In this document: positions 1-64,000 of the stretch, piece after piece
How positions within the stretch are numbered: the stretch's first letter is position 1
Layout: every line of letters starts with the position of its first letter
Virus record (IMG/VR): IMGVR_UViG_3300010885_074114
Coordinates: 24,341-88,340 of that record
DNA from: a virus
Length of the DNA stretch: 64,000 nt
Reading direction: 5' to 3' (one strand)
The notes under the pieces: generated by a model
What the model saw: the letters and a program-made list of their open reading frames with translations, nothing else
What the model was told of the DNA's origin: nothing
Databases searched by the model: none
Position numbers and translations under genes: made by a program

Positions 1-412
1 GAACGCCACTAGATATATTTGAGGCAAGAAAAATATTACAAACAGGTCCCCAACCTGCATTAATTGCATAAAAAGATAAAATTCCGCTTGTAGCCTGATA
101 AACACCATCGACTAATTGAACCGTAAACCCAGTAGTAGAGCTTGCGGCTTGTCGAGCATACCCATTAGACGCAGGCTCATCAGTTAATTCGGTAATAGTA
201 TCTGCTGTAGAAATAACAGTTCTGTTATCAAGTCCGATATAGTAGTTTGCTGGAGGATACGACCCAGTATTGTTAAAACAGCATTTTAGAAAAAACTCTT
301 CTCCTTTTGTGTGTAGCATATTGTACACATTTTTTTCTTCCCATATTACTTTTGAGTCTCTAACGTGTTGTACTTCTATAATTTTCATTATACCATGCCA
401 TGGTTTTTTCAT
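1..412 (-). CDS. Virion-type protein, C-terminus cut off by window edge
   Basis: The reading frame runs leftward off the window, so only the first 137 residues are present. It starts at the ATG at 412, which overlaps the stop of the next gene upstream as ATGA, a sign of translational coupling. The visible part is a beta-rich, Gly/Ser/Thr/Asn-containing sequence (KKPWHGIMKIIEVQHVRDSK at the N-terminus, later PPANYYIGLDNR). This style is common in phage tail or decoration proteins. I do not recognise a named family. It lies downstream of the terminase in the same leftward gene string. The structural role is inferred from composition and position only. Confidence 0.6.
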   Translation of the reverse strand, partial: MKKPWHGIMKIIEVQHVRDSKVIWEEKNVYNMLHTKGEEFFLKCCFNNTGSYPPANYYIGLDNRTVISTADTITELTDEPASNGYARQAASSTTGFTVQLVDGVYQATSGILSFYAINAGWGPVCNIFLASNISSGV

Positions 413-672
413 TTTTGCCTTTCAATTTTTTCTTTTTCTTCATCTATCATTTTTTCAATAGCTTGCATTGAGAACCTCTGTGTACCTATTTTTTTATTTT
501 CTTTTCTTTTTTGATTTTTAAGTTCTCTTTTGTTTCTTTTTAATTCGACTTCATTTAATTTGTATAAAGCCATTTGTATATACTGCTTAACGATAATAAG
601 AGAAAAGTCTTCTGGGAAGTTTTGTAATGCTTTTTCCAAGCTGTTTTTAATTGTATTTATATTGTTTTTCAT
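409..672 (-). CDS. Small charged protein, unknown
   Basis: An 87-residue, strongly Lys/Glu-rich, probably helical protein with no motif I recognise. Its start overlaps the stop of the preceding gene (669) and its stop overlaps the start of the following one (412), both as ATGA. It is therefore one link in a tightly coupled leftward string beginning at the terminase. Residues about 45-85 are almost continuous charged helix and could form a coiled coil. A small-terminase role (gp16) is possible from position beside gp17, but nothing in the sequence shows it. Confidence 0.7.
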   Translation of the reverse strand: MKNNINTIKNSLEKALQNFPEDFSLIIVKQYIQMALYKLNEVELKRNKRELKNQKRKENKKIGTQRFSMQAIEKMIDEEKEKIERQK

Positions 673-1355
673 TTTTTAAGATAATTTATCAGGGAATTAC
701 AATCTTTTTGTAGTATTTCTGGTATAGATTTATTAGGAATTTCATTGATTTCATTATTCTCAAATTTAAATTTTATTTGTTTTTTATGGGTACTTCCAAT
801 TGTAACAATAGCTTCTTCAGACAAATATGCTATATTCCCATATTCTGGAGTAGGGTACAGTGCTTCCACAAAAATATTGTGGTTGTGCCAGATTATATTC
901 TTTACTGCTTTATCTATTTTTTCAGCTAATTCCTGTACTCTTTTTTTTGAATGGTAAGAATAATTACTAATAGCTTTATCTATCTCTATACAGTTAATTT
1001 CCTCTGCATACAAACTAGTTTCATACTCTAATAACATTGAGTTTATTTTTTCTGCTGCTGTATTTGAATTTTTATATGCCCAATCAAATAGTTTTTTTCT
1101 TTCTTGTGATATCTTTTTTACTAAATGTGTAGCAACTGCCATCTCCAACAAAATTGAATTTGGGTACTGAGATTCTTCTAACAAATTTGTTAATTCTAGT
1201 TCATTAATCGTATCGTTTTTAACAAATTTTATACGGTCTTTGCTTGGGTTCATTAGCAAGCCAGATAGTTCTTCTATCAAACTATTATTGTATTGTTCTA
1301 TAGAAAATTCTGTTTTCTTATTTTCTTTAATTTCTATGTATTTTTTGTAAGACAT
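669..1355 (-). CDS. Unknown helical protein next to terminase
   Basis: A 228-residue soluble protein, mainly helical by composition, starting 9 nt after the terminase stop and coupled by ATGA to the next small ORF. No membrane segment, cysteine cluster or catalytic motif is visible. The short C-terminal stretch with alternating hydrophobic residues may be a small beta unit. Its place directly after the large terminase gene suggests a head or packaging function, but this is positional inference only. Confidence 0.7.
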   Translation of the reverse strand: MSYKKYIEIKENKKTEFSIEQYNNSLIEELSGLLMNPSKDRIKFVKNDTINELELTNLLEESQYPNSILLEMAVATHLVKKISQERKKLFDWAYKNSNTAAEKINSMLLEYETSLYAEEINCIEIDKAISNYSYHSKKRVQELAEKIDKAVKNIIWHNHNIFVEALYPTPEYGNIAYLSEEAIVTIGSTHKKQIKFKFENNEINEIPNKSIPEILQKDCNSLINYLKK

Positions 1356-1364
1356 TTTTTCTTT

Positions 1365-3197
1365 CTACCAATCAAATTCACGTAAAATGTTGTTGTTTTT
1401 TCTTTGTTCGTTCATTATTGGACTTGCCGAGTTGTCCATATCTGGTGCCAGTAGATCTATTTCCTCTTCCTCAAGGTCGTCTATAGACATTTCGTCTATT
1501 TCTTTTTTAATTTCTTCATAAACTTGCGATTTTATGCTAGCATTATCCTCTCTAGTTCTTTCTTCTAATCCTATTGGAACATCTCTAGCTATTGACTCTC
1601 TAACATATAATGCCATGCACATAGAAAGTATGGCATCATCATGTTTTCCTTTTTGTGCCTGTGCTTTTTTTGTTACGGCATTATATTCAAATGTTTGAAG
1701 TTCTGTAACGAACCTTATGCTATTTATCAAAATAGAATTATTTATAAGTCTGTTTTGCAAAGACTCTAGGAATAAAGCCCTATTTGTCTGACCGATTTTT
1801 ATTCCAGGCTTTGTATTAGAAGTTATTTTGTCTGTATCATAATAAAGATTATCATAATATAGGGTGTGTTGTAAGTTGCTTATTACAGCACCGCCTGGTC
1901 CCATATGTTCTATTGCCAGCATAGCATTATTGTAAAAAGTTCCCACTTCGTTTAGAACCTGAGCAAATTCATGTGGAACAATTGTGTTAGAATAAAATTC
2001 GGCTACTTGTTCAAGCGACATAGTGTCTATTATTTCAAAACAAGAATTATCATTATTTTCTCCTTGTCCTTCAGCACAATCTACTCCAATTATGTATTCA
2101 TGACCTTCAATTGGCTCTTTCCAGACCCACAAGGCTCCCCTTAAATGTTCATTTTCTAATTGAGCCATTCGACCTGTACGATTAGACCATTTTGAAAATA
2201 ATTTTCTGCTCGGATGATTTTCTCTCGTTTGTTCTGTTAGATCAGTTATCACTTTTGTAGGAAAATATGTTTCTCCTGATCCTAAAAACTCTCTCATTAC
2301 TTCTTGTAAGAATCCTTTTGGTCCAAGCTGTGCTTTTTGCTCAGCAACCCATTTTGGATCATTATAATCGGGATGCTCCCAGTAATCTAAGTCTATAACA
2401 TGAAATTTGTTTCTATTTTCTTTTGCATCAACATATGTTTGCTCATACCAATTACCCAATCCATTAACAGTAGAAATTAAAGTGCATGATCCACCGGTAG
2501 ACAGTACCGGCCACATAGCTTTCCAGTGCTTTTCCATATCGTCAATAAATGCGGCTTCGTCTACGATTAAAAATGTAACGGCTTTACCTCGTGCCGCCTC
2601 AGGAGAGTAAAACTTTATGGCGGAACCAGTGTCTGTAAACATTTTTAAATGATCGTTCCATTTTCCTTCTTTTTTTGGCTTTAACCAAATTGGAAAATGC
2701 TCGCAAGCCCTATCGATCATCATGCCAATGTCGGTTGCTTCTCTATCTGTTTTAGACAACAACATTATTTGTTGATCCATTTGAAACATACACCTCCATA
2801 GCCCCCACAAAAGAGTAACGGTGGTGAGTCCTCCCTGCCTAAACTTGCTAATTATGTTGAATCTATAAACCTCGTAATCCTTAATTACCTTTCTTTGGTA
2901 CCCATATAAGACAAATGGAACAAGACCCTTCATTGGATGTAGAATCTTAATATATTTGTGGCAAAAATATGGAAAAGAATTACAACATTTTATAATTTCT
3001 TTTTGCCTTCTATCAGAGTCATACGCATCAACCTCTTCGGCTGATTCGCAGGGATCTATTTCAAGTTCGTATTTGTCAAATTCGTAATATTGAGGATCAT
3101 ACTGAAATTGTTTCTTTTTTTTATCAAAAATGCCGCCAGATTCATAAAAGTCTTTTAAATTTTTATGTGATTTTTTCCAGAATTTTTCTTTAGACAT
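1365..3197 (-). CDS. gp17: Terminase large subunit (T4 gp17-like)
   Basis: DNA-packaging motor ATPase and headful nuclease that docks on the portal. At 610 residues it has the same length as T4 gp17. The N-terminal ATPase half has a Walker A-like stretch (SKFRQGGLTT, about residues 117-126), Walker B FLIVDEAAF, and a coupling motif LISTVNG. The C-terminal RNase H-like nuclease begins at YIIGVDCAEGQ, with the metal-binding Asp in VDCAEG, and a late acidic motif GKHDDAILS. The Walker A departs from the usual GKT/GKS (GGLTT), as in gp17-type terminases where the P-loop is divergent. It heads the leftward string and is divergent from the ferritin-like gene at 3309. Confidence 0.95.
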   Translation of the reverse strand: MSKEKFWKKSHKNLKDFYESGGIFDKKKKQFQYDPQYYEFDKYELEIDPCESAEEVDAYDSDRRQKEIIKCCNSFPYFCHKYIKILHPMKGLVPFVLYGYQRKVIKDYEVYRFNIISKFRQGGLTTVTLLWGLWRCMFQMDQQIMLLSKTDREATDIGMMIDRACEHFPIWLKPKKEGKWNDHLKMFTDTGSAIKFYSPEAARGKAVTFLIVDEAAFIDDMEKHWKAMWPVLSTGGSCTLISTVNGLGNWYEQTYVDAKENRNKFHVIDLDYWEHPDYNDPKWVAEQKAQLGPKGFLQEVMREFLGSGETYFPTKVITDLTEQTRENHPSRKLFSKWSNRTGRMAQLENEHLRGALWVWKEPIEGHEYIIGVDCAEGQGENNDNSCFEIIDTMSLEQVAEFYSNTIVPHEFAQVLNEVGTFYNNAMLAIEHMGPGGAVISNLQHTLYYDNLYYDTDKITSNTKPGIKIGQTNRALFLESLQNRLINNSILINSIRFVTELQTFEYNAVTKKAQAQKGKHDDAILSMCMALYVRESIARDVPIGLEERTREDNASIKSQVYEEIKKEIDEMSIDDLEEEEIDLLAPDMDNSASPIMNEQRKNNNILREFDW

Positions 3198-3308
3198 AAT
3201 ACTAACTTAGTTAATGTTTGCGAGAAACATATCTAGTAGACTTGACTCTCTGTTTAAATTATTATAATATATCTCAATCAATATAATTAAATTAAAAAGG
3301 AACGTTAA

Positions 3309-3749
3309 ATGGGCGAAAAATCAATACAATTAGCAGATATGCTGGAGATACTTAATGGAGACTTAAGAAATGAATGGAAGCACTTAAGATTTTACCTATT
3401 CCATGCTAGTGCTGTAACAGGTCTTCATGCTACAGAGTATAAAGAGTTTTTTCTTGAAGAAGCAGCAGGCGAAATGGTGCATGTAACGCAGTTTTCTGAC
3501 TTAATCATAGGATTAGGGGGAACCGCAACAGATAAGTCTAATGACTTTTTAAAGTTTAAAAAGCCAAAAGAAATATTAGAATATGCTTACGAAATGGAAA
3601 AAGAAGTTGTTTCAAATTATTCTGAGCGAATAAAACACGCCCAAATATTGGGTGGCGTCGACGGGCAATGGTTAGAAATTTTCCTAGAAACACAAATACA
3701 AAAGAGTCGAGAAGATGTAGACCATTATAAACAAATAATTCAAGAATAG
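3309..3749 (+). CDS. Ferritin-like diiron protein
   Basis: A 146-residue four-helix-bundle protein of the ferritin/bacterioferritin type. Visible features are helix 1 with NEWKHLRFYL, helix 2 with an E-x-x-H motif in EAAGEMVHV, helix 3 with MEKEVVSNYSERI, and helix 4 with REDVDHYKQII. Families of this kind bind a di-iron centre and oxidise or store iron. Helix 4 lacks an obvious E-x-x-H, so the metal site may be incomplete. A good ribosome-binding site (AAAGGA) precedes the ATG. It is immediately followed by the CYTH gene with essentially no gap. Iron storage, oxidative protection or a non-metabolic role are all open. Confidence 0.75.
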   Translation: MGEKSIQLADMLEILNGDLRNEWKHLRFYLFHASAVTGLHATEYKEFFLEEAAGEMVHVTQFSDLIIGLGGTATDKSNDFLKFKKPKEILEYAYEMEKEVVSNYSERIKHAQILGGVDGQWLEIFLETQIQKSREDVDHYKQIIQE

Positions 3750-3760
3750 AGGAGATCCAA

Positions 3761-4291
3761 ATTCCTATTGAAAACGAAGTTAAGTTTGTATTGCTTGAAA
3801 CAATAGAGTCCGAGCAATCAATAGCAGAACAAGCAGAACAAAAACTTCATATAGAACAAAAATACCTTACTATAGAAAAAGGAATATCTGTTCGTATAAG
3901 ACGCACAATAAATAATAGTATTTCTTCATATTCTATGACAGTTAAGAAAAATGTTTCAGGGCAATGCATAGAAATTGAATGTTTAATATCCAAAGATGAC
4001 TTTGATAAATTGTGGACCACGGGACACAATAAAGTCACCAAAATAAGGTACCTATACAAAGGTTGGGATATTGATTTTTTTAAACGCCATAATGGTAAAA
4101 ATTATATCGCAATTGCAGAAATTGAGATGTTACCATTACAAAAGGCTCCTAAATTCATTCCAATTATAATAAAAAGAAATATAATCCATAATGTTGATAT
4201 TAATGATAATCGTTTTTCCAACAAAAAGTTAGGAAATATAAAATATGCCAACCAACTTCTTAAAAAAATTAAAAAAATAATAAAGATTTGA
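3761..4291 (+). CDS. CYTH-domain (triphosphate tunnel) protein with ATT start
   Basis: A CYTH/TTM family protein; members hydrolyse inorganic or thiamine triphosphate or make cAMP in a metal-lined beta tunnel. The family's opening E-x-E-x-K is present as ENEVKF, followed by IEQKYL, GISVRIRR, YSMTVKK, IEIE, KIRYLY, WDIDFF and AEIEM, which are the alternating charged strands expected of the tunnel. The E-x-E-x-K motif lies upstream of the first TTG/ATG-type start, so translation must begin earlier. AGGAG at 3750-3754 sits six bases before an in-frame ATT at 3761, giving (M)PIENEVKF. The ATT start is inferred. A sequencing change of ATG to ATT is the alternative. Confidence 0.8.
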   Translation: MPIENEVKFVLLETIESEQSIAEQAEQKLHIEQKYLTIEKGISVRIRRTINNSISSYSMTVKKNVSGQCIEIECLISKDDFDKLWTTGHNKVTKIRYLYKGWDIDFFKRHNGKNYIAIAEIEMLPLQKAPKFIPIIIKRNIIHNVDINDNRFSNKKLGNIKYANQLLKKIKKIIKI

Positions 4292-4316
4292 CCCAGAAAT
4301 TTAATTGTGTTATAAT
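4288..4316 (+). promoter_or_regulatory. Sigma70-type promoter
   Basis: TTGACC at 4288-4293, a 17-nt spacer, then TATAAT at 4311-4316. This is close to the consensus for the host primary sigma factor. It sits 39 nt before the ATG of the gene at 4355 and starts inside the last codons of the CYTH gene. The same hexamer pair and spacing recurs at 55001-55029 on the other strand. Confidence 0.8.
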
Positions 4317-4354
4317 AAAAAGGTGTCAAATAACAAAAGAATTAAGGAGTTAAA

Positions 4355-4654
4355 ATGAAGTACAATTTAGTAGAAAACTATCCGGTTGCAAGATTTTGGT
4401 ATAAAGGAACTCACACGCACCCAGTTCGTAGAACTGTACTCGTTACAGAGTCTACAAAAACGCATTTGAGTGGATACGAACTTAGAGATGGAAATATTGT
4501 AAGACAGACAATAAACGCACCTGTAAAAACATACATAAGAAAGAAAATTGCAAAAGGAAGAAATTTGAGAGCAAGGCAAAAGAGCGTAATCAATCTTTCT
4601 AAAACTACTTTAGTGAGAAAAAGCCTCATGAGTCTCATAGAATCTGGAATTTAG
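4355..4654 (+). CDS. Small basic protein, unknown
   Basis: A 99-residue Arg/Lys-rich protein preceded by AAGGAG and a near-perfect sigma70 promoter, so it is probably expressed early by unmodified host RNA polymerase. The first half (FWYKGTHTHPVRRTVLV, then SGYELRDG) looks like a small beta-barrel. The second half is basic (RKKIAKGRNLRARQK) and could bind nucleic acid. I do not recognise the family. Early expression plus basic charge would fit a host-takeover protein, but that is speculation. Confidence 0.75.
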   Translation: MKYNLVENYPVARFWYKGTHTHPVRRTVLVTESTKTHLSGYELRDGNIVRQTINAPVKTYIRKKIAKGRNLRARQKSVINLSKTTLVRKSLMSLIESGI

Positions 4655-4689
4655 AAAATTTTTTACAAATTGTACACTATATTAAGATT

Positions 4690-4815
4690 AAGAACGAACG
4701 TAATATCCGCTCCTACTGATTTTAGACAATCATAAGATTGCATTTAGTGGGAGAGGAAACTCACCCGCATTTAGCGTGTGTGTAGCTCAACGTCCACGAA
4801 TTAGAAAAGGGTAAA
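4690..4815 (+). other. Candidate structured 5' leader
   Basis: The 165 nt between the genes at 4355 and 4820 has no ORF. It contains nested inverted repeats: CTCCTAC near 4713 can pair with GTGGGAG near 4748, enclosing CAATC-ATAA-GATTG. A 22-base stretch of it (CTCCTACTGATT and CAATCATAAG) recurs at 20467-20489 upstream of an endonuclease gene with five bases missing between the halves. It might be an RNA element or a homing-site remnant. No known riboswitch was recognised. Confidence 0.35.
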
Positions 4816-4819
4816 AAAA

Positions 4820-5320
4820 ATGAATAATGTTGAAAAATGGACACTTGATGACGGAAGACGAGCTGAAAAAACAACCACAGAAAAACAAGTTAATGAGTTA
4901 GAGTTTGAGAGAGTTATAGAAATTAGTGTAGAAGAAGAGCGAACATTAAATTTGCAAAAAAGAATAACAGAAAAAACTCGACCATTTGTTTATGAAAGAA
5001 CAATAGAAACAATTAACGCAACTGGTGAAGTCGTTGACAAAGTGGTTGAGTCTATTGATCCTGAAGTTAACCTTAAATTAGTACAATTGAATAATGATAG
5101 TTATGTTACAAAAAACGAAATGATTGAAACAATTGTAGAAGCTATAAAGTCTTCAAAAGATTTGCCTGTTAGTGCATGTCAAATTAATACGAGAGGTGCC
5201 GCAGAAGAAATATCAAATTTAAAAGTAGTTGGCTATTCTGTTAAGGATATTGTTTTAACGCTTGTTATTGTATTACAGGTTGCATTCTTAGCCTATTTGC
5301 TTGTTACTAAACCCAACTAA
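4820..5320 (+). CDS. Tail-anchored membrane protein, unknown
   Basis: A 166-residue protein with a charged, Glu/Arg/Thr-rich N-terminal region (about residues 1-140) and one C-terminal hydrophobic segment (VLTLVIVLQVAFLAYLLV) ending in a short basic tail. The topology suggests a tail-anchored inner-membrane protein with its bulk in the cytoplasm. It is preceded by AAAAGGG and by the candidate structured leader. No family recognised. It sits 14 nt before the gene at 5335, with which it is probably co-transcribed. Confidence 0.75.
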   Translation: MNNVEKWTLDDGRRAEKTTTEKQVNELEFERVIEISVEEERTLNLQKRITEKTRPFVYERTIETINATGEVVDKVVESIDPEVNLKLVQLNNDSYVTKNEMIETIVEAIKSSKDLPVSACQINTRGAAEEISNLKVVGYSVKDIVLTLVIVLQVAFLAYLLVTKPN

Positions 5321-5334
5321 AATAAGGAACCCAA

Positions 5335-6192
5335 ATGTCTTTTTACCAAAATGTATTTAATCAAGAGTTCAAAGGAAATTGGGTTCTGTCAGATAGACAA
5401 TATTCTCTTACTTTTACGTGCCCTGCAAATAGAAACTCCTCAGAGTATCAGTATGCATATACAAACGGACCTTGGGACTTAACAAATGGTAAAGATCATT
5501 TATTATTAAACTATGCATGGGATGTTGATTTTAAGAACTACGCAGTATTAGATGTAGATCTTCTACCAGCCGGAGCATTAGCTCCAGCTTTAGATACTGC
5601 TGTTACCGCATACGAAGTAGTAGCAATTTTAAATGCAAACGCAACATTTTCGGATATGTTCGTTGCAGAAACATCTGTTGATCGGTCTAATCCAAGCTTA
5701 ATAACCGTTATAATAAAATCGAAAACTGGAAGAGCAAAGAAAGATATTAAGCTATGGATAAGCAATAGCGGGTCAGAAAGATCCATGAAATTCAATAAGT
5801 ATGCAGGTGTTGCAGAACTACCAACTTATTTTGATAGGCACACAATCAGCAGTAGATTCAGTTTTTCTGATTCTGCTGGTGCTCTCATACTGCTTGACAA
5901 CACGGATGGTGCGGAAGACGAAGACGTTATAACACTTGCGGGATTCGATCCAGCTAATCCTCTAGAAGATTGGGCGTTGCTTCGAGGAAGAGCATCTGGA
6001 CTTTTTTCCTTTAAAAAGCAAACAGTAGACGGGGCAAGTAGGATTACGGAGATAATTGAGTATCCAGCAGGAGCAGCGGCTGGTGATTTTGCTAGAAAAA
6101 CATTAATGACTTACACAGGTGATCAGACGGCTCCAGATGAGATTCTGCAAATTCCTTATGTATTAGCAGATGGTGATTTGATAGAGCCTTAA
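5335..6192 (+). CDS. Probable virion structural protein
   Basis: A 285-residue acidic protein, rich in aromatic residues and in Ala/Asp/Gly, with no signal peptide or membrane segment. It has repeated beta-strand-like stretches (WVLSDRQYSLTFTC, FKNYAVLDVDLL, RISSRFSFSD-type) typical of phage tail or decoration proteins. The ATG follows AAGGAACCCAA. No named family was recognised, and the structural call is based on composition. It is convergent with the leftward gene ending at 6208. Confidence 0.65.
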   Translation: MSFYQNVFNQEFKGNWVLSDRQYSLTFTCPANRNSSEYQYAYTNGPWDLTNGKDHLLLNYAWDVDFKNYAVLDVDLLPAGALAPALDTAVTAYEVVAILNANATFSDMFVAETSVDRSNPSLITVIIKSKTGRAKKDIKLWISNSGSERSMKFNKYAGVAELPTYFDRHTISSRFSFSDSAGALILLDNTDGAEDEDVITLAGFDPANPLEDWALLRGRASGLFSFKKQTVDGASRITEIIEYPAGAAAGDFARKTLMTYTGDQTAPDEILQIPYVLADGDLIEP

Positions 6193-6207
6193 TAGCTAAT
6201 TAGTTAA

Positions 6208-6564
6208 TTATAGTTGCCTTAATTTAACTTCAATTATAGTAGAATCTTTTAGTATTTTTTCTGCGTTATTTACTGCTATTATTTTTGCTTCTTCTTTTGT
6301 TAAAGCAAATATAGAAAAAATATTTTTGTATTCTATACCAAGACCTCTATCATATCTAACAATTGCTTGCCATTCTTTCTGGCGATTCACAAGCAACCAT
6401 CCGGCAGCGGCAGCATCATCAAAACTTTTGTATTCCAATTTATTTTGGAAAGAATCATTCGTTTGTGTTGAAATTTTTTCTAAAATGAATTTACCATGCA
6501 TATTTGCATAAATTATAATTCCATTTAAAGAAAACACTTCTTGTTGATTGACTAAATCCCCCAT
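6208..6564 (-). CDS. Unknown small protein
   Basis: A 118-residue protein with mixed alpha/beta character. Its start lies 13 nt inside the end of the upstream leftward gene (6552-7073), so the two are translationally coupled. Residues about 45-80 (FDDAAAAGWLLVNRQKEWQA) and a C-terminal helix (TKEEAKIIAVNNAEKIL) are the most ordered-looking parts. No motif recognised. Confidence 0.65.
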   Translation of the reverse strand: MGDLVNQQEVFSLNGIIIYANMHGKFILEKISTQTNDSFQNKLEYKSFDDAAAAGWLLVNRQKEWQAIVRYDRGLGIEYKNIFSIFALTKEEAKIIAVNNAEKILKDSTIIEVKLRQL

Positions 6565-7073
6565 TTTTTTCTCAAATTTTCTAATATTGTGTTTTTCTGT
6601 TTTTCTTTTTTATTTATATTTTCTTTTTTATCTCTTATTTTAACTTCTTTGTCAATGCCTTTTGCAATATTATAAAAATATTCTATTTTTTCTTGCCACT
6701 TTTCTTGTGGAGCATAGTTTTCTAATTCTCCAGATACCTCCTTATAAACTACATTGCTTTCGTTTGTTACTATTATTTCTCTTAAATGGAATCTAACAAG
6801 AATAGAGATATTTGATCCACGTGATAATCCATCAAAGTGTAAACCAATTTCTTGCGTTTGTTCCATATCATCCATTGTGTGTATGGTTTCTTCTGTTTCC
6901 TGAAACTCATATGGATCTGCAAACTCGGTGCAGTCGGAGTACAGTCCTCCTTGCCTTATGATGGGGAACCCAAGTCTTTTTGCAATTAAGCAAAATTTAC
7001 CACCAAGACCCATATAGCCATTTTTCATTGCTTCTAATGTTCTTGCCTCTTGAACTCTTTGATAAGGATCCAT
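6552..7073 (-). CDS. Unknown protein with charged C-terminal tail
   Basis: A 173-residue protein beginning DPYQRVQEARTLEAMKNGYM. A central acidic region (residues about 50-75) is followed by a beta-rich stretch (RGSNISILVRFHLREIIVT) and a Lys/Glu-rich C-terminal helix. No family recognised. It overlaps the next leftward gene by 13 nt. It is divergent from the metallopeptidase gene at 7153, and the TATATA-type box lies between them. Confidence 0.65.
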   Translation of the reverse strand: MDPYQRVQEARTLEAMKNGYMGLGGKFCLIAKRLGFPIIRQGGLYSDCTEFADPYEFQETEETIHTMDDMEQTQEIGLHFDGLSRGSNISILVRFHLREIIVTNESNVVYKEVSGELENYAPQEKWQEKIEYFYNIAKGIDKEVKIRDKKENINKKEKQKNTILENLRKKWGI

Positions 7074-7112
7074 TTTAATTTCCGTTAATTGTTAAATTTT
7101 GATATAAAAGTC

Positions 7113-7127
7113 ATATATATATATGTA
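7113..7127 (+). promoter_or_regulatory. Candidate late promoter box
   Basis: An ATATATATATATGTA run about 30 nt upstream of the ATG at 7153. It matches the TATATA...TGTA box seen before several virion genes in this window and resembles the T4 late element TATAAATA. No -35 element is apparent. Confidence 0.45.
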
Positions 7128-7152
7128 CATCTACAAAACAAAAGGAGTTGTT

Positions 7153-8652
7153 ATGTTGAGTTTCTTAAATAAATTTTATAATATTTTGACTTTAAGACAA
7201 GAGTCAATCCATGGAGAACCGTTATTTTTTCATAATGGAACAAATAGCACAAGATTCTATCTTAATGATCCAACCACGCCACAATTAATTAATGAGCAAG
7301 ATGCTACGTTTAAAACAGCTTTACCAATTAGTTCTTTAAACGATAAAGGCGGAGGATTTGAATTAGGAAGCCTTCAACAACAAGCCAGTGCGTGCAGTAT
7401 AATGATAAACAATATATTGTCGTACATGATGGTTGCATATAAAACATCTGGGCCATTAAAAACGATATCAAAATGGGCAGCAACAAACAACTTGGCGATT
7501 AAATCCAGAGCTGGAGTCGATATAAACGCTTATTATGATAGAAAATCATTAAAATTCTTTTATTTTAAAGATACTGTTAAAAATAAAACTGTTTACGCTT
7601 GCGACTCTAACTCTGTCGTCTCACACGAATTCGGACATGCTTTTTTAGACATAATGCGCCCAGACTTTTGGTCAACACAAGCCCCAGAAATATGGGCATA
7701 TCACGAAGCATTCGGAGACATTACAGCATTAATAGCATCGCTTCAATACGATTCTTTAATTAACTGTGCCCTAGAAGAAACAAAAGGCAATATGATGCAG
7801 TCTAATGTTATTTCAAGACTGGCTTCAGAAATGGGAATAGGACTTAACAATGTGTCCAGAGATAAAGATCCTGGACGTAACTGCCTTAGAGATCTTTCTA
7901 CTGTATTTGTTTATCAAACACCAGAAAGCCTGCCTAAATCTGGTCCAGAAAGTATGCTTATTAATGAATGCCATAGTTTTAGTCGAGTTTTTAGCGGTGC
8001 ATTTTATGAGATTTTAATACTGATCAATAAACATCATATAGCTTTAGGAAGATCGCCATTAGATGCTATGAAAATTTCAAGAGACGTTATGGCAAGATAT
8101 CTATTAAAAGCAACAGCAGCAGTTCCTGTAACAGTAAGACTATTTGATGCTTTATCCAGACAAATACTACAAGTAGATCAAAGCGAAGGTGGTAAATATC
8201 AGGATATAATAAAAGATGTTTTTACAAGACGCAAAATTTTAATTCAAAGAATTTTAATGCTAGATAATGCAAATATTGATTCTGTAAAAAAAACCATTTC
8301 AGATAATCCATATGAATTGCACCTTTTGAACAAAAATAAGCTTTTAAGAACAATTTCTAAAAAAACAATAAATTTATCTAAAATGGATAAAAAAATATCT
8401 ATTTTAAGTAATAACCCTTTATTAAAATTAGACATAGATGTTCCAAGTGAAACAGGTTACTATTTTGATGAAAATAATATGCTTTTTGATGTAGTAGAAA
8501 CAACGAACGAGGAGATGATTACTGCTGCATATGACTGTTTAGAGTTTTTAGACAAAAAGCACTTGGTCGGAAGCCATGGTAATGCTTTATTTGAAATCAA
8601 ACACGGTAAGCTCATAAGAAAACAAATTGTGTGCAGATGTGGAGGTGCATAA
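7153..8652 (+). CDS. M4-like zinc metallopeptidase
   Basis: A 499-residue protein with the zincin motif HEFGH (in VVSHEFGHAFLD) and a downstream HEAFGD motif that matches the third-ligand glutamate of thermolysin-like gluzincins (N-E-x-x-S-D in M4). The region between them (RPDFW...PEIWAY) has the expected spacing. I chose ATG 7153 rather than an earlier in-frame start because AAAGGAG lies five bases before it. There is no clear signal peptide, so it may be packaged in the virion or act inside the cell. The last roughly 130 residues are helical and unrecognised. The next ORF overlaps the stop, sharing TAATG. Confidence 0.8.
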   Translation: MLSFLNKFYNILTLRQESIHGEPLFFHNGTNSTRFYLNDPTTPQLINEQDATFKTALPISSLNDKGGGFELGSLQQQASACSIMINNILSYMMVAYKTSGPLKTISKWAATNNLAIKSRAGVDINAYYDRKSLKFFYFKDTVKNKTVYACDSNSVVSHEFGHAFLDIMRPDFWSTQAPEIWAYHEAFGDITALIASLQYDSLINCALEETKGNMMQSNVISRLASEMGIGLNNVSRDKDPGRNCLRDLSTVFVYQTPESLPKSGPESMLINECHSFSRVFSGAFYEILILINKHHIALGRSPLDAMKISRDVMARYLLKATAAVPVTVRLFDALSRQILQVDQSEGGKYQDIIKDVFTRRKILIQRILMLDNANIDSVKKTISDNPYELHLLNKNKLLRTISKKTINLSKMDKKISILSNNPLLKLDIDVPSETGYYFDENNMLFDVVETTNEEMITAAYDCLEFLDKKHLVGSHGNALFEIKHGKLIRKQIVCRCGGA

Positions 8653-8882
8653 TGTGTAAATGCTTGCCAAATTACTGCGACCCCTCGGCACCAGAATACC
8701 AAAAACCATGGAAACCAGCCAATAATTCCAGTTGTAGTGGGGCAGCATGCCTTCCAAGGAGTTGTGACTGCTCTCAAACAGTTAATATTCAAACAGAGAA
8801 AAAAGGTTGTTTTTTGACTGTAAAAAATTGTTTTAAAAATACATATCAAGTTGGTCAGAAGATAAGTAGGAAAAGTTGCTAA
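8652..8882 (+). CDS. Small cysteine-rich protein
   Basis: A 76-residue protein with ten cysteines, including C-K-C near the start, C-D-C in the middle and a C-terminal Cys. The ATG at 8652 shares its A with the TAA of the metallopeptidase gene, and GGAGGTG lies just upstream, so the two are coupled. The cysteine pattern suggests a disulfide-rich or metal-binding mini-protein. Pairing with a peptidase could mean substrate, inhibitor or cofactor, but nothing shows which. Confidence 0.7.
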   Translation: MCKCLPNYCDPSAPEYQKPWKPANNSSCSGAACLPRSCDCSQTVNIQTEKKGCFLTVKNCFKNTYQVGQKISRKSC

Positions 8883-8884
8883 AA

Positions 8885-8892
8885 TATAAATA
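8885..8892 (+). promoter_or_regulatory. T4-type late promoter (TATAAATA)
   Basis: An exact copy of the T4 late -10 sequence TATAAATA, 82 nt before the ATG at 8975, in a gap with no other function. A gp55-like sigma factor is encoded at 43324-43860. Confidence 0.5.
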
Positions 8893-8974
8893 TATAAACC
8901 ATAAATTTTTTTCACCTTTTTAATACATAGTTACATTCTAATTAGCGTTATAAAAAAAATAAGAGAGGAATTCA

Positions 8975-9373
8975 ATGAAGAAACTTGTACTTTTAAAAGA
9001 AAAATCACCTAGCTGCCATTTGATAAATTATTTTTTTGTATCCGTTACTTGCGAACTCGATACCGTTGTGAATCATGAATTTATAGGTTCGAATGAATCA
9101 TGCAGCTATGACGATTATGACGACGATGAAGATGAAGATTACGATGATGACGATGATGATGATGAAGATGATGACGAGGACGATAGTGACGATGGTTACA
9201 ATGACTACAAATATGAAAAGTATGATGATGATGATGATGATTACGAAGATGATGATGAGGATGATGATGAGGACGAGAACGATGATGAGGACGATGAGGA
9301 CGAGGATGAGGATGAAGACGACGATGAGGATGAAGACGACGATGAAGATGATGATTGGTCCATAGATGGATAA
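8975..9373 (+). CDS. Protein with long Asp/Glu repeat tail
   Basis: A 132-residue protein. The first 44 residues are ordinary (KKLVLLKEKSPSCHLINYFF and on), with a hydrophobic stretch. From about residue 45 the protein is almost only Asp and Glu with occasional Tyr, Asn and Lys. It ends DDWSIDG. GAGAGG precedes the ATG. The DNA of the tail is a GAT/GAC/GAA/GAG trinucleotide repeat that can change length by slippage. Such polyanionic tails can mimic DNA, chelate metals or buffer basic proteins; no specific role is shown. Confidence 0.65.
   Translation: MKKLVLLKEKSPSCHLINYFFVSVTCELDTVVNHEFIGSNESCSYDDYDDDEDEDYDDDDDDDEDDDEDDSDDGYNDYKYEKYDDDDDDYEDDDEDDDEDENDDEDDEDEDEDEDDDEDEDDDEDDDWSIDG
9109..9356 (+). 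repeat. GAY/GAR trinucleotide repeat tract
   Basis: About 250 nt of nearly pure GAT, GAC, GAA and GAG codons encoding the acidic tail of the gene at 8975. The complementary strand reads as poly-serine, which produces a spurious antisense ORF. Confidence 0.85.
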
Positions 9374-9437
9374 TTGATATGTAATATATAATATTTGTAC
9401 TTACACGATGTAAGTATTGTTTGAAACAAGGAGGTTT

Positions 9438-10103
9438 ATGGTCAAAGTAATTTGTTTTTTTACACTTCTATGCTTTTTAAGCTTTTCTTATAAAATAAAT
9501 TCAGATTTTGGTAGCGAAAAACAAGAGCTAACAGAAAATGAAGATGAACTTAAGAATGTTATGGTGCCTATCCAAATGCAAGATAGGGTCTATAATAAAA
9601 CCGGTGTGCAATGTGTGTGGGCGTCTATTGAATGTGTAGGACGATATGCAGAGGAGCCAAAATTAATTGGGCTTACTAAAGATAAAGAATGTCAGAGCTA
9701 TGCAAGTCCATCATCACTCTCAGCTAAACTGAAGAAATTAAATGTAAGATATGAACAGACAACAAGCCGTAATGATCGTAGTCTTATAATTAAATCCGTT
9801 GTTAAAGAAAGACGAGGTTGCCTGTTCGCAGTTCCAGGACATGCTATGACATTAGTGCATTATGATGCAATAAAAGGAGTAGTTAAGTATATCAACAACA
9901 GCGACAGAAGCTTACAAATTAGAACATGGACTATGAAAGAATTTGAACAAAGATGGGACGGATGGATTTGTGCAATATATGCTGATAATGATATTATTCC
10001 CAAAAAATACACTATAATGTATCCAATATCAATAATCGATAGAAGTGCAATACAAGGCGATTACGATAAGAGCTACATATTGATGCCACGCCAGCTAAAC
10101 TGA
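9438..10103 (+). CDS. Secreted papain-like cysteine peptidase
   Basis: A 221-residue protein with an N-terminal hydrophobic signal (VKVICFFTLLCFLSFSY), which is why ATG 9438, seven bases after AAGGAGG, is preferred to the earlier in-frame start at 9417. The peptidase core shows a catalytic-Cys block VQCVWASIECVGRYA, a His block GHAMTLVHYD and an Asn in INNSD, the C-H-N order of papain-fold enzymes (C39/C1-like). The C-terminal 40 residues are extra. Export suggests action in the envelope, for example in lysis or superinfection control, but the substrate is unknown. Confidence 0.75.
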   Translation: MVKVICFFTLLCFLSFSYKINSDFGSEKQELTENEDELKNVMVPIQMQDRVYNKTGVQCVWASIECVGRYAEEPKLIGLTKDKECQSYASPSSLSAKLKKLNVRYEQTTSRNDRSLIIKSVVKERRGCLFAVPGHAMTLVHYDAIKGVVKYINNSDRSLQIRTWTMKEFEQRWDGWICAIYADNDIIPKKYTIMYPISIIDRSAIQGDYDKSYILMPRQLN

Positions 10104-10322
10104 ATGATTGTCCAAATTAACAGGCTTCGGAAAAGCTTTTTTTGGAGAAGCGTTTGTTTTTGGCAATCGAACATGTGGCGGTGGATTTTTTTTTGTTATA
10201 GGCAAATCATCCTTATATGTTGGGAAAGCTCCTATAACTTCACCAGGCTTTTCATCGTCCACTCCAGAAACATTGCCGACAGACCCACCATAATTTTCTA
10301 ACCATTTTTTAAAATAAAACAT
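10095..10322 (-). CDS. Small protein with F-x-x-W-L N-terminus (candidate capsid cargo)
   Basis: A 75-residue protein starting FYFKKWLENYGG, followed by a low-complexity Pro/Lys/Gly region. The N-terminal F-x-x-W-L matches a motif shared by several small proteins of this phage (26610, 34190, 34280, 40110, 39529). It resembles the T4 capsid-targeting sequence MKTYQEFIAE in placement and pattern. It overlaps the end of the rightward peptidase gene by 9 nt. The remainder has no recognisable fold. Internal-capsid location is inference. Confidence 0.55.
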   Translation of the reverse strand: MFYFKKWLENYGGSVGNVSGVDDEKPGEVIGAFPTYKDDLPITKKNPPPHVRLPKTNASPKKAFPKPVNLDNHSV

Positions 10323-10351
10323 ATAGCACCTAAAAATATTTAATTATAATG

Positions 10352-10364
10352 TATATATATTAAG
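10352..10364 (+). promoter_or_regulatory. Candidate late promoter box
   Basis: TATATATATTAAG about 33-45 nt before the ATG at 10397. The complementary-strand copy before the gene at 40373 has the same TATATATTAAG ending. Confidence 0.45.
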
Positions 10365-10396
10365 TAATGGAATTCTATTGTTCGACAAGGAGGATT

Positions 10397-10573
10397 ATGA
10401 AAAAAATAGTCAATATATTGATTTTAGTTAATTTGTTAAGTGCTGGTTATTTAATCTGTTCTATTTATGAAGAAAACTTTTTAAATAAGCAAGAAGATAA
10501 TTCAAAAAATTATGGTATAGAAAGCAATTACTATAATTATCAAAAAAGCATTCTGCATTTTAGTTGCGAATAA
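10397..10573 (+). CDS. Small membrane or exported protein
   Basis: A 58-residue protein with one N-terminal hydrophobic helix after two lysines (KKIVNILILVNLLSAGYLI) and a polar Asn/Tyr-rich tail. ATG 10397 is preferred because AAGGAGG precedes it at good spacing; an in-frame ATG at 10367 has no ribosome-binding site. It could be a signal-peptide or single-pass protein. No family recognised. Confidence 0.65.
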   Translation: MKKIVNILILVNLLSAGYLICSIYEENFLNKQEDNSKNYGIESNYYNYQKSILHFSCE

Positions 10574-10575
10574 TA

Positions 10576-11202
10576 TTAATTCAAAAAACCAGTAGAAAAA
10601 ATATTTTTTTGTTGGCTTAAAAAGTAATTATACCTTTCGTAACAATCATCAGCTTCTTTCATAACGTTTAATGAAATACAATCTTTTTCTTTGTTAAAAG
10701 TTATTGGAGATAAAAGCTCTTTTTTAAAATTTATTTTCTCTTTTAAATCAAAAATGTCTTCAATTAAAGACATGCCTTTTTCCTTATATAAATCATCAAA
10801 AGTTAAAAGAATAGAATTTGGTGCTATTTTTGCAACCTCACATATTCTTCTAAGCCTATATTCATAATAACGAGCAGCAAATATCTCGTTTATATTTTCT
10901 TTTATAACCATAAAATTTAAAACATCTTGTGGTCTTCTTATAATGTTTATCAAGAAAAACTTAGAATAATCTAGTTTTGTTGAAAGTTGATGGTTTTTTA
11001 GTATTTCATCAATATAAACTGCCGACTTATTTTTCTTTTTATGCAACTGCTTTGTAAGGCTAAGAAGATCTATATTGGTTAAATAATTGTTTTCTGTCCT
11101 ATATCTTTTATAACCTTGAATATTACCAATATCGCATAAGGATTCATACAAAGCAGAGCTGCCTGAATAGAAATGGCTGTTTAATATGATTATTTTTTTC
11201 AT
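10576..11202 (-). CDS. Sulfotransferase-like P-loop protein
   Basis: A 208-residue protein with the outline of the sulfotransferase fold. An N-terminal strand-loop-helix (IIILNSHFYSGSSALYESL) sits where the PAPS 5'-phosphosulfate loop lies, and a later IIRRPQDVLNF resembles the R-D-P-x-D-x-x motif of the family. The loop lacks the usual basic residue, so activity is uncertain. Such enzymes transfer sulfate from PAPS to glycans, and this phage encodes several other glycan-type enzymes. Its role in infection is unknown. Confidence 0.55.
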   Translation of the reverse strand: MKKIIILNSHFYSGSSALYESLCDIGNIQGYKRYRTENNYLTNIDLLSLTKQLHKKKNKSAVYIDEILKNHQLSTKLDYSKFFLINIIRRPQDVLNFMVIKENINEIFAARYYEYRLRRICEVAKIAPNSILLTFDDLYKEKGMSLIEDIFDLKEKINFKKELLSPITFNKEKDCISLNVMKEADDCYERYNYFLSQQKNIFSTGFLN

Positions 11203-11286
11203 ATATGTCCGACAAAATTAAAGATTGACATACTATAATAGTAATAAAACAAAAAGTCTGTTTACTTTGTAGAAAAGAGAAGAACA

Positions 11287-13821
11287 ATGCCCATATGGAG
11301 TGATTTTTTTAAACTGTTCACGTACGCCGGTGAGCAGGATCCTTTGTCAAAACAAAAGGATAACAATCAATTTCAAGGAGCTGGAATTGCACAACCGGAT
11401 GCTATGGGCGTCGATTTCGCTGGAAGCGGTCCCAATTCGGGCACAGCCGGATTGCGTCAAACGAATGATATGATCGATACGACCACTCTCACAAATCGGT
11501 CGATGAGATACAAAGAATACGAAAGACTAAGAAACGTACCAGAAATAGAAATGGCTATGACAGTGTTCTCTGATGAGGCATGTGTCGTTGGAGACACAAA
11601 AGTAGCTACTCCTTTTGGAATGATTAGTATAAAAGAACTAGCAGAGGAAAAAGGTAAAGAAAGATTCTTGGTTTATTGCTATGATTTTGAAAGTAAAGAC
11701 TACTCATTAGGATGGGCTTTTTCTCCAAGATTAGTAAAAGAAGAAAAAACACTAACACTTGTGCTAGACAATGGCACTACTTTAACATGCACCGAAGATC
11801 ATAAAATATTGAAAAGAGATGGAACTTGGGCAGAAGCTGGCGAATTAAAACTATTTGAAGAGTTAATGCCCTTTTATAGAAAGCCAGCAAATTTTAGATT
11901 AACTAAAATAAGACAAAAACAATACCCAAGATTGTTTACTTTTTCTCATGGATGGATTCACGAAAGAAAATTTATAGACGATTGGAAATCAGGTAATAAA
12001 AAATCAGATTATAAAAGCGAAGTTGTAAGCAAAGCAATGAGAATGATCGGAGCAGGCATATCTGTTCGAAAAATAGTAGCAGAAATAAAAAAAGATTGGC
12101 TTACCATAGAAAGTTGGATAAAAGCACAAGGCTTTTCACACCAAGAAACAAAGAATTTATTCAAATTAGAAGATAGAAGAAAAATTGTAGGAATACATCA
12201 AAATGAAGACCCGCAACCTGTTTATGATCTTTCTGTAGAAAATCACAAATGCTTTGCAACAGATAGCTTAATAATTCACAATTGCCAAAAAGATGAAACA
12301 GGAAATATCCTGAAAGTTGTTGCAAATAATGAAGAAGTTAAAAAAGAAATAGAATTTCTAATGCTTCATCGAAAAATGCTGAACATAAACAGAAACGGAT
12401 GGGGATGGTTTAAGAGCTTGTGTATATCAGGAGATTTATTTCTAGAAATAATTATCAATCCTGATAGCCCAAAAGATGGAATATACAAAACTGTACCGCT
12501 ACCGCCCGACACAATGTACAAAATAGAAACAGTTAAAGGAAAGGTAATAGAATACCAACAGTCAAAAGAAGGACCAGACTATCAGGCTATAGTAAGAGGA
12601 TCAGCGGATGGATTCAATGACACAGAACTAAACAACACAACAGCAATACGATTTGCTACAAATCAAATCGTACATTTTAAAATAGGAGATGATAGAAAAA
12701 CATTTTATCCATACGGACAGTCTTTAGTAGAACCAGCAAGAGGTCCAGCACATAACCTCAGAATGCTAGAAGATGCTATGGTAATTTATAGGCTCACCCG
12801 CGCCCCTGAGAGGCGTGTTTTTTACATAGATGTAGGGCAATTACCTCCATTCAAAGCAGAAGCTTTCCTAGAAAGAGTAAAAGATCAATTCCGCAAAAGA
12901 AAAGTAACAAGCAATAGAGGAAATAGTGCAGGAGCTAATCAAGTAGACGAAAGATGGCAACCTCCTGCACAAGATGAAGATTATTGGTTGCCAACGAGAC
13001 CAAATAGCAACACTAGAATTGAAACTCTTCCAGGTGCTGAAAACTTAGGAGAAATTGACGATGCTATATATTTTAGAAATAAATTACTTACTTCACTTAA
13101 CTTTCCTAAAAATTATTTTAATAACGAAGATCCTACTGCAACAAGAATAACTTTGTCTTCGCAAGATGTAAAATTTGCACGAATGATAGAAAGATTACAA
13201 AGCAATTTTGAAGACGGACTTTTAGCAATAGCTGAAACGCATTTACATCTAAGAGGTTTTCCTGAATCATCTTATCAAGATATTAGAATAAAAATGACGC
13301 CACCATCCGATTGGAGAGAACTCTCTCGATCAGAAGTCATTACCGCTCGATACGGAAATGCAGCAAATCTAAAAAGCTCACTTCTTATGTCAGATTATGA
13401 CATAATAAATAAAATACTAAAGTATGGGGAAAACGAAACAGAAGAAATGATTGCAAGATTAAAAATACAAAAACTTGAAGATCTTAAACTTCAAGTTATG
13501 GCTCAAAATCCACAGCTTCTAGGCGTGGGAATACCAGGACAAGAAGAATCTTCAACAGAACTAGGCACAGATCCAAGTGGACCGAATCCCATGATATCGC
13601 CAGAAGGACAACCAGAAGGACAACCCGAGGGACAACCCGAAGGACAACCTGATGAACAATCCGACGAACCACAAGGACCAGAAAAAGAGCAAACACCAGA
13701 ACCAATTAATTTAGAAGAACCATCAAAAGACGATATAAAGAAATATGATCTAGAATTACAAGGATACGAAGCAGAACAAGACCTTGAAGATATAGATTAT
13801 AGCGTCGGGGACAACGGATGA
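11287..13821 (+). CDS. gp20: Portal protein (T4 gp20-like) containing an intein
   Basis: The portal dodecamer forms the head vertex through which DNA enters, and it nucleates head assembly. The 844-residue precursor contains a 234-residue intein (residues 99-332). The spliced protein would be 610 residues (T4 gp20 is 524). Portal hallmarks are RYKEYERLRNVPEIEMAMTVFSDEA before the intein (seen in two parts here), and later RAPERRVFYIDVGQLP and FPKNYFNNEDPTATRITLSSQD. The C-terminus has an extra acidic tail with tandem PEGQ repeats. The gene order portal, core, protease, scaffold, capsid is that of T4. The stop overlaps the next ORF. Confidence 0.93.
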   Translation: MPIWSDFFKLFTYAGEQDPLSKQKDNNQFQGAGIAQPDAMGVDFAGSGPNSGTAGLRQTNDMIDTTTLTNRSMRYKEYERLRNVPEIEMAMTVFSDEACVVGDTKVATPFGMISIKELAEEKGKERFLVYCYDFESKDYSLGWAFSPRLVKEEKTLTLVLDNGTTLTCTEDHKILKRDGTWAEAGELKLFEELMPFYRKPANFRLTKIRQKQYPRLFTFSHGWIHERKFIDDWKSGNKKSDYKSEVVSKAMRMIGAGISVRKIVAEIKKDWLTIESWIKAQGFSHQETKNLFKLEDRRKIVGIHQNEDPQPVYDLSVENHKCFATDSLIIHNCQKDETGNILKVVANNEEVKKEIEFLMLHRKMLNINRNGWGWFKSLCISGDLFLEIIINPDSPKDGIYKTVPLPPDTMYKIETVKGKVIEYQQSKEGPDYQAIVRGSADGFNDTELNNTTAIRFATNQIVHFKIGDDRKTFYPYGQSLVEPARGPAHNLRMLEDAMVIYRLTRAPERRVFYIDVGQLPPFKAEAFLERVKDQFRKRKVTSNRGNSAGANQVDERWQPPAQDEDYWLPTRPNSNTRIETLPGAENLGEIDDAIYFRNKLLTSLNFPKNYFNNEDPTATRITLSSQDVKFARMIERLQSNFEDGLLAIAETHLHLRGFPESSYQDIRIKMTPPSDWRELSRSEVITARYGNAANLKSSLLMSDYDIINKILKYGENETEEMIARLKIQKLEDLKLQVMAQNPQLLGVGIPGQEESSTELGTDPSGPNPMISPEGQPEGQPEGQPEGQPDEQSDEPQGPEKEQTPEPINLEEPSKDDIKKYDLELQGYEAEQDLEDIDYSVGDNG
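11581..12282 (+). mobile_element. Mini-intein in portal gene
   Basis: An in-frame 702-nt insertion coding for an intein. Block A starts at Cys1 (CVVGDTKVATPFG), block B is LTCTEDHKIL with the Thr/His pair, block F is PVYDLSVENHKCF, and block G ends IIHN, followed by the Cys +1 of the C-extein. All splicing residues (Cys1, B-block His, penultimate His, terminal Asn, Cys+1) are present, so splicing is expected. There is no LAGLIDADG or HNH endonuclease. Instead about 60 residues (12000-12170) resemble a helix-turn-helix (SKAMRMIGAGISVRKIVAEI). The site is the conserved SDEA region of the portal. Confidence 0.92.
13600..13659 (+). repeat. 12-bp tandem repeat (PEGQ) in portal tail
   Basis: Four near-identical copies of CCAGAAGGACAA and one diverged copy (ending GATGAACAA) encode PEGQ-PEGQ-PEGQ-PEGQ-PDEQ near the C-terminus of the portal. 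Copy number could vary by slippage without disturbing the frame. Confidence 0.85.
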
Positions 13822-14063
13822 TAAAAATTTTTCCTAGAATAGCAATGAAAAATAGGAAAATGATAGAACAATCATCTTTAGTGGGATGCTATTCATGTTG
13901 CAAAATATTTGATTCAAAAGACGTAAAAGAATACACAGACCGTAATGAAACGGCATTATGCCCGCATTGCAACGTCGATTGCTTGGTCGGAAATCAATGC
14001 GGATTCGTTCTAGAAGAAAGTATATTAATAAAAGCACGCCAATACTGGTTTAATAATTGTTAA
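13818..14063 (+). CDS. Zinc-ribbon protein
   Basis: An 81-residue protein with two zinc knuckles, C-Y-S-C (about residue 24) and C-P-H-C (about residue 48), the second in a TALCPHCNVDCLVG context. This is a rubredoxin-like ribbon often seen in small bacterial cytoplasmic proteins. The start overlaps the portal stop (ATGATAA), so it is translationally coupled to the portal. Its function in head assembly is unknown. It could equally be a host-derived passenger. Its 3' end overlaps the end of the opposing gene by 14 nt. Confidence 0.75.
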   Translation: MIKIFPRIAMKNRKMIEQSSLVGCYSCCKIFDSKDVKEYTDRNETALCPHCNVDCLVGNQCGFVLEESILIKARQYWFNNC

Positions 14064-14427
14064 CTGCTGGGTTGGCATTAGGATCCTTAGAAACATCACC
14101 TAAACCTTGTGTAATCATTCCGCTAACACGCTTGCCACCACGAGTTACGCCAGTTCTTAAGTCTGATAGTGACTCAAAGTCATGTTGCTTTAGTATTGCT
14201 TCAACTGTATCTCTTACCTCTGGAATACTATTGCTTTGAGCTTTAAGCCACGATATAGCAGCACCCGGCCTTTCGCCAAGTATTAACTCAAAAGCCTCTA
14301 TTGCAGCACTTAAAGCAGCTTGTGTTCTTGCATCTAATCCAATGCTTCCCGCTCCTCCAAGCATCTCTTTGCCCATGTTCATGGCACTTATTTCTTGTAG
14401 TTTTACGTAATCTATAAATTTTTTCAA
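14050..14427 (-). CDS. Candidate internal head protein with targeting-like N-terminus
   Basis: A 125-residue protein starting KKFIDYVKLQEISAMNMG. The KKF...LQE start resembles the T4 capsid-targeting peptide (MKTYQEFIAE) with an (L/I)-x-E site for the prohead protease. The rest is a helical Ala-rich region (TQAALSAAIEAFELILGERP) followed by a Gly-rich basic segment. It lies inside the head module but on the opposite strand, overlapping tail-to-tail with the Zn-ribbon gene. No family recognised. Internal-capsid location is inference from the N-terminus and position. Confidence 0.6.
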   Translation of the reverse strand: MKKFIDYVKLQEISAMNMGKEMLGGAGSIGLDARTQAALSAAIEAFELILGERPGAAISWLKAQSNSIPEVRDTVEAILKQHDFESLSDLRTGVTRGGKRVSGMITQGLGDVSKDPNANPAVNNY

Positions 14428-14533
14428 TGTATTACTCTCCTAATTTTTAGCTTAGATGTATATCTATGTATTAGTCACTAATAAAAAATTATTATATAAA
14501 AAAATATTTTATTTGTTAAAAATTTGCATTGAA

Positions 14534-14544
14534 TATATATATAA
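14534..14544 (+). promoter_or_regulatory. Candidate late promoter box
   Basis: TATATATATAA 39 nt before the ATG at 14583, at the start of the core-protease-scaffold-capsid string. It would be the natural late promoter for those head genes. Confidence 0.5.
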
Positions 14545-14582
14545 CTCATTCGGATCAAACAATACAGGGAGTCAATTGACCT

Positions 14583-16427
14583 ATGAAAAGAAAACTAATT
14601 AGTTTCGATGTCTTCAAGAATCTTGAAGAACAGTCACTTACAAACGCTCAGAGAGAATTGGTTGAGGCTCAAGATGTTTTGGCCGAAGCACTAGGCGTAG
14701 AAAGCATCAAACTGTTTACCTTCGGAGAATCCGAAGTAACATATGAAGTACAAGATGGTACTTACATTCATGCAACATATACCATAAAAGATAATAGCAT
14801 CATATTAGAAAATATAGAGCAACTTGTTGTTGACGAAGAAGGCGAAAGAAAGAATACAAGAGAAATCATCTCGCAAATGGTGGAATCTATTATAAGCAAT
14901 GATGAAAACAAAGCCAATCAAAAGTTTGAGCAGTACATAAATACACCCGCTGTTAAAAGAAGCCTAAACGAAGCAGCGTTCAAAGTTACAACATCAAGAC
15001 CAACCGGTAAACGTTCTGAACTATGGCACAAGCGCCAGTCACGCTCAACGGTTGCTAAAAGAACCAGAGCTAGGAAAATGACACTTTCCAGAATGTCACC
15101 TTCACAGAAGAAGCAACTCGCCAGAGCAAGAGCTATTGCGAAAAGAAAGTTGGGCGGCACGACAAACAGCAGAGCACGTGTTTATGCAAGGAAAATCAAG
15201 AAAAGTCATATGAAAGAATGGAACACAATAATTGAAAATGTAACTAATTATATTAATTACAAACAATTCGGTTCTGTTATGACTGAGTCCTTCGTAAAAC
15301 ATGATAAAAATGGAGAAATATCATCGCTATCAGTGCCAACAACCTCTAAAAGAAATGAAGGAAAGATTCTTTCTTTTAATTGGGACACAATGGATCACGA
15401 AGTAAAGTGCATGCGTAGCAAAATGAAGAATATAAAAGAAGATCAGAATTTTATCAAAGCTATGGCAGATCTAAAAAGATATAACAACATATCAGACAAC
15501 ACTTCGCTAGAAAGTACATTGGAAGCTATTGTAACTCGTTGGCCTGAAATGATCTATATGACAGAGTCGGAACTAGCTACACAAATTTCAAAGGCACTAG
15601 AATCAGCAAATATTAAAAACTTTGATGATAAAACTTGCTTGTTTATGGCAGAAGCTGTGCTGCGAACTGCACACAATGCATATGCAGACAGAGTTAAAAA
15701 TATAAGCAAATTAGCCGGAGAAACAAAAGATGTAACAAGCGAATGCAAAGATTGCGAAGATGCTTATAATGACTTTAAAAATGTTGTAGAACAGTTTTAT
15801 GTCAAATTAGACGAATCAGAAGAAAAAGAACTAAAGGTTTTTGAAGACCTGTTTAACGCTTTGAGAGAAGTACATGCTTTTGCTGTAGAAGCCGAAGACA
15901 AAGAAGAACTAGAAGAGATTGAAGGTCTTCTCGAAAGATGCGTTTCTGTACTTAAAAAAGAAAGCGAAATCGATCTTGAACTCGCAGAAGAAATGACAGA
16001 CTATTTGGCATATTTCTCTGAGGCAAATGTCGATGGAGCATCACAGGATTGGGATGTCGAAGAGAAACCTCATCATTCCGTATCAGGAAATCATCCTTAT
16101 GTTGATAAACTTGCAAAATCAGATGCTGTAGCAAGTTTGTACAACGGTGACTGGAAAAGCCCAGCACCTGTGAGTGATGGAAAAAGTCACCATGGTAATC
16201 TTGATGATGAAATGAAAAATGATGGATGGAGCAATTGTGGAGGCGATGACACATGGCCAACACTAGATAATCCATATGTTCCTAAATCCGATACATATAA
16301 AATGAAAGAAAAGTCTGTTGTTGATGATGGTGATGAACTCGCTCAGAATCAATCAAATGACACATGGCCAAATTTGAGTAATCCTTATGCTAAAGTAGGA
16401 AAAAATACACCCAAAGACGTAGAGTAA
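14583..16427 (+). CDS. Prohead core-type protein (gp67/gp68 position)
   Basis: A 614-residue protein between portal and protease, the place of the T4 core genes 67 and 68. Visible regions are an N-terminal Glu-rich domain, a strongly basic segment (about residues 140-195, with RTRARKMTLSRMSPSQKKQ), a helical middle, a very acidic Glu-rich helix (about 400-470), and a C-terminal low-complexity part with three motifs of the type N-x-P-Y, two being DTWPTLDNPY and DTWPNLSNPY. The basic segment recalls gp68-like proteins of T4 relatives. It is much longer than T4 gp67/68 (80-141 residues), suggesting a fusion or expansion. Confidence 0.65.
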   Translation: MKRKLISFDVFKNLEEQSLTNAQRELVEAQDVLAEALGVESIKLFTFGESEVTYEVQDGTYIHATYTIKDNSIILENIEQLVVDEEGERKNTREIISQMVESIISNDENKANQKFEQYINTPAVKRSLNEAAFKVTTSRPTGKRSELWHKRQSRSTVAKRTRARKMTLSRMSPSQKKQLARARAIAKRKLGGTTNSRARVYARKIKKSHMKEWNTIIENVTNYINYKQFGSVMTESFVKHDKNGEISSLSVPTTSKRNEGKILSFNWDTMDHEVKCMRSKMKNIKEDQNFIKAMADLKRYNNISDNTSLESTLEAIVTRWPEMIYMTESELATQISKALESANIKNFDDKTCLFMAEAVLRTAHNAYADRVKNISKLAGETKDVTSECKDCEDAYNDFKNVVEQFYVKLDESEEKELKVFEDLFNALREVHAFAVEAEDKEELEEIEGLLERCVSVLKKESEIDLELAEEMTDYLAYFSEANVDGASQDWDVEEKPHHSVSGNHPYVDKLAKSDAVASLYNGDWKSPAPVSDGKSHHGNLDDEMKNDGWSNCGGDDTWPTLDNPYVPKSDTYKMKEKSVVDDGDELAQNQSNDTWPNLSNPYAKVGKNTPKDVE

Positions 16428-16451
16428 TTTATAAAAAAAAGGAGTACGTTA

Positions 16452-17132
16452 ATGGAACAAAAACAAACACTTTTCGTAGATTGCTGCTGCAATTCTGGCT
16501 TTACTCTGGACTTAAATGAGTCCACTGAAAAAGGCACAACCGTTTTTAAAGGTAAATTCCAAGAAGCAGAGGCTGTTAATAAAAACAAAAGAATATACCC
16601 ATATGCTGTATTAGATGAAAATGTTAAAAAACTAATACCAATAATCGAAGCAAGAGGACTTGTAGGTGAATTAGACCACCCAGCAGATAGTATTATTCAT
16701 TTTGAAAAATGTTCCCACATAATTACTAAGCTATGGTGGGAAGGTAATAGCCTCATGGGACAAGGAGAGATACTGAACACACCACACGGTAGAATATTAA
16801 AAGGATTGCTAAATGATGGCGTTAGAATAGGAATCAGTAGCCGTGGGGTAGGGAATGGGAAAAATGATGATAATGGTATTTTAATAATTGGAGAAAGTTA
16901 TAAACTCATCACGTTTGATGCTGTAGCTGATCCAAGTACATATTCTGCTTTTCAAGAAAAAGTAGTAGGGAAAAAAGAAAATTATGAAGCACATGCAAAC
17001 AAAGATCTTCAATTAACAAAAAAAGCAGAAAAAATTGACTCGAGCTGCATACATAAAGTTAACAAAGAAGCACTCATTGCTTGCTTGGGCGGAATAATAG
17101 AACAAAAAACAGAAACATTAAAGCGAGGTTAG
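16452..17132 (+). CDS. gp21: Prohead protease (T4 gp21-like)
   Basis: The serine protease that degrades the core and trims capsid proteins during head maturation. Of its 226 residues, diagnostic motifs are NKNKRIYPYAVL, the catalytic-His block GELDHP, and the Ser block GISSRG. These are in the order and spacing of the gp21 family. It is preceded by AAAAGGAG and followed after 6 nt by the scaffold gene, as in T4. The C-terminal 60 residues are Lys-rich and may be self-cleaved. Its cleavage rule in T4 is after (L/I)-x-E, which matches several candidate substrates here. Confidence 0.93.
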   Translation: MEQKQTLFVDCCCNSGFTLDLNESTEKGTTVFKGKFQEAEAVNKNKRIYPYAVLDENVKKLIPIIEARGLVGELDHPADSIIHFEKCSHIITKLWWEGNSLMGQGEILNTPHGRILKGLLNDGVRIGISSRGVGNGKNDDNGILIIGESYKLITFDAVADPSTYSAFQEKVVGKKENYEAHANKDLQLTKKAEKIDSSCIHKVNKEALIACLGGIIEQKTETLKRG

Positions 17133-17138
17133 ACTAAT

Positions 17139-18038
17139 ATGGAAAAGATTGTAGAAGCATTAAGAAAACTTTTGCCAGAAAATGAAATCAATGAGGTTTC
17201 ATCCGCCGTTCAACAAATGTTGGAACAAGCAAAGCTTGATCTAGAAACAGAATTCAACGAGAAACTTGAAGAAGCGTATGGCGACCTATCCAGCGAAGTA
17301 GCCGAAGCAGAAAAAATTGCAGAAGCTGGATATGAAGAAGCATATGCAATTATTGCAGATCTTAGAAACAGATTAGAAATTCAAGGCGAAGAATATAAAG
17401 CCGCATTAGAAGAAGGATACGAAGAAGCATACGAAATGCTCACCCAAGAAAAGGGAAAGAATCAAACACTCGAAGTAGAAATGTACGAAGAGTATGACAA
17501 AAAGCTTTCCGAAATGAAAGAATATATCGTAGACAAAGTCGACCAGTTCCTACAGTTTAAAGGTCAAGAGATTTATGAACAAGCTAAACTTGAGATCGTA
17601 AATGATCCTCGTATGGCAGAACATAAAGTCGCTCTTAACAAAATTGTAGACATAACTGCAAACTACCTGTCTGACGATGACTTTGCTGCTGTATCTTCAA
17701 ATAAAGTTGAAGAAGCAAATAAGAAGATAGAAGAAATGAAAGGACAGCTTCGAATCATGGAAGCCCGCAACATCAGAGTTTCAACAGAAAATACCAAGCT
17801 CAATGAAACCGTACGACACGCTCAAGAAGTAATCAACGAAAGCCGAAAAGCTGTCGTGGAAAGCAAAAAGGAAGCTGTCGTTAACGAACAGAAAGAAAGA
17901 ACTGAAAAAGCAAAGAATGTAACGGGGAGAGGAAGAACAAGTGATGGTGAAGTCGTATCGGAATACGCATCACCCAATAATAATAATTCTGGTGCAGATC
18001 AATTATTGATCCTATCAGGATTGAAACAAGCTCAATAA
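17139..18038 (+). CDS. gp22: Prohead scaffold (T4 gp22-like)
   Basis: The major core protein on which the capsid assembles and which is then degraded. The 299-residue sequence is almost wholly Glu/Lys/Ala-rich coiled coil. It contains three related segments with GYEEAY (two spaced about 31 residues apart) and a flexible Asn/Gly/Ser-rich C-terminus ending in a conserved-looking hydrophobic tail (DQLLILSGLKQAQ) that would contact the capsid protein. T4 gp22 is 269 residues. It lies between protease and capsid genes, as in T4. The role is assigned by position and composition together. Confidence 0.85.
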   Translation: MEKIVEALRKLLPENEINEVSSAVQQMLEQAKLDLETEFNEKLEEAYGDLSSEVAEAEKIAEAGYEEAYAIIADLRNRLEIQGEEYKAALEEGYEEAYEMLTQEKGKNQTLEVEMYEEYDKKLSEMKEYIVDKVDQFLQFKGQEIYEQAKLEIVNDPRMAEHKVALNKIVDITANYLSDDDFAAVSSNKVEEANKKIEEMKGQLRIMEARNIRVSTENTKLNETVRHAQEVINESRKAVVESKKEAVVNEQKERTEKAKNVTGRGRTSDGEVVSEYASPNNNNSGADQLLILSGLKQAQ

Positions 18039-18067
18039 ATTTAACTCATATAAATTATAAGGAAAAT

Positions 18068-19507
18068 ATGAACGCAAATTCGCAATTTCTCAATGAAGCA
18101 AAAGAGTTAGAATCTCGCTGGGCGCAGACAGGTCTCCTCGAAGGCATTACAGACAGGTTCACTCGATCTGCTACAGCGGTTCTACTCGAAAATCAAAGGC
18201 TTATGAACGAAGCCAGCACCGACACAGGTGACGTTGCTCAGTTCAAACGAATCAGTATACCACTCGTTCGTCGTATCTATCCACAGCTTATCGCTAACAA
18301 AATTGTTAGCGTTCAGCCACTACTCGGACCAACAGGTCTAGTGTATTATCTCCGATTCCGATATGGTAGCAATAAGGGTGCAACTCGAGGTGCTGACAAG
18401 AACGGTTTCCCAACTGATGATGCAAACAGCTTGATGCAGTTGGCAGACGGTACTGCCAATTTAGATATTTTCTATAGCAGCCAGTTCGTTCAGAATGAAG
18501 TATCCAATACGGATACAGGCACCGGAACCACAGTTGTGTACACCGGAACTGAACACACTCCAATCCTAGCAGGAACCATCACTGGTACTGTTTATGATAA
18601 TGCTACTGCAATTCAGACGTTTGTTGTATCAGCGGCTGGCGTTTTTACATTTACTGATATTGGTAGTCCAAATCCTAAAGCTCAATCTGCTGGATCAAGC
18701 GTTAACACAACAACGGGCGAACTAACAGTTGTGTGGACCGGTGTTGCAGGAGATAATCATCTTGTATTCAGCTATGAATACAATATGGAATGTAATCAGG
18801 ATCTACCAGAAATCAACCTAGTTATTGAGTCAGAAGAAATTGCTGCAAAAACACGCAAGCTAAAAGCTGTGTGGAGCTATGAAGCTCAGCAAGATCTACG
18901 CTCACAGCACAATCTTGATGCTGAAGCTGAGTTGACTGCTGTTCTAGCTCAGGAAATTAACCTTGAAATCGACCGTGAAGTTCTAACCGATCTTCGTAAC
19001 AATGCTGGTACCGTATCAGCTTGGGATTTCAATACCGCTCTTGGTGATACCATCAAAGAGAAGTATGAATCACTATATGTTAAGGTTGTCGAAATCAGCA
19101 ACGTAATTCATCGTAAGACATTACGTGGTGGTGCCAATTGGCTCGTAACAAGCCCAGAAGTTGCCTCAATATTTGAGACGGCAACCGCCGGCTTCGCTCC
19201 AGCCCCAAGTGAGACGTTCACAAGCTCACTCGGTGTTCAGTATGTTGGTACTGTCAATAACAGATGGAGACTCTACAAGGATCCACTATTCCCAAGCAAT
19301 CAGGTATTGATGGGATATAAGGGCGACAGCTACATGGACAGCGGATATTTCTACTGCCCATACGTGCCACTCACCCAGACTCCAGTGGTTCTTGACCCAG
19401 AATCCTTCTGCCCACGCAAGGGAATCTTGACTCGTTACGGAAAAAAATTATTAAGGGAAGGGGCAAAATTCTACGCCAGATTATCTATCGCTAATTTTGT
19501 GATATAG
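18068..19507 (+). CDS. gp23: Major capsid protein (T4 gp23-like)
   Basis: The HK97-fold shell protein, 479 residues. The N-terminus is a cleavable pro-region; RLMNE|AST at residue 48/49 is the likely gp21 cut, followed by the typical IPLVRRIYPQLIANKIVSVQ and GPTGLVYYLRFRYG. The C-terminal half has RGGANWLVTSPEVAS and YCPYVPL. Between residues about 140 and 240 lies an inserted beta-domain (TITGTVY, TFVVSAAGVFTFTDIGSP) that also occurs in the protein at 52621. Codons are richer in G/C than neighbours, consistent with high expression. A strong terminator follows. Confidence 0.95.
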   Translation: MNANSQFLNEAKELESRWAQTGLLEGITDRFTRSATAVLLENQRLMNEASTDTGDVAQFKRISIPLVRRIYPQLIANKIVSVQPLLGPTGLVYYLRFRYGSNKGATRGADKNGFPTDDANSLMQLADGTANLDIFYSSQFVQNEVSNTDTGTGTTVVYTGTEHTPILAGTITGTVYDNATAIQTFVVSAAGVFTFTDIGSPNPKAQSAGSSVNTTTGELTVVWTGVAGDNHLVFSYEYNMECNQDLPEINLVIESEEIAAKTRKLKAVWSYEAQQDLRSQHNLDAEAELTAVLAQEINLEIDREVLTDLRNNAGTVSAWDFNTALGDTIKEKYESLYVKVVEISNVIHRKTLRGGANWLVTSPEVASIFETATAGFAPAPSETFTSSLGVQYVGTVNNRWRLYKDPLFPSNQVLMGYKGDSYMDSGYFYCPYVPLTQTPVVLDPESFCPRKGILTRYGKKLLREGAKFYARLSIANFVI

Positions 19508-19538
19508 GCATGAATATTTGTTCGCTATAAAAACTAAA

Positions 19539-19567
19539 CCTCGACTGGAAACAGTCGAGGTTTTTTT
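19539..19567 (+). terminator. Rho-independent terminator after capsid gene
   Basis: A perfect 9-bp stem CCTCGACTG / CAGTCGAGG with a GAAA tetraloop followed by seven T. It ends the head operon 31 nt after the capsid stop. Confidence 0.95.
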
Positions 19568-19620
19568 GTAGAATTTACTATACTAAATTAAACGTAAAAA
19601 CCAAAAAAAGGACAAATAAA

Positions 19621-20442
19621 ATGCCTAGTGGTGGATCCAATAAACTTTCTTATGAAGATGTCAAAATTATTTTTGAACAAAATGGACTTAAGTTATTGGA
19701 AAAAGACTATGTAAACAATAATACTCCTCTTGAGTGCATTTGTGTTTGTGGAAATAAAGTTAAACTACGTCTGTCTCATGTGAAAAAAGGCGAAAAATGT
19801 CAAAAATATTGTATGCCTAAAATTCTTTCTGATAAATTTAAAACTAAAGATGAAGAAATTAAAAAAGTATGTGATGAAAATGGTTGCAAACTTATAAAAT
19901 CATGGATTCATAAAAAAAGAACTCGAATAAAATATATTTGTAAATGTGGAAATGATTGGGAAGCTTATCTTTGTAACTTTAGACGTTGTCCCAACTGTAA
20001 AAAGTGTGGAAATGCAAAAGTATCAGGAGAGAATTGTTATATGTACGATCCTGATAGAGATGCTGTTAAATTAAGAAAAAGATTCCGTAAAATGTGTGGT
20101 CAATATATTAAACGGTTTATGGATGCCACAGGACAATGTAAAACACGTCATACGCACGAATTATTAGGTTACACGCCACAGCAGTTGCAAGCACACATAT
20201 TAAATCATCCTGACTATGAAGCTCTTAAAAATGAAGAGTGGCACGTTGACCACATTACGCCTATTCAAGCATTTTTAGATCATGATATATTAGACTTAAA
20301 GATAATTAATGCTTTAGATAATTTGAGACCAATGAAAGGATTTGAAAACTTATCAAAGGCAGACGAATATTCTAAGGAAGAATTTAAGAACAAATATAAA
20401 ATAGATTTATTTTTTCAAGATAAACCATCCCTACTCAATTAA
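19621..20442 (+). CDS. HNH endonuclease, probable free-standing homing enzyme
   Basis: A 273-residue protein. The C-terminal HNH core is visible as WHVDHITPIQAF followed by NALDNLRPMKGFENLSKAD. The N-terminal half contains two similar Cys-rich modules (CICVCGNKVKL... and YICKCGNDWEAYL...) plus CPNCKKCG, which look like zinc-binding DNA-recognition units. It sits immediately after the capsid terminator with its own upstream AAAGGA. Phage homing endonucleases often sit next to conserved structural genes. I found no intron boundary in gp23, so it is called free-standing. Confidence 0.85.
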   Translation: MPSGGSNKLSYEDVKIIFEQNGLKLLEKDYVNNNTPLECICVCGNKVKLRLSHVKKGEKCQKYCMPKILSDKFKTKDEEIKKVCDENGCKLIKSWIHKKRTRIKYICKCGNDWEAYLCNFRRCPNCKKCGNAKVSGENCYMYDPDRDAVKLRKRFRKMCGQYIKRFMDATGQCKTRHTHELLGYTPQQLQAHILNHPDYEALKNEEWHVDHITPIQAFLDHDILDLKIINALDNLRPMKGFENLSKADEYSKEEFKNKYKIDLFFQDKPSLLN

Positions 20443-20465
20443 ATCAAATCATTTATTTCTGCACC

Positions 20466-20490
20466 AACTCCTATTGATTCAATCATAAGC
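20466..20490 (+). repeat. Copy of leader element seen near 4715
   Basis: ACTCCTATTGATT followed at once by CAATCATAAG. The same two words occur at 4713-4739 separated by five extra bases (TTAGA). It lies directly upstream of the endonuclease ORF starting at 20492. Confidence 0.4.
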
Positions 20491-20491
20491 T

Positions 20492-21946
20492 GTGATACTA
20501 TATAACGTTATGATAAAAGACCCCACAGAGTTCGAATTTTCTTCTAAAAAGCTAAAAATCGACTGTTCATGTGATTATTGTGGACTTCCATTTCAAAGAA
20601 CTATATCTAATCTTGAAAGATCCCACAAACATATAAAAAAAGATTCTTGTGGCAAAAAAGAGTGTGTACAGAAGAAGAAAAAAGAAGTATTTAATTTGAA
20701 ATATGGCTGTGATAATCCATTTCAATCACAAGAGATAAAACAGAAAATAGCAGATTCTAATCTGCAAAAATATGGTGTTGTTAATCCTACACAAAATGAA
20801 GAAATAAGAAAAAAACAAAAGAGTACATGTTTAGAAAAATATGGAGTTGAGAATCCTTTTCAGTCACAAGAAATAAAGGACAAAATAAAGAGGCAGAATA
20901 TTAATTTGTATGGTGTTGAGAATAGTTTTCAAAGAAAAGAAGTTCAAGAAAAACAAAGGAATACCATACAGAGAAACTATAAAGTTAGTCATTATTCAAA
21001 GACTCAGGAATGTAGAAGTAAAGTAGTCGCCACCAACATAGAAAAATATGGCTCACCTTTTCCAAATCATAAATATGGCAAAACACAAGATGAAATAAAA
21101 GAATGGCTTAATAGTTTTGGGTTTAATTTTTCATCTGACTATGAAATCTTAGAAAATAAAGAAATAGACCTTTTAGATAAAGACAAGAAGGTGGGAATAG
21201 AATATTGTGGCTTATATTGGCACAACGATACATCACCAGAGCCTAGAGATCGTACGTATCATATTGGCAAGTATAAAAATTGTCTTAAGAAGGATGTACA
21301 GCTTTTAACTATATTTGAAGATGAGTGGAAATCGAGACAAGATCAGTGTAAGTCTCATATTAAGTCTATTTTGGGAATATACAATAATAAGGTTTTTGCT
21401 AGAAAGTGTAAGGTTGTAGAAATTTCAAAAGAAGAGGCGAGACGGTTTTTTGATTCTTATCATATACAGGGATCTAATAGTCTTGGATTGGTATTTTTTG
21501 GTTTATTTTTTCAAGATGAGTTGTGTGCTGTTATGAGTTTAGGAAGGCATACTAGAAAAACAGATATTTCTAAAAAAGAAATAACATTAGATCGTCTTTG
21601 TTTCAAGGACGGTTTTAATGTTGTTGGTGGAGCAAGTAAGTTGTTCTGTCAGTGTTTAGAGTGGGCAAAAATCCATGGATATAAAAAAGTAATTAGCTTC
21701 AGTGATAACAGGTGGAGTTTAGGTCGTGTATATGAAAAAATGGGATTTATTTTAGACGAAGAATATGGTGCAGACTATAGTTATGTAGAAATTAAAAATC
21801 CTAGAAAAAGACTGAGCAAGCAAAGTCAGAAGAAGTCAATTACTAATTGTCCTGCTGAATTAACTGAGCACACATGGGCGGTACAGAGGGGCTTGGCAAG
21901 AATTTATGATTGTGGCAAGAAAAGGTGGACGTTTAATGTTGGATAG
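20492..21946 (+). CDS. Homing endonuclease, Vsr-like (EDxHD) fold with NUMOD-like repeats
   Basis: A 484-residue protein. Residues about 50-190 carry repeated DNA-binding-type units ending in variants of KYGVENPFQSQEIKDK, like modular repeats of homing enzymes. A Vsr/PD-(D/E)xK-type nuclease core follows: KEIDLLDKDKKVGIEYCGLYWH, a later H-I-G-K-Y-K-N-C, and LLTIFEDEW. This is the signature of the EDxHD homing endonuclease group. The C-terminal third (EARRFFDSYHIQGSNSLGL, VISFSDNRWSLGRVYEKMGF) resembles a GNAT-like fold. The first start is GTG 20492 and an ATG lies at 20510; neither has a strong ribosome site. Confidence 0.8.
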   Translation: MILYNVMIKDPTEFEFSSKKLKIDCSCDYCGLPFQRTISNLERSHKHIKKDSCGKKECVQKKKKEVFNLKYGCDNPFQSQEIKQKIADSNLQKYGVVNPTQNEEIRKKQKSTCLEKYGVENPFQSQEIKDKIKRQNINLYGVENSFQRKEVQEKQRNTIQRNYKVSHYSKTQECRSKVVATNIEKYGSPFPNHKYGKTQDEIKEWLNSFGFNFSSDYEILENKEIDLLDKDKKVGIEYCGLYWHNDTSPEPRDRTYHIGKYKNCLKKDVQLLTIFEDEWKSRQDQCKSHIKSILGIYNNKVFARKCKVVEISKEEARRFFDSYHIQGSNSLGLVFFGLFFQDELCAVMSLGRHTRKTDISKKEITLDRLCFKDGFNVVGGASKLFCQCLEWAKIHGYKKVISFSDNRWSLGRVYEKMGFILDEEYGADYSYVEIKNPRKRLSKQSQKKSITNCPAELTEHTWAVQRGLARIYDCGKKRWTFNVG

Positions 21947-21956
21947 ATTATTCGTA

Positions 21957-22409
21957 TCAGTTTAACTCCCAAACGACCATAGCAACATCTTGTTGAGTGG
22001 AGATAACTATCTTGGCATTTGGAAATTCTTGGGGAAAGTGTGTTGCGTATTTCATCCAAGAGAATTTTTTAAGAAAAACCCTACAAACTAATTTGTTGCA
22101 TCGCTTCAGCATCTTTTCTACTAATTGCATTCCCTCCAGATTTATAACTCCATCTCCAATTATAGCATCAGCATATTCTTCAAATTCATTCCAATTTTTT
22201 TCGATTACTGGTTTCGATTGTTTTGTAGGATGCAATTCGACCATATAATCACAAAGTGGTTGCATGTCTTTAGTCATACCTAAAAGGCATACTGGGGAGC
22301 ACCCTTTAACATACTTTTTATACAAACTAATTTCGTATTCGTTTGGACATAGGGGAGGGCTCAGATTATCCCAATACTCTGTATTTTTTTCTATTTCCAT
22401 ATAATTCAA
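21957..22409 (-). CDS. SAM methyltransferase-like protein
   Basis: A 150-residue protein with the outline of a class I methyltransferase: YWDNLSPPLCPNEYEISLY at the start, an SAM-loop-like strand PVCLLGMTKDMQPLCDYM, and the post-strand acidic motif DAIIGDGVINLEG. The loop has G-M-T in place of the usual G-x-G-x-G, a form known from small methyltransferase-like proteins, so catalysis is uncertain. It is short for the family (usually 200 or more residues). It lies directly downstream of the beta-propeller gene. Confidence 0.6.
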   Translation of the reverse strand: MNYMEIEKNTEYWDNLSPPLCPNEYEISLYKKYVKGCSPVCLLGMTKDMQPLCDYMVELHPTKQSKPVIEKNWNEFEEYADAIIGDGVINLEGMQLVEKMLKRCNKLVCRVFLKKFSWMKYATHFPQEFPNAKIVISTQQDVAMVVWELN

Positions 22410-22416
22410 ATTTTAT

Positions 22417-24627
22417 TTAGAATAGTCTTTGATTACAAATAGTAACAGCAGGAACCCAAGCACCAGATCGACCACTACAGGTTCCTAGTGCTTGTAAAAT
22501 CCTGCTGCATCGTGGATAGAAGATCTTCCATTTTCTGCATGAGCATGTTGACTTTTTTAAACAGCTAAATCCAGTTGATCCGCATGGTTGCCCACAAGTC
22601 TCAACAATTACGGGTACGGTTGCGTTGATTGTATCTAAGAACTTTTGGGATAAGTCTGTGTACTCTTCTGTTGTAAAAAGAGTTCCATCTTTCTTAGAAA
22701 CAGTTAAAGCATACAACTCTGTCTTACCGCTTATTCCTTCGACGGCATGGTCATCATATTCGGTTGATGTGTCATAGGAGTGAGTTATTCCTTCGCTAGT
22801 TCCGGGCACTATTATCAAGTGAGTAGGAGCGGTTTCATTATTCTCTGCTTCAACAGTTTTAACAAATACAGAGTATAGATTTCCTTTTGATGTTAATGAA
22901 AGAGCGTCCACGGCATAAGTGGTATCGCCATCTGCACCAATGTCTCCTGTTATAGAGAATTCATCAACATTTACGCTTGTAGCTACCAAAACAAACATTC
23001 CGGGATACATGTTTGTAAAGTAGCTGCTGCCAGCACCGAAGTAACTTGTCCCGTCTTCTACACTTCCGTCAGGATTACTAGGTATATAAGCATATCCCAT
23101 TGAATCTTCGGGATTGTCAGCAACGTCATTTGTCATTTGCGTGTGTGTTGATGGAATGGATAGATCGCTATTTCCCTCGCCACCATCTATACTGCTATAA
23201 GGTTGTGTTAAATCAGTGTTATAATAATTAGCACCATCATACATATCAAAATTACTATCGCTGATTCCTGTTGTGCGAATCTTGAATGGACTACCGAAGC
23301 TTGCAACTCCTGATCCATTAAGTTTTGCATAATATCTCTTTGGTTGTATGAAATAGCCACCAACCCATATTTCACTAGATGAAACAATATAAATATCATA
23401 AATACAGTTGTAATAACTACTATTATCGATTCCTTGTTGGTAAGTATTTGAATTATCATTGTAGAAATCTGTTGGATTTCCAAAAGATGAGTCTAAACTA
23501 CCATTAATGTTTAATCTGCATATGTAGTTTCTTGTACTTTCGTTGTATGAGTTAAAGTCGCCAACAACAATTAGCTTGTCGTCTGATTGAACTTTAATTT
23601 GGGAAACGTATGGATAATAAAAACCATCATCATTATCTGGGTTGCTATAATATTGAAGTCCCGCTCCTGTTTGGGAGAAGGTATTATCATAATTACCAAT
23701 GGAATTTAATCTTGCAATAGAAATAGCAGCGTGAGAATCTACACCGCAAATGATAGTATCAAATACGCCTCCGATGATAATTTTATTATTGCTCTGCACT
23801 TCCACAGTTCTTAAAAAGCAGTCATAAGCTCCCGTTTGTATAACAGTGGGTGCTGTGAAACTTCCATCAGTTGTTCCGTTATCGTTTAGTTTGGCTATAA
23901 AACCTGTGTTGTTACTTTTTCCGCCTACTACAATAATTTTTGCTGATGAATCAATAGCAATATCATAAATAGCAGAAACATCAAAATTGCTTCCTAAAAC
24001 ATTGTTGGTAAATGTTTCATCTAGAGTACCGTCGCTGTTTAGTTTAATTAGTCTTGTATGGTCTGAGTCTACGCTATAATCAAATCTGCCGCAAACTAAG
24101 ATTGAGTCGTCCGAAAGAACAACAACTTTATTTACAACATGGTCTGCACCACTATTAATTATGTTGTTTAGGTTGGTGTCAAAAGTTGAATCAAAAGTTC
24201 CATCTGCATTTAATCTTGCAAGTCCCCAGTTCTGTCCTGGCGTCAGATCAACCCAGCCAGCACCAGAATTATACTGCTGAATCACTCCACCGACTATAAT
24301 TTTACCAGTTGATTGAATGCCTAGCGTGTAAACACTTAGGTCAAATTTGGTTTTTGTAAAGCTTTCATCCGTTACGTTTGAACTGCTTACTTTGGTGACA
24401 TAGCTAAAACAACAGCCACCATCAAGTTGTATGTCTAAAAAACCTTCTCCTGCGAGAATCATGTCGCCACTAGTGTGTTTGGCTACAGCCATAACTTCTT
24501 GGCCATTACAGTCGCAGCCTAGGGTCGTAGATCTATCGTCTGTAAAGTAGAATAAATCATTTACTGTATTGGTGATTTGCTCATGGCTGGTGTTTAATTT
24601 GGATAGAACGTAATTAATATTTGTCAA
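22417..24627 (-). CDS. Tail protein with delta-60 repeat beta-propeller
   Basis: A 736-residue protein. Residues about 30-470 are tandem delta-60 repeats of about 55-60 residues with the pattern (A/I)RLN-x-DG-(T/S)-(F/L)-D-x-(T/S)-F, then a hydrophobic strand with V-Q-S-(D/N)-x-K-(I/L)-I-(V/I)-(V/G)-G. Such repeats build beta-propellers in secreted bacterial proteins. The remaining part is Ser/Thr/Gly-rich and ends in a Cys-rich tail (QPCGSTGFSCLKKSTCSC). A virion surface or tail-fibre role fits. It starts with its own TATATA-type box and is divergent from the PaaK-like gene. Confidence 0.75.
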   Translation of the reverse strand: MTNINYVLSKLNTSHEQITNTVNDLFYFTDDRSTTLGCDCNGQEVMAVAKHTSGDMILAGEGFLDIQLDGGCCFSYVTKVSSSNVTDESFTKTKFDLSVYTLGIQSTGKIIVGGVIQQYNSGAGWVDLTPGQNWGLARLNADGTFDSTFDTNLNNIINSGADHVVNKVVVLSDDSILVCGRFDYSVDSDHTRLIKLNSDGTLDETFTNNVLGSNFDVSAIYDIAIDSSAKIIVVGGKSNNTGFIAKLNDNGTTDGSFTAPTVIQTGAYDCFLRTVEVQSNNKIIIGGVFDTIICGVDSHAAISIARLNSIGNYDNTFSQTGAGLQYYSNPDNDDGFYYPYVSQIKVQSDDKLIVVGDFNSYNESTRNYICRLNINGSLDSSFGNPTDFYNDNSNTYQQGIDNSSYYNCIYDIYIVSSSEIWVGGYFIQPKRYYAKLNGSGVASFGSPFKIRTTGISDSNFDMYDGANYYNTDLTQPYSSIDGGEGNSDLSIPSTHTQMTNDVADNPEDSMGYAYIPSNPDGSVEDGTSYFGAGSSYFTNMYPGMFVLVATSVNVDEFSITGDIGADGDTTYAVDALSLTSKGNLYSVFVKTVEAENNETAPTHLIIVPGTSEGITHSYDTSTEYDDHAVEGISGKTELYALTVSKKDGTLFTTEEYTDLSQKFLDTINATVPVIVETCGQPCGSTGFSCLKKSTCSCRKWKIFYPRCSRILQALGTCSGRSGAWVPAVTICNQRLF

Positions 24628-24651
24628 ACTGCCCTCCTTGAGTTAATCACA

Positions 24652-24668
24652 TGTATCTTATATATATT
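24652..24668 (-). promoter_or_regulatory. Candidate late promoter box
   Basis: On the minus strand AAAATATATATAAGATACA ends about 25 nt before the ATG at 24627. It is a variant of the TATATA-ATGTA box found before other leftward virion genes. Confidence 0.4.
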
Positions 24669-24718
24669 TTGTGTATAAATTTTTTTTAAAAAATTTTACC
24701 AATTGTGTATTATAAAAT

Positions 24719-25768
24719 ATGTTTAATAGTAATAAAATTATTGAAAAAGTACAACTTCTTTTAGAAGTATTTGAAGATTCACAATGGAATCATGTTGTCA
24801 ATTTCGATTATGTTTCTGATTTTAAAGTCATGACTAGGAGCGACCTTCAGACTTTGAAAATGAAAAGATATTTATGTTCTACTAGAACATCTGGATCTAC
24901 TGGTGAGCCTATTACTATAGAAAAAACTATCCTTGATCATATTTGGTATGTTGCTACAAATATAAGAGAAATTAGATGGAGAAAGTGGGACGCAACAAAG
25001 AATATAGCTATAATAAAACCTGGTCATAAAAAACAAGATAAAAATTCTTGGGGCATTCCTAATATTATCAATAAAGAACAAGGCAAGTCATTTATAAATG
25101 GTTACGCCACTATAGCAGAACTTCAATGTTGGCTAGAAGAAAAAAACCCTCATTACCTGCATTGTGCTCCATCTATACTAACTCAACTAGACTTGTCTAA
25201 GATGCCTAATTTCATAGACCACAAAGGCACAGGAGAGGCCGGTGGTTCAATGTATTCTAGTGAAGAGTGTGGGACTATATCTATAAGATGTCCTGACAAT
25301 TCTGATTTCCACCATGTTATGGAAAATCAAATAGTAGAGGTAGATTATGATGGCGGGATAATCATAACTACTACTACTAACCCTTACATTAAAAGATACA
25401 AGCATGGTGATCACATAGAACTTGGTGAGTGCACATGTGGTAGAAAACTACAGGCTATTAAGAAAATTAATGGAAGAATAAGAAACATGTTTATTCTTCC
25501 AAATGGCGATAAAAAATGGCCTCTTTTTGGTTCTAGAGATTATTATGAAGTATTCGGAATTAAAAGGTATAAGATAGTTCAGACTACTTTAAATGATTTA
25601 GAAGCTCAGATAATTTCGGAACCTTTAGGAGACAAAGAGGAAGCATTTATTAGGCTAATTAAAGATACATTAAATTCGCCAATAAACGTAAAAATCAAGT
25701 ATGTAAATGAATTTCCAATGTATAAATTTGAAGAATTTGTTTCTTTGGTGGATATATCTTCATCGTAA
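24719..25768 (+). CDS. PaaK/CapK-like adenylate-forming enzyme
   Basis: A 349-residue member of the ANL superfamily closest to phenylacetate-CoA ligase/CapK. The phosphate-binding loop TSGSTGEPI is intact (about residue 60). The A5-like region GEAGGSMYSSEECGTISIRC and the motif KHGDHIELGECTCGRKLQAI (with C-x-C-G-R) match the family. Such enzymes activate carboxylates as acyl-AMP; CapK-type proteins are tied to polysaccharide synthesis. It is shorter than PaaK (about 435). The substrate cannot be read. No clear ribosome site precedes the ATG. A TATTATAAA lies 12 nt upstream, so the message may be nearly leaderless. Confidence 0.8.
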   Translation: MFNSNKIIEKVQLLLEVFEDSQWNHVVNFDYVSDFKVMTRSDLQTLKMKRYLCSTRTSGSTGEPITIEKTILDHIWYVATNIREIRWRKWDATKNIAIIKPGHKKQDKNSWGIPNIINKEQGKSFINGYATIAELQCWLEEKNPHYLHCAPSILTQLDLSKMPNFIDHKGTGEAGGSMYSSEECGTISIRCPDNSDFHHVMENQIVEVDYDGGIIITTTTNPYIKRYKHGDHIELGECTCGRKLQAIKKINGRIRNMFILPNGDKKWPLFGSRDYYEVFGIKRYKIVQTTLNDLEAQIISEPLGDKEEAFIRLIKDTLNSPINVKIKYVNEFPMYKFEEFVSLVDISSS

Positions 25769-25791
25769 CATGATGGATCGCTGTATTTAAA

Positions 25792-25878
25792 TCAAAACAT
25801 GGTTGTTCCTAAAACATATCCAACAACAAAAAATGCAATAATAATGAAAATTGCAGTTATTTCTTTTCTGTGCTTCAT
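25792..25878 (-). CDS. Possible 28-residue membrane peptide
   Basis: A short ORF 8 nt after the phosphoesterase stop: KHRKEITAIFIIIAFFVVGY, then VLGTTMF. It has a basic start and one clean hydrophobic helix. No ribosome-binding site is visible, so coupling to the upstream gene would be needed. Phages do encode such mini membrane proteins, but chance cannot be excluded at this length. Confidence 0.4.
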   Translation of the reverse strand: MKHRKEITAIFIIIAFFVVGYVLGTTMF

Positions 25879-25886
25879 ATTATAGT

Positions 25887-26564
25887 TTAGAAAAAATTAA
25901 ATAAATCTATTTTTCCATCCTTTACAACAAGATAATTACAGGGAATTTCAGTCCAACTTCCACTATTATAGTAACCTGTGTGCGGTTTTGCGTCTGCATA
26001 ATGCACATGACCACAACAAACCATATCGCAGCCAATTTTTCTCATATAATCAGTTGATTTTTTCTCTATAATTTCTGCATTTCTTAAAAAAGTTTTGCTA
26101 CTTTTCTTGGCAAGTTTAGCCAAATAAAAACTCTTATCTATTTTTTGAATAAACTTGTATATTTTATCTGCAAAATATACTAATATTGGTCTGTCTATTA
26201 TAACGCTATCGAATCTATCGCCGTGTAAAGCCAAAATTTTCTTGCCACCGCTCTCAAAAACATATTCCTCTAAAAAATCTATTCCTAATAGATGTGAAAG
26301 AACTTCAGCAGGACCATCATGATTGCCCAAAATTAAAACAACCTTAATATGATCGGACATACTTCTTATGAGCGAAAGAACTTTCCAGTGATGTTTCTTT
26401 AAACGACGAAAATCCATATTATCAAAAAAATCACCGTTCAAAATAATACACTTTGTTGAGTTTTCTTTTTCAATTTTTTCTAAAAAAGTAGTTAGTAATT
26501 TTGCTTGACTAACATCACTACCCAAATGAATATCGCTTATTATGATAGCATCAGCATTTTCCAT
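25887..26564 (-). CDS. LpxH-like metallophosphoesterase
   Basis: A 225-residue calcineurin-like phosphoesterase with all metal motifs: SDIHLGSD, NGDFFDNMDF, LGNHDGP, LHGDRFD and CCGHVHYA. The length and the HGDRFD motif fit the LpxH/UDP-2,3-diacylglucosamine pyrophosphatase branch, which acts on lipid A precursors at the inner membrane. Other members cleave different nucleotide-sugar or phospho-substrates, so lipid A is not certain. It stands near other envelope or glycan-type enzymes. No signal peptide is present. Confidence 0.8.
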   Translation of the reverse strand: MENADAIIISDIHLGSDVSQAKLLTTFLEKIEKENSTKCIILNGDFFDNMDFRRLKKHHWKVLSLIRSMSDHIKVVLILGNHDGPAEVLSHLLGIDFLEEYVFESGGKKILALHGDRFDSVIIDRPILVYFADKIYKFIQKIDKSFYLAKLAKKSSKTFLRNAEIIEKKSTDYMRKIGCDMVCCGHVHYADAKPHTGYYNSGSWTEIPCNYLVVKDGKIDLFNFF

Positions 26565-26609
26565 GATATTATTTATTATAATGATTTAATTATTATAATG
26601 ATATTCGTA

Positions 26610-26783
26610 TCAGTTTTTCTTCAAAGAAGCGTTCTTTTTCTTTTTTATAGATTTTTTCCCACAATTTAAATCAGAAAGTGCACCCCAAATTTGAAAATTA
26701 GCATTACTTCTATCTTTGCAACCTACTATGGCATCACCGCCTGCGTTCTCTTTAATTTTTAACCAATTATAAAATGTTTTCAT
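26610..26783 (-). CDS. 57-residue protein with capsid-targeting-like N-terminus
   Basis: The protein begins KTFYNWLKIKENAGG. Compared with the T4 capsid-targeting peptide MKTYQEFIAE it has the same MKT-aromatic start, hydrophobic WL, and an (I)-K-E site where gp21 would cut. After this comes a short ordinary stretch (NFQIWGALSDLN) and a Lys-rich tail. The ATG at 26783 was located by hand; the ORF is below the usual length cut-off. It lies between the LpxH-like gene and a terminator. Packaging inside the head is inferred. Confidence 0.55.
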   Translation of the reverse strand: MKTFYNWLKIKENAGGDAIVGCKDRSNANFQIWGALSDLNCGKKSIKKKKNASLKKN

Positions 26784-26811
26784 GATATATTAATGCTGGA
26801 AGCGAAAGAAA

Positions 26812-26841
26812 AAAGCCCTTAATTCTTCAATTAAGGGCTTT
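26812..26841 (-). terminator. Terminator downstream of gene 26867-27574
   Basis: A 13-bp stem AAAGCCCTTAATT / AATTAAGGGCTTT with a 4-nt loop. On the minus strand it runs into a T-rich tract (TTTTTTCTTTC). A near copy lies after the paralogous gene at 38129. Confidence 0.9.
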
Positions 26842-26866
26842 AAAAATGTTTAATTTTTTCTAATTA

Positions 26867-27574
26867 TTATGATACGGCTGCACTGAACGGAGTAACCTCG
26901 GTGGCAGTCTGAGTAAGAACAGCTTTTACATGGAATAATCCGGCGGCAATGTCGAGTATTTCAACATAATTTCCTCTTCTACCACCTTTGGTAGAGCCAT
27001 CCATAGTAATCGTATCATCGGTTCCACCTGCAATCCACATATCGATTGCTGTAGGCGTACCAGTCAGTGGTGTCTCGTCATCTGAACCAAAAGCAACTCC
27101 GGTCATTACGTCAGTAGCATTAGCGACCTGAACTACGTATGTACCAGGACTTACAACAAGAGTATCTACATAAAACTTATAATTATTACCAGATCCAGAT
27201 GCGGCTGGAAGCGTTGCAACAACGCCTGCGGCTCTTGTTAAAACGAGCGGCACATTAGCATGTGTGGCGGCTGTAAGCGTCACAGTCGCTGTATTTAGAA
27301 CCACAGGGGCTTTTGATAGAGCGGTATTTGCTATCTTCGCCTGCGTAACGGCTAAAGCATCTAATTTAGCAGTTGTAACGGCTAGAGCATCTAATTTAGC
27401 AGTTGTAACGGCTAGAGCGGCTAATTCGGCGGTTGAAATCGCTGAATCTGCGACGTCTACATTTACAACAGCATCTGTTGCCAAATTAACTGTTTTAACG
27501 ACACCATTTAATATTCTTGGTTTTAGTAGCTCGACAGAGCCAGGACCAGTACCTTCAGTTGTTTGTGTTGACAT
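26867..27574 (-). CDS. Structural protein, paralogue of 38129-38680
   Basis: A 235-residue protein starting STQTTEGTGPGSVE. Residues about 40-85 form a repeat of about 10 residues with the core LAVTTAKLDA, likely a beta-helix or coiled-coil shaft. From about residue 90 (APVVLNTATVTLTAATHANV, TRAAGVVATLPAASGSGN, YKFYVDT) to the C-terminal TPFSAAVS it is closely similar to the gene at 38129. Abundant Val/Thr/Ala and lack of Cys suggest a decoration or fibre protein. It has its own candidate late box and terminator. Confidence 0.75.
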   Translation of the reverse strand: MSTQTTEGTGPGSVELLKPRILNGVVKTVNLATDAVVNVDVADSAISTAELAALAVTTAKLDALAVTTAKLDALAVTQAKIANTALSKAPVVLNTATVTLTAATHANVPLVLTRAAGVVATLPAASGSGNNYKFYVDTLVVSPGTYVVQVANATDVMTGVAFGSDDETPLTGTPTAIDMWIAGGTDDTITMDGSTKGGRRGNYVEILDIAAGLFHVKAVLTQTATEVTPFSAAVS

Positions 27575-27602
27575 TTTAAAATCCTTTCAAAGAAATACCT
27601 AG

Positions 27603-27614
27603 TACATTATATAT
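27603..27614 (-). promoter_or_regulatory. Candidate late promoter box
   Basis: On the minus strand ATATATAATGTA, ending 29 nt before the ATG at 27574. It matches the boxes at 34115 and 58649. Confidence 0.5.
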
Positions 27615-27678
27615 TATTTTATAAATAAAATTTAAAATTTGTTATCAGAATTTCTTTGAATTTCGCAGAAATCTGTAG

Positions 27679-30600
27679 TTAAGGAATAGACCAAGTATTG
27701 TTTTGAACATTAAAAGTTCCTTCTTGAACATAATATCCTGCTGGAGGCGTGTTGGATGCAGTTGCATAGTTAAAATAACCTCTATTATATCTCATTTCGT
27801 CTCCACCAACTCCGTTTTTGTAATAAGCTGCTTTATACCATTCATTTTCTGTAGGAATCCAGCAATCGCTCATAACTTCAATAGACATTTCTCCATAATA
27901 CGAAGTATTTGGGAAAATATACGAACCAGTTTCTGTGTCAGCATGAAAAGTTATACTAACTGTTCCGCTTGCAGTAGCAGGTGCCGACATAATAATTGTT
28001 GCATCCTCATAATCTGGTATGTCTATAACAGAGGCACCGGTATCTATTCCCGTTCCAGTCATTAGCATTCCAATACAAACATCAAGAACACCAGGATCTG
28101 TATCCGCTGTAAAAATTACAGAGCTGCTCCCGTTTGTTGTGGTGCCTGTCAGAACTATCGTGTAAACGGCGGGAGTTTGTGCACCATTGTGAATCCAATT
28201 GCAGTACCGTGCTGCTGCATGCCATTTCGTTGCTATCGGTTTTTTGTGCATTCCGCTTCTAATTTGCAAAATATCCAGTGTAGAATCAAAATATATTCCT
28301 AACCATTGACCGGATAAGTTTGGATTTGCACCTTCTTGATCTTGAATAAGATCTAGGTCTACTATGCGTTGCATGCTGCCGTCTATTACATTAGCCTGTA
28401 AAAAAAGCATATATTGTTCTACAGTTATATTCAAAGCACTAATATAAAAATCATAATGTACATTACCACAATTCTTTTTAAGTGCTTTTGTGGATAACAA
28501 GCCATCTCCGAACCTGCTTTCCACCACATCAGCATTGTTACCTGCTTCATCAATGTCAATTAGATTTACTAATTTAAGCGATGCGTTTCCATCATAAAAA
28601 TCTTTGTGAAAACTTGCAATTCTAAATGTTGAAAGGTTTTCTATATCCCATGATATTTCATGTTTATTGGTAGATCGAAAAACTTTAGTTCTTTTATCTG
28701 GTCTGTTGTCTTCAATTTCATATAAAGATCGTTTATTAGGAAATAAAGTTCTTCCTCCTGTGAGACCTACTCCTCTTACAATGTATTCTGCATCTTGTTC
28801 TAACTGTTCTGGAGCATCGAAAGAATCTTCTACGTAAACAGCACTGCTAGATATACGAACATCATCAATATATCCATTAAAAACTTCGGCTAAATTGTGT
28901 CGACCGGCACCAATAGTAAGGTCGTGTGTGGCTGGAGAATCTGGATCCGTTATTACCGTGTTGTTGAAGAATTCGTATACATTTACACCATTCGCATATA
29001 TGCGGTAATTGTTAGTATTTTCATCTACAAGCCAAGCATTATTTCTTACTAATGCAAGGTGCGTCCATGATCCAACGGGAGCATGAACCTCAGCGTTCCA
29101 ATCATAATGCAGAACGCTTGTTCCTGTTATTTCTGCATAACCAGACGTACTACAACCATCACTATCGTTGAAGTGTGCGGATTGTGCAACTGTAAAAGCC
29201 GTATCCGTAACAGTAAGTATTGTATAGGTTATTGTAACATCGTGTAGACAAGCGGTACACTGTGCATATTTAAGCCTTGTTATTGTAACGCTACCACCAA
29301 CTGAAAATCCGTGGGAGCGTTCAGCGATAGGATCAGCAAAGCCTCCAATTTCACTTGTATCTCCTACATACGTGATTGTAATCGTAGCACCACTTCTATT
29401 ATAAGATCCCGTAAATGATTTATTCCCACTGATATATAAAGAATCTGAATTGCTCCCGTGTCTCCAAAGGATACCATCGTTATACTCTCCTACACTGAAC
29501 AAGCCTCCTACTAAAGTTTGAGATGTTGGGTAAACCCATGCTTCTAAAGTAAAGTCTCCTATTCCAAAATCAAAAACTTCGTTTGCCGCGATATACGCAA
29601 AATTGCCAGAACAAGCCATAGCAGATGCACCAAATTTCTTTTCAGCACTAGTTGTAATACTTATTGGACTGCCAATTGATCCGTTGTATCCCAATACTTC
29701 CAAACCAAAATAACTGTTATCCGTTAATTCGTCCTCGAAATTTAGAATTAATATGGCATTTACACCTTCCCATGTGCTTGTAAGTTCTCTACCGTTTCCA
29801 CCTTGATCGAATGTGCCATAAGCACTCGTGCTTTTTATTGTGCCAACATCCAGTATAACACCTCCAGAGCTATGGCTATAGCCGCTGCCGCCGTTTGTAA
29901 CAGTTACAGCGGTTATAACGCCGTTGCTTGTGTTTATTATACCCGTAGCACCTGAACCATTTGAAGCTGTGAAAATAATTTTTGATCCATTTCCATACCC
30001 TGTGCCTCCTTTAGGATCATATTTCCCGAACCCTACAACATTAACGCCGCTGATGGATGTACTAGGTTCTGGGCTTACAACTACAAAGAATTCTGCTCCT
30101 ACACCGTCAACCACAGATGCTGTAATGTACCCAGAAACTTCAGGATCGTTAGTAGAGATGTAGCCACTGCCGCCATTTGTAATATTTACGCTAGTAACAA
30201 TACCAGAAGAAGTAACAATTGTTGCTGTGGCTCCAGAACCATTTGAAGTTGTAAAAGAAATGTTTGATCCACTTCCATAATCTGCACCTCCTCTGATAAT
30301 GCCTACGCCTGTTATCGCACCAGAAGATACTGTTATATTTCCAAACACAACTCCAGAACCGCTTTTAACATAAGCTTGAACAGGATCTTCGGGTTGAGTA
30401 TTATTTTCTGTTGAATCTCCATGCGTAAATTGATCTTCTTTAACATCAACATTAAAATGAAAGGTAGAGCAGTTGTCAGCACACCTTGGATCTGCTTGTG
30501 TTTCTATCATGAGTCGAATAGTTTTTGTTTCAAAAGGTAGAGCTATTACATACCCTTCTTCTTCTTGCGATCCAGTCCAAACCTGAAAATCATCAGCCCA

Positions 30601-32748
30601 TATATGAAATACATTCGGGTTCTCAATTTGACCACCGCATGTGAATGTCAAGGACTTTATTCCAATAGGGCGTATAAAATTGTGAGTAAACCAAGAGCCA
30701 TCTGGTTCTGCTGTAACCTGACACTTACAATTTTCAACAGGAGTTGTTGGAGGGGCTCCAGGATCTGTGCCGCATGTATAGGTGTGGGTTCCTATGGATG
30801 GTTCGTAACTATCAACGATGCAAACTTCTGGGGCACAACAATTCGGACACGTCCTTTGTAACGGAAATTGTTTCGGTAGATAGTTGGCTTGATTAGAATC
30901 GCTTCCAATCGTTGTGCCTGGAGGTGTTTCACTCTGTGTGGCGAAAGACCAGTATCCGCCGACGCCAGATCCACAGCGATTTGGTGAGTAGTACCCAGCT
31001 TTGTACCACTCGTCTATAGTTGGCATCCGATACGTAGGAGCTAAACCCGTATTTGGGTTTATGTCGTTGACGGTATATATTAAGTTTGATACACTTAGTA
31101 GTGTAGGTTGACCGTATTGGTCCAATGCACTCTCATCAAAATTGTATGCACCGTTTTCTGTTGTCGTTCCGTCTTGTGCTCCGCTCGGTTTGCCATTACT
31201 CATCCAATTGCAAAATCTCGCACATGAATCAAAGCTAACAAACTCGACCGGATGGTTACCAGCACTGTTCAAAACGGCATATACGTAGCCGCCGTTTGTA
31301 CCAGAACGGCTGATTGATGGTATATAAGATGTTTGATAGACTGTTGTGTTCATTAGGGTACTGTAGAGACCACCAACGGGATCAGTGGCAGCTACCGCAT
31401 TTAAGAACTCCGTGTACTGATCGACCGTCACTGCGTACTTGCCGATCTGGTATTCGTATGACACGGAACCCGCATCTCGTGCCGGGTTCCCGCAAACCGA
31501 AGAAGAGTCGTACGCCGCACCGAGGATGGCGGCATCCCGCCGTGCCTGCAAAGCCTGCGAGGGTGACAAGCTGTTACCACAAGGGACCAGTAAGCCACTT
31601 TCTTTGGCGGCGTTTCCAGGATTGCCAACCGGCACCATGTCAGGGAGTTCTTCCATTGATGAACTTGCGAGGCGAAAACCGATGTAGTAACCCCCGTAAC
31701 GAGGGTCCTGCTCCTCGACCATGGGTCTGCTGTAACTCCAGAGGGAGGAATATATGCTGATATTAACAGTGCTTCCCGTGAAACCAGTAGCTACACCATT
31801 AAGTTTAATTTCGATAACCTCTCCGGTCCACTCATTTACATTGCCAAACTGATCAAATGTGCCGTAGAAGCTCTCGCTGCCAGTAAATGAGCCTACGTCA
31901 GTTACGTGCCCGATCCAGTTTTCACTAGTCCAGATGTCTTCTTCTGATACTACTGGTTGGTCATTAACTAGCGTAACAGGCGATGTATCAGGTACAAGAG
32001 CGTCAAGTTCTGCTCCACTACCTTTGTCTCCTCCGTCCCCTCCAGACAACGGAGTTATTTCAGGTGCTCCAGTTGCTCCAACTTTAACGTTCAAAACAGT
32101 CCAAGAAATGTCTCTGAATGTTCCTTGTCCTGGCAAGTCATTATTATCAAGAATATAAGATACGGTTGTGTGGTTTGTTTGTACTAAGTATCCAGGAACG
32201 AGTGTTGCTGTACCTTGCCAAGATTTGTCGCCAAATTTTTGATCTATTATGGCTAATTCTCCAATATCTGAAAGATTAAATGAGAATTTGTCAGGACGAT
32301 AACTAGCGTCTTTCCTTGTCCATACTCTATTTCCATTTGCTCGTATAAGATTTCCTTTAACATCATATGAGGGTCCATTCATGTCTGCTGCTGTACATTC
32401 CCAGTAAACAGTCATGCCTGTAATGTTTACTCTAATTTTATCGATTCTTCTTTTGTCTCCGATTTTAAAGTGTGCATCAAGCAGTCCTTGTGCATACATA
32501 AGCGGTCCTTTTCCGTCTATTGTGTATTCAGCAGGACTAAGATCTGATGGAACTCTATCTTCTGGATCGGTGCTAGCATTTTCAAAATAGAAAGTTTTTA
32601 TTCCAGTTTCAGGCATGTCATTGTCTGTTGTGAAACTGTTACAGCTTTCAATTGACAGTATGTGTGTGTCTGCTGGTACATTTTCTCCTGTAACCTTAAG
32701 ACCAACACGCAAGAATGCTGTCGGGCACGATCCGGCTATTTTTGTCAT
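27679..32748 (-). CDS. Giant tail protein with FGE/C-type-lectin-like and LamG-like modules
   Basis: A 1689-residue virion protein. Around residue 290 is the C-terminal half of a formylglycine-generating-enzyme-like (FGE) module (YGTFDQFGNVNEW, YIGFRLASSS). An FGE N-terminal half follows (YQIGKYAVTVDQYTEFLNAV, NHPVEFVSFDSCARFCNWMS, RMPTIDEWYKAGYY, about 430-630). The middle has Gly-rich repeats (VTNGGSGY) and a LamG-like lectin (GDFTLEAWVYP, GYIDDVRISS). A second FGE N-half ends the protein (ITVEQYMLFLQ, WIPTENEWYKAAYY). FGE modules have a C-type-lectin-like fold and probably bind the host surface here. DNA at about 31400-31750 is much richer in GC than the rest. Confidence 0.8.
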   Translation of the reverse strand: MTKIAGSCPTAFLRVGLKVTGENVPADTHILSIESCNSFTTDNDMPETGIKTFYFENASTDPEDRVPSDLSPAEYTIDGKGPLMYAQGLLDAHFKIGDKRRIDKIRVNITGMTVYWECTAADMNGPSYDVKGNLIRANGNRVWTRKDASYRPDKFSFNLSDIGELAIIDQKFGDKSWQGTATLVPGYLVQTNHTTVSYILDNNDLPGQGTFRDISWTVLNVKVGATGAPEITPLSGGDGGDKGSGAELDALVPDTSPVTLVNDQPVVSEEDIWTSENWIGHVTDVGSFTGSESFYGTFDQFGNVNEWTGEVIEIKLNGVATGFTGSTVNISIYSSLWSYSRPMVEEQDPRYGGYYIGFRLASSSMEELPDMVPVGNPGNAAKESGLLVPCGNSLSPSQALQARRDAAILGAAYDSSSVCGNPARDAGSVSYEYQIGKYAVTVDQYTEFLNAVAATDPVGGLYSTLMNTTVYQTSYIPSISRSGTNGGYVYAVLNSAGNHPVEFVSFDSCARFCNWMSNGKPSGAQDGTTTENGAYNFDESALDQYGQPTLLSVSNLIYTVNDINPNTGLAPTYRMPTIDEWYKAGYYSPNRCGSGVGGYWSFATQSETPPGTTIGSDSNQANYLPKQFPLQRTCPNCCAPEVCIVDSYEPSIGTHTYTCGTDPGAPPTTPVENCKCQVTAEPDGSWFTHNFIRPIGIKSLTFTCGGQIENPNVFHIWADDFQVWTGSQEEEGYVIALPFETKTIRLMIETQADPRCADNCSTFHFNVDVKEDQFTHGDSTENNTQPEDPVQAYVKSGSGVVFGNITVSSGAITGVGIIRGGADYGSGSNISFTTSNGSGATATIVTSSGIVTSVNITNGGSGYISTNDPEVSGYITASVVDGVGAEFFVVVSPEPSTSISGVNVVGFGKYDPKGGTGYGNGSKIIFTASNGSGATGIINTSNGVITAVTVTNGGSGYSHSSGGVILDVGTIKSTSAYGTFDQGGNGRELTSTWEGVNAILILNFEDELTDNSYFGLEVLGYNGSIGSPISITTSAEKKFGASAMACSGNFAYIAANEVFDFGIGDFTLEAWVYPTSQTLVGGLFSVGEYNDGILWRHGSNSDSLYISGNKSFTGSYNRSGATITITYVGDTSEIGGFADPIAERSHGFSVGGSVTITRLKYAQCTACLHDVTITYTILTVTDTAFTVAQSAHFNDSDGCSTSGYAEITGTSVLHYDWNAEVHAPVGSWTHLALVRNNAWLVDENTNNYRIYANGVNVYEFFNNTVITDPDSPATHDLTIGAGRHNLAEVFNGYIDDVRISSSAVYVEDSFDAPEQLEQDAEYIVRGVGLTGGRTLFPNKRSLYEIEDNRPDKRTKVFRSTNKHEISWDIENLSTFRIASFHKDFYDGNASLKLVNLIDIDEAGNNADVVESRFGDGLLSTKALKKNCGNVHYDFYISALNITVEQYMLFLQANVIDGSMQRIVDLDLIQDQEGANPNLSGQWLGIYFDSTLDILQIRSGMHKKPIATKWHAAARYCNWIHNGAQTPAVYTIVLTGTTTNGSSSVIFTADTDPGVLDVCIGMLMTGTGIDTGASVIDIPDYEDATIIMSAPATASGTVSITFHADTETGSYIFPNTSYYGEMSIEVMSDCWIPTENEWYKAAYYKNGVGGDEMRYNRGYFNYATASNTPPAGYYVQEGTFNVQNNTWSIP

Positions 32749-32764
32749 TTAATTTCTTTCTATG

Positions 32765-34072
32765 TTAGTTTTTATAGACGCCTCCGCGTCCCTTACGTGC
32801 AGGAGGAGCACATCCTACACATCCACGACGTCTTGGCGGACGAGCACCATCGCATCTACGGCAGCAACATGGTGGTTTGTAGCCGTTTGCTGCTGGATAT
32901 GGGGGCGGAGGAGCACCATTGTTCGTTGCTCTGGAGAAAAACAAACGTCCTACAAGACCCCTACGCTGGCCACGTGGTCTGCAAGTGCTTGGAATGCACT
33001 TCGGTTCGGCCTGCGGCGGGCAAAGATAGCATCGTTCTGGTACTTCTTTAGGAGGCAGGTCTGGTACTGTACCTGATGGCGGTGTTGGTGGTAATGGGCT
33101 TTGTCTCGGCAGCGGAGTTATTGTTATAACTGGTGAGTCATGAGTTGTGTTTACAATAATAGGCGTGCGTGTAGTTGGAGTGATAGGATCAGGATAATCA
33201 GGTCCAACAGTCATTGTCGTTGTTGCTCTCTTGTTATAAGTCTGCTCACCAAATCCAAACTTGTGGTAGCAATTCGCTTCCATGGTATCGGTTGCAGGAT
33301 CAAAACACCCATCAAACATTAATCTTGTTGGTTGGTATTCGTCGTCAACGTCAGGTGAGTTCGGGGAGTTATCTAAAATTCGTAAAACAGAGTCGACAGT
33401 AAGATCATCAGAGAATTCTGTCAGCATTTGGCTTACATTAGGAGCATGCTTATTGCAGTTGTATTCTCCATCTGGTCCTGTATAAACATCCGGAAAACCA
33501 GGCGGAGTGTTGCTGCTGTACACGCACGGTTGTCCATATCCTGGTCTGTACCATCCCTCACAACCTCCAGGACAGAATGGTTTTGGGTTTGGTGGTTTTG
33601 GTGGTATTGGTATTGGTGTCATTGGGAGCCATGTTATTACTGGTACATGCTCAGGAGGGCTGGCACATGCACGAGATGAATCGCCTTCGTCGTATCCGTC
33701 GCAATTAATAAACCAAGTAACAAAGAATGAATTTGTTGGCGATACTGTGTCTCGATTATCATTTGACTGCATTGCATGGATTTCTTCTGCTGTTGCAAAT
33801 GTAATTTTTTGAAAAACTTGTGCCGAACTGCAGTCATCTGTAAGCATTTCTTCTGAGTCTGCTATTTGCCCACAAGGTCTTAATGGATGTGATGGAGGCG
33901 GGCTAACTTCCTCTTCCAAAGGCAAAGGCGTAGTTTCTTCAAGAGATTTAACGTATTCGGAAATTATATCTTCTGCATAAGACTTTTTCTGATTCCATAA
34001 TACTTTGTGTTCAAATTGAATTTCACTCATATATGGATTTGGCAAGGAAACAGTCCATAAGTGGAATGCAAT
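32765..34072 (-). CDS. Pro/Cys-rich structural protein, probable ATT start
   Basis: A 435-residue protein with Pro-rich segments (PIPIPPKPPNPKPFCPGGC), several Cys clusters and a C-terminal basic, Cys-rich tail (PPCCCRRCDGARPPRRRGC). ATG at 34030 and TTG at 34045 have no ribosome site. The frame stays open up to an ATT at 34072, six bases after AAAGG, giving (M)AFHLWTVSLPNPYMSE. A TATATA-ATGTA box lies 43-57 nt further upstream, at the distance seen for other genes. It overlaps nothing and is followed 16 nt later by the giant tail gene. A tail-tip or fibre role is inferred. Confidence 0.7.
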   Translation of the reverse strand: MAFHLWTVSLPNPYMSEIQFEHKVLWNQKKSYAEDIISEYVKSLEETTPLPLEEEVSPPPSHPLRPCGQIADSEEMLTDDCSSAQVFQKITFATAEEIHAMQSNDNRDTVSPTNSFFVTWFINCDGYDEGDSSRACASPPEHVPVITWLPMTPIPIPPKPPNPKPFCPGGCEGWYRPGYGQPCVYSSNTPPGFPDVYTGPDGEYNCNKHAPNVSQMLTEFSDDLTVDSVLRILDNSPNSPDVDDEYQPTRLMFDGCFDPATDTMEANCYHKFGFGEQTYNKRATTTMTVGPDYPDPITPTTRTPIIVNTTHDSPVITITPLPRQSPLPPTPPSGTVPDLPPKEVPERCYLCPPQAEPKCIPSTCRPRGQRRGLVGRLFFSRATNNGAPPPPYPAANGYKPPCCCRRCDGARPPRRRGCVGCAPPARKGRGGVYKN

Positions 34073-34114
34073 GAATTGCCTTTAGCTCCTAAGCATTTTT
34101 ATTAAAAGTTTATT

Positions 34115-34128
34115 TACATTATATATAT
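34115..34128 (-). promoter_or_regulatory. Candidate late promoter box
   Basis: On the minus strand ATATATATAATGTA, 43-57 nt before the proposed ATT start at 34072. It is likely to drive this gene and the giant tail gene after it. Confidence 0.5.
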
Positions 34129-34189
34129 TGTTTTTTTTAAATTTTATTATATATAGATTGTCAGTATAATCTACAATTTAAGGGTTTTT

Positions 34190-34283
34190 ATGCAATTTAA
34201 TCAATGGTTAGAATGTAATAATACCAGATAGCTACGAAGCAATTTTTAGAAAAATTATACTTACAGTACTAGGAATAATATGA
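34190..34283 (+). pseudogene. Frameshifted mini-ORF with F-x-x-W-L start
   Basis: ATG 34190 opens QFNQWLECNNTR then TAG at 34229. In the +1 frame from 34221 translation would continue IPDSYEAIFRKIILTVLGII to a TGA at 34281 that overlaps the next ATG (34280) as ATGA, the arrangement used by real coupled genes here. So a roughly 31-residue gene appears broken by one base, or is read by +1 frameshifting, or holds a sequencing error. Its first residues repeat the N-terminus of the following gene (NFKQWL). Confidence 0.45.
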
Positions 34284-34795
34284 ATTTTAAACAGTGGTTA
34301 GTTAGTTGCAAGTCACCAAGTATTTTTGAAAACTCTAAAGGCTTAGACTTCTTGCGGGCTGACAGCTCTGAACGTGCTAGATTCCAGTCCCTAAGTCAGC
34401 AAATAGATCAAGCATATGCGATAAAAGATTATAAAAAAGCAGAAGAACTAGAAGTTGAATTAGAAGACCTGTCTAATAATTTGGAAGATAAACTAAGTGA
34501 TATTGGTCAAGAAGGTGGAGAGGAAGATGATGTTGATCAAGATTGGAGTGTTCAAGATGACTTTGCAAATATATATGCTAGATATTTAAGCAATAAGATA
34601 AGCGATGCTGATATTTTCCCTATTCTTAAAGATGCTATACTTGCACCTAATATTAATTTATCTTTTCCAAATATGAAGCTAATAAATAGTCTTGACAAAG
34701 AGTCTTTACTTGCGATGGCAAAAGATGCTTATTTACATAAGAAAAATATGCATGCTTCTTTAAAAGGAGCCGGTAGTTTGTGGGGTAAAAAGTAA
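34280..34795 (+). CDS. Candidate capsid cargo protein with F-x-x-W-L N-terminus
   Basis: A 171-residue protein starting NFKQWLVSCKSPSIFENS, the motif shared by several small proteins. A charged coiled-coil region (about 35-80, YKKAEELEVELEDLSNNLE) and an acidic linker follow, then a helical C-terminal domain. Its stop shares its last A with the ATG of the PARP-like protein (TAATG), so they are made together and may form a cargo pair. No family recognised. Virion location is inferred. Confidence 0.7.
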   Translation: MNFKQWLVSCKSPSIFENSKGLDFLRADSSERARFQSLSQQIDQAYAIKDYKKAEELEVELEDLSNNLEDKLSDIGQEGGEEDDVDQDWSVQDDFANIYARYLSNKISDADIFPILKDAILAPNINLSFPNMKLINSLDKESLLAMAKDAYLHKKNMHASLKGAGSLWGKK

Positions 34796-37488
34796 TGAGT
34801 TTTTCTGGAATAATATTAGCTAAGGCGACAAGCAAAGATGGCGTAGATTCCATATTGAAAAATGGTTTTCAAACGCAAGAAAAGCATATATCTTCTACAA
34901 AAACTTTTGAAAAGCATGCGGAAACAGACACGGATCAAATGTATGGTGCTGGTTTATATTTTTCTATTGCTTATTCTATGGATCAGGTAAAAAATAATTG
35001 TGGAAAGTATGCCGATACGTGGGGTAGCGAGATCATAATTGCCACCTTAAACGGTAAGTATAAAATACTTAATACAGCTTTCTCAATGCCGGAAAGCCAT
35101 CCTATATGGAGTGCATCAACCGCTGGCAGAGCAGGCATTTATAACCAGCTAGTAAATCTTGGTATTATAAGCTTGTTTCCCGATTATAAAGATGGCGATA
35201 CACACTTTCCTTCTGAATACGGATACAAAATTTCTCATAGCATTGATGCGTGGGTTCACGAGCACAATCAAATCGCACATATTGTTGTTTATAACCCTAA
35301 AATATTAAAATATGTTACATCTTTTGAGTGCAAAAAAGAAGAAAAACAATTCAAAGTTCTACAACCATCAGAGAAAAAAGAGCAGCCAAAAATAGATCTT
35401 TTGCAACAAGCTGCACAGCGAAGAAAAGAAAAAGAAGCATTAAGTTTAAAAGTTCCAAAGGCTTCAAATGATCTTAATCTAGAAAATAATTTTAAAGCTT
35501 GGTTGGAATCAATTGAAGATTACGAGCCATTTAGAAGCAAGATAGATAAAATAGGAGCTAATAGAACATTTCCTTTTGAAAAATGGTTTTCCAACTCAGA
35601 AAACGGAAGAATTTATATTCCCTTATCGGAGGTACAGGAAGAAGATATAAAGTCTACAAAATATTTACGTGATTATCTTGAATCTCGTGGATATCAAATC
35701 ATAGATTTAAAAAAAGGATATGCAAAGCAGGATAATAAACAAAATATTTTTAAAATAGGCAAACTTCTAGACACTTTATTATACAAAGACCTAAAGCTAT
35801 TAGATATAGAATTACAAGATAATAAAATTTCTTTGTTGAAATACAATAAAGAAAAATTAAATATGAATCAAAATCATACGTCTATGAAAACTAAATTTGA
35901 GAATCTTAACTCTAGGGTTAGCGGCGTATTGTATGTTGTAATAAGCAGCAATATTCATGATTTAGCATCTATGAGCACAGGAAGAGGATGGAGTAGCTGC
36001 ATGAATCTTGATGGCGGCGAGAAGAAAGACGATGTTTATTGTGAAGTAGAGAGAGGCGGATTTGTTGCGTATGTAATAAAAGATAACGACAGAGAAATAC
36101 AGCAGCCAATAGCAAGATTACATATACGTAGGTTTGACAGTAAAAAAGGACTTTCCATAGCCGTACCAGAAGAAACAATATATGGAAAAGAAATAAATGG
36201 TTTTATAGAAAAAGTAAAAGACTGGATACAGTCTAAACAAGGAAGTAAGGCAGGTCGATATCGAAAAGTAGGTGGCAATTATTCAGATACATTTAGTTCT
36301 TCTAACAATATATTAATCTCTCCAAAAGAAGGCAACAAAATAAGGCAATGGCTAACGAAATGGCTTGATATTAAGCAAGAAGATAAGAGCAAGTACGCAG
36401 ATTATTTTAGTAAGTCATTGATTTCTCTTTTTAATTCTAGTGAAAAATATCCAGATAAATTTTTAAACAGACTAAAAGAATATATATTTAATTCTAATAT
36501 ATGGTATAAACCTACTAAAGGATTTGCACAAACCACAGATCAGTTCATGAGTAAATTTGCAATAAGGTTTCCAGACTTAATAAGCAAAGAAGATTTTTTT
36601 AAAGCTTATGCAAAAAATATAAACAGCGAAGGCGGTATTGGCAAGCAGCTACTGGAAAAATTCCCCCAGTATATTGACGAAAAGATATTATCAATAACAT
36701 CAAATAGAAATAAGTCAGCAGTTATACAATCAGCTCCTCATCTAAGTCCTGTTCATAAAGAGATCATAGAGGACGAATTAGACAACAAATTAACTATTAG
36801 TAATCCAGATTTCACTCCCAGCAATAAAAATGGCATATATCAAGTAAGAAATTACATACATAATGAAATAGAAAAATTATCAATTTGGAAGCCTATACCA
36901 GAAAGAATTGCATCAAAGGCAATTAAGTTTGCAGAAGATATAATGCGTAAAGACTTCGATGAAGAAAAAGAAGGATCTAAAGATGATAAAGACCTAATTA
37001 CAGACTTTAAAAGATTGAAAATTTCTCCTTCTGATTTTGAAGAAATGAAGGAATCTGTTATAGAATCTCTTCTACACGTTTTCACACAAACAAAAACGGA
37101 TGTGCCAGTTGTACAAAAGTTCTATAAATCTTTGCTGCCAAATTGGGAGAAATATGGAGGAATAGGAATTATAGGATATGCCATCTCTTCTCTTCGAGAA
37201 AATGGTCGACAATTTTTGCCATTTATAAAACAAAAGAAGCAAGACTTCATACGAGAAAACAGCATTGGCACTCCGGAGTCAGAACTTCATCAAGGCTACA
37301 AGGGTTTGACACCACTAACGAACTCTGAGTACGCTAGGATTGCCAAAGACAAGGATGAGGTAGTTGAATCTTTTAACTATGTCATTGATACATTAGAAAC
37401 TGGAAGTCCCTCTAAAAAATATTCCATGAAATTTGGGGTTAATTATGACAACTATATGCACAGGCAAAAAAGAAGGACAACAAATTAA
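34795..37488 (+). CDS. PARP-like ADP-ribosyltransferase-fold, probable internal virion protein
   Basis: An 897-residue multidomain protein. Residues 1-180 resemble a PARP-type transferase: ATSKDGVDSILKNGF, then MYGAGLYFSIAYSMDQV (the G-x-G-L-Y-F-S strand) and GSEIIIATLNGKYKI. The first-strand H-G-T is replaced by K-A-T, so activity is uncertain. At about 228-240 is an internal NFKAWLESIED like the capsid-targeting motif. Residues about 380-480 carry a second domain (SMSTGRGWSSCMNLDGG, ARLHIRRFDS), then a long helical region. T4 packages the ADP-ribosyltransferase Alt in its head, and this may be the functional analogue. Confidence 0.65.
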   Translation: MSFSGIILAKATSKDGVDSILKNGFQTQEKHISSTKTFEKHAETDTDQMYGAGLYFSIAYSMDQVKNNCGKYADTWGSEIIIATLNGKYKILNTAFSMPESHPIWSASTAGRAGIYNQLVNLGIISLFPDYKDGDTHFPSEYGYKISHSIDAWVHEHNQIAHIVVYNPKILKYVTSFECKKEEKQFKVLQPSEKKEQPKIDLLQQAAQRRKEKEALSLKVPKASNDLNLENNFKAWLESIEDYEPFRSKIDKIGANRTFPFEKWFSNSENGRIYIPLSEVQEEDIKSTKYLRDYLESRGYQIIDLKKGYAKQDNKQNIFKIGKLLDTLLYKDLKLLDIELQDNKISLLKYNKEKLNMNQNHTSMKTKFENLNSRVSGVLYVVISSNIHDLASMSTGRGWSSCMNLDGGEKKDDVYCEVERGGFVAYVIKDNDREIQQPIARLHIRRFDSKKGLSIAVPEETIYGKEINGFIEKVKDWIQSKQGSKAGRYRKVGGNYSDTFSSSNNILISPKEGNKIRQWLTKWLDIKQEDKSKYADYFSKSLISLFNSSEKYPDKFLNRLKEYIFNSNIWYKPTKGFAQTTDQFMSKFAIRFPDLISKEDFFKAYAKNINSEGGIGKQLLEKFPQYIDEKILSITSNRNKSAVIQSAPHLSPVHKEIIEDELDNKLTISNPDFTPSNKNGIYQVRNYIHNEIEKLSIWKPIPERIASKAIKFAEDIMRKDFDEEKEGSKDDKDLITDFKRLKISPSDFEEMKESVIESLLHVFTQTKTDVPVVQKFYKSLLPNWEKYGGIGIIGYAISSLRENGRQFLPFIKQKKQDFIRENSIGTPESELHQGYKGLTPLTNSEYARIAKDKDEVVESFNYVIDTLETGSPSKKYSMKFGVNYDNYMHRQKRRTTN

Positions 37489-38065
37489 ATATATTTTTTT
37501 GTTTTTTCTTTTGATACCATTTTTTTTAATTTATTTTTTTATTTGTCTAACAATTCCTTTGATTAAATTTGGTAAAATTAAAAAAAATAAAGGAATAGTT
37601 TTTTTTGTTAGAAAAGACATCATACACGCAGACTATGTCTTTCCAGTAAACTTATGGGAAGAATTGGAAACAGAAAAAAAATATGTTGCTATAGGTTGGG
37701 GCGAAAGATCAATGTTCTTAGAAACACAAAAGTGGTCTGAAGTAAAATTAAATAATTTGCTAAAAGCTTTTTTTGGAATTAACAAGACGGTTGTAAGGAT
37801 TGAATTTTTAGATAATATACCAAAAAACAACAAAAAGTTTGAATGCAACTCAGAGCAATTTGAAACAATTAAAAAACATATATTACAGTCATTTGATTTA
37901 AATAAACTTATATTAAAGAAAAAATCAGATTATCAAATAGGATCATATTATGAATCTGAACTTAATTATAACTTAATTTTAACTTGCAATAACTGGATTA
38001 ATTTAGGTCTTAAAAAATGCAAATTATCGAATAGATTTTGGTGCCCTTTAAGCTTTTGGATTTGA
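37484..38065 (+). CDS. DUF2459-like membrane-anchored protein, possible ATT start
   Basis: A 193-residue protein. The family pattern is clear: IIHADYVFPV (H-x-D), VAIGWGERSMFLETQKWSEV, and TCNNWINLGLKK near the C-terminus. DUF2459 proteins are uncharacterised, with conserved His/Asp/Cys that suggest hydrolase activity. An N-terminal helix (KYIFLFFLLIPFFLIYFF) anchors it. In-frame ATG 37445 has no ribosome site and would add a polar leader. AAGGA followed by six bases and ATT at 37484 would start directly at the helix. The start overlaps the stop of the preceding gene. Confidence 0.7.
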   Translation: MKYIFLFFLLIPFFLIYFFICLTIPLIKFGKIKKNKGIVFFVRKDIIHADYVFPVNLWEELETEKKYVAIGWGERSMFLETQKWSEVKLNNLLKAFFGINKTVVRIEFLDNIPKNNKKFECNSEQFETIKKHILQSFDLNKLILKKKSDYQIGSYYESELNYNLILTCNNWINLGLKKCKLSNRFWCPLSFWI

Positions 38066-38075
38066 CAAAAGAAAA

Positions 38076-38103
38076 AAGCCCTTAATTTTTCAATTAAGGG
38101 CTT
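38076..38103 (-). terminator. Terminator after gene 38129-38680
   Basis: A 12-bp stem AAGCCCTTAATT / AATTAAGGGCTT with a TTTC loop. On the minus strand T-runs follow. It is a near copy of the terminator at 26812, including flanking bases up to the stop codon, so gene and terminator were duplicated together. It also faces the end of the convergent DUF2459-like gene. Confidence 0.9.
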
Positions 38104-38128
38104 AAAAATGTTTAATTTTTTTTAATTA

Positions 38129-38680
38129 TTATGCTACGGCTGCACTGAACGGAGTAGCTTCGGTACCAGTCTGAGTCAAGTAAGCTTTTACAACGAACAA
38201 TCCAGCGGCAATGTCGAGTATTTCTACGCTGTCGCCTTTGTATCCACCTTGTGTGCTACCATCCATTGTGAACGTATCGCTTGTAGACGAGGTTGCCCAT
38301 CCATTGCCTGGTTCTCCGTCGCCATCATCACCGAACGCCTGACCTTGAATTACGTCAGTAGCATTAGCGACCTGAATTTTATATGAATTCGATGTAACAG
38401 TAGTATCTACATAAAATTTATAACTATTGCCAGATCCAGATGCTTTTGGAAGCGTTGCAACAACGCCAGCAGCTCTTGTTAGCACTAGTGGTAAATTAGC
38501 GTGAGTTTCGGCTGTGATCGTCACAGTCGATGCACTTAGAACCACAGGTGCTGAAACTGCTAGCTTTTCTCTTGTTACTGCTTTTGCCGCTAAATTTGCG
38601 GTTACGATTTTATTACGAATAATTGGGTAAACAGATTCTATAGATCCATTTCCTGTACCCATTGTTGTTTGTGTGCTCAT
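38129..38680 (-). CDS. Structural protein, paralogue of 26867-27574
   Basis: A 183-residue protein sharing the N-terminus (STQTTMGTGNGSIE) and whole C-terminal domain (APVVLSASTVTITAETHANL, TRAAGVVATLPKASGSGN to TPFSAAVA) with the gene at 26867, but lacking its LAVTTAKLDA repeat region. This shows that the shaft repeats can be gained or lost while the head domain is kept. A structural or decoration role is inferred. It is preceded by a TATATA-type box and followed by the duplicated terminator. Confidence 0.75.
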   Translation of the reverse strand: MSTQTTMGTGNGSIESVYPIIRNKIVTANLAAKAVTREKLAVSAPVVLSASTVTITAETHANLPLVLTRAAGVVATLPKASGSGNSYKFYVDTTVTSNSYKIQVANATDVIQGQAFGDDGDGEPGNGWATSSTSDTFTMDGSTQGGYKGDSVEILDIAAGLFVVKAYLTQTGTEATPFSAAVA

Positions 38681-38720
38681 TTAAATTCCTTTTTAAAAAG
38701 TATGGGAACAAAATATTCCC

Positions 38721-38734
38721 TACATTGTATATAT
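38721..38734 (-). promoter_or_regulatory. Candidate late promoter box
   Basis: On the minus strand ATATATACAATGTA, 41 nt before the ATG at 38680; one base differs from the TATATATAATGTA form. Confidence 0.45.
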
Positions 38735-38835
38735 GCAAATTGAAATCATTTTTAAATTATCTATTTATTTTTTTCTTAAAATATGTTATATAGTGTTTTG
38801 CAATAACAGTTTACATCACAAAAGTAATAAATAAC

Positions 38836-39096
38836 ATGAATGGCAAAGGTTCCAAAAGAAGAAAAAAAATAGTTACTCAAGAAATTTGGGACGAAAATTG
38901 GACTAGGATTTTCAAAAAGGGAAAAAAAATGAGTCAAGGTATTAAAGTGTTAATAAATACAAAAGACGGAAACAACCATGATGTTTGTGATTATGGTTAT
39001 ATTGTCAGAAGAATGAACGCACAGCTATATGAAATTTGGTCAGAAACATATCAAGTTTCTATGCTTCTTTCGCCTGATGAGTTTACAGAAATTTAA
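38836..39096 (+). CDS. Small protein with MNGKGSKRR start
   Basis: An 86-residue protein. The first 35 residues (NGKGSKRRKKIVTQEIWDE, then W-x-x-I-F) match a short phage protein type that normally ends just after the W...IF segment. Here the frame continues through an internal ATG (MSQGIKVLINTKDG) into a further 55 residues of beta character. It may be a fusion of two small genes, or the internal ATG, preceded by AAAGGGAAAAAAA, may also be used. Function unknown. Confidence 0.65.
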   Translation: MNGKGSKRRKKIVTQEIWDENWTRIFKKGKKMSQGIKVLINTKDGNNHDVCDYGYIVRRMNAQLYEIWSETYQVSMLLSPDEFTEI

Positions 39097-39125
39097 GCGG
39101 CAGAAAACCACAAGCGGTTAATTTT

Positions 39126-39545
39126 GTGAAACAAATAATAAATTTAAAAAAAATTACTGAAATTAGTATGGCGTTAGCAGGCAGGAGTTTAACCAACAAA
39201 AGATGTAAACACTTTAGTTTTATTTTTAAAGGGAAAAGACTTTTATCAATAGGAATAAATAGTTCTAAAACTCATCCTGCTAATTTAAAATATAATTATA
39301 GAAACAAGCAGAATCATAATATTAGTGAGTTTGTTGGAACCCACTCGGAATTAAGTGCAGTGCTAAGATTAGGACTTGAAGACTGTTCTGGACTTACCAT
39401 TGTGAACACACGTATAAATAGGAACAATAAGATAGATTATAGTTGTCCGTGCAGTGGATGCATGGAAATGATAAAGCAATTAGGATTTAAAAAAATAATT
39501 TTTTCCAATAAAGATCAAGGATTTTCTTCTAAAAGAATTTTTTAG
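39126..39545 (+). CDS. Cytidine-deaminase-fold protein
   Basis: A 139-residue protein with both zinc motifs of the CDA superfamily: H-x-E in VGTHSELSAVLRL and P-C-x-x-C in CPCSGCMEMI. The zinc-binding His and Cys residues and the catalytic Glu are therefore all present. T4 and relatives encode dCMP deaminase for nucleotide synthesis. This one is shorter (T4 Cd is 193) and could deaminate a nucleoside, a nucleotide or a base in nucleic acid. The start is GTG 39126 with weak ribosome-binding. Its end overlaps the opposing metallopeptidase gene by 17 nt. Confidence 0.75.
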   Translation: MKQIINLKKITEISMALAGRSLTNKRCKHFSFIFKGKRLLSIGINSSKTHPANLKYNYRNKQNHNISEFVGTHSELSAVLRLGLEDCSGLTIVNTRINRNNKIDYSCPCSGCMEMIKQLGFKKIIFSNKDQGFSSKRIF

Positions 39546-40113
39546 ACAACAAATTCCAATTGCTTTTACTCCAATCAATAAATTTTCTTTCTGCCGCAAC
39601 GGGACCTACTTCACTTGTTTTACCAGTAGTTTGTAGTTCTAGTTCATGTGTTGCTTCATGTATTATTGTGGAGGCTATTTCTAATATCGCTTGTGGAGTG
39701 TCTCCAAGCTGTTTTAGTATTTTTTGTATGTTTACATGTATTGTATCAGAAGGTATTATCTGTTTTTCATCCAGATCAGGAAGATATTGTTTTAACACTG
39801 CATTTGGTAATGTTTGTAATTTTTTATCTAACATAATATCTTTAGGAAACAACAACTTCATTTTATCTAATACTTCTTTTCCTATAACCTTATTATTTTC
39901 AGATGACATATACATGCCATAGACTCCGGAAGATAGAGGAGCTATTGTACTTATATTGGTTAATAGTTTTTGATTTGTCATTTTATCATATAGCTGAACA
40001 ATTTGCACAGATATTTTTGCTTTCTCGTATAGCACATCTATTTTAGATGAATCAACAAGTTCTGTTCCAACTGTTGTTTGTTCAAGCCATTTTGCAAAAT
40101 GCATAGAATTCAT
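39529..40113 (-). CDS. Zincin peptidase with capsid-targeting-like N-terminus
   Basis: A 194-residue protein. The zinc motif is HEATH (in TIIHEATHELELQ), and a Glu in VAAERKF about 17 residues on is a candidate third ligand. The N-terminus HFAKWLEQTTVG carries the F-x-x-W-L motif shared by candidate capsid cargo, so the peptidase may be packed in the head and injected. It overlaps the upstream gene (40110) as ATGA, and that gene also starts with the motif. Substrate unknown. Confidence 0.7.
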   Translation of the reverse strand: MNSMHFAKWLEQTTVGTELVDSSKIDVLYEKAKISVQIVQLYDKMTNQKLLTNISTIAPLSSGVYGMYMSSENNKVIGKEVLDKMKLLFPKDIMLDKKLQTLPNAVLKQYLPDLDEKQIIPSDTIHVNIQKILKQLGDTPQAILEIASTIIHEATHELELQTTGKTSEVGPVAAERKFIDWSKSNWNLLSKKFF

Positions 40114-40373
40114 TTCTTAGAAGCAGGTTTTACTGTTTTCTGTATAAGTTTTACAAATTCACTATCGCTTAGATATGTTTTAGGATTTTTTACTAGTTTT
40201 GCAACGAGTTCTTTTCCTTTTGGAGAGGACAAGTCATCCCATACTTTCTTTCTTGTACTAATATCATATTTAGAAAATACATCTCTTAGTGCGTCTACAA
40301 TTGATACAACTGCTTTTGTTTTGTTACTAGAGTTCTCAGCTTCTTGTATAATCCAATCTTGAAATTTTTTCAT
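40110..40373 (-). CDS. Small helical candidate capsid cargo protein
   Basis: An 87-residue protein starting KKFQDWIIQEAENSSN; IIQE|A fits the gp21 rule (I-x-E then Ala), as in the T4 peptide ending FIAE|A. The remainder is helical and basic (DALRDVFSKYDISTRKKVWD), ending in Lys-rich residues, which suits a DNA-associated internal protein. It is coupled by ATGA to the zincin gene and preceded by a TATATA-type box. No family recognised. Confidence 0.7.
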   Translation of the reverse strand: MKKFQDWIIQEAENSSNKTKAVVSIVDALRDVFSKYDISTRKKVWDDLSSPKGKELVAKLVKNPKTYLSDSEFVKLIQKTVKPASKK

Positions 40374-40414
40374 TTTTTATTTTTCTTTCATATCATTTTC
40401 GTCAATATTTGGTT

Positions 40415-40426
40415 CTTAATATATAT
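40415..40426 (-). promoter_or_regulatory. Candidate late promoter box
   Basis: On the minus strand ATATATATTAAG, 42-53 nt before the ATG at 40373. It is the same TATATATTAAG seen before the gene at 10397. Confidence 0.45.
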
Positions 40427-40443
40427 CTATATTTTGTTAAAAT

Positions 40444-40463
40444 CTACCATTTAAAAATGGTAG
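40444..40463 (-). terminator. Hairpin, probable terminator
   Basis: A perfect 9-bp inverted repeat CTACCATTT / AAATGGTAG with a 2-nt spacer, followed on the minus strand by ATTTT. It lies after the 40581-42610 gene string and before the next leftward pair. Confidence 0.6.
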
Positions 40464-40485
40464 AAGAAGATAGAAGAAAGTGAGC

Positions 40486-40578
40486 TTATTCGTCGTACGG
40501 GGCTTCATCCCCGCACGGTAACTCTTGATATTCGTCAGAGACGCTGTCAAACCACGGTGATAGGTCTGGAAGTATCAC
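40486..40578 (-). CDS. Possible 30-residue ORF coupled to 40581 gene
   Basis: A GTG-initiated frame directly after the preceding stop, encoding ILPDLSPWFDSVSDEYQE, then LPCGDEAPYDE. The base composition is richer in GC than its surroundings, and the peptide looks like an acidic linear tail rather than noise. No separate ribosome site is visible. It could be an extension reached by frameshift or readthrough, or a chance ORF. Confidence 0.35.
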   Translation of the reverse strand: MILPDLSPWFDSVSDEYQELPCGDEAPYDE

Positions 40579-40580
40579 GA

Positions 40581-41321
40581 TCAGTCATGAATTTGCAAAG
40601 CACTTTTATCTGAAATGAATATATTTTCACCAAAAGCAAGTTCGAACCAGATATTATATATTCCGGCATCGATTTCTGAGGTGTCTATAAAGTAGTAGGC
40701 GTACATTTTTTCACGAAATCCAACAAGTTGTCTGTCTACCAATAGTTTCAAGTCATTTTCTACTGGCACACAATCACCGCAAGCAGATTCTATTGACACT
40801 CTTAAATCTGCTACTATTGCTAAATTTTCGTAGTAGTTTTGTACATCTGATCCTCTCGGTACATTCGGTGTTACCTGTATTAGCAGATATCTTTTTGTAC
40901 CTTTTCTTATTCTATTTGGTCTAAAGTTAAAATTAAAGTCATAAATTGGAGGCACAGAAGTTGTGAACCAAAGATCTGGATAGATTGTGAAGTTGTTGGT
41001 TATAGTTGCAACACAAGCTTCATTGTCTTCAAATTTAACAGTCCATTTGTCTACATAATTTCCAATAACATAATCCGGATCCAGTGCTGCAATTTCCAGC
41101 AAATATTGTCCAGCGGATTCATTCGTTACATTGTTCCCACTTATTGTTTCTATTAATCGAAGTCCATCTGGATTATCAACTGTTTTTTCTGCTGGATCTA
41201 AGAAATATATTTTAACTTCTTCTATTTCATTTACATTAACTTTGTTATTACTGTTATAGGTGAATAGCCTTAAGAAAATATTGTCTCCAACCGTTGGATT
41301 TTGGTATCTTTCTTTTGTCAC
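40581..41321 (-). CDS. Probable tail/baseplate structural protein
   Basis: A 246-residue beta-rich protein of unknown family, starting at GTG 41321 six bases after AAGGAAG. It has two halves of similar size, each ending in an immunoglobulin-like set of strands (YLLEIAALDPDYVIGNY; YYFIDTSEIDAGIYNIWFEL). It comes 3 nt after the candidate frameshift extension of the gp26-like gene, so it belongs to the same tail operon. A baseplate or tail role is inferred from position. Confidence 0.65.
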   Translation of the reverse strand: MTKERYQNPTVGDNIFLRLFTYNSNNKVNVNEIEEVKIYFLDPAEKTVDNPDGLRLIETISGNNVTNESAGQYLLEIAALDPDYVIGNYVDKWTVKFEDNEACVATITNNFTIYPDLWFTTSVPPIYDFNFNFRPNRIRKGTKRYLLIQVTPNVPRGSDVQNYYENLAIVADLRVSIESACGDCVPVENDLKLLVDRQLVGFREKMYAYYFIDTSEIDAGIYNIWFELAFGENIFISDKSALQIHD

Positions 41322-41324
41322 TTC

Positions 41325-41557
41325 TTACTTCCTTTTTGACTGAGATTGTGCTTTTTTTCTAGAAGACTCCATAGCTGCATTCTCGCTTTCCTTTTGCTGA
41401 ATAAACCTTTCGATCATCCATTTTCTCATGTTTATTGGCAAACGCATAGACTTTTCCATATCAAGGTGCAAGTGATATTGAAAGAAAAAAACTTCTTCCG
41501 CTAACCCTTTCCATAGTTCTAGGCTTGGCTGGGCCCCTTCTTGCGCCGTGGGAAGAA
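41325..41557 (-). CDS. Start-less ORF reached by -1 frameshift from gp26-like gene
   Basis: In the -1 frame relative to the gp26-like gene, codons run from the slippery site through LPTAQEGAQPSLELWKGLAE and on to ...RKWMIERFIQQKESE and a Lys/Ser tail ending at TAA 41325. Upstream the frame is closed by TGA just before the heptamer, and there is no ATG, GTG or TTG until the middle (an ATG without ribosome site). The conserved-looking part, with W-K-x-L-A-E-E-V-x-F and L-P-x-x-x-R-K-W-x-I-E-R-F, begins before that ATG. About 77 residues would be added to the gp26-like protein. Confidence 0.7.
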
Positions 41558-42610
41558 AAAACTTGCTTCCAGTGGCAGATCTATTTCAAATTCAGCATAA
41601 CAGGAAGGACAAACAATTGATATATTGGTATCAACTCCAAACGGTGGTTCATTAATGACATTTCTTATATATGAAACGTCACTAATTGGCAAGCTTTTCA
41701 AAAGAATTTGAAGTTCATTTTTATTATCAATTCCATCAATTTCTTCTAATAGTGAAGCTGTTCTGAAAGTTAGAGTATCATCAGCAGCAGAATCACCGAA
41801 AGCCTTTACTCTTCGTTCTCTGTGGTCCGTAATATCTTGCTCATCTTTACCTGTTGAAAGTCTATAAGTAAAAGGAAGTTTTGTAGTTGGCAAAACGTCT
41901 TTAAGATTTGGTCCATATGTTTCTGGACATGATTCAACATAAAGTGCATTAAGATCTATCGTTGTAGAAAACTTTGCTTCACATTCGGGGCACTTAATTT
42001 CTACGTCATATTTTGGAGTGTATGAAATACCTCTTAAATAGATAAGAAGAAATGTTCTGTCGACTGAAAGCAAGTTTTCTGATTTGAATTGATTTCCTTC
42101 TTTTAGACATTTTTGGAATATCATATTAATTGCTTGACCTTTTCGAACAAATCTAGGAGTAGCCAAAATTTGTTCTTCTTCTCCGGTCATTGGTCTGATT
42201 GAAACAACTCCATTTGAAGGACCGTTATCTCCGTCATAAAATCGACCTTTAGACGGCAACTGTATTTCTTCATATACAGAGCTAGACCCTTTTATAATTT
42301 CTAAAAGATCTTTAAGATGCCCAGTACTGACTTCTTTCTTCTCAAAGCCTTTCATTTTTTGTTTTTGTTCTTTTTCCTCACCCATACTACTGAATCCAGA
42401 TTTAGGCTCGGTGCTTTCTCCTCGCACTTCTTTTAGTGCCCTTGTGAATTCAGCAGGAATATTGCCTTTTATTTGAACGCCGCTTCCTCCTTCTGAAGGT
42501 TGGGATTCAGAAACTGGAGAGTATGATTCTTGTGTTTCGTTTGTCTCATTTGCTTCATTTTCTGACACATCTTTATTTGGTCTCTTTGGGCGAAAAGCTT
42601 CATCTGCCAT
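41519..42610 (-). CDS. gp26: T4 gp26-like baseplate/tail assembly protein
   Basis: A 363-residue protein. After a Ser/Glu-rich disordered N-terminus (about 1-110), the core has the family start IQLPSKGRFYDG, then VVSIRPMTGEEEQILATPRF, two Cys-x-x-Cys knuckles (CPECEAKF, CPSCYAEF), and a helical region between them. This matches the T4 baseplate-hub gp26 type, though T4 gp26 is 208 residues. AAGGAG precedes the ATG. Near the end AGT-TTT-TTC forms a T-TTT-TTC heptamer 12 codons before the TAG. A -1 slip would make a longer fusion product. Zinc binding is inferred from the Cys pairs. Confidence 0.75.
   Translation of the reverse strand: MADEAFRPKRPNKDVSENEANETNETQESYSPVSESQPSEGGSGVQIKGNIPAEFTRALKEVRGESTEPKSGFSSMGEEKEQKQKMKGFEKKEVSTGHLKDLLEIIKGSSSVYEEIQLPSKGRFYDGDNGPSNGVVSIRPMTGEEEQILATPRFVRKGQAINMIFQKCLKEGNQFKSENLLSVDRTFLLIYLRGISYTPKYDVEIKCPECEAKFSTTIDLNALYVESCPETYGPNLKDVLPTTKLPFTYRLSTGKDEQDITDHRERRVKAFGDSAADDTLTFRTASLLEEIDGIDNKNELQILLKSLPISDVSYIRNVINEPPFGVDTNISIVCPSCYAEFEIDLPLEASFFFPRRKKGPSQA
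41555..41561 (-). promoter_or_regulatory. Candidate -1 ribosomal slippery site (T TTT TTC)
   Basis: The heptamer T-TTT-TTC is in the correct zero-frame phase (codons TTT TTC). It is followed by a locally GC-rich stretch (CCCACGGCGCAAGAAGGGG) that can form a short stem. Slippage leads into the 41325-41557 ORF, which has no start of its own. Confidence 0.7.
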
Positions 42611-42658
42611 TTTGGTCTCCTTAATGTTTATGCAATACTACTATGATAAGATAGTATC

Positions 42659-43012
42659 ATGGAAATAAATTTAAAAAATGTTGAAGATTTGATTTTTTTT
42701 GACAAAAAGGCTCAAGCCGCTTTGCCTGACTTTAAGGATCTTTTCGACCAGTGGCATCTTGGACGAATGATTCCGGCTTTAAATGGCATTGGGAATAAAA
42801 GCATTTTTGACTTAATAAACTCTTTAGAAAGCAAGCATTTAGAGTCTTTAGAGCGGTATTTTGGAGAAAAGATTATTTTCAATAGAATAGAAACAGGTAT
42901 AGTTAAAAATCATTCTATTAATTTGTCCGATAATTTATGTGGGTTCTCTGAATACAAGGATTTTTTTGCTTATCGGAATAAGAATGAAATATTCATATCT
43001 TTTTGGAGGTGA
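42659..43012 (+). CDS. Unknown protein
   Basis: A 117-residue protein with helical N-terminus (KNVEDLIFFDKKAQAALPDF) and a short beta-like C-terminus. It is divergent from the gp26-like gene. A likely -10 element (TATGATAAGAT) overlaps the short gap, but no clear ribosome site precedes the ATG. No family recognised, and the convergent sigma-operon gene ends 3 nt away. Confidence 0.6.
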   Translation: MEINLKNVEDLIFFDKKAQAALPDFKDLFDQWHLGRMIPALNGIGNKSIFDLINSLESKHLESLERYFGEKIIFNRIETGIVKNHSINLSDNLCGFSEYKDFFAYRNKNEIFISFWR

Positions 43013-43015
43013 ATA

Positions 43016-43264
43016 TCAAGAAATATTTTCTTTTTTTATCATTTCTTTTTTAAGCAATACCTGACAAGCTTCTATCGCATCTTCTAAATCTTTTGGCTTA
43101 CACTTTAAGACGCGGCAGGCTCCACTTTTATTGAGTCTACCTTTTTTTGTATATACCTTGCCATCATTTAAAAGAAAAGCGTCTACTAGATTTCCGTAAC
43201 CATTATCTATTAGCTTTTGTATTAGTTCTTGATTTTCTAATTGATCAAACGGGTTGTTTTTCAT
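43016..43264 (-). CDS. Small helix-turn-helix-like protein downstream of late sigma
   Basis: An 82-residue protein. Residues about 40-75 (KKGRLNKSGACRVLKCKPKD, then LEDAIEACQVLL) look like a small DNA-binding helix-turn-helix. It lies 60 nt after the gp55-like gene on the same strand. T4 late transcription also needs the small coactivator gp33, but I cannot show homology; this is a position-based guess. A TATAATA-rich stretch lies between the two genes, so it may have its own promoter. Confidence 0.55.
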   Translation of the reverse strand: MKNNPFDQLENQELIQKLIDNGYGNLVDAFLLNDGKVYTKKGRLNKSGACRVLKCKPKDLEDAIEACQVLLKKEMIKKENIS

Positions 43265-43323
43265 TATATTTTATCCTATTTGGAGAGTATGTTATATTAT
43301 TATAATAAAATAATAACTATGAA

Positions 43324-43860
43324 TCAATAGTCAACAACAATATTTTGTTTTTTATAAATTCCTTTTTTACTAGTAATTTGTTTTTCTTGTATTTGCACAA
43401 AATCCAAGTATCTTTTTTTAAGTTCATTATAATTTCTGGCAGTTCTGTACATCTGTCTAAAATGATTTAATATACAAGTTGTCATATAATTAAACGCTTT
43501 GCCTTTTTGTGGGTCAAAACGGTCAATTTTTTCGAAACATATCATTACGCCTTCTTGTATTGCATCATCTTGATCTATTAGGTTAAATTTTGCATATCGA
43601 ACAATGTTTTCAGAAAGAGTGTAAAACGCCATTGCCAACTGACGCTGCATTTCGACGTAATTTATACTAACAACCCCATAGGTTGATTCTGTTTGAACCC
43701 ATAATGGTGGTTTTTTATATTTGCCTCTTTTTAATGTTCTTTCTTCTGTTTGCTTTATATCATCCATGAACAACTGATATTTAATCTTTTCTTTTTTTGA
43801 GTATTGAAAAGTTACGATTAGCTTCTCGAAAGATCTGTTATTAAGGTATTCATTTGACAT
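43324..43860 (-). CDS. gp55: Late sigma factor (T4 gp55-like)
   Basis: A 179-residue sigma-like protein (T4 gp55 is 185). The diagnostic part is a region-2-like segment: DDAIQEGVMICFEKIDRFDP, followed by GKAFNYMTTCILNHFRQMYR, which pairs with core polymerase and melts the -10 box. The region-4 domain is absent, as in gp55, which relies on the sliding clamp and gp33 instead of a -35 element. This fits the -10-only TATATA boxes in this window. I take ATG 43860, preceded by GAAAGAAA, rather than the TTG at 43884. It overlaps the upstream glycosyltransferase gene by 11 nt. Confidence 0.85.
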   Translation of the reverse strand: MSNEYLNNRSFEKLIVTFQYSKKEKIKYQLFMDDIKQTEERTLKRGKYKKPPLWVQTESTYGVVSINYVEMQRQLAMAFYTLSENIVRYAKFNLIDQDDAIQEGVMICFEKIDRFDPQKGKAFNYMTTCILNHFRQMYRTARNYNELKKRYLDFVQIQEKQITSKKGIYKKQNIVVDY

Positions 43861-44764
43861 TGAGTTTCTTTCTACAATCATCAAACTTTTCGTTTATATG
43901 ATTTATTGTGTTGCTGCTAGAGTTTTCCTTCCAGCATTTTATTCTTTCAAGTGCTTCTTTTTTTGCATCAAAATACCACTTTCTAGCTTTTTTATAATAT
44001 GTTTTATTATACAATTTTGAGCTTGTAAAACTACGAAAATGGTCTATATTTTCGTCTTTTTTCCTTTGAAAGTTTAATTCTTTGCCAATAATGTGCGGCA
44101 CAATATTGTGTGTTCTGAGTATGTAGTTTCCCAGTATCTCCGTATCAGGCCACCCAGGACGCGATAACGAAGGAGAATAGTCTTTAATGTTATAATAGTT
44201 AGCCAATCTTCTTAGGCTCCAACCGAACCCAATTCTGTCCATTACAGGCATGTGATACATTGTGGCGGTATGAGATACCATTCCAACCCAATCTTCATGT
44301 TTTCTAGGGCTTATTTCATAGCCAACCACAGGAGATATCTTTTTACAAAGGTTAACAAGCTCAGCTAAAAAAGTTTTTTTTCGCATAAAGCAATCTGCAT
44401 GTGTTGCAAAAAGATACTCGGTTCTACAGGCACTAAAAGCTAAGTCCATTGCAATTGCTGGGAAGTCTGATGGGTGTATAACTCCATTCAATCTTAATGC
44501 ATGTACTTCTAAGTCATCTGATCTTAATTTCTCTATTTTCTTATATTCTTTATTGCAACTACCTGTGTCTACAATAATAATGTATGGTTTTTGTGTTTGT
44601 AGCCTTAAAAGCTCCACATTCAAAAGGATCTGTTCAGATGTGTCTAAACAAGGTATTACTGCTGTTATGGTGTATTCCCAAGGCTTTTTAATACAATTGC
44701 CTTTCCACGGTTCGCTTTGTTGCGACATGTTTCGTAGAGGTGCCAAATCTTTTTTAACTACCAT
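43850..44764 (-). CDS. Family 2-like glycosyltransferase (GT-A)
   Basis: A 304-residue enzyme with GT-A features: an opening strand ITAVIPCLDTSEQILLNVEL, the nucleotide-binding IIIVDTGSC, and a D-x-D-type metal motif in YLFATHADCFM (H-A-D). The C-terminal part has a plausible acceptor region (SRPGWPDTEILGNYILRTHN). It would move a sugar from a nucleotide donor to a glycan, protein or modified DNA base; the acceptor cannot be deduced. It is the first gene of the string leading to the late sigma factor. Confidence 0.75.
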   Translation of the reverse strand: MVVKKDLAPLRNMSQQSEPWKGNCIKKPWEYTITAVIPCLDTSEQILLNVELLRLQTQKPYIIIVDTGSCNKEYKKIEKLRSDDLEVHALRLNGVIHPSDFPAIAMDLAFSACRTEYLFATHADCFMRKKTFLAELVNLCKKISPVVGYEISPRKHEDWVGMVSHTATMYHMPVMDRIGFGWSLRRLANYYNIKDYSPSLSRPGWPDTEILGNYILRTHNIVPHIIGKELNFQRKKDENIDHFRSFTSSKLYNKTYYKKARKWYFDAKKEALERIKCWKENSSSNTINHINEKFDDCRKKLNVK

Positions 44765-44901
44765 TTAGCACCGCACTTGTTTATAAAAAATGCCAATATT
44801 GACTCTCTATTTTTGTTTTGCACAAGCTAATATAGTACAAAATTTGCATTTCTCCTTGATAAGAAATACCGTATTTTTTGATGTTCTTACTATGTTAAAT
44901 A

Positions 44902-45072
44902 GTGAAAAATATATTAGTTCAATTAATTGAAAAGCCTAATGCTCCAAAATTTTATAGAGATTTATACAAATATTATAATGAAAAAAAAATGGAAAATGAA
45001 GCTATGGCAATACTAAACTTAATCAAAATTAAATTTGATCAAGACCTTGAAAAAAATGACAATAACGATTAA
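44902..45072 (+). CDS. Small ORF before glycosyltransferase
   Basis: A GTG-initiated 56-residue frame (KNILVQLIEKPNAPKFYRDL, then Y-K-Y-Y-N-E-K-K) with coding-like composition. It overlaps the following glycosyltransferase by 17 nt, consistent with coupling. No ribosome-binding site is clear. No family recognised. Confidence 0.5.
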   Translation: MKNILVQLIEKPNAPKFYRDLYKYYNEKKMENEAMAILNLIKIKFDQDLEKNDNND

Positions 45073-46030
45073 CCTAGTAACCAAAAACAACGACCAGACA
45101 ATTAAAAGTACTTTAGAATCTATTAAAGAATTAAAAGCAAAAATTTTAATTGGAGACTTAGGTTCAAAAGACAATACAATAAAAATATGTCGTCAATATG
45201 AGAACGCAGAAATAATTCCAATCTCGCTGAACAACAGCATGAGTATTGCAAAAAATCTACTTATTAAAAAATGTAAGACAGAATGGATGTTTTTTATTGA
45301 TCCATGGGAAGTAATAATATCTGGATTAGAAGATATAAATTCATTGTCTAATTCCAAAGATAAAAATGCATATAATGTAAATTTTTTACAAAATGATCTT
45401 ATAACAAAAGAGACTAGATTGTGGCACAAAGATAAAAATTTGCAATTTAAGAATCCTGTTTTTGAAACAGTGCCTAACGTAGGCTTAGAAACAGAAATAT
45501 ATCTAGTTTCAAATAACAATATCAAAAATCCACTAAAAATAGAATTACTAGATCAGTGGAGATCAAATAAGCCTTTATCTAATGAGCCACTATACTACTT
45601 ATCTTGTGTGCATTTATCTAATAAAGAATGGGACAAGTTTTTAAATTTAGCTGATCTATACTTGTACAAGGAAGTGTCTGTTACAATGTCATTCATAATG
45701 ACTCAGTACTATTGTGCTATGGTCAAATGCTACGTTAAGGAGCAACAAGACTACAATAAAGCAATAGGATATATATTAAACTGTATTGAGCACAAGCCTT
45801 TAATGGCAGAGTTTTGGTGTTTGCTTGGTGATATTTTTTATGCCGTTAGCGAATATGAAAAGTCTATATGTTTTTATGAAAATGCAATTATTCTAGGAAG
45901 TAAAAGGCTAAAGAGTGACGCATGGCCAATGGAAATATCAAAATATAAAGAATATCCAAATAAAATGATAAAAATTTGCAACAATTTAAAAAGTACTGTA
46001 TGTAACTATATTAACGATACAAAAGAATAA
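45056..46030 (+). CDS. Family 2-like glycosyltransferase with helical repeat C-terminus
   Basis: A 324-residue protein starting at ATG 45056 (TITINLVTKNNDQTIKSTLE), chosen because the family's first strand begins there. GT-A features are ILIGDLGSKDNTIKIC and MFFIDPWEVI, where the metal D-x-D is replaced by D-P-W-E, as in the related clade with helical tails. The C-terminal 120 residues look like TPR-type helices (YYCAMVKCYVKEQQDYNKAI, FWCLLGDIFYAVSEYEKSIC). It is likely to modify a glycan; the acceptor is unknown. The next gene follows 17 nt later. Confidence 0.75.
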   Translation: MTITINLVTKNNDQTIKSTLESIKELKAKILIGDLGSKDNTIKICRQYENAEIIPISLNNSMSIAKNLLIKKCKTEWMFFIDPWEVIISGLEDINSLSNSKDKNAYNVNFLQNDLITKETRLWHKDKNLQFKNPVFETVPNVGLETEIYLVSNNNIKNPLKIELLDQWRSNKPLSNEPLYYLSCVHLSNKEWDKFLNLADLYLYKEVSVTMSFIMTQYYCAMVKCYVKEQQDYNKAIGYILNCIEHKPLMAEFWCLLGDIFYAVSEYEKSICFYENAIILGSKRLKSDAWPMEISKYKEYPNKMIKICNNLKSTVCNYINDTKE

Positions 46031-46047
46031 TTTGAAAAAAGGAAAAT

Positions 46048-46374
46048 ATGGTAAACTTAATTTTGTTCATAGTAAGTACAATTGGAATGACTCATATAAT
46101 TGTTGATGGATCAATTCTGGAAAGATTTAGAATCTTTTTTAAAGAATGTTCTAAGAAGCTTTATGTTCCAACTTTAGGCAGCATAGTTGACTGCTACCTT
46201 TGCTCTGGCACTTGGTGCGGCTTTTTAATGGGTTATATTTGGATTTCTAAAGATCCATTAGAAGTTTTTGCCTGTGGTTGTGCAGGTGGATTTTTAGCTA
46301 ATTTTGCTGCAACCGTTTCTAACTGGATCGAATCCGCTACCATAATGAATTTCCCAAATGAAAACGACCAATAA
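46048..46374 (+). CDS. Membrane protein, DUF1360-like
   Basis: A 108-residue protein with two or three hydrophobic segments (NLILFIVSTIGMTHIIV, GFLMGYIWIS, EVFACGCAGGFLANFAATVS) and a C-Y-L-C-S-G-T-W-C-G motif. The SGMTH...PF / C-x-x-C-x-G-x-W layout recalls the DUF1360 family of small membrane proteins. Function is unknown. A holin-like or membrane-remodelling role is possible but not shown. AAAAAGGAAA precedes the ATG, and the gene overlaps the next ORF by 17 nt. Confidence 0.65.
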   Translation: MVNLILFIVSTIGMTHIIVDGSILERFRIFFKECSKKLYVPTLGSIVDCYLCSGTWCGFLMGYIWISKDPLEVFACGCAGGFLANFAATVSNWIESATIMNFPNENDQ

Positions 46375-46606
46375 ATATACAGTTTTTTGTCACAATTGTA
46401 ATTTTAAGCAAATAATAATTCCATCAGAATTAAAAAATTTTGTTTGCATAAAATCCTCTATGATACAAAAAACTATACCTCAAATAGATCTATTGACTAA
46501 AAAGCTTATATCAAAAGAAACTAGTCAGCCAATAAAGGTCAAATGCCCAAAGTGTGGTTTTGCCATTAGACCAAAAATTATACCGAAAGAAAAACAAAAT
46601 GACTAA
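46358..46606 (+). CDS. Zinc-ribbon protein
   Basis: An 82-residue protein with two cysteine pairs, CHNC (VFCHNCNFKQ) and CPKC (KVKCPKCGFAIRP), separated by about 50 residues of helix. These would bind one zinc ion. It overlaps its neighbours by 17 and 8 nt, so it belongs to a tight translational unit. Function unknown; adaptor or nucleic-acid binding are possible. Confidence 0.7.
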   Translation: MKTTNKYTVFCHNCNFKQIIIPSELKNFVCIKSSMIQKTIPQIDLLTKKLISKETSQPIKVKCPKCGFAIRPKIIPKEKQND

Positions 46607-46991
46607 TTCAATTAGCCGACCAGTTTCTTTAATGGATGTTAAACAAGCTTTAAGAGACACAAGATTCAGAGAAAAACTACCAGATTCTTTTAAAGAAGAA
46701 ATTCATAAATATCAACAAAATCCAGGATGTGCTTGTAACGTTCCTTTATACAAAAGAATAATGACAGAAGCGAAAGACGTTTTACAAAATTACTATCCGA
46801 ATAAGTCTGTGGTTAGTTTAGAAGAAGATGCAAAAAAGTTAGCAGACAATAACTTTTCTGTGATTAATTGCCATATTAAAGATTTAGAAGAAAATCTTAA
46901 AAAGCTATCTATAGGAAGAAAACAAATAGCAATTTGTAGATATGAAGATCAGGTAACTGCTATTATAAATGAACTTGATTTCTTATACTAA
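46599..46991 (+). CDS. Unknown helical protein
   Basis: A 130-residue protein from ATG 46599, which overlaps the Zn-ribbon stop (ATGACTAA). Residues 1-60 contain SRPVSLMDVKQALRDTRF and a Cys pair (PGCACNVPLY). The rest is helical and charged. The family was not recognised. It ends 5 nt from the convergent tail-tube-like gene. Confidence 0.7.
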   Translation: MTNSISRPVSLMDVKQALRDTRFREKLPDSFKEEIHKYQQNPGCACNVPLYKRIMTEAKDVLQNYYPNKSVVSLEEDAKKLADNNFSVINCHIKDLEENLKKLSIGRKQIAICRYEDQVTAIINELDFLY

Positions 46992-46996
46992 AAAAA

Positions 46997-47551
46997 TCAT
47001 GCCTTTTTGAGATATGCCCTATCATATCTTAAAATTAGGTCGCACATAACTATGTCGCTACTCGCCATATCTAAATCTCCAAAGTCAATAGAGTTAGGCC
47101 ACACATGATCGAAACCCCATTTTTCTATAACATTTCCACATCCATCATAAAGCTCTAATTCTGCATCATGCTTTTTGAAGTTTTCTCCTGATGTAGTAGG
47201 AACAACGTCTGCAAGGCAAGACGGAACATATGTGCCTTTTTCTGGATCATATAGTTTTTTTAACCATTCGAATATAGGATGTTCATTTTTTTTAAGGTCA
47301 TATAATGTTAAGGCAACAGGTTTCCAATCGGGTTTTCCTGGATAATAAATAGTTTCTGTAAGATGCTGTGCTTCTATCTCTTTGAACGTAATAGTAGGTC
47401 TAGCTGATTTGTGTGGAGCTAAAGCATTAATCCCCTCAGCACTGATATCTTTTATTGTAAAAAGCCAACGAAATTTTCTTTTAAAACAGGTTGACTCATC
47501 ATCTAGCCCAAGACCTTTAACTGCTCCGGGACCCATATCTTCTAATTTCAT
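46997..47551 (-). CDS. gp19: Tail tube protein paralogue (T4 gp19-like)
   Basis: A 184-residue protein with the gp19 layout: KRKFRWLFTI near the start, ARPTITFKEIEAQHLTETIY, YPGKPDWKPVALTLYDL, ELELYDGCGNVIEKWGF and VWPNSIDFGDLD. These match the second tube gene upstream (47641) motif for motif, at lower overall identity. T4 has one gp19 (163 residues) plus the related gp54 at the tube base. So this copy may form the tube-baseplate junction or a specialised ring. It is separated from 47641 by a strong hairpin. Confidence 0.85.
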   Translation of the reverse strand: MKLEDMGPGAVKGLGLDDESTCFKRKFRWLFTIKDISAEGINALAPHKSARPTITFKEIEAQHLTETIYYPGKPDWKPVALTLYDLKKNEHPIFEWLKKLYDPEKGTYVPSCLADVVPTTSGENFKKHDAELELYDGCGNVIEKWGFDHVWPNSIDFGDLDMASSDIVMCDLILRYDRAYLKKA

Positions 47552-47582
47552 ATTAATTTTTCTATTAGAGTATAAAACAAGA

Positions 47583-47619
47583 AACCTTGTACCTATTAGA
47601 TAGTAATAAGTACAAGGTT
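47583..47619 (-). terminator. Hairpin between the two tail-tube genes
   Basis: AACCTTGTAC and GTACAAGGTT form a 10-bp stem extended by TATTA/TAATA pairing. On the minus strand it is followed by TCTTGTTTT. It is likely to terminate or attenuate transcription between the abundant tube gene and its paralogue. Confidence 0.7.
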
Positions 47620-47640
47620 CCTATTAAGTAATTATAAAAT

Positions 47641-48261
47641 TTAGTTGCAGCCAGCACAGCATGGTTCTACTGTTCCGTTGCATCGTGGGGTGTATGTGAC
47701 TTCACTGTAACGAAGAGTTAGTTCCAACGTTACTTCTTCCGAAGAAGAATAGTCTAATTCACCAAAATTCACTGCCTGTGGCCATACGTGGTTTAGCTCC
47801 CAGCTTTCAAGAGATGTACCACAGCCGTCATAAAGATCAATATAAGCAGTAGCTGCATATCCCTGTCCGCCGCCGCCTCTTTGACCTTTCTTAGAAGCTT
47901 GTGAATACGGAACCTGCTTGCCTGTGAAGTTAAAAGTCGTGGCAAGCCAACTGTAAAGAGCTGTCATGCCCTGTACGGTATCAGGACCAGCAATATCATA
48001 GAACGTGACCGTAATCGTTTCCCAGCTTGCTTTTCCTGGAATCCACATCTTGCTATTTAGAAAATTTATTTCAGTTTCTTCAATAGTTAGATTTGGTCTT
48101 GAGGCAAGCTTAACATAGAAAGGTGCAATGCGTCCGCCTGAGCAATTCGTCTTTAGCTCAAACGTCCACCTATATTTCCTCTTGAACACTACATTGTCTC
48201 CACCAAGTTGATCCATACCCATGTCGGTCAATTTGGCACCCGGTGCAAAAGCATTAGGCAT
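47641..48261 (-). CDS. gp19: Tail tube protein (T4 gp19-like)
   Basis: A 206-residue tube subunit: KRKYRWTFELK, ASRPNLTIEETEINFLNSKM, WIPGKASWETITVTFYDI, AYIDLYDGCGTSLESWEL and HVWPQAVNFGELDYSSSEEV. This is the beta-barrel that stacks to form the inner tube. It lies directly after the sheath gene, as in T4 (18-19), with the ribosome site AAAGGAG. A Cys-rich C-terminal tail (CNGTVEPCCAGC) is unusual for tube proteins. Confidence 0.92.
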   Translation of the reverse strand: MPNAFAPGAKLTDMGMDQLGGDNVVFKRKYRWTFELKTNCSGGRIAPFYVKLASRPNLTIEETEINFLNSKMWIPGKASWETITVTFYDIAGPDTVQGMTALYSWLATTFNFTGKQVPYSQASKKGQRGGGGQGYAATAYIDLYDGCGTSLESWELNHVWPQAVNFGELDYSSSEEVTLELTLRYSEVTYTPRCNGTVEPCCAGCN

Positions 48262-48305
48262 AATTTAATTCTCCTTTTTTAACTATCTTTTTATTTTTTA
48301 TAATC

Positions 48306-50705
48306 TTAGAATATCGCATCGGCGTTTTCTGTAAAGCTTCCTGTTCTGTGTATTGAGAACTCAATAAACATGAATTCGACTGCACGTGTTGGCTGCACGC
48401 CAATTTGTGCTCTAAATTCATTCCTGTCTATAACGTCTGGAGTATTTAGCTCCGCATCAGCCTTGACAAAGTAGTCTGTTAGTCCTCGTCCTCTTTTTAC
48501 TTCTTCTAGTATGCCAACGCATATGGACACGAATGATTTTCGGAATATGTCGTCGTTTGGATCGAACAACAGTCCTCTGACAGCCACTCTAATTCTTTTT
48601 TCTAAGTAGAACATAAGCCGTCTAACGTTCACTCGGTCTAAAGCCGTAGGTCTACGCTGAAGTGTCTTTTGACCCCAAACTAAGAAGCCTTGTACGTCAA
48701 CAAACTGCACAATAGGATTGATACAATTTCTGAATCCATACATCAAGTCTCTCTCGGCTAACGTGGGGCGATCATAAACATCCGTGATGCCAGGAACAAT
48801 TCCACGATTTAAACCTGCTGGAGCAAACCAAGGCTTGCTAAGATAGTCACTTCTTGCAATTACAGCCAAGATTGAGCCGGATGGTGGAACCCAAACGTCT
48901 ACGCGATTAAAGTTGTCTCTAATTTTCACCCAAGGCCAGTACATTGCACCAAAGTCTGAATCGAATCTGGTCAAGTTAAGTGGATGGGAACCATTTTGCC
49001 ACGCTACTATTTCTTTAACAGTTAATCCGAATGGAGGATCAACGATAGCCAAGCAATCCATTCGAACGTTTTGGCAGAAGTCTAGCATAGCGGTTACGAC
49101 TGATGTACTAGCATGGCCAGGAACAGCGATCAAATCGATATCAATTTGTTCTGGCTCACTAAGTACATAGAGTCCGGTGCTTCCTACGGCAGATCCGATG
49201 AGCAGCTCATCTTGTAAATCTGGATCCGATGGAATACCGTCCGAACCACCAACAAGGTCATAAGTTCCAACAAGTGGCTGAGCTAAAACGTCTGTATTGT
49301 CTACAACTCGAATATAGTCAGACACTAAAGAAAGGTATGTTTCAACATAATATGAACTTTGATCATTCTTTGTTAGCATTCCCCATGCTTCAACTTGAAC
49401 ACCATTGTTATAAACTTCTAATATAAAGTGATTCTCACGAGCATCGTTTTTAACAACAACTTGCGTTTGATTTCCATCGATACCAGCAGACTCAGCAGAA
49501 AGACTAAATGTAATTTCATCTGTTGTGTTTTCTGCTCCTGTTACAACACCAAAAGCTGCTGTACCTGCAACGTCATCGGATGCCCCCTCTGGGCTAAGTC
49601 CGTGACCAGTAAGTGTAGATAAACCAAAGAATTGTTCTCCAGTGCTTGATTTTCTAACTCTAATTCTAGCGTCCGCTCCAATGCTTAACGTTGAGAACAC
49701 CAAAGAGTTTGCATCTTCTGAAGCTACCCAGCCACCAGGAAGTTCGCCGCCTTCTTCATATCTCAGTGCATTTATAGCAATCACAATATCAGCAATAGCT
49801 GTAATCGGAGTGCCAGATAACTCTAACGCTGTGTTTAAATCTATTAGTTGTATAACACCATCAATTGTTACATTATCTGTTCCATCTAATATTAAACTTA
49901 AATTCCAAGTTCCAGATGATGGTATTGTGTACACACCAGCCGATCCACCAGCAGGATATTTCGTAAGTGTTCCTGCTGCCTGACCTGCTGTCATGCCAGT
50001 ACCCAATCCAATAATTTGATATATATCATTTTGAACAGATACTATTTCAAGCGAAGAAGCTGGACCATAAGCCCATATTGCTCTGACGCCTATTTCACTC
50101 TCATCATCCGTCTCATCGAGAAGATAAAACTCTATGCCATCATTTTCTGCATCTAGTTGTAAATTCAATTCGTCTATAACTTCTTGTGATGTTTTGTCTG
50201 TTACACTCGATTCAACCATAAGAGTTTTTGGATTTAGTATGCCATTGAGCTTGTATCGAAAGAAGTATGCTTCTACCTCTATTGAGGCATCTACATAAGG
50301 ATTTGGGTCAAAAGTATGTGAAGTACCAGTTATGGCGGATTCCAGTTTTGCTACGGTTCCGGCTGCTGGAACATCAACAGCAGCTATTTCTGCCTGCTCA
50401 TCACTAACAGGATCTTCGTCGCCAACTCTCACAACAAAAAGTTCGTTTGCAACTAAAAGATACTGCTGTGCAGCATATATGAGGTACGGATCACCCACAT
50501 CTGGGTGTGGATTACCGAATACAGTTGTAAGTTGTCTGGATGTATTGATTAGTATCGGAAGATTGAAAGGACCTTTAGATGCAAATCCAATCAAGCCAGC
50601 ACGATGAAAACTTTGTTCGGCTGGTACAAAACTTAAATCTTTTTCTGCTATTCTTATGCTTGGGCTTATTGTATTGGAAGGTGGAAAACCTCTTAAAATC
50701 GCCAT
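48306..50705 (-). CDS. gp18: Tail sheath protein (T4 gp18-like)
   Basis: The contractile sheath subunit, 799 residues (T4 gp18 is 659). The N-terminus PSNTISPSIRIAEKDLSFVP and GLIGFASKGPFNLPILINTS are typical. The C-terminal domain has the conserved QGFLVWGQKTL, DRVNVRRLMFYLEKRI and NEFRAQIGVQPTRAVEFMFI, which interlocks subunits. The extra length is an insert of beta-rich sequence at about residues 150-430, exposed on the sheath outside. Gene order sheath-tube is as in T4. Confidence 0.95.
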   Translation of the reverse strand: MAILRGFPPSNTISPSIRIAEKDLSFVPAEQSFHRAGLIGFASKGPFNLPILINTSRQLTTVFGNPHPDVGDPYLIYAAQQYLLVANELFVVRVGDEDPVSDEQAEIAAVDVPAAGTVAKLESAITGTSHTFDPNPYVDASIEVEAYFFRYKLNGILNPKTLMVESSVTDKTSQEVIDELNLQLDAENDGIEFYLLDETDDESEIGVRAIWAYGPASSLEIVSVQNDIYQIIGLGTGMTAGQAAGTLTKYPAGGSAGVYTIPSSGTWNLSLILDGTDNVTIDGVIQLIDLNTALELSGTPITAIADIVIAINALRYEEGGELPGGWVASEDANSLVFSTLSIGADARIRVRKSSTGEQFFGLSTLTGHGLSPEGASDDVAGTAAFGVVTGAENTTDEITFSLSAESAGIDGNQTQVVVKNDARENHFILEVYNNGVQVEAWGMLTKNDQSSYYVETYLSLVSDYIRVVDNTDVLAQPLVGTYDLVGGSDGIPSDPDLQDELLIGSAVGSTGLYVLSEPEQIDIDLIAVPGHASTSVVTAMLDFCQNVRMDCLAIVDPPFGLTVKEIVAWQNGSHPLNLTRFDSDFGAMYWPWVKIRDNFNRVDVWVPPSGSILAVIARSDYLSKPWFAPAGLNRGIVPGITDVYDRPTLAERDLMYGFRNCINPIVQFVDVQGFLVWGQKTLQRRPTALDRVNVRRLMFYLEKRIRVAVRGLLFDPNDDIFRKSFVSICVGILEEVKRGRGLTDYFVKADAELNTPDVIDRNEFRAQIGVQPTRAVEFMFIEFSIHRTGSFTENADAIF

Positions 50706-50708
50706 AGT

Positions 50709-50927
50709 CTATTCTCCCTTGTTTACGTTTGTTGTGTTTCTTATGGAAATCAATCCATTTTTCTCTGCTCTATCTATGTATTCTGTTGTTCTTTCTTCAT
50801 CCAGAAGAAAAATATTTTTTCCGGATCCAATTCCTGGTATGTTTAGCGTCGTAAAAGAGTGTGGTGCTCTTCTAGATTTTACAACTAATTGTACTGGGAA
50901 TTTATTTCTATTTCTTATTTCTAACAA
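50709..50927 (-). CDS. Small protein between gp15-like and sheath genes
   Basis: A 72-residue protein, basic at the N-terminus (RNRNKFPVQLVVKSRRAPHS) and with IPGIGSGKNIFLLDEERTTE in the middle. It overlaps the stop of the gp15-like gene by 7 nt and ends 3 nt before the sheath start. A tail-completion or decoration role is likely from the context. Function unknown. Confidence 0.7.
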   Translation of the reverse strand: MLEIRNRNKFPVQLVVKSRRAPHSFTTLNIPGIGSGKNIFLLDEERTTEYIDRAEKNGLISIRNTTNVNKGE

Positions 50928-51904
50928 TCTAACTCCTCCACGGCTTCTTCTATTTGGGTAAGTACTTCGTTTATCTGACTTTCTTGTGTAACATTTATAA
51001 CATCAACTCTTGCCTTAAGTACTGCTTTCTTTCTTGTTATTGGTTGTGATATATAGGACTTTGCCAACACATTAAATTCATATTTAATTACTTTAATTGC
51101 ACTATCTCCGGGCTCTTGGTCTATGTTGTTGGCAATGCTTTCTATTGTTACAATTATTTCCCAAGGTATTCCAGTTACTTTTATATATGCAGCTAAACTA
51201 AATTTTGTTAAAATTTGTTCAATAATTTGATTCATATCTTCTTTGTACATTGTCCAAGCTGTAATTGTATATCCTATATTGATAGGTATTCCCTTAGAAA
51301 TGCCGAAAATCGTATCTCTTTGGTACTTTTCTTTTATAGCATATCCAGGCTTTCCATCGTCTGGGCGGCTAAAATAATTGAGAGCTTGATGATACGTATA
51401 TCGATCCACATCATAGTCGATGCTGGTTTGTGTGATTGCCATCATAGGTAATTTTATTCGATCAACTACGAGAGTTTCATCTTTTCTAACATTATCTTGT
51501 ATAATAGCTGCGACGGCTTTTTCAGGTGTTCCTAGAATAACTGGTATAGGCCATGCTTTTCCATCTTCGTCAATTACAACAACATCTCGAAACATATCAA
51601 GAATGGCTTCATCTGTTCCTCTTATTGATTTTGAGTATCTGTAGATTACTGTTCTGTCTGGATTTTCTAAGTCATTTACAATGTGCCCGCGCGTAATAGG
51701 ATCACAGTCCACTTTAGAACCAAACCCTGTTTTTTTCATCGTTTGATCTTTTAGCCAGTTTAAAGTAGAGTCATTTGGTTCACGAAGGCTATCGGACTTA
51801 TCTGTAGAGCAATATGCTGCGGAGTCTAGATTCACATTTCCTTGTGGTCCTTTTTCGTTACACTCCACATAGTTTTTTTGATTATGATTTGGGTTGCTTG
51901 TCAT
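50921..51904 (-). CDS. gp15: Tail completion protein (T4 gp15-like)
   Basis: A 327-residue protein. After a polar, Asn-rich N-terminus it has the pattern of T4-type gp15 proteins: WPIPVILGTPEKAVAAIIQD, RIKLPMMAITQTSIDYDVDR and PINIGYTITAWTMYKEDMNQ, then IIEQILTKFS. In T4, gp15 caps the sheath end and joins tail to neck. It is upstream of sheath and tube genes on the same strand. Similarity is by motif order, and the identification is probable rather than certain. Confidence 0.65.
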   Translation of the reverse strand: MTSNPNHNQKNYVECNEKGPQGNVNLDSAAYCSTDKSDSLREPNDSTLNWLKDQTMKKTGFGSKVDCDPITRGHIVNDLENPDRTVIYRYSKSIRGTDEAILDMFRDVVVIDEDGKAWPIPVILGTPEKAVAAIIQDNVRKDETLVVDRIKLPMMAITQTSIDYDVDRYTYHQALNYFSRPDDGKPGYAIKEKYQRDTIFGISKGIPINIGYTITAWTMYKEDMNQIIEQILTKFSLAAYIKVTGIPWEIIVTIESIANNIDQEPGDSAIKVIKYEFNVLAKSYISQPITRKKAVLKARVDVINVTQESQINEVLTQIEEAVEELDC

Positions 51905-51934
51905 TTTTTTCTCTCTACATATGTAGTAATATTT

Positions 51935-52522
51935 TTAAAAATCAAAAGACGGCTGATTTTGTGACGGCACAGATTTTAATATCCATCCACCAACTTTCTG
52001 TTCCTTATCTTGTACTTTCCACCATCTTTTGTCTCCATTCTTTGGATATAAAATAGATCCTTCTCCAAAACTAGAGTCTGTCCACAGCTCCATAAATAAA
52101 TCGTTTTGCGTAAGAATTACTGCTTCAAAAGAAGTTGGTTTTTCATATTGAATTGTTTTATAAACATCTCCGTAAAGATCATCCTTTTTCTCTCGAATGA
52201 TAGCAGGAAGACAATAAATGAATGTTTTTTCTATTGATGGCTTTAATTCTTGTTCTTTTTTATTTACTTTTATATTTTCTTTTTTAAATTCATTCTCATT
52301 TATTTTTGATGAATCTAATTCATCCAAAAAAATAGCACCTTGATTTTTTTCTTGTAATTCAAAATCTGATCCCATTGGCATGACCATTGTTCCATCTTCT
52401 TTGAATTCTGGTTTCCAAGTCATATTGTGGACAGAGAAGGCAGACCAAATATTTTGCTCTTTCATCGCAGGATTAGGTGCTATAAGTTTATAAACCGATC
52501 CATCTTTGTGGTAGAGCGTCAT
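51935..52522 (-). CDS. Neck/tail-completion protein, unassigned
   Basis: A 195-residue protein starting TLYHKDGSVYKLIAPNPAMK, similar in design to the opening of the neck-like protein at 53419 (LLNSDGTPYKLQ...). The C-terminus has LFMELWTDSSFGEGSILYPK and RWWKVQDKEQKVGGWIL, which looks like a neck-fold protein. The middle is Lys/Glu-rich and probably flexible. It is likely to be gp13- or gp14-related, but I cannot choose between them. Confidence 0.55.
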   Translation of the reverse strand: MTLYHKDGSVYKLIAPNPAMKEQNIWSAFSVHNMTWKPEFKEDGTMVMPMGSDFELQEKNQGAIFLDELDSSKINENEFKKENIKVNKKEQELKPSIEKTFIYCLPAIIREKKDDLYGDVYKTIQYEKPTSFEAVILTQNDLFMELWTDSSFGEGSILYPKNGDKRWWKVQDKEQKVGGWILKSVPSQNQPSFDF

Positions 52523-52570
52523 GTGTCTTTTCGAAATTATTTAATTTTTTCCAAAAAATGTTGGGCTGAA

Positions 52571-52580
52571 TATATATTAG
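52571..52580 (+). promoter_or_regulatory. Candidate late promoter box
   Basis: TATATATTAG, 41-50 nt before the ATG at 52621, in the gap between divergent neck genes. It is close to the TATATATTAAG form. Confidence 0.45.
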
Positions 52581-52620
52581 AAGAAGACATAATAATTTAA
52601 AAAAATATACAAAGGGAAAT

Positions 52621-53415
52621 ATGGTTTTAGTTGTACCTGACAGTGCAGATGTTTTAATGTTAAAATTCATTTTAAACAACATTACAACCACTGGATCTGC
52701 TCCTGTATCTGGTGGAGATAGAAGATTAAGATTGTTTACCAATGATATAATACCATATAAGTCTACTATATTGGGCGATCTCGTTGAAGCAAGCAACACA
52801 GGATACGCAGCTATACCTTTGGTTGGCACGAGTTGGGTGGTTTCCACAACAGATGCCCCTCATATTATATCATGTGGAAATCTACAACGAACTAGCCATT
52901 TAGTTCAAAACGAGGTTTCTAATGTTGATGTTGGAGCGGTTGAACCATTACCAGCAACTTATTACTCTGTATATACTCATTCTGATAATATTCCAATTTT
53001 AGAAGGAACAATTAGCGGGACAGTTTACAGTGCATCTGTAGCCATACAAACTTTTGTTGTTTCTTGTGCTGGAGTCTTTACATTCACAGACATTGGATCT
53101 CCAGCCGTAAAATGTAAAACTTCTGGATCAAGTGTAAACAATGTCACAGGAGTTATTACTTTGGCGTGGATTGGAATGCCAGCCGCTAATTATATCACGT
53201 TCAATTATGAATATGATGCGTGTCATAAGAAGACAACAGCTTCTTATTCTATTCAAACCTTTTCTATGACCCAAGCTGCCGATGTATATGGTTATTATAT
53301 AACTAATGTAGGCGGAACGCAACTTTTGTGGGCAGAGAGATTTCCGCATGCACCATTTATCATACCGAATTGGGGTGGAAATATAACAGTCACATTAAAC
53401 TTTACATTGGATTGA
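52621..53415 (+). CDS. Structural protein sharing an insert domain with the capsid protein
   Basis: A 264-residue protein. Residues about 1-90 (LKFILNN, RLRLFTNDIIPYKSTILGDL) and about 205-264 (AADVYGYYITNVGGTQLLWA, TVTLNFTLD) form one beta-rich domain. It is interrupted by a roughly 105-residue unit (LVQNEVSN, GTISGTVYSASVAIQTFVVS, AGVFTFTDIGSP, FNYEYDA) that is clearly homologous to capsid-protein residues 140-240. The same unit in two proteins suggests a portable surface or interaction domain. It lies upstream of the gp14-like gene. The exact structural role is unknown. Confidence 0.75.
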   Translation: MVLVVPDSADVLMLKFILNNITTTGSAPVSGGDRRLRLFTNDIIPYKSTILGDLVEASNTGYAAIPLVGTSWVVSTTDAPHIISCGNLQRTSHLVQNEVSNVDVGAVEPLPATYYSVYTHSDNIPILEGTISGTVYSASVAIQTFVVSCAGVFTFTDIGSPAVKCKTSGSSVNNVTGVITLAWIGMPAANYITFNYEYDACHKKTTASYSIQTFSMTQAADVYGYYITNVGGTQLLWAERFPHAPFIIPNWGGNITVTLNFTLD

Positions 53416-53418
53416 AAT

Positions 53419-53961
53419 ATGGCATTATTAAATTCTGATGGTACTCCATACAAACTTCAAGGTAGCGTACAGCAGTTTGATCCAAATAATCCAATGTTTG
53501 ACCTTTTTAATCTGTGGGATCAAGAATCAATAAAAAGAGGTGGATCACCAATATTTTATTATGAAGTTATAATACGACCAGATATGATTGACCCGATATA
53601 TTTGGAAGCAAGAAACAAGTTGTTTTCAAACAATCCGATACAGTTTTGGTGCAATTATGAGCCAATTTCTTCGCAAAATGTTTTAAATCAATTTGGAATA
53701 GATGCACCGGATGAAATGCGGTTTGAATTAAACTATAGGTCTGTTTTGAAAGGTCTGGGTCATCCTCCGAAAATAGGATCTAGACTTTTTACTCCGCACC
53801 TTCAAGAGAATTGGGTTATTGTTCAAAGAAATTTAAGTGAATTTAAAATGTGGGGAGTTCTTAGAGTTGAATTAATCTGTCAAAGATTCCAAGAAGATGT
53901 TGTGACAGGGGATGGAAAAGTTACTCAGAAACAACCAGATCTAAAAATTAAAATAATATAA
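53419..53961 (+). CDS. gp14: Neck protein (T4 gp14-like)
   Basis: A 180-residue protein: DLFNLWDQESIKRGGSPIFY, the YYEVIIRPDMIDPIYLEARN motif, PDEMRFELNYRSVLKGLGHP and PPKIGSRLFTPHL, then W-V-I-V and FKMWGVLRVELICQRFQED. The order resembles T4 gp14 (E...RG...YY.R...D, G-D-L-I-Y...), the neck protein that joins tail to head. It is shorter than T4 gp14 (256). It lies 3 nt after the previous ORF. The identification is by motif order. Confidence 0.65.
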   Translation: MALLNSDGTPYKLQGSVQQFDPNNPMFDLFNLWDQESIKRGGSPIFYYEVIIRPDMIDPIYLEARNKLFSNNPIQFWCNYEPISSQNVLNQFGIDAPDEMRFELNYRSVLKGLGHPPKIGSRLFTPHLQENWVIVQRNLSEFKMWGVLRVELICQRFQEDVVTGDGKVTQKQPDLKIKII

Positions 53962-53964
53962 ATA

Positions 53965-54126
53965 TTACAAAATTTCAATTTGATATATTTCGTGATTCAT
54001 ATTAATTATTTTATGTACTTTTTTAAAAAAACATAATGGAATAGAAGGCTTCTTAAAAGATCCAATTGCTTTTGCTAAAAAAACATGTGTTCTAGTGTCT
54101 CTTTTTTTTATCTTAAAAGCCTTCAT
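53965..54126 (-). CDS. 53-residue basic protein
   Basis: A leftward ORF whose ATG (54126) overlaps the TGA of the upstream gene as ATGA, giving KAFKIKKRDTRTHVFLAKAI, then GSFKKPSIPLCFFKKV. It is strongly basic and not previously obvious because it is short. Translational coupling is the main support. No family recognised. Confidence 0.65.
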   Translation of the reverse strand: MKAFKIKKRDTRTHVFLAKAIGSFKKPSIPLCFFKKVHKIINMNHEIYQIEIL

Positions 54127-54953
54127 TTTTTTTCTTTATTTTTTTTCTTTATTTTTAACTTACATTTGTAAAGAACTGTCGGTTTCTTTTTTTTCTGTAT
54201 ATCGTTTAAAAAATTTTTCATTCCGTCATAACCACTTTTACCTACAATAGTAGAAAGTTGTTTGTATTTGTCACTAAACTTATTACCTGAGTTATCTTTC
54301 CACTGATTTTTGGCAACCTTATTAAGATTACTTTCTAGTGTGTTATCTAATGTTGTTCTTTCTACTTTTTCTTCATGTGTCATTTCTTCGATATCGTATG
54401 AAACTTTTCTTGGAATTACTAAAGCCTGTCCATACGGCTCTGCTTTTCTAAAAATTATTTCTTGATTTACTTTGGGAGCCTTAAAAACTACAAAAAATAT
54501 TTTTGGCCACCAGTTCGTTTGTATGTGTCCAGGAAGACAACAAGGAACAGTTCCAGAGCAATCTGTGTAAAATCTTGGATGCGGCTCAGTTCTTAAAACA
54601 TAGCCTTCTGGCACCTTTATATCTAATGATGATGTCATACCAAAGTAACCAGATGCAAAAGCCACAAATGGAGGCAATTTGATGTCTGGGCACTGTTTAT
54701 TTTCTTCTTCAAAATCGCCATCAAATACAATCGATCCGTTTATATTTCTAACGTGACATTCTGTGTCAAAAGGATAACATAATTCAATTCCATAAGTAGA
54801 TCCTTCAACAAAAGGAGGACAATGCCATGGTTGAGGTTCTGATCCATTACTATGACTATTGGGATTTCCAGCCCATCCTGGTATGTCAAGTTTTATCTGT
54901 TTTGGTACCCCACCTTTAAACCACGACCTATATTTTATTTTTATAATTTCCAT
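54123..54953 (-). CDS. DUF6065-like protein
   Basis: A 276-residue protein. The core matches an uncharacterised family in which WHCPPFVEGSTYGIELCYPF, FGMTSSLDIKVPEGYVLRTE and PHPRFYTDCSGTVPCCLPGH recur in this order, then WWPKIFFVVFKAP. The function of the family is unknown. The last roughly 100 residues are a Lys/Glu-rich helical tail, absent in most relatives as I recall them. It has the second near-consensus sigma70 promoter of the window, so it may be expressed early. Confidence 0.65.
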   Translation of the reverse strand: MEIIKIKYRSWFKGGVPKQIKLDIPGWAGNPNSHSNGSEPQPWHCPPFVEGSTYGIELCYPFDTECHVRNINGSIVFDGDFEEENKQCPDIKLPPFVAFASGYFGMTSSLDIKVPEGYVLRTEPHPRFYTDCSGTVPCCLPGHIQTNWWPKIFFVVFKAPKVNQEIIFRKAEPYGQALVIPRKVSYDIEEMTHEEKVERTTLDNTLESNLNKVAKNQWKDNSGNKFSDKYKQLSTIVGKSGYDGMKNFLNDIQKKKKPTVLYKCKLKIKKKNKEKK

Positions 54954-55000
54954 TTTAAAAGCATTCCTGTGAAACCATGCTTCGTCATTTACAATTCTTG

Positions 55001-55029
55001 ATTATATTGTATTTGATTTGGCGGGTCAA
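55001..55029 (-). promoter_or_regulatory. Sigma70-type promoter
   Basis: On the minus strand TTGACC (55029-55024), a 17-nt spacer and TATAAT (55006-55001), 48 nt before the ATG at 54953. The hexamers and spacing are the same as at 4288. Confidence 0.8.
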
Positions 55030-55048
55030 CTGTTTGGCTACAGATAGC

Positions 55049-55318
55049 CTATGTGCGAGTCTTTTCGGCAACAATAGTTGCCGTAAGTCCAAGTTGAGTT
55101 AATTGTTCTTTATGATCTTGCACCGACTTCATGTAAGCTGTTTCGTAAACATCTGTAACCAGAGTAAAGAAGCTTTTCATGTCGCTCTCATTCGCAAGCA
55201 TTGTTCCAAGTCGATCTATAATTTGCTCGTTTTTATAATATTTTTCTTTTATCAATTCAAACATTACTTTTTTTATATAGTTGCCATTCAAGTTGTTGAA
55301 TTGATTCATCCAGTTCAT
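55049..55318 (-). CDS. Small helical protein
   Basis: An 89-residue protein (NWMNQFNNLNGNYIKKVMFE, later YETAYMKSVQDHKEQLTQLG), fully helical by composition. It starts 4 nt after the preceding gene stop. No recognised family. It may be a small structural or assembly protein of the 55-58 kb string. Confidence 0.65.
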   Translation of the reverse strand: MNWMNQFNNLNGNYIKKVMFELIKEKYYKNEQIIDRLGTMLANESDMKSFFTLVTDVYETAYMKSVQDHKEQLTQLGLTATIVAEKTRT

Positions 55319-55322
55319 TGTT

Positions 55323-56180
55323 TTACATTTCTGTTTGTTTTTTTACAATTTCGATAGCTTTTTTTATTTTTAATTCTTCTTCTTTTCCTATAATTTCACG
55401 CTCCAACATTCGTTTTAGATGTGATATTAGATTAGATCCAGTTTCTTCTATTTCTATTTCTTTTTTATGATGGAAAAATTTTCTGAAATTAAAGTCAGGA
55501 GAAATTATTTTATTTATAAGGGATAGTTCATTTTCTGAGTGTTTTGTAGTTTCTTCTGGTGCAGTTTTTGTAGGTTCTTCTGGTGCAGTTTGTTCGGGTT
55601 CAGTTTTAATAGTTTTTTCTGATGCAGGTTGTTTTGCTTTTCTTGGAACAGCACGGAAACGTTTTTCCGTTTTTGTTGGTGTCGGAGTCTGTTCTACCGA
55701 AGGACCGATATCCTCTACATCTTTTGATGTTATAATATCATATAAATTCATTTTTAGTTTTTCGGCGGATGATTTAATTAGTTGAACAATTCTTAATTTT
55801 TCTGCTCCTTGTGGAACATCTTCATTTAGCTGATTTAACTGATCCTCTATTTTTTTTACTATTGATCTTATCTCATAATATTGTTTTAGATTTAAAAAAG
55901 AGGGATTAAAAGATTCTTGTGCACCCAACTCATCGCCAAATCTATTTTTCCAATAATAAGGATTATTAGTGTTTGTTCTTCCTCCGTGCCATATATTAGA
56001 TACAGACCCTTTGAATCGATCCCAAAGTCCACGTTTTAGAGCTGGGTTCATCGGCTCACTAACTAAACTTCTAATAAGATCAGAAACCCAAGAATCTACT
56101 GCTGCACTAATTTCATTAGAAAGCTCTTTTCCATTATGTTCTTCTCTAAATTTTTTAAGAATTTCATTGTTCGCTAACAT
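55323..56180 (-). CDS. Probable virion-associated protein, unknown
   Basis: A 285-residue protein. Residues about 40-100 hold a Trp/Arg-rich segment (PALKRGLWDRFKGSVSNIWH, then N-P-Y-Y-W-K-N-R-F-G) that looks conserved. The middle is a Pro/Thr/Glu-rich linker with TAPEEPTK-TAPEETTK tandem repeats. The C-terminal part is helical. It overlaps the upstream gene by 17 nt. It resembles phage internal or tail-associated proteins, but no family was recognised. Confidence 0.6.
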   Translation of the reverse strand: MLANNEILKKFREEHNGKELSNEISAAVDSWVSDLIRSLVSEPMNPALKRGLWDRFKGSVSNIWHGGRTNTNNPYYWKNRFGDELGAQESFNPSFLNLKQYYEIRSIVKKIEDQLNQLNEDVPQGAEKLRIVQLIKSSAEKLKMNLYDIITSKDVEDIGPSVEQTPTPTKTEKRFRAVPRKAKQPASEKTIKTEPEQTAPEEPTKTAPEETTKHSENELSLINKIISPDFNFRKFFHHKKEIEIEETGSNLISHLKRMLEREIIGKEEELKIKKAIEIVKKQTEM

Positions 56181-56625
56181 ATTCTCCTATCTTCTTTAGT
56201 GACATTAAGCAGGAATCAAAACAGTGAAAATCACTGGAGATATAATCTAGAGCTAAGTCATTAAATTTATCGTTATGATCGGATGATTCTTCTACTTCAA
56301 AATAAATAGATTTGTTCTTTTTGCCTAGCACTCTGTATTTATGCATAAGAACATAGGCAGCGGCTCCTAGGTCTGTGACAAATCGATTGCCCTTAGAATC
56401 AAAGTTATACTCTCCTATTTTTTTAAGTGACATGATACAAGAATCAAATCTATGGAATTCGCTTGAAAGGTAGTCTAGCGTTAATTGATCAAACAATTCA
56501 GCAGTGTGCTTTTCGTCTATTAAGAAGTAAATATCTCTTCCTTTTCTCCCAATAACACGAAATTTTTGCATTAAAATATAAGCTGCTGCTCCTAAGTCTC
56601 CAATAGTTTTATAGTTTTTTTTCAT
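56164..56625 (-). CDS. Tandem-duplicated DUF5659-like protein
   Basis: A 153-residue protein made of two copies of a roughly 70-residue unit. Copy 1 has IGDLGAAAYILMQKFRVIGR, copy 2 has VTDLGAAAYVLMHKYRVLGK, and both end F-D-S-C-(I/L)-M-S-L-K-K-I-G-E-Y. Single units of this type occur in many phages as the DUF5659 domain. The duplication within one gene looks recent. Function unknown. Confidence 0.75.
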   Translation of the reverse strand: MKKNYKTIGDLGAAAYILMQKFRVIGRKGRDIYFLIDEKHTAELFDQLTLDYLSSEFHRFDSCIMSLKKIGEYNFDSKGNRFVTDLGAAAYVLMHKYRVLGKKNKSIYFEVEESSDHNDKFNDLALDYISSDFHCFDSCLMSLKKIGEYVSEQ

Positions 56626-56640
56626 TTTTTATTTTTGTTT

Positions 56641-57645
56641 TTACTTTACGGCTTCAGCAGCTATTAGACACCCTCTTGCCACAGAATACAAGGGGTCTTC
56701 TGGTTTTATTATTGAGCCAATTTTTATAGGTAGCTGTGTTTGTTCAATTACATCTTTAAATAATTCTGTAAATCCGTTTGGAGAAGAAGTACCACCAGCA
56801 ATTACTATATCAATAGGAGCATCGGATCTAACTGTTTTAGAAATATCTGCAAAACCTTTTTTAATGCCACCAACGGTGTGCTCTATCATTAGTTTATATT
56901 GTGTACTTATTGCTCTTTGAATAAGATTCGTTGGAGGAACAGTAAGATCTATTTTTGTTTTTTCAATATTTATGTAAGCAATTGTCTCACCAGTTGCTTT
57001 TGCAGCCTGTTTGTCTATCCAATCTCCTGAGTTAACAATAGAAAAAGCAAACACTGGGTTGCCATACATAGCATAACAAACGTTCACCATTCCGCTTCCA
57101 AATGAGATTCCGATGCCAGTAAATGCTTTTCCTCCTAATTCCGCATACACTAAAGCTAAAGCCTCGTTAATTGGGTGTGCATCAACACGATATCCAGTTT
57201 CACTCTTATAAGCTTTAAATATTGCTTCTAGTATTCTTTGGTGATAGTCAGCATCAGTATCTTGGTTTATTGCATTTGCTGGAATACAGTAATAAAGAAT
57301 CTCTCCATCTTTTTTAACATTGTTAATCAAACTGTGAATCATAATAGAAAGTATTTGAAAAGCATCTTTTTCTTTTGGGTTTACACACCCGTGAATCATT
57401 GGGCGTTTTAGTTCTACTTGGCTCATCGTATACGCCATGTTCACGGATGCTTCTCCTAAAGCATATGCAATATTGTCCCGTTCTATCAGTGGCACTCCAG
57501 CACTCTTCATCATGTTAAAAACGAATCTGTTTTCAAGTGGAATTTCTAGAAATGCATTCACTTCTCTTTTATAAGAGAATTCCCCTTTGCTTGTTCTATT
57601 GCAACACACTAAATTATATGTACCAGCGTCAAATCCTACTGCCAT
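56641..57645 (-). CDS. Actin-like ATPase (ParM/MreB superfamily)
   Basis: A 334-residue protein with the actin-fold nucleotide motifs in order: phosphate-1 VGFDAGTYNLVCCN at the N-terminus, phosphate-2 GIGISFGSGMVNVCYAM (about residue 175), and the adenosine motif DIVIAGGTSSPNGF near the C-terminus. Connect regions (AHPINEALALVYAELG) are also visible. Such phage proteins form dynamic filaments that move or partition DNA or capsids, or act as chaperone-like ATPases. It sits between small structural-type genes, with no adjacent DNA-binding adaptor recognised. Filament formation is not shown by sequence. Confidence 0.8.
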   Translation of the reverse strand: MAVGFDAGTYNLVCCNRTSKGEFSYKREVNAFLEIPLENRFVFNMMKSAGVPLIERDNIAYALGEASVNMAYTMSQVELKRPMIHGCVNPKEKDAFQILSIMIHSLINNVKKDGEILYYCIPANAINQDTDADYHQRILEAIFKAYKSETGYRVDAHPINEALALVYAELGGKAFTGIGISFGSGMVNVCYAMYGNPVFAFSIVNSGDWIDKQAAKATGETIAYINIEKTKIDLTVPPTNLIQRAISTQYKLMIEHTVGGIKKGFADISKTVRSDAPIDIVIAGGTSSPNGFTELFKDVIEQTQLPIKIGSIIKPEDPLYSVARGCLIAAEAVK

Positions 57646-57710
57646 TGTGTTTTATCCTTTACTTTGTACTTCTACTACTAATGCCGTACTTCATTATAAC
57701 TATACACTTG

Positions 57711-57944
57711 TTATTTTCCAAATTCTATTTTAGATCCTTCTTCAAAACTTGGTATTTCCCAAGCAAAATCTTCTTCTTTTTTAATTTTTTTCTCTAATTC
57801 TGTTTCTATTGATTTTCTTTCTATACCTTGTGATAACAAACCTTCTGTATTCATATTGATATTGATATCTAACGTCAGCGATACCTGTATTTCGCCTTCT
57901 TTTGTTATTATTTTTACATTTCCTGGTTTAATTAAAGACGCCAC
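57711..57944 (-). CDS. Small acidic protein
   Basis: A 77-residue protein with a beta-like N-terminal part (GNVKIITKEGEIQVSLTLDI) and a charged helical tail. GGTGG precedes the ATG. It lies upstream of the actin-like gene on the same strand, and might be a partner, but no evidence supports that beyond position. Confidence 0.6.
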   Translation of the reverse strand: MASLIKPGNVKIITKEGEIQVSLTLDININMNTEGLLSQGIERKSIETELEKKIKKEEDFAWEIPSFEEGSKIEFGK

Positions 57945-58041
57945 AATACCACCTTTAAATTATAAAGTTGTTCATTCTATTTAGTGGAATATGTGCTTTT
58001 TTTAAACTAAAAACTTTCGCAAAAACAGCATATATCCATAA

Positions 58042-58623
58042 TTAGCTTGTAGGAACACTTCGGACAGAAATGATTGTTTGAACGGATGAACTGCTACCAC
58101 TGCTATTGCTTAATTCAAGCTTGGTAATTGTTATATCTCCATAATTAAAAACTTGAGTATTACCACTTTCCAAAGAAAAAACAGCGTTTGCTATACCATT
58201 AATTCTAATTGAAACATCTCCGGTGCCTATATTGTGGATTTGAACAAATTGAGCAGGACCGCCGTTGTCGCCAAGTATATCAATAAGATTATCATCATAA
58301 GTTGAATCATCATCAACAGTTAAGGAATATACTCTTGGAAAATTGTTTTCCTCAGGTATATCACTGTATACAGAGCCATCATCAGTTACTACTGCTATAA
58401 ATGCGTCTTGTTGAGATACTTGTGGATAAGAAAAGCGTTTCCAGTAATTGCAGTCTGTGAATGTCTCTCCATCTTTTAAATTTCGATAAATTCTTCCTGG
58501 CCCTGACACATATATCGTTCTTTGCACAGAAGGATCCATTTGAGCGTATGGCGATAAAACAGAAGGGTTTAAATCCAAACTACCTTGGCTTACGTTATTT
58601 AGAACTACTCGGAATACACTCAT
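58042..58623 (-). CDS. Probable virion surface protein
   Basis: A 193-residue, Ser/Asn/Asp-rich beta protein (SVFRVVLNNVSQGSLDLNPS, later IHNIGTGDVSIRINGI and ESGNTQVFNYGDITITKLEL). The C-terminal half has the look of a jelly-roll or Ig-like fibre or decoration domain. A strong TATATATA-ATGTA box precedes it, as expected for a late structural gene. Family not recognised. Confidence 0.65.
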   Translation of the reverse strand: MSVFRVVLNNVSQGSLDLNPSVLSPYAQMDPSVQRTIYVSGPGRIYRNLKDGETFTDCNYWKRFSYPQVSQQDAFIAVVTDDGSVYSDIPEENNFPRVYSLTVDDDSTYDDNLIDILGDNGGPAQFVQIHNIGTGDVSIRINGIANAVFSLESGNTQVFNYGDITITKLELSNSSGSSSSVQTIISVRSVPTS

Positions 58624-58647
58624 TTGTTACTTTCTATTATGCAAATA

Positions 58648-59310
58648 TTACATTATATATATATTGATTATTTGATTGTTTGGAAATAATTTTTTAAATA
58701 AATTCTCCCCGATTCCAGTAGGCACTAAAATAGTTTGCATGCCAGTAGAAGCCGCTTTATATAAATATTCATTTTCAACACCAAATACAGCATCAAATTC
58801 ATTATAATCTATTGGATTAATATCCACAGAATATTCATTGCTTTCAATTATTTCAATAGCTTTCTTTATTTGCGAACCAGTAAGAGATTTTGTTGGAAAG
58901 CAACCGTTTGTTAGAAGAGCACATCTTTTTAAATGGTTTTTACCTGTATTTTTAAGAGTGATATCACATGAAAAATTAGGGAAATTTGTCAAAGCAATAC
59001 TTTGGAATTCTATGTCAGATTCGACCATAAGATTTTCCACAGGGTGAAAATCTATATTATCTGAAATTTCTTTTACATAGGACAAGCTATTTTTATTGTT
59101 TATTAATTCTGTTCTAGAAAAAACTTTTTTTTCATACTTAAGAACATGAATTGAATCATCTTGGCATGCTATATACATCTGAAGACCGGGAAAAGAGGAT
59201 TCTATTGTTGGTCTTAATAAAGACAATTGAACAAGATATTCTCTGTTATTTCCATAATAAGCAACACAAAAATTATTCTTTATTTTAACGTAGTTAGGCA
59301 GTGTAATCAT
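58648..59310 (-). CDS. GT-B/GT9-like protein
   Basis: A 220-residue protein. The C-terminal part resembles the donor-binding half of GT-B glycosyltransferases such as the heptosyltransferase (GT9) family: ALLTNGCFPTKSLTGSQIKK, then VFGVENEYLYKAASTGMQTI and LVPTGIGENLFKKLFP, the G-x-E...A-A-x-x-G-x-x-x-(I/L) pattern. The length is about two-thirds of a full GT9 enzyme. Similarity is weak, so glycosyl transfer is a tentative call. It is divergent from the small ORF at 59309, with overlapping starts. Confidence 0.5.
   Translation of the reverse strand: MITLPNYVKIKNNFCVAYYGNNREYLVQLSLLRPTIESSFPGLQMYIACQDDSIHVLKYEKKVFSRTELINNKNSLSYVKEISDNIDFHPVENLMVESDIEFQSIALTNFPNFSCDITLKNTGKNHLKRCALLTNGCFPTKSLTGSQIKKAIEIIESNEYSVDINPIDYNEFDAVFGVENEYLYKAASTGMQTILVPTGIGENLFKKLFPNNQIINIYIM
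58649..58664 (-). promoter_or_regulatory. Candidate late promoter box
   Basis: On the minus strand ATATATATATAATGTA, 26-41 nt before the ATG at 58623. It lies inside the last codons of the upstream gene, which ends with the stop in ATGTAA. Confidence 0.5.
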
Positions 59311-59464
59311 TCAAAAAATTCCTTACGATCAAGCCTTAGTTGGCACGGATGCTATTAAGGCATTTACAAAACAATTTGGATCAATGGACGATCATATAAA
59401 TAGAATTATTTTAGAAGAAGTTCTAAAATTATTGCTAAATTACAAAGAAGGCGAAAATGGTTGA
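59309..59464 (+). CDS. Possible 51-residue ORF with non-ATG start
   Basis: An open frame from 59294, with no ATG, GTG or TTG near the beginning, encoding IQKIPYDQALVGTDAIKAF, then TKQFGSMDDHI. It overlaps the next ORF (59457) by 8 nt. Start would be ATT 59309 or ATC 59306. TTAGG lies 7-10 nt upstream. The composition looks coding. The absence of a normal start makes this doubtful. Confidence 0.35.
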   Translation: MQKIPYDQALVGTDAIKAFTKQFGSMDDHINRIILEEVLKLLLNYKEGENG

Positions 59465-59819
59465 ACTTTATCTTTATCTTACAAAAAGAGATAAAAAAGG
59501 AATGAGAATAATTGCAAAGTTCTTGTCAAAAGAACAATCTGCGATTAGAATCACAGAAGATAATATAACAAATCTTTCAATTCCAATCAATATATTAAAT
59601 GATATCAACAAAAAAATTTATGATTCTAGAATGATGTGGGAAGTTTGGGCAGAATCCTCAGACAGCTATGTATCTCTTAAAAAATTACTTAAAAAAAGAG
59701 GATACAAAAATATACCAATGAGTGCACAACCGGAAATTATGACGTTAACAATTGAATTAGATAACCGGTTAGAAAATAAAAAGCCTATGATTCAAAAACT
59801 AGCTGATCACAACATGTAA
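59457..59819 (+). CDS. Unknown small protein
   Basis: A 120-residue protein (VELYLYLTKRDKKGMRIIAK, later SRMMWEVWAESSDSYVSLKK) with alpha/beta character. It has a poor ribosome site (GAAGGCGAAA) but overlaps the small upstream ORF, suggesting coupling. Its end overlaps the end of the opposing gene by 21 nt. No family recognised. Confidence 0.65.
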   Translation: MVELYLYLTKRDKKGMRIIAKFLSKEQSAIRITEDNITNLSIPINILNDINKKIYDSRMMWEVWAESSDSYVSLKKLLKKRGYKNIPMSAQPEIMTLTIELDNRLENKKPMIQKLADHNM

Positions 59820-60080
59820 TTTATTTAATTCTATTTTACCATTATTGGTTTCTATTGTTACAATATTACCAAACTTTTCTGTTACGATGCCTCCATTTAT
59901 TCGGAAGTCTTTTAATACTTTGCGTGCATCGCCTTCAATTACTTCAGCTATTAGAGAAAGTTTTTTTGTTGATTCTTTTAATTCTACTTTGCAACCAACA
60001 ATAGAATCTTTTTCTTCTTTTGAATGGGATATCCATTTTTTAAAATCACTAAAATTAAAATTAAACGGATCGTTGCTCAT
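59799..60080 (-). CDS. Small protein with SH3/KOW-like C-terminus
   Basis: A 93-residue protein. The N-terminal part FNFSDFKKWISHSKEEKDSI contains F-x-x-W-I, a variant of the F-x-x-W-L motif of candidate capsid cargo, although here it begins at about residue 13. The C-terminal 60 residues are short strands (VGCKVELKE, FGNIVTIETNNGKIELNKLH) of SH3/KOW type. No function known. Confidence 0.6.
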   Translation of the reverse strand: MSNDPFNFNFSDFKKWISHSKEEKDSIVGCKVELKESTKKLSLIAEVIEGDARKVLKDFRINGGIVTEKFGNIVTIETNNGKIELNKLHVVIS

Positions 60081-60083
60081 AGT

Positions 60084-60968
60084 TTAGTTTTCAAAAAAAT
60101 CTATTATTTTGTCTTCATCTATATAAGCAGCAAATTCATGTTTTATTCCACTTGAACAATCTGCAACCTTAATTTCATAGTTTTTTTCTTGTGAAAGCCA
60201 GAATAAATTACTTCCTATTAAGTTGCTAGCAATTTTTTGCTGCGGATACATCCATAAGTTGTTTTCAAGTTTATCGGCTCCAGGACGTTCCTCTTTAAAT
60301 GAACTATCGCAACATAAAAGAAGCAGTTTTTCTACTCCAAATTTGTATGATAAACCAATTGACGCACATACGGGATTTCTATAATCGTCTATTTGCCATA
60401 GTGCCTCTTTTTTCCAAGAACCCTCATATTCTGACTCTTCCACAGGGCTATATCGGTACTTTATTCCGTTGTATTTGTTAAGAAACATAAAGTTTGTCCT
60501 TGTTGCCGCAATACAACGGGGTAATGGTCTATTTGTTCTAGGAAGATAAGACATACACTCATCATAAGGATTGTTTACAACATAATATGATAAGTTTCTT
60601 TGACACTGCCACTTTTTAAGACTTCCATTGACTCCTATTATAACAATATCTTTTGGCAAATTATCTAAAATTTTATGCTTTTCTTTAAAGTTAAATCCGT
60701 CAGAAACAATGATGATATTTGGGTGATAAATAGGGTTTGAATCTATCCATGTATATTTTTCTAATTGATTTTTAAACTCATTCGTTAGAAAAAGAAAATG
60801 ATCTTTTGCTTGAATTGTCTTGTTTATGTCCGAATAAGGAACATTATCCTTAGTAAAGTTTCTAACCCACATATTATCAGAAGTTAATATGTACTCATTA
60901 CCATTTTTGTTTTTTTTAATTCTCATTACATGCTCGTATATTACAAAACCGCAATAATTCAAGTTCAT
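60084..60968 (-). CDS. DUF115-like / Rossmann-type protein
   Basis: A 294-residue protein. A Rossmann-like core begins at IIIVSDGFNFKEKHKILDNL and PKDIVIIGVNGSLKKW. A second part has CASIGLSYKFGVEKLLLLCC and an acidic D-S-S-F motif. The layout resembles proteins of the DUF115/6-hydroxymethylpterin-pyrophosphokinase-like or sialyltransferase-like group linked to glycan modification. This is a weak match. The start overlaps the stop of the giant repeat gene as ATGA, so the two are translationally coupled. Confidence 0.5.
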   Translation of the reverse strand: MNLNYCGFVIYEHVMRIKKNKNGNEYILTSDNMWVRNFTKDNVPYSDINKTIQAKDHFLFLTNEFKNQLEKYTWIDSNPIYHPNIIIVSDGFNFKEKHKILDNLPKDIVIIGVNGSLKKWQCQRNLSYYVVNNPYDECMSYLPRTNRPLPRCIAATRTNFMFLNKYNGIKYRYSPVEESEYEGSWKKEALWQIDDYRNPVCASIGLSYKFGVEKLLLLCCDSSFKEERPGADKLENNLWMYPQQKIASNLIGSNLFWLSQEKNYEIKVADCSSGIKHEFAAYIDEDKIIDFFEN

Positions 60969-63900
60969 TTAGCACATGGAACAATAGCAACGCACTGTGC
61001 GTTTCCATTCTCGCCTGTAATTCTTCCAATATCTAAACTTATTTTTACGTCAATTGGAGAACCTTTATAAACTAGTTCTACTTCTGGTTTATCTGGAAGC
61101 ACCAACTTAATTTCTGACGGTGCACCAATAAGTTCAATAACAGAAGGTATTCCAACAACTTGAATTTTATCGGGTATACCAGATGCATCAATTTTTATAG
61201 ATGGGAAATAATCCGGTACCTGTAAAGGTATGAATTTTGGCAAACTACTAGAATCTATTGCTATGGAATCAGGAAGATTACTTACTAATTCTATTGTGCT
61301 AGGCATATTCAATACAAACATTTTTATTTCAGAAGGAATTGGTATCTCTGGGGATATAATTCTAATATCCGGTATTTCTGGAGATAACACTTTAATCATA
61401 ACGGGTATGTCATGAACAACTCTAATGTCTGGAACTTCTGGAAACTTAACTATTATTTCAGATGGGATACTAAAGTCCCCCATGCTTACTTCAATAGAAT
61501 CAGAATCTTGATCTTGATCTCTTGCTCTCATGCCGCCACCGCCGGGACTCGGACATTCTATAGACACGGTGCAGCTAAGCGTAGGAACAGAACCCCAATT
61601 TATACTTATTGTAGGTGCCGCTCCAAAGCCAATAGCAGAAAAAGTTGGTGCATTACCAAAATTAATTAAGGATGGCAACCACTCTCCACTTGTCCCCTTA
61701 GGCATAGGACCAAATTGAATTAAAGAAGGTAACCACTCTCCATTTAGCCCCTTAGGCATAGGACCAAACTGAATTAAAGAAGGCAACCACTCTCCATTTA
61801 GCCCTTTAGGCATCGGACCAAAACTAATTAAAGATGGTAGACCGGTCGGCATCGGACCAAAACTAATTGTAGATGGCAAACCAGTCGGCATCGGACCAAA
61901 ACTAATTGTAGATGGTAACCCTGTCGGCATAGGACCAAAACTAATTAAAGAAGGTAACCCTGTCGGCATAGGACCAAAACTAATTAAAGAAGGTAGACCT
62001 GTTGGCATAGGACCAAAACTAATTGTAGATGGTAGACCTGTTGGCATAGGACCAAATTCAATTAATGTAGTTCCAGTCGGTATCGGACCAAATTCAATTA
62101 ATGTAGTTCCAGTAGGTATCGGACCAAATTCAATTAATGTAGTTCCAGTAGGTATCGGACCAAATTCAATTAACGTTGTTCCAGTCGGTATTGGACCAAA
62201 TTCAATTAACGTAGTTCCAGTCGGTATAGGACCAAAACTAATTAATGTAGTTCCAATCGGTATCGGACCAAAACTAATTAAAGATGGTAGCCCTGTAGGT
62301 ATCGGACCAAAACTAATTAACGTAGTTCCAGTCGGTATCGGACCAAAACTAATTAATGTAGTTCCAGTCGGTATCGGACCAAAGTTAATTAAAGATGGTA
62401 AACCTGTCGGCATCGGACCAAAACTAATTATAGAGGGGAGCCCAGTCGGCATCGGACCAAAGCTAATTAACGTGGTGCCAGTCGGTATAGGACCAAAGTT
62501 AATTAACGTAGTTCCAGTTGGTATCGGACCAAAGTTAATTAACGTAGTTCCAGTTGGTATCGGACCAAATTCAATTAACGTGGTTCCAATCGGAATCGGA
62601 CCAAATTCAATTAACGTTGTTACATTCGGAATCGGACCAAAGTTAATTAATGTAGGCAGGCATACTTGTATGTCTATGTAAAGATTCGGCAAAGGACCAA
62701 AACTAATTAAAGTTGGCAGACCTGTCGGCATAGGACCAAAACTAATTATAGATGGAAGTCCAGTTGGTATAGGACCAAAGCTAATTAAAGTGGTTCCAGT
62801 CGGTATAGGACCAAAGTTAATTAAAGTAGTTCCAGTTGGTATCGGACCAAAGTTAATTAAAGTAGTTCCAGTTGGTATCGGACCAAAGTTAATTAACGTG
62901 GTTCCAATTGGTATAGGACCAAATTCAATTAAAGTAGTTCCAATTGGTATAGGACCAAAATTAATTAATGTAGGCAGACAAACTTGTATGTCTATGTAAA
63001 GATTTGGCAAAGGACCAAATTCAATTAAAGTTGGTAGACCTGTTGGCAAAGGACCAAAACTAATTATAGATGGCAATCCAGTTGGTATCGGACCAAAATT
63101 AATTAACGTAGTCCCAAATGGTATCGGACCAAATTCAATTAACGTAGTTCCAGTCGGTATAGGACCAAAGTTAATTAATGTAGGCAGGCAAACTTGTATG
63201 TCTATGTAAAGATTTGGCAAAGGACCAAATTCAATTAAAGTTGGCAGACCTGTCGGTATAGGTCCAAATTCAATCGAAGACGGTAGCCCCATTGGGATCG
63301 GACCAAACTCAATTAAAGTAGTTCCAGTCGGTATAGGACCAAAACTAATTAAAGTAGTACCAATTGGTATAGGACCAAAGTTAATTAACGTAGTTCCAGT
63401 CGGTATCGGACCAAAGTTAATTAATGTAGGCAAACATACTTGTATATCTATATAAAGATTAGGTAAAGGACCAAATTCAATTAAAGTTGGTACTGTTGGC
63501 ATAGGACCAAAACTAATTAACGATGTTCCAATCGGTATAGGACCAAAACTAATTAAAGTAGTTCCAGTCGGTATAGGACCGAAATTAATCAACGTAGGCA
63601 AACCAGTTGGTATAGGACCAAAACTAATTAAAGAAGGCAGACCAGTCGGTATAGGACCAAAACTAATTAAAGAAAGCAGACCAGTCGGTATAGGACCGAA
63701 ATTAATCAATGATGGAATGTTTGCAGGTCCAAATTCAATCTTTGAAGGCATACAAACTTGTATGTCTACTGTTACCGTTGGTACAGCACCAAAATTAATT
63801 AACGTTGGCACTGTAGGAGTAGGACCGAAGTTAATCGCTGATGGTACTGTAGGAATAGGACCAAAGTTAATCACGGACGGTATGTTTACAGGACCGAAAT

Positions 63901-64000
63901 TAATAACCGATGGAATGTTTACAGGAGAGAATTCAATCTTTGAAGGCATACAAACTTGTATGTCTACGGTAACCGTTGGTACAGCACCAAAATTAATTAA
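60965..64000 (-). CDS. Giant 12-residue-repeat protein, N-terminus beyond window
   Basis: At least 1011 residues. The frame is open to the right edge, so the true start lies outside. About 58 copies of a 12-residue unit (core L-I-x-F-G-P-I-P-T-G-x-x) fill the first 780 residues. They are interrupted at intervals by FGPLPNLYIDIQVCLP or FGAVPTVTVDIQVCMP spacers with one Cys each. The last 200 residues are a different, Pro/Ile/Val-rich region (IPSEIKMFV, LPSTIELVS-like units). Such regular units suggest a beta-solenoid fibre or sheet. No named family recognised. The stop is coupled to the next gene. Confidence 0.85.
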   Translation of the reverse strand, partial: LINFGAVPTVTVDIQVCMPSKIEFSPVNIPSVINFGPVNIPSVINFGPIPTVPSAINFGPTPTVPTLINFGAVPTVTVDIQVCMPSKIEFGPANIPSLINFGPIPTGLLSLISFGPIPTGLPSLISFGPIPTGLPTLINFGPIPTGTTLISFGPIPIGTSLISFGPMPTVPTLIEFGPLPNLYIDIQVCLPTLINFGPIPTGTTLINFGPIPIGTTLISFGPIPTGTTLIEFGPIPMGLPSSIEFGPIPTGLPTLIEFGPLPNLYIDIQVCLPTLINFGPIPTGTTLIEFGPIPFGTTLINFGPIPTGLPSIISFGPLPTGLPTLIEFGPLPNLYIDIQVCLPTLINFGPIPIGTTLIEFGPIPIGTTLINFGPIPTGTTLINFGPIPTGTTLINFGPIPTGTTLISFGPIPTGLPSIISFGPMPTGLPTLISFGPLPNLYIDIQVCLPTLINFGPIPNVTTLIEFGPIPIGTTLIEFGPIPTGTTLINFGPIPTGTTLINFGPIPTGTTLISFGPMPTGLPSIISFGPMPTGLPSLINFGPIPTGTTLISFGPIPTGTTLISFGPIPTGLPSLISFGPIPIGTTLISFGPIPTGTTLIEFGPIPTGTTLIEFGPIPTGTTLIEFGPIPTGTTLIEFGPIPTGTTLIEFGPMPTGLPSTISFGPMPTGLPSLISFGPMPTGLPSLISFGPMPTGLPSTISFGPMPTGLPSTISFGPMPTGLPSLISFGPMPKGLNGEWLPSLIQFGPMPKGLNGEWLPSLIQFGPMPKGTSGEWLPSLINFGNAPTFSAIGFGAAPTISINWGSVPTLSCTVSIECPSPGGGGMRARDQDQDSDSIEVSMGDFSIPSEIIVKFPEVPDIRVVHDIPVMIKVLSPEIPDIRIISPEIPIPSEIKMFVLNMPSTIELVSNLPDSIAIDSSSLPKFIPLQVPDYFPSIKIDASGIPDKIQVVGIPSVIELIGAPSEIKLVLPDKPEVELVYKGSPIDVKISLDIGRITGENGNAQCVAIVPCAK
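61667..64000 (-). repeat. 36-bp tandem repeats within giant repeat gene
   Basis: About 58 units of 36-42 bp (core GGACCAAA...AATTAA...), coding for the 12-residue repeats. Third-base changes between copies show selection for the protein. The antisense strand yields spurious VGIGPKLINV ORFs. Because unit lengths are multiples of three, copy number can change without breaking the frame. Confidence 0.9.

Follow-up and report, generated by a model that had tools for sequence, protein, structure and literature searches.

The gp26-like gene and its overlapping frame

The window analysed here is a stretch of DNA of 64,000 nucleotides from an IMG/VR virus record of 88,340 bases (IMGVR_UViG_3300010885_074114, positions 24,341 to 88,340). 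On its minus strand lies a gp26-like gene (41519..42610), which runs from ATG to TAG and encodes a putative short tail assembly chaperone of 363 amino acids with 43 IMG/VR relatives. The protein matches PF12322 (T4_baseplate) at E=1.4e-17 and 64.6 bits, above the curated cut-off of 24.5, and phrog_150 (baseplate hub) at E=6e-20, so that the name 'gp26-like' given to it in the original prediction was right. This was the only PF12322 match in the whole record. A ribosome-binding-like AAGGAG, read directly in the sequence, is located at 42617..42622 on the same strand, 6 nt before the ATG at 42610. The window also encodes a tail tube protein (gp19-like), a sheath-stabiliser (gp15-like), a major head protein, a terminase and a late sigma factor. 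Therefore, the gp26-like gene belongs to a large T4-related phage. AlphaFold modelled the short form poorly, with a mean pLDDT of 54, and a search of PDB sequences with the short-form profile gave 0 matches.

Near its 3' end, the gp26-like gene contains the slippery heptamer T TTT TTC (41555..41561, minus strand). The zero frame reads AGT TTT TTC at this site, and 11 sense codons separate the TTC from the stop codon that ends the short form (TAG at 41521-41519, minus strand; TAG or TAA in the relatives). Direct reading thus bears out the predicted heptamer in phase at 41561-41555, with the stop as the twelfth codon after it. The -1 frame is open for 86 codons from stop to stop (41325..41585, minus strand), bounded by a TGA just upstream (41588-41586) and a TAA at its end (41327-41325). 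The part behind the slip, from 41555 to the TAA, comprises 76 codons, 64 of which lie past the zero-frame stop, and the predicted fusion protein has 428 amino acids. The earliest ATG, GTG or TTG of this frame in the window is a TTG at 41471 (a position converted from a locus that is 100% identical to the window over the protein), which is downstream of a conserved EE-FFF core. Hence, the ORF is indeed preceded closely by a stop and offers no start codon ahead of its conserved core, as had been claimed. The next gene (40581..41321, minus strand) starts with GTG 3 nt after the -1 ORF ends and encodes a protein of 246 amino acids, for which neither Pfam nor, below E=0.05, PHROG gave a match.

Heptamers of the form XXXYYYZ are common in this AT-rich window, where 167 of them occur in phase across 51 stop-to-stop ORFs of at least 150 codons. 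Only three, including the candidate, lie at most 25 codons from a stop and are followed by at least 60 further codons in the -1 frame, and the other two (6570-6579) run into a gene that starts at an ATG of its own (6564). Since the motif is so common, the observation in a single sequence is only suggestive. A chance origin is rejected because of the relatives, in which the heptamer was present in 43 of 43 and 80 of 80 loci, the slip codons are frozen and the -1 frame has a coding pattern.

Codon conservation and coding signal in the family

Comparison within the family establishes, at the level of sequence, the conservation of the slip-site codons, coding selection in the -1 frame and the absence of a conserved start of its own for that frame. 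Relatives were collected from IMG/VR in two ways. A scan with the gp26-like protein gave 43 loci, one of which (L039) ends before the site; the 43 loci tested are the other 42 plus L044, a phage record of 595 kb. TTTTTTC was in phase in all 43 loci having both frames. These loci were reduced to 27 representatives below 97% identity, with a median pairwise identity of 67%. A second scan used the extension alone, through its EE-FFF and FI-QK core patterns and without use of the heptamer, and the best 80 of 104 loci were kept; here too the heptamer was in phase in 80 of the best 80. The two sets overlap, as the second contains every one of the 29 distinct 300-nt regions present in the first. Over both sets, there are 62 distinct regions (L044 not counted), of which 53 remain below 95% identity in an ungapped comparison. 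The alignment of relatives put forward with the original prediction thus finds the heptamer and the -1 overlap retained in phase in both of these overlapping sets.

The conservation extends to individual codons. Among the 27 representatives, 86 alignment columns have an invariant residue other than Met or Trp, and only two of these columns also have an invariant codon, namely the slip codons TTT TTC. Six other columns with an invariant Phe, none of them at the site, each use both TTT and TTC; for the Phe immediately after the heptamer, 26 representatives have TTC and one has TTT. The residue preceding the site varies (Ser, Asn or Gly), and its codon ends in T in 27 of the 27. The constraint on the C of the second slip codon could partly reflect dual coding, as this C also starts the first -1 codon (Leu). 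The freeze of the slip codons is not wholly dual coding, because the third base of the first codon has no role in the -1 Leu.

Differences between the representatives in the -1 frame past the zero-frame stop (alignment columns 22-60) were distributed over the three codon positions as.326/.173/.549. Judged by this pattern, the -1 frame after the stop is evolving as a translated protein. Invariant columns of the extension in the 27 representatives include E-x-FFF-x-YH, Pro, Arg, Gln and Glu. On its own, the extension had weak PHROG matches to phrog_20255 (E=3e-4) and phrog_1482 (E=0.05). Its matches to the Pfam families Tma16 and DUF525 were weak and below the cut-offs, and both assignments were rejected.

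The original prediction further held that a GC-rich stretch directly after the heptamer could form a stimulatory structure. This part was not supported, as the 70 nt past the heptamer in the window were less stable than shuffled sequences (z=+1.78) and nothing was conserved in the corresponding columns of the alignment. A consensus fold of 25 of the 27 representatives, from which L040 and L044 were omitted for their longer spacers, gave no structure in alignment columns 1-69. In individual folds of eight sequences, three had a z of -1.85 or lower. SD-like motifs within 20 nt upstream, another potential stimulator, were found in only 14 of the best 80 of 104 extension-found loci. The sole consensus stem (alignment columns 70-87) was discarded, since it overlies the EE-FFF codons and has no compensatory pair. 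A 3' stimulatory structure is not required of all -1 frameshift sites. The locus would be a clean example of a recoding site that is visible from codon-level conservation, without any RNA structure.

Extensions in other phages and in T4

We inspected 12 other phages with a gp26-like gene, and chose the frame of the extension according to which frame stayed open longer and to its motif as judged by eye. An extension follows the gp26-like gene in all 12. It is in the -1 frame in five (Atu_ph07, PA5oct, RaK2, XacN1 and CM1), at TTTTTTC or TTTTTTT, and in the +1/-2 frame in seven (GXN1, SP-15, LIS04, LR756508, Mel-JY01, Slickus01 and immuto). Five further phages were added. S-RIM8, SRB7757 and Aeromonas 65.2 have TTTTTTC with a -1 extension, and RM378 has an extension in the +1 frame. 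The extensions in the +1 frame of these T4-related phages would imply a +1 or -2 shift. The fifth phage, Cygsa01, has no heptamer, and its second ORF overlaps the stop with an ATG of its own, so this second ORF may be an ordinary separate gene.

The arrangement in S-RIM8, with gp26 followed by a 'baseplate hub assembly catalyst' (gp51), resembles the one described here in having TTTTTTC in phase and a -1 extension. It differs in the distance from slip to stop, which is 10 nt in S-RIM8 and the relatives inspected with it, compared with 40 nt here. Moreover, in the S-RIM8 group an in-frame ATG often follows, and the annotation of S-RIM8 treats the extension as a gene of its own. With the S-RIM8 protein as query, IMG/VR yielded at least 598 relatives, of which the best 80 were analysed; queries with PA5oct and SP-15 gave few relatives (3 and 1, respectively). 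All of the best 80 of 598 S-RIM8 relatives and both PA5oct-like loci have TTTTTTC in phase close to the stop (82 of 82). In the best 80 of 598, 43 columns are invariant and an invariant codon was found in only two of them, which are again TTT TTC. The extension continued for 57-66 codons past the stop in 78 of these best 80 loci; the other two reach the end of their contig. As a side observation, the layout of these best 80 of 598 loci is like that of S-RIM8 itself, whose 'baseplate hub assembly catalyst' (gene 51; positions 3169-3369 of the S-RIM8 sequence) is apparently the -1 extension of gp26, annotated from an internal ATG.

In T4, gp26 and gp51 each match PF12322, as does the short form here. 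The match of gp51 covers residues 1-201 of 249, and thus gp51 consists of a gp26-like domain plus a C-terminal tail, a plan like that of the predicted long form. Genes 26 and 51 of T4 are separate and on opposite strands, whereas here one gene has two overlapping frames. Furthermore, the two adjacent Phe codons close to the 3' end of T4 gene 26 read TTC TTT (positions 4815-4820 of the T4 sequence used) instead of TTT TTC, so the slippery heptamer is absent where the 26/51 gene pair exists. In 2022, Vladimirov, Gautam and Davidson reportedly named gp26 and gp51 as the tail assembly chaperones of T4. A review of T4 tail morphogenesis from 2010 lists both among the hub assembly chaperones (PMC3004832). 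In seven of seven related records of up to 595 kb, most of which are fragments, we found one PF12322 match per record. A single PF12322 gene per related record is suggestive, with the reservation that IMG/VR records may be fragments.

Direct comparison of the extension with the T4 gp51 tail gave no match, either between profiles (0.7%) or with gp51 in BLASTP. The extension profile reached 2.9% when compared with a mixed set and 6.2% with the other -1 phages, and in the PHROG scan the joined protein reached no further into phrog_150 than the short form. Stepwise profile comparison linked this family to the +1-frame group at 94.3%, the +1-frame group to the other -1 phages at 95.3%, and the other -1 phages to the gp51 tails at 95.8%. 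The +1-frame group compared directly with the gp51 tails gave 52.6%, and merged sets gave 39.7%. Homology of the extension with the gp51 tail is likely but unproven, as it was reached only through intermediates.

Proposed frameshifting, its alternatives and the wider pattern

On the comparative evidence, we consider it very probable that a programmed -1 frameshift yields two tail assembly chaperones from this locus, a short one (gp26-like) and a long one (gp51-like). Most ribosomes would read to the TAG and produce the short form of 363 amino acids. A minority would shift one base backwards at T TTT TTC, where two Phe tRNAs would re-pair from TTT-TTC to TTT-TTT, and would then translate 76 more codons in the -1 frame to give the long form of 428 amino acids. 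The C-terminal domain that the long form gains may take the place of the extra tail found in T4 gp51. By analogy with G/GT of phage lambda, short and long forms in a fixed ratio would act on the tape measure protein in tail assembly. The slip, its rate, its product, its partner and its role are what we infer here. The original prediction, in which a programmed -1 shift joins the gp26-like protein to the start-less ORF on the G/GT plan, agrees well with the retention of the heptamer in both scans (43/43 and 80/80).

Transcriptional slippage would lead to identical products. Here, RNA polymerase would add a U on the run of six T, and the ribosome would read the altered mRNA normally. Such slippage is possible on any run of T, and XacN1 and CM1 carry seven. 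Because the sites are homologous, their phase cannot separate transcriptional from ribosomal slippage. Nevertheless, this explanation appears improbable for the present family. In the best 80 of 104 extension-found loci the run has six T only; the base before it is A in 75 and G in five, the base after it is C in all 80, and no trend towards longer runs is seen. Moreover, the site is a textbook X XXY YYZ heptamer.

The start codons bear on a further possibility, namely that the -1 ORF is a separate small gene, translated from an internal start or by reinitiation after the stop, as the annotation of 'gp51' in S-RIM8 has it. As for homologues with an ATG and ribosome site of their own, against which the original prediction was to be weighed, no start is conserved within the family. 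No ATG, GTG or TTG precedes the core in the window, in 32 of the 43 loci, or in 42 of the best 80 of 104. Where starts exist ahead of the core, their positions differ. They include an in-frame ATG in 19 of the best 80 of 104 and in L040 and L044. In 33 of the 82 S-RIM8-related and PA5oct-like loci (the best 80 of 598 plus two), the -1 ORF has as its first start an ATG located at +5 relative to the stop, which together with the annotation of S-RIM8 speaks for a separate gene, and Cygsa01 may be such a case. The start pattern argues against a separate gene, although it is less absolute among the relatives than in the window. A separate gene would also leave the freeze of exactly two slip codons unexplained, and we regard it as very unlikely. 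Least credible, with almost no weight left to it, is a sequencing error or a decayed gene, i.e., one gene split by an indel or a -1 ORF that is a relic: errors of a single base are typical of homopolymer runs, but the arrangement recurs in 62 distinct sequences with coding selection in the -1 frame, and the zero-frame stops lie at several distances, from 31 to 55 nt, among the best 80 of 104 extension-found loci.

Programmed -1 frameshifting, as proposed here, follows the plan of G/GT in phage lambda (Xu, Hendrix and Duda; PMC10885494), where one gene gives a short and an extended product through a slip near its 3' end. As here, the second ORF of G/GT has no conserved start. G/GT-type genes lie between the tail tube and tape measure genes. 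The tube genes of the window (46997-48261) are upstream of the gp26-like gene, with other genes in between, and no tape measure gene was recognised near the gp26-like gene in PHROG scans of 19 larger or nearby ORFs. These 19, of which 10 are in the window and nine before it, are a subset of the ORFs of the record, including those listed for the 24 kb that precede the window, and the record itself may be incomplete. In SP-15, LIS04 and immuto, the gp26-like gene sits between the tube gene and a gene for a tape measure or putative tail protein. The tube genes of the window are themselves two adjacent gp19-like genes (46997-47551 and 47641-48261; phrog_4542).

Frameshifting in tail assembly chaperones is known in general, and poly-T sites in T4-like phages are known by report. 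The PRFect paper cites Vladimirov et al. (2022) for T4-like phages in which one short and one long gene replace frameshifting (PMC10885494). The original prediction took frameshifts of this kind as not established in T4-type phages. This point is weaker, since the paper on phage Adele (PMC12846349) credits Vladimirov et al. (2022) with -1 signals of the poly-T type in the TAC-N genes of T4-like phages. The same paper describes, from comparative evidence, a poly-T slip motif (GTTTTT) in the chaperone of Adele and a -1 extension that stays open for over 200 bp in each allele; a poly-T site and a -1 extension are found here too, in a phage family different from that of Adele (Vandenendeviridae). 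The present comparison contributes strong codon-level evidence for a frameshift in a lineage of large uncultured phages, together with a broader pattern.

Regarding this broader pattern, we think it likely that short and long chaperones made by frameshifting are the general, and probably ancestral, state of the T4 superfamily, with a -1 shift at T TTT TTC in cyanophages as well as in many large phages and a +1/-2 shift in others. The gene pair 26 and 51 of T4 would then be an exception that arose later, when a duplication was followed by decay of the slip site, and many cyanophage 'gene 51' entries would be the tail of a gp26 fusion. It is suggested that such entries, e.g., that of S-RIM8, have been misread. 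The frameshift would tie the G/GT rule of tail assembly to the contractile tails of T4-type phages, where it is hidden in T4 itself, and would account for a start-less ORF in large environmental phages. Furthermore, it predicts a specific junction peptide, ...EASFFLPTAQEGAQPSLELWK...

Several other features of the window were noted. A portal-like protein (11287-13821) matches phrog_213 over residues 348-736 of 844 and, by eye, has an apparent intein-like insertion from about CVVGDTKVATPFG to IIHNC. The larger part of a protein of 994 amino acids (60965-63949) consists of repeats of about 12-13 residues, similar to LINFGPIPTGTT. In an ORF of 132 amino acids (8975-9373), the later two thirds are nearly all Asp and Glu. 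Finally, a protein of 334 amino acids (56641-57645) appears actin/ParM-like by eye.
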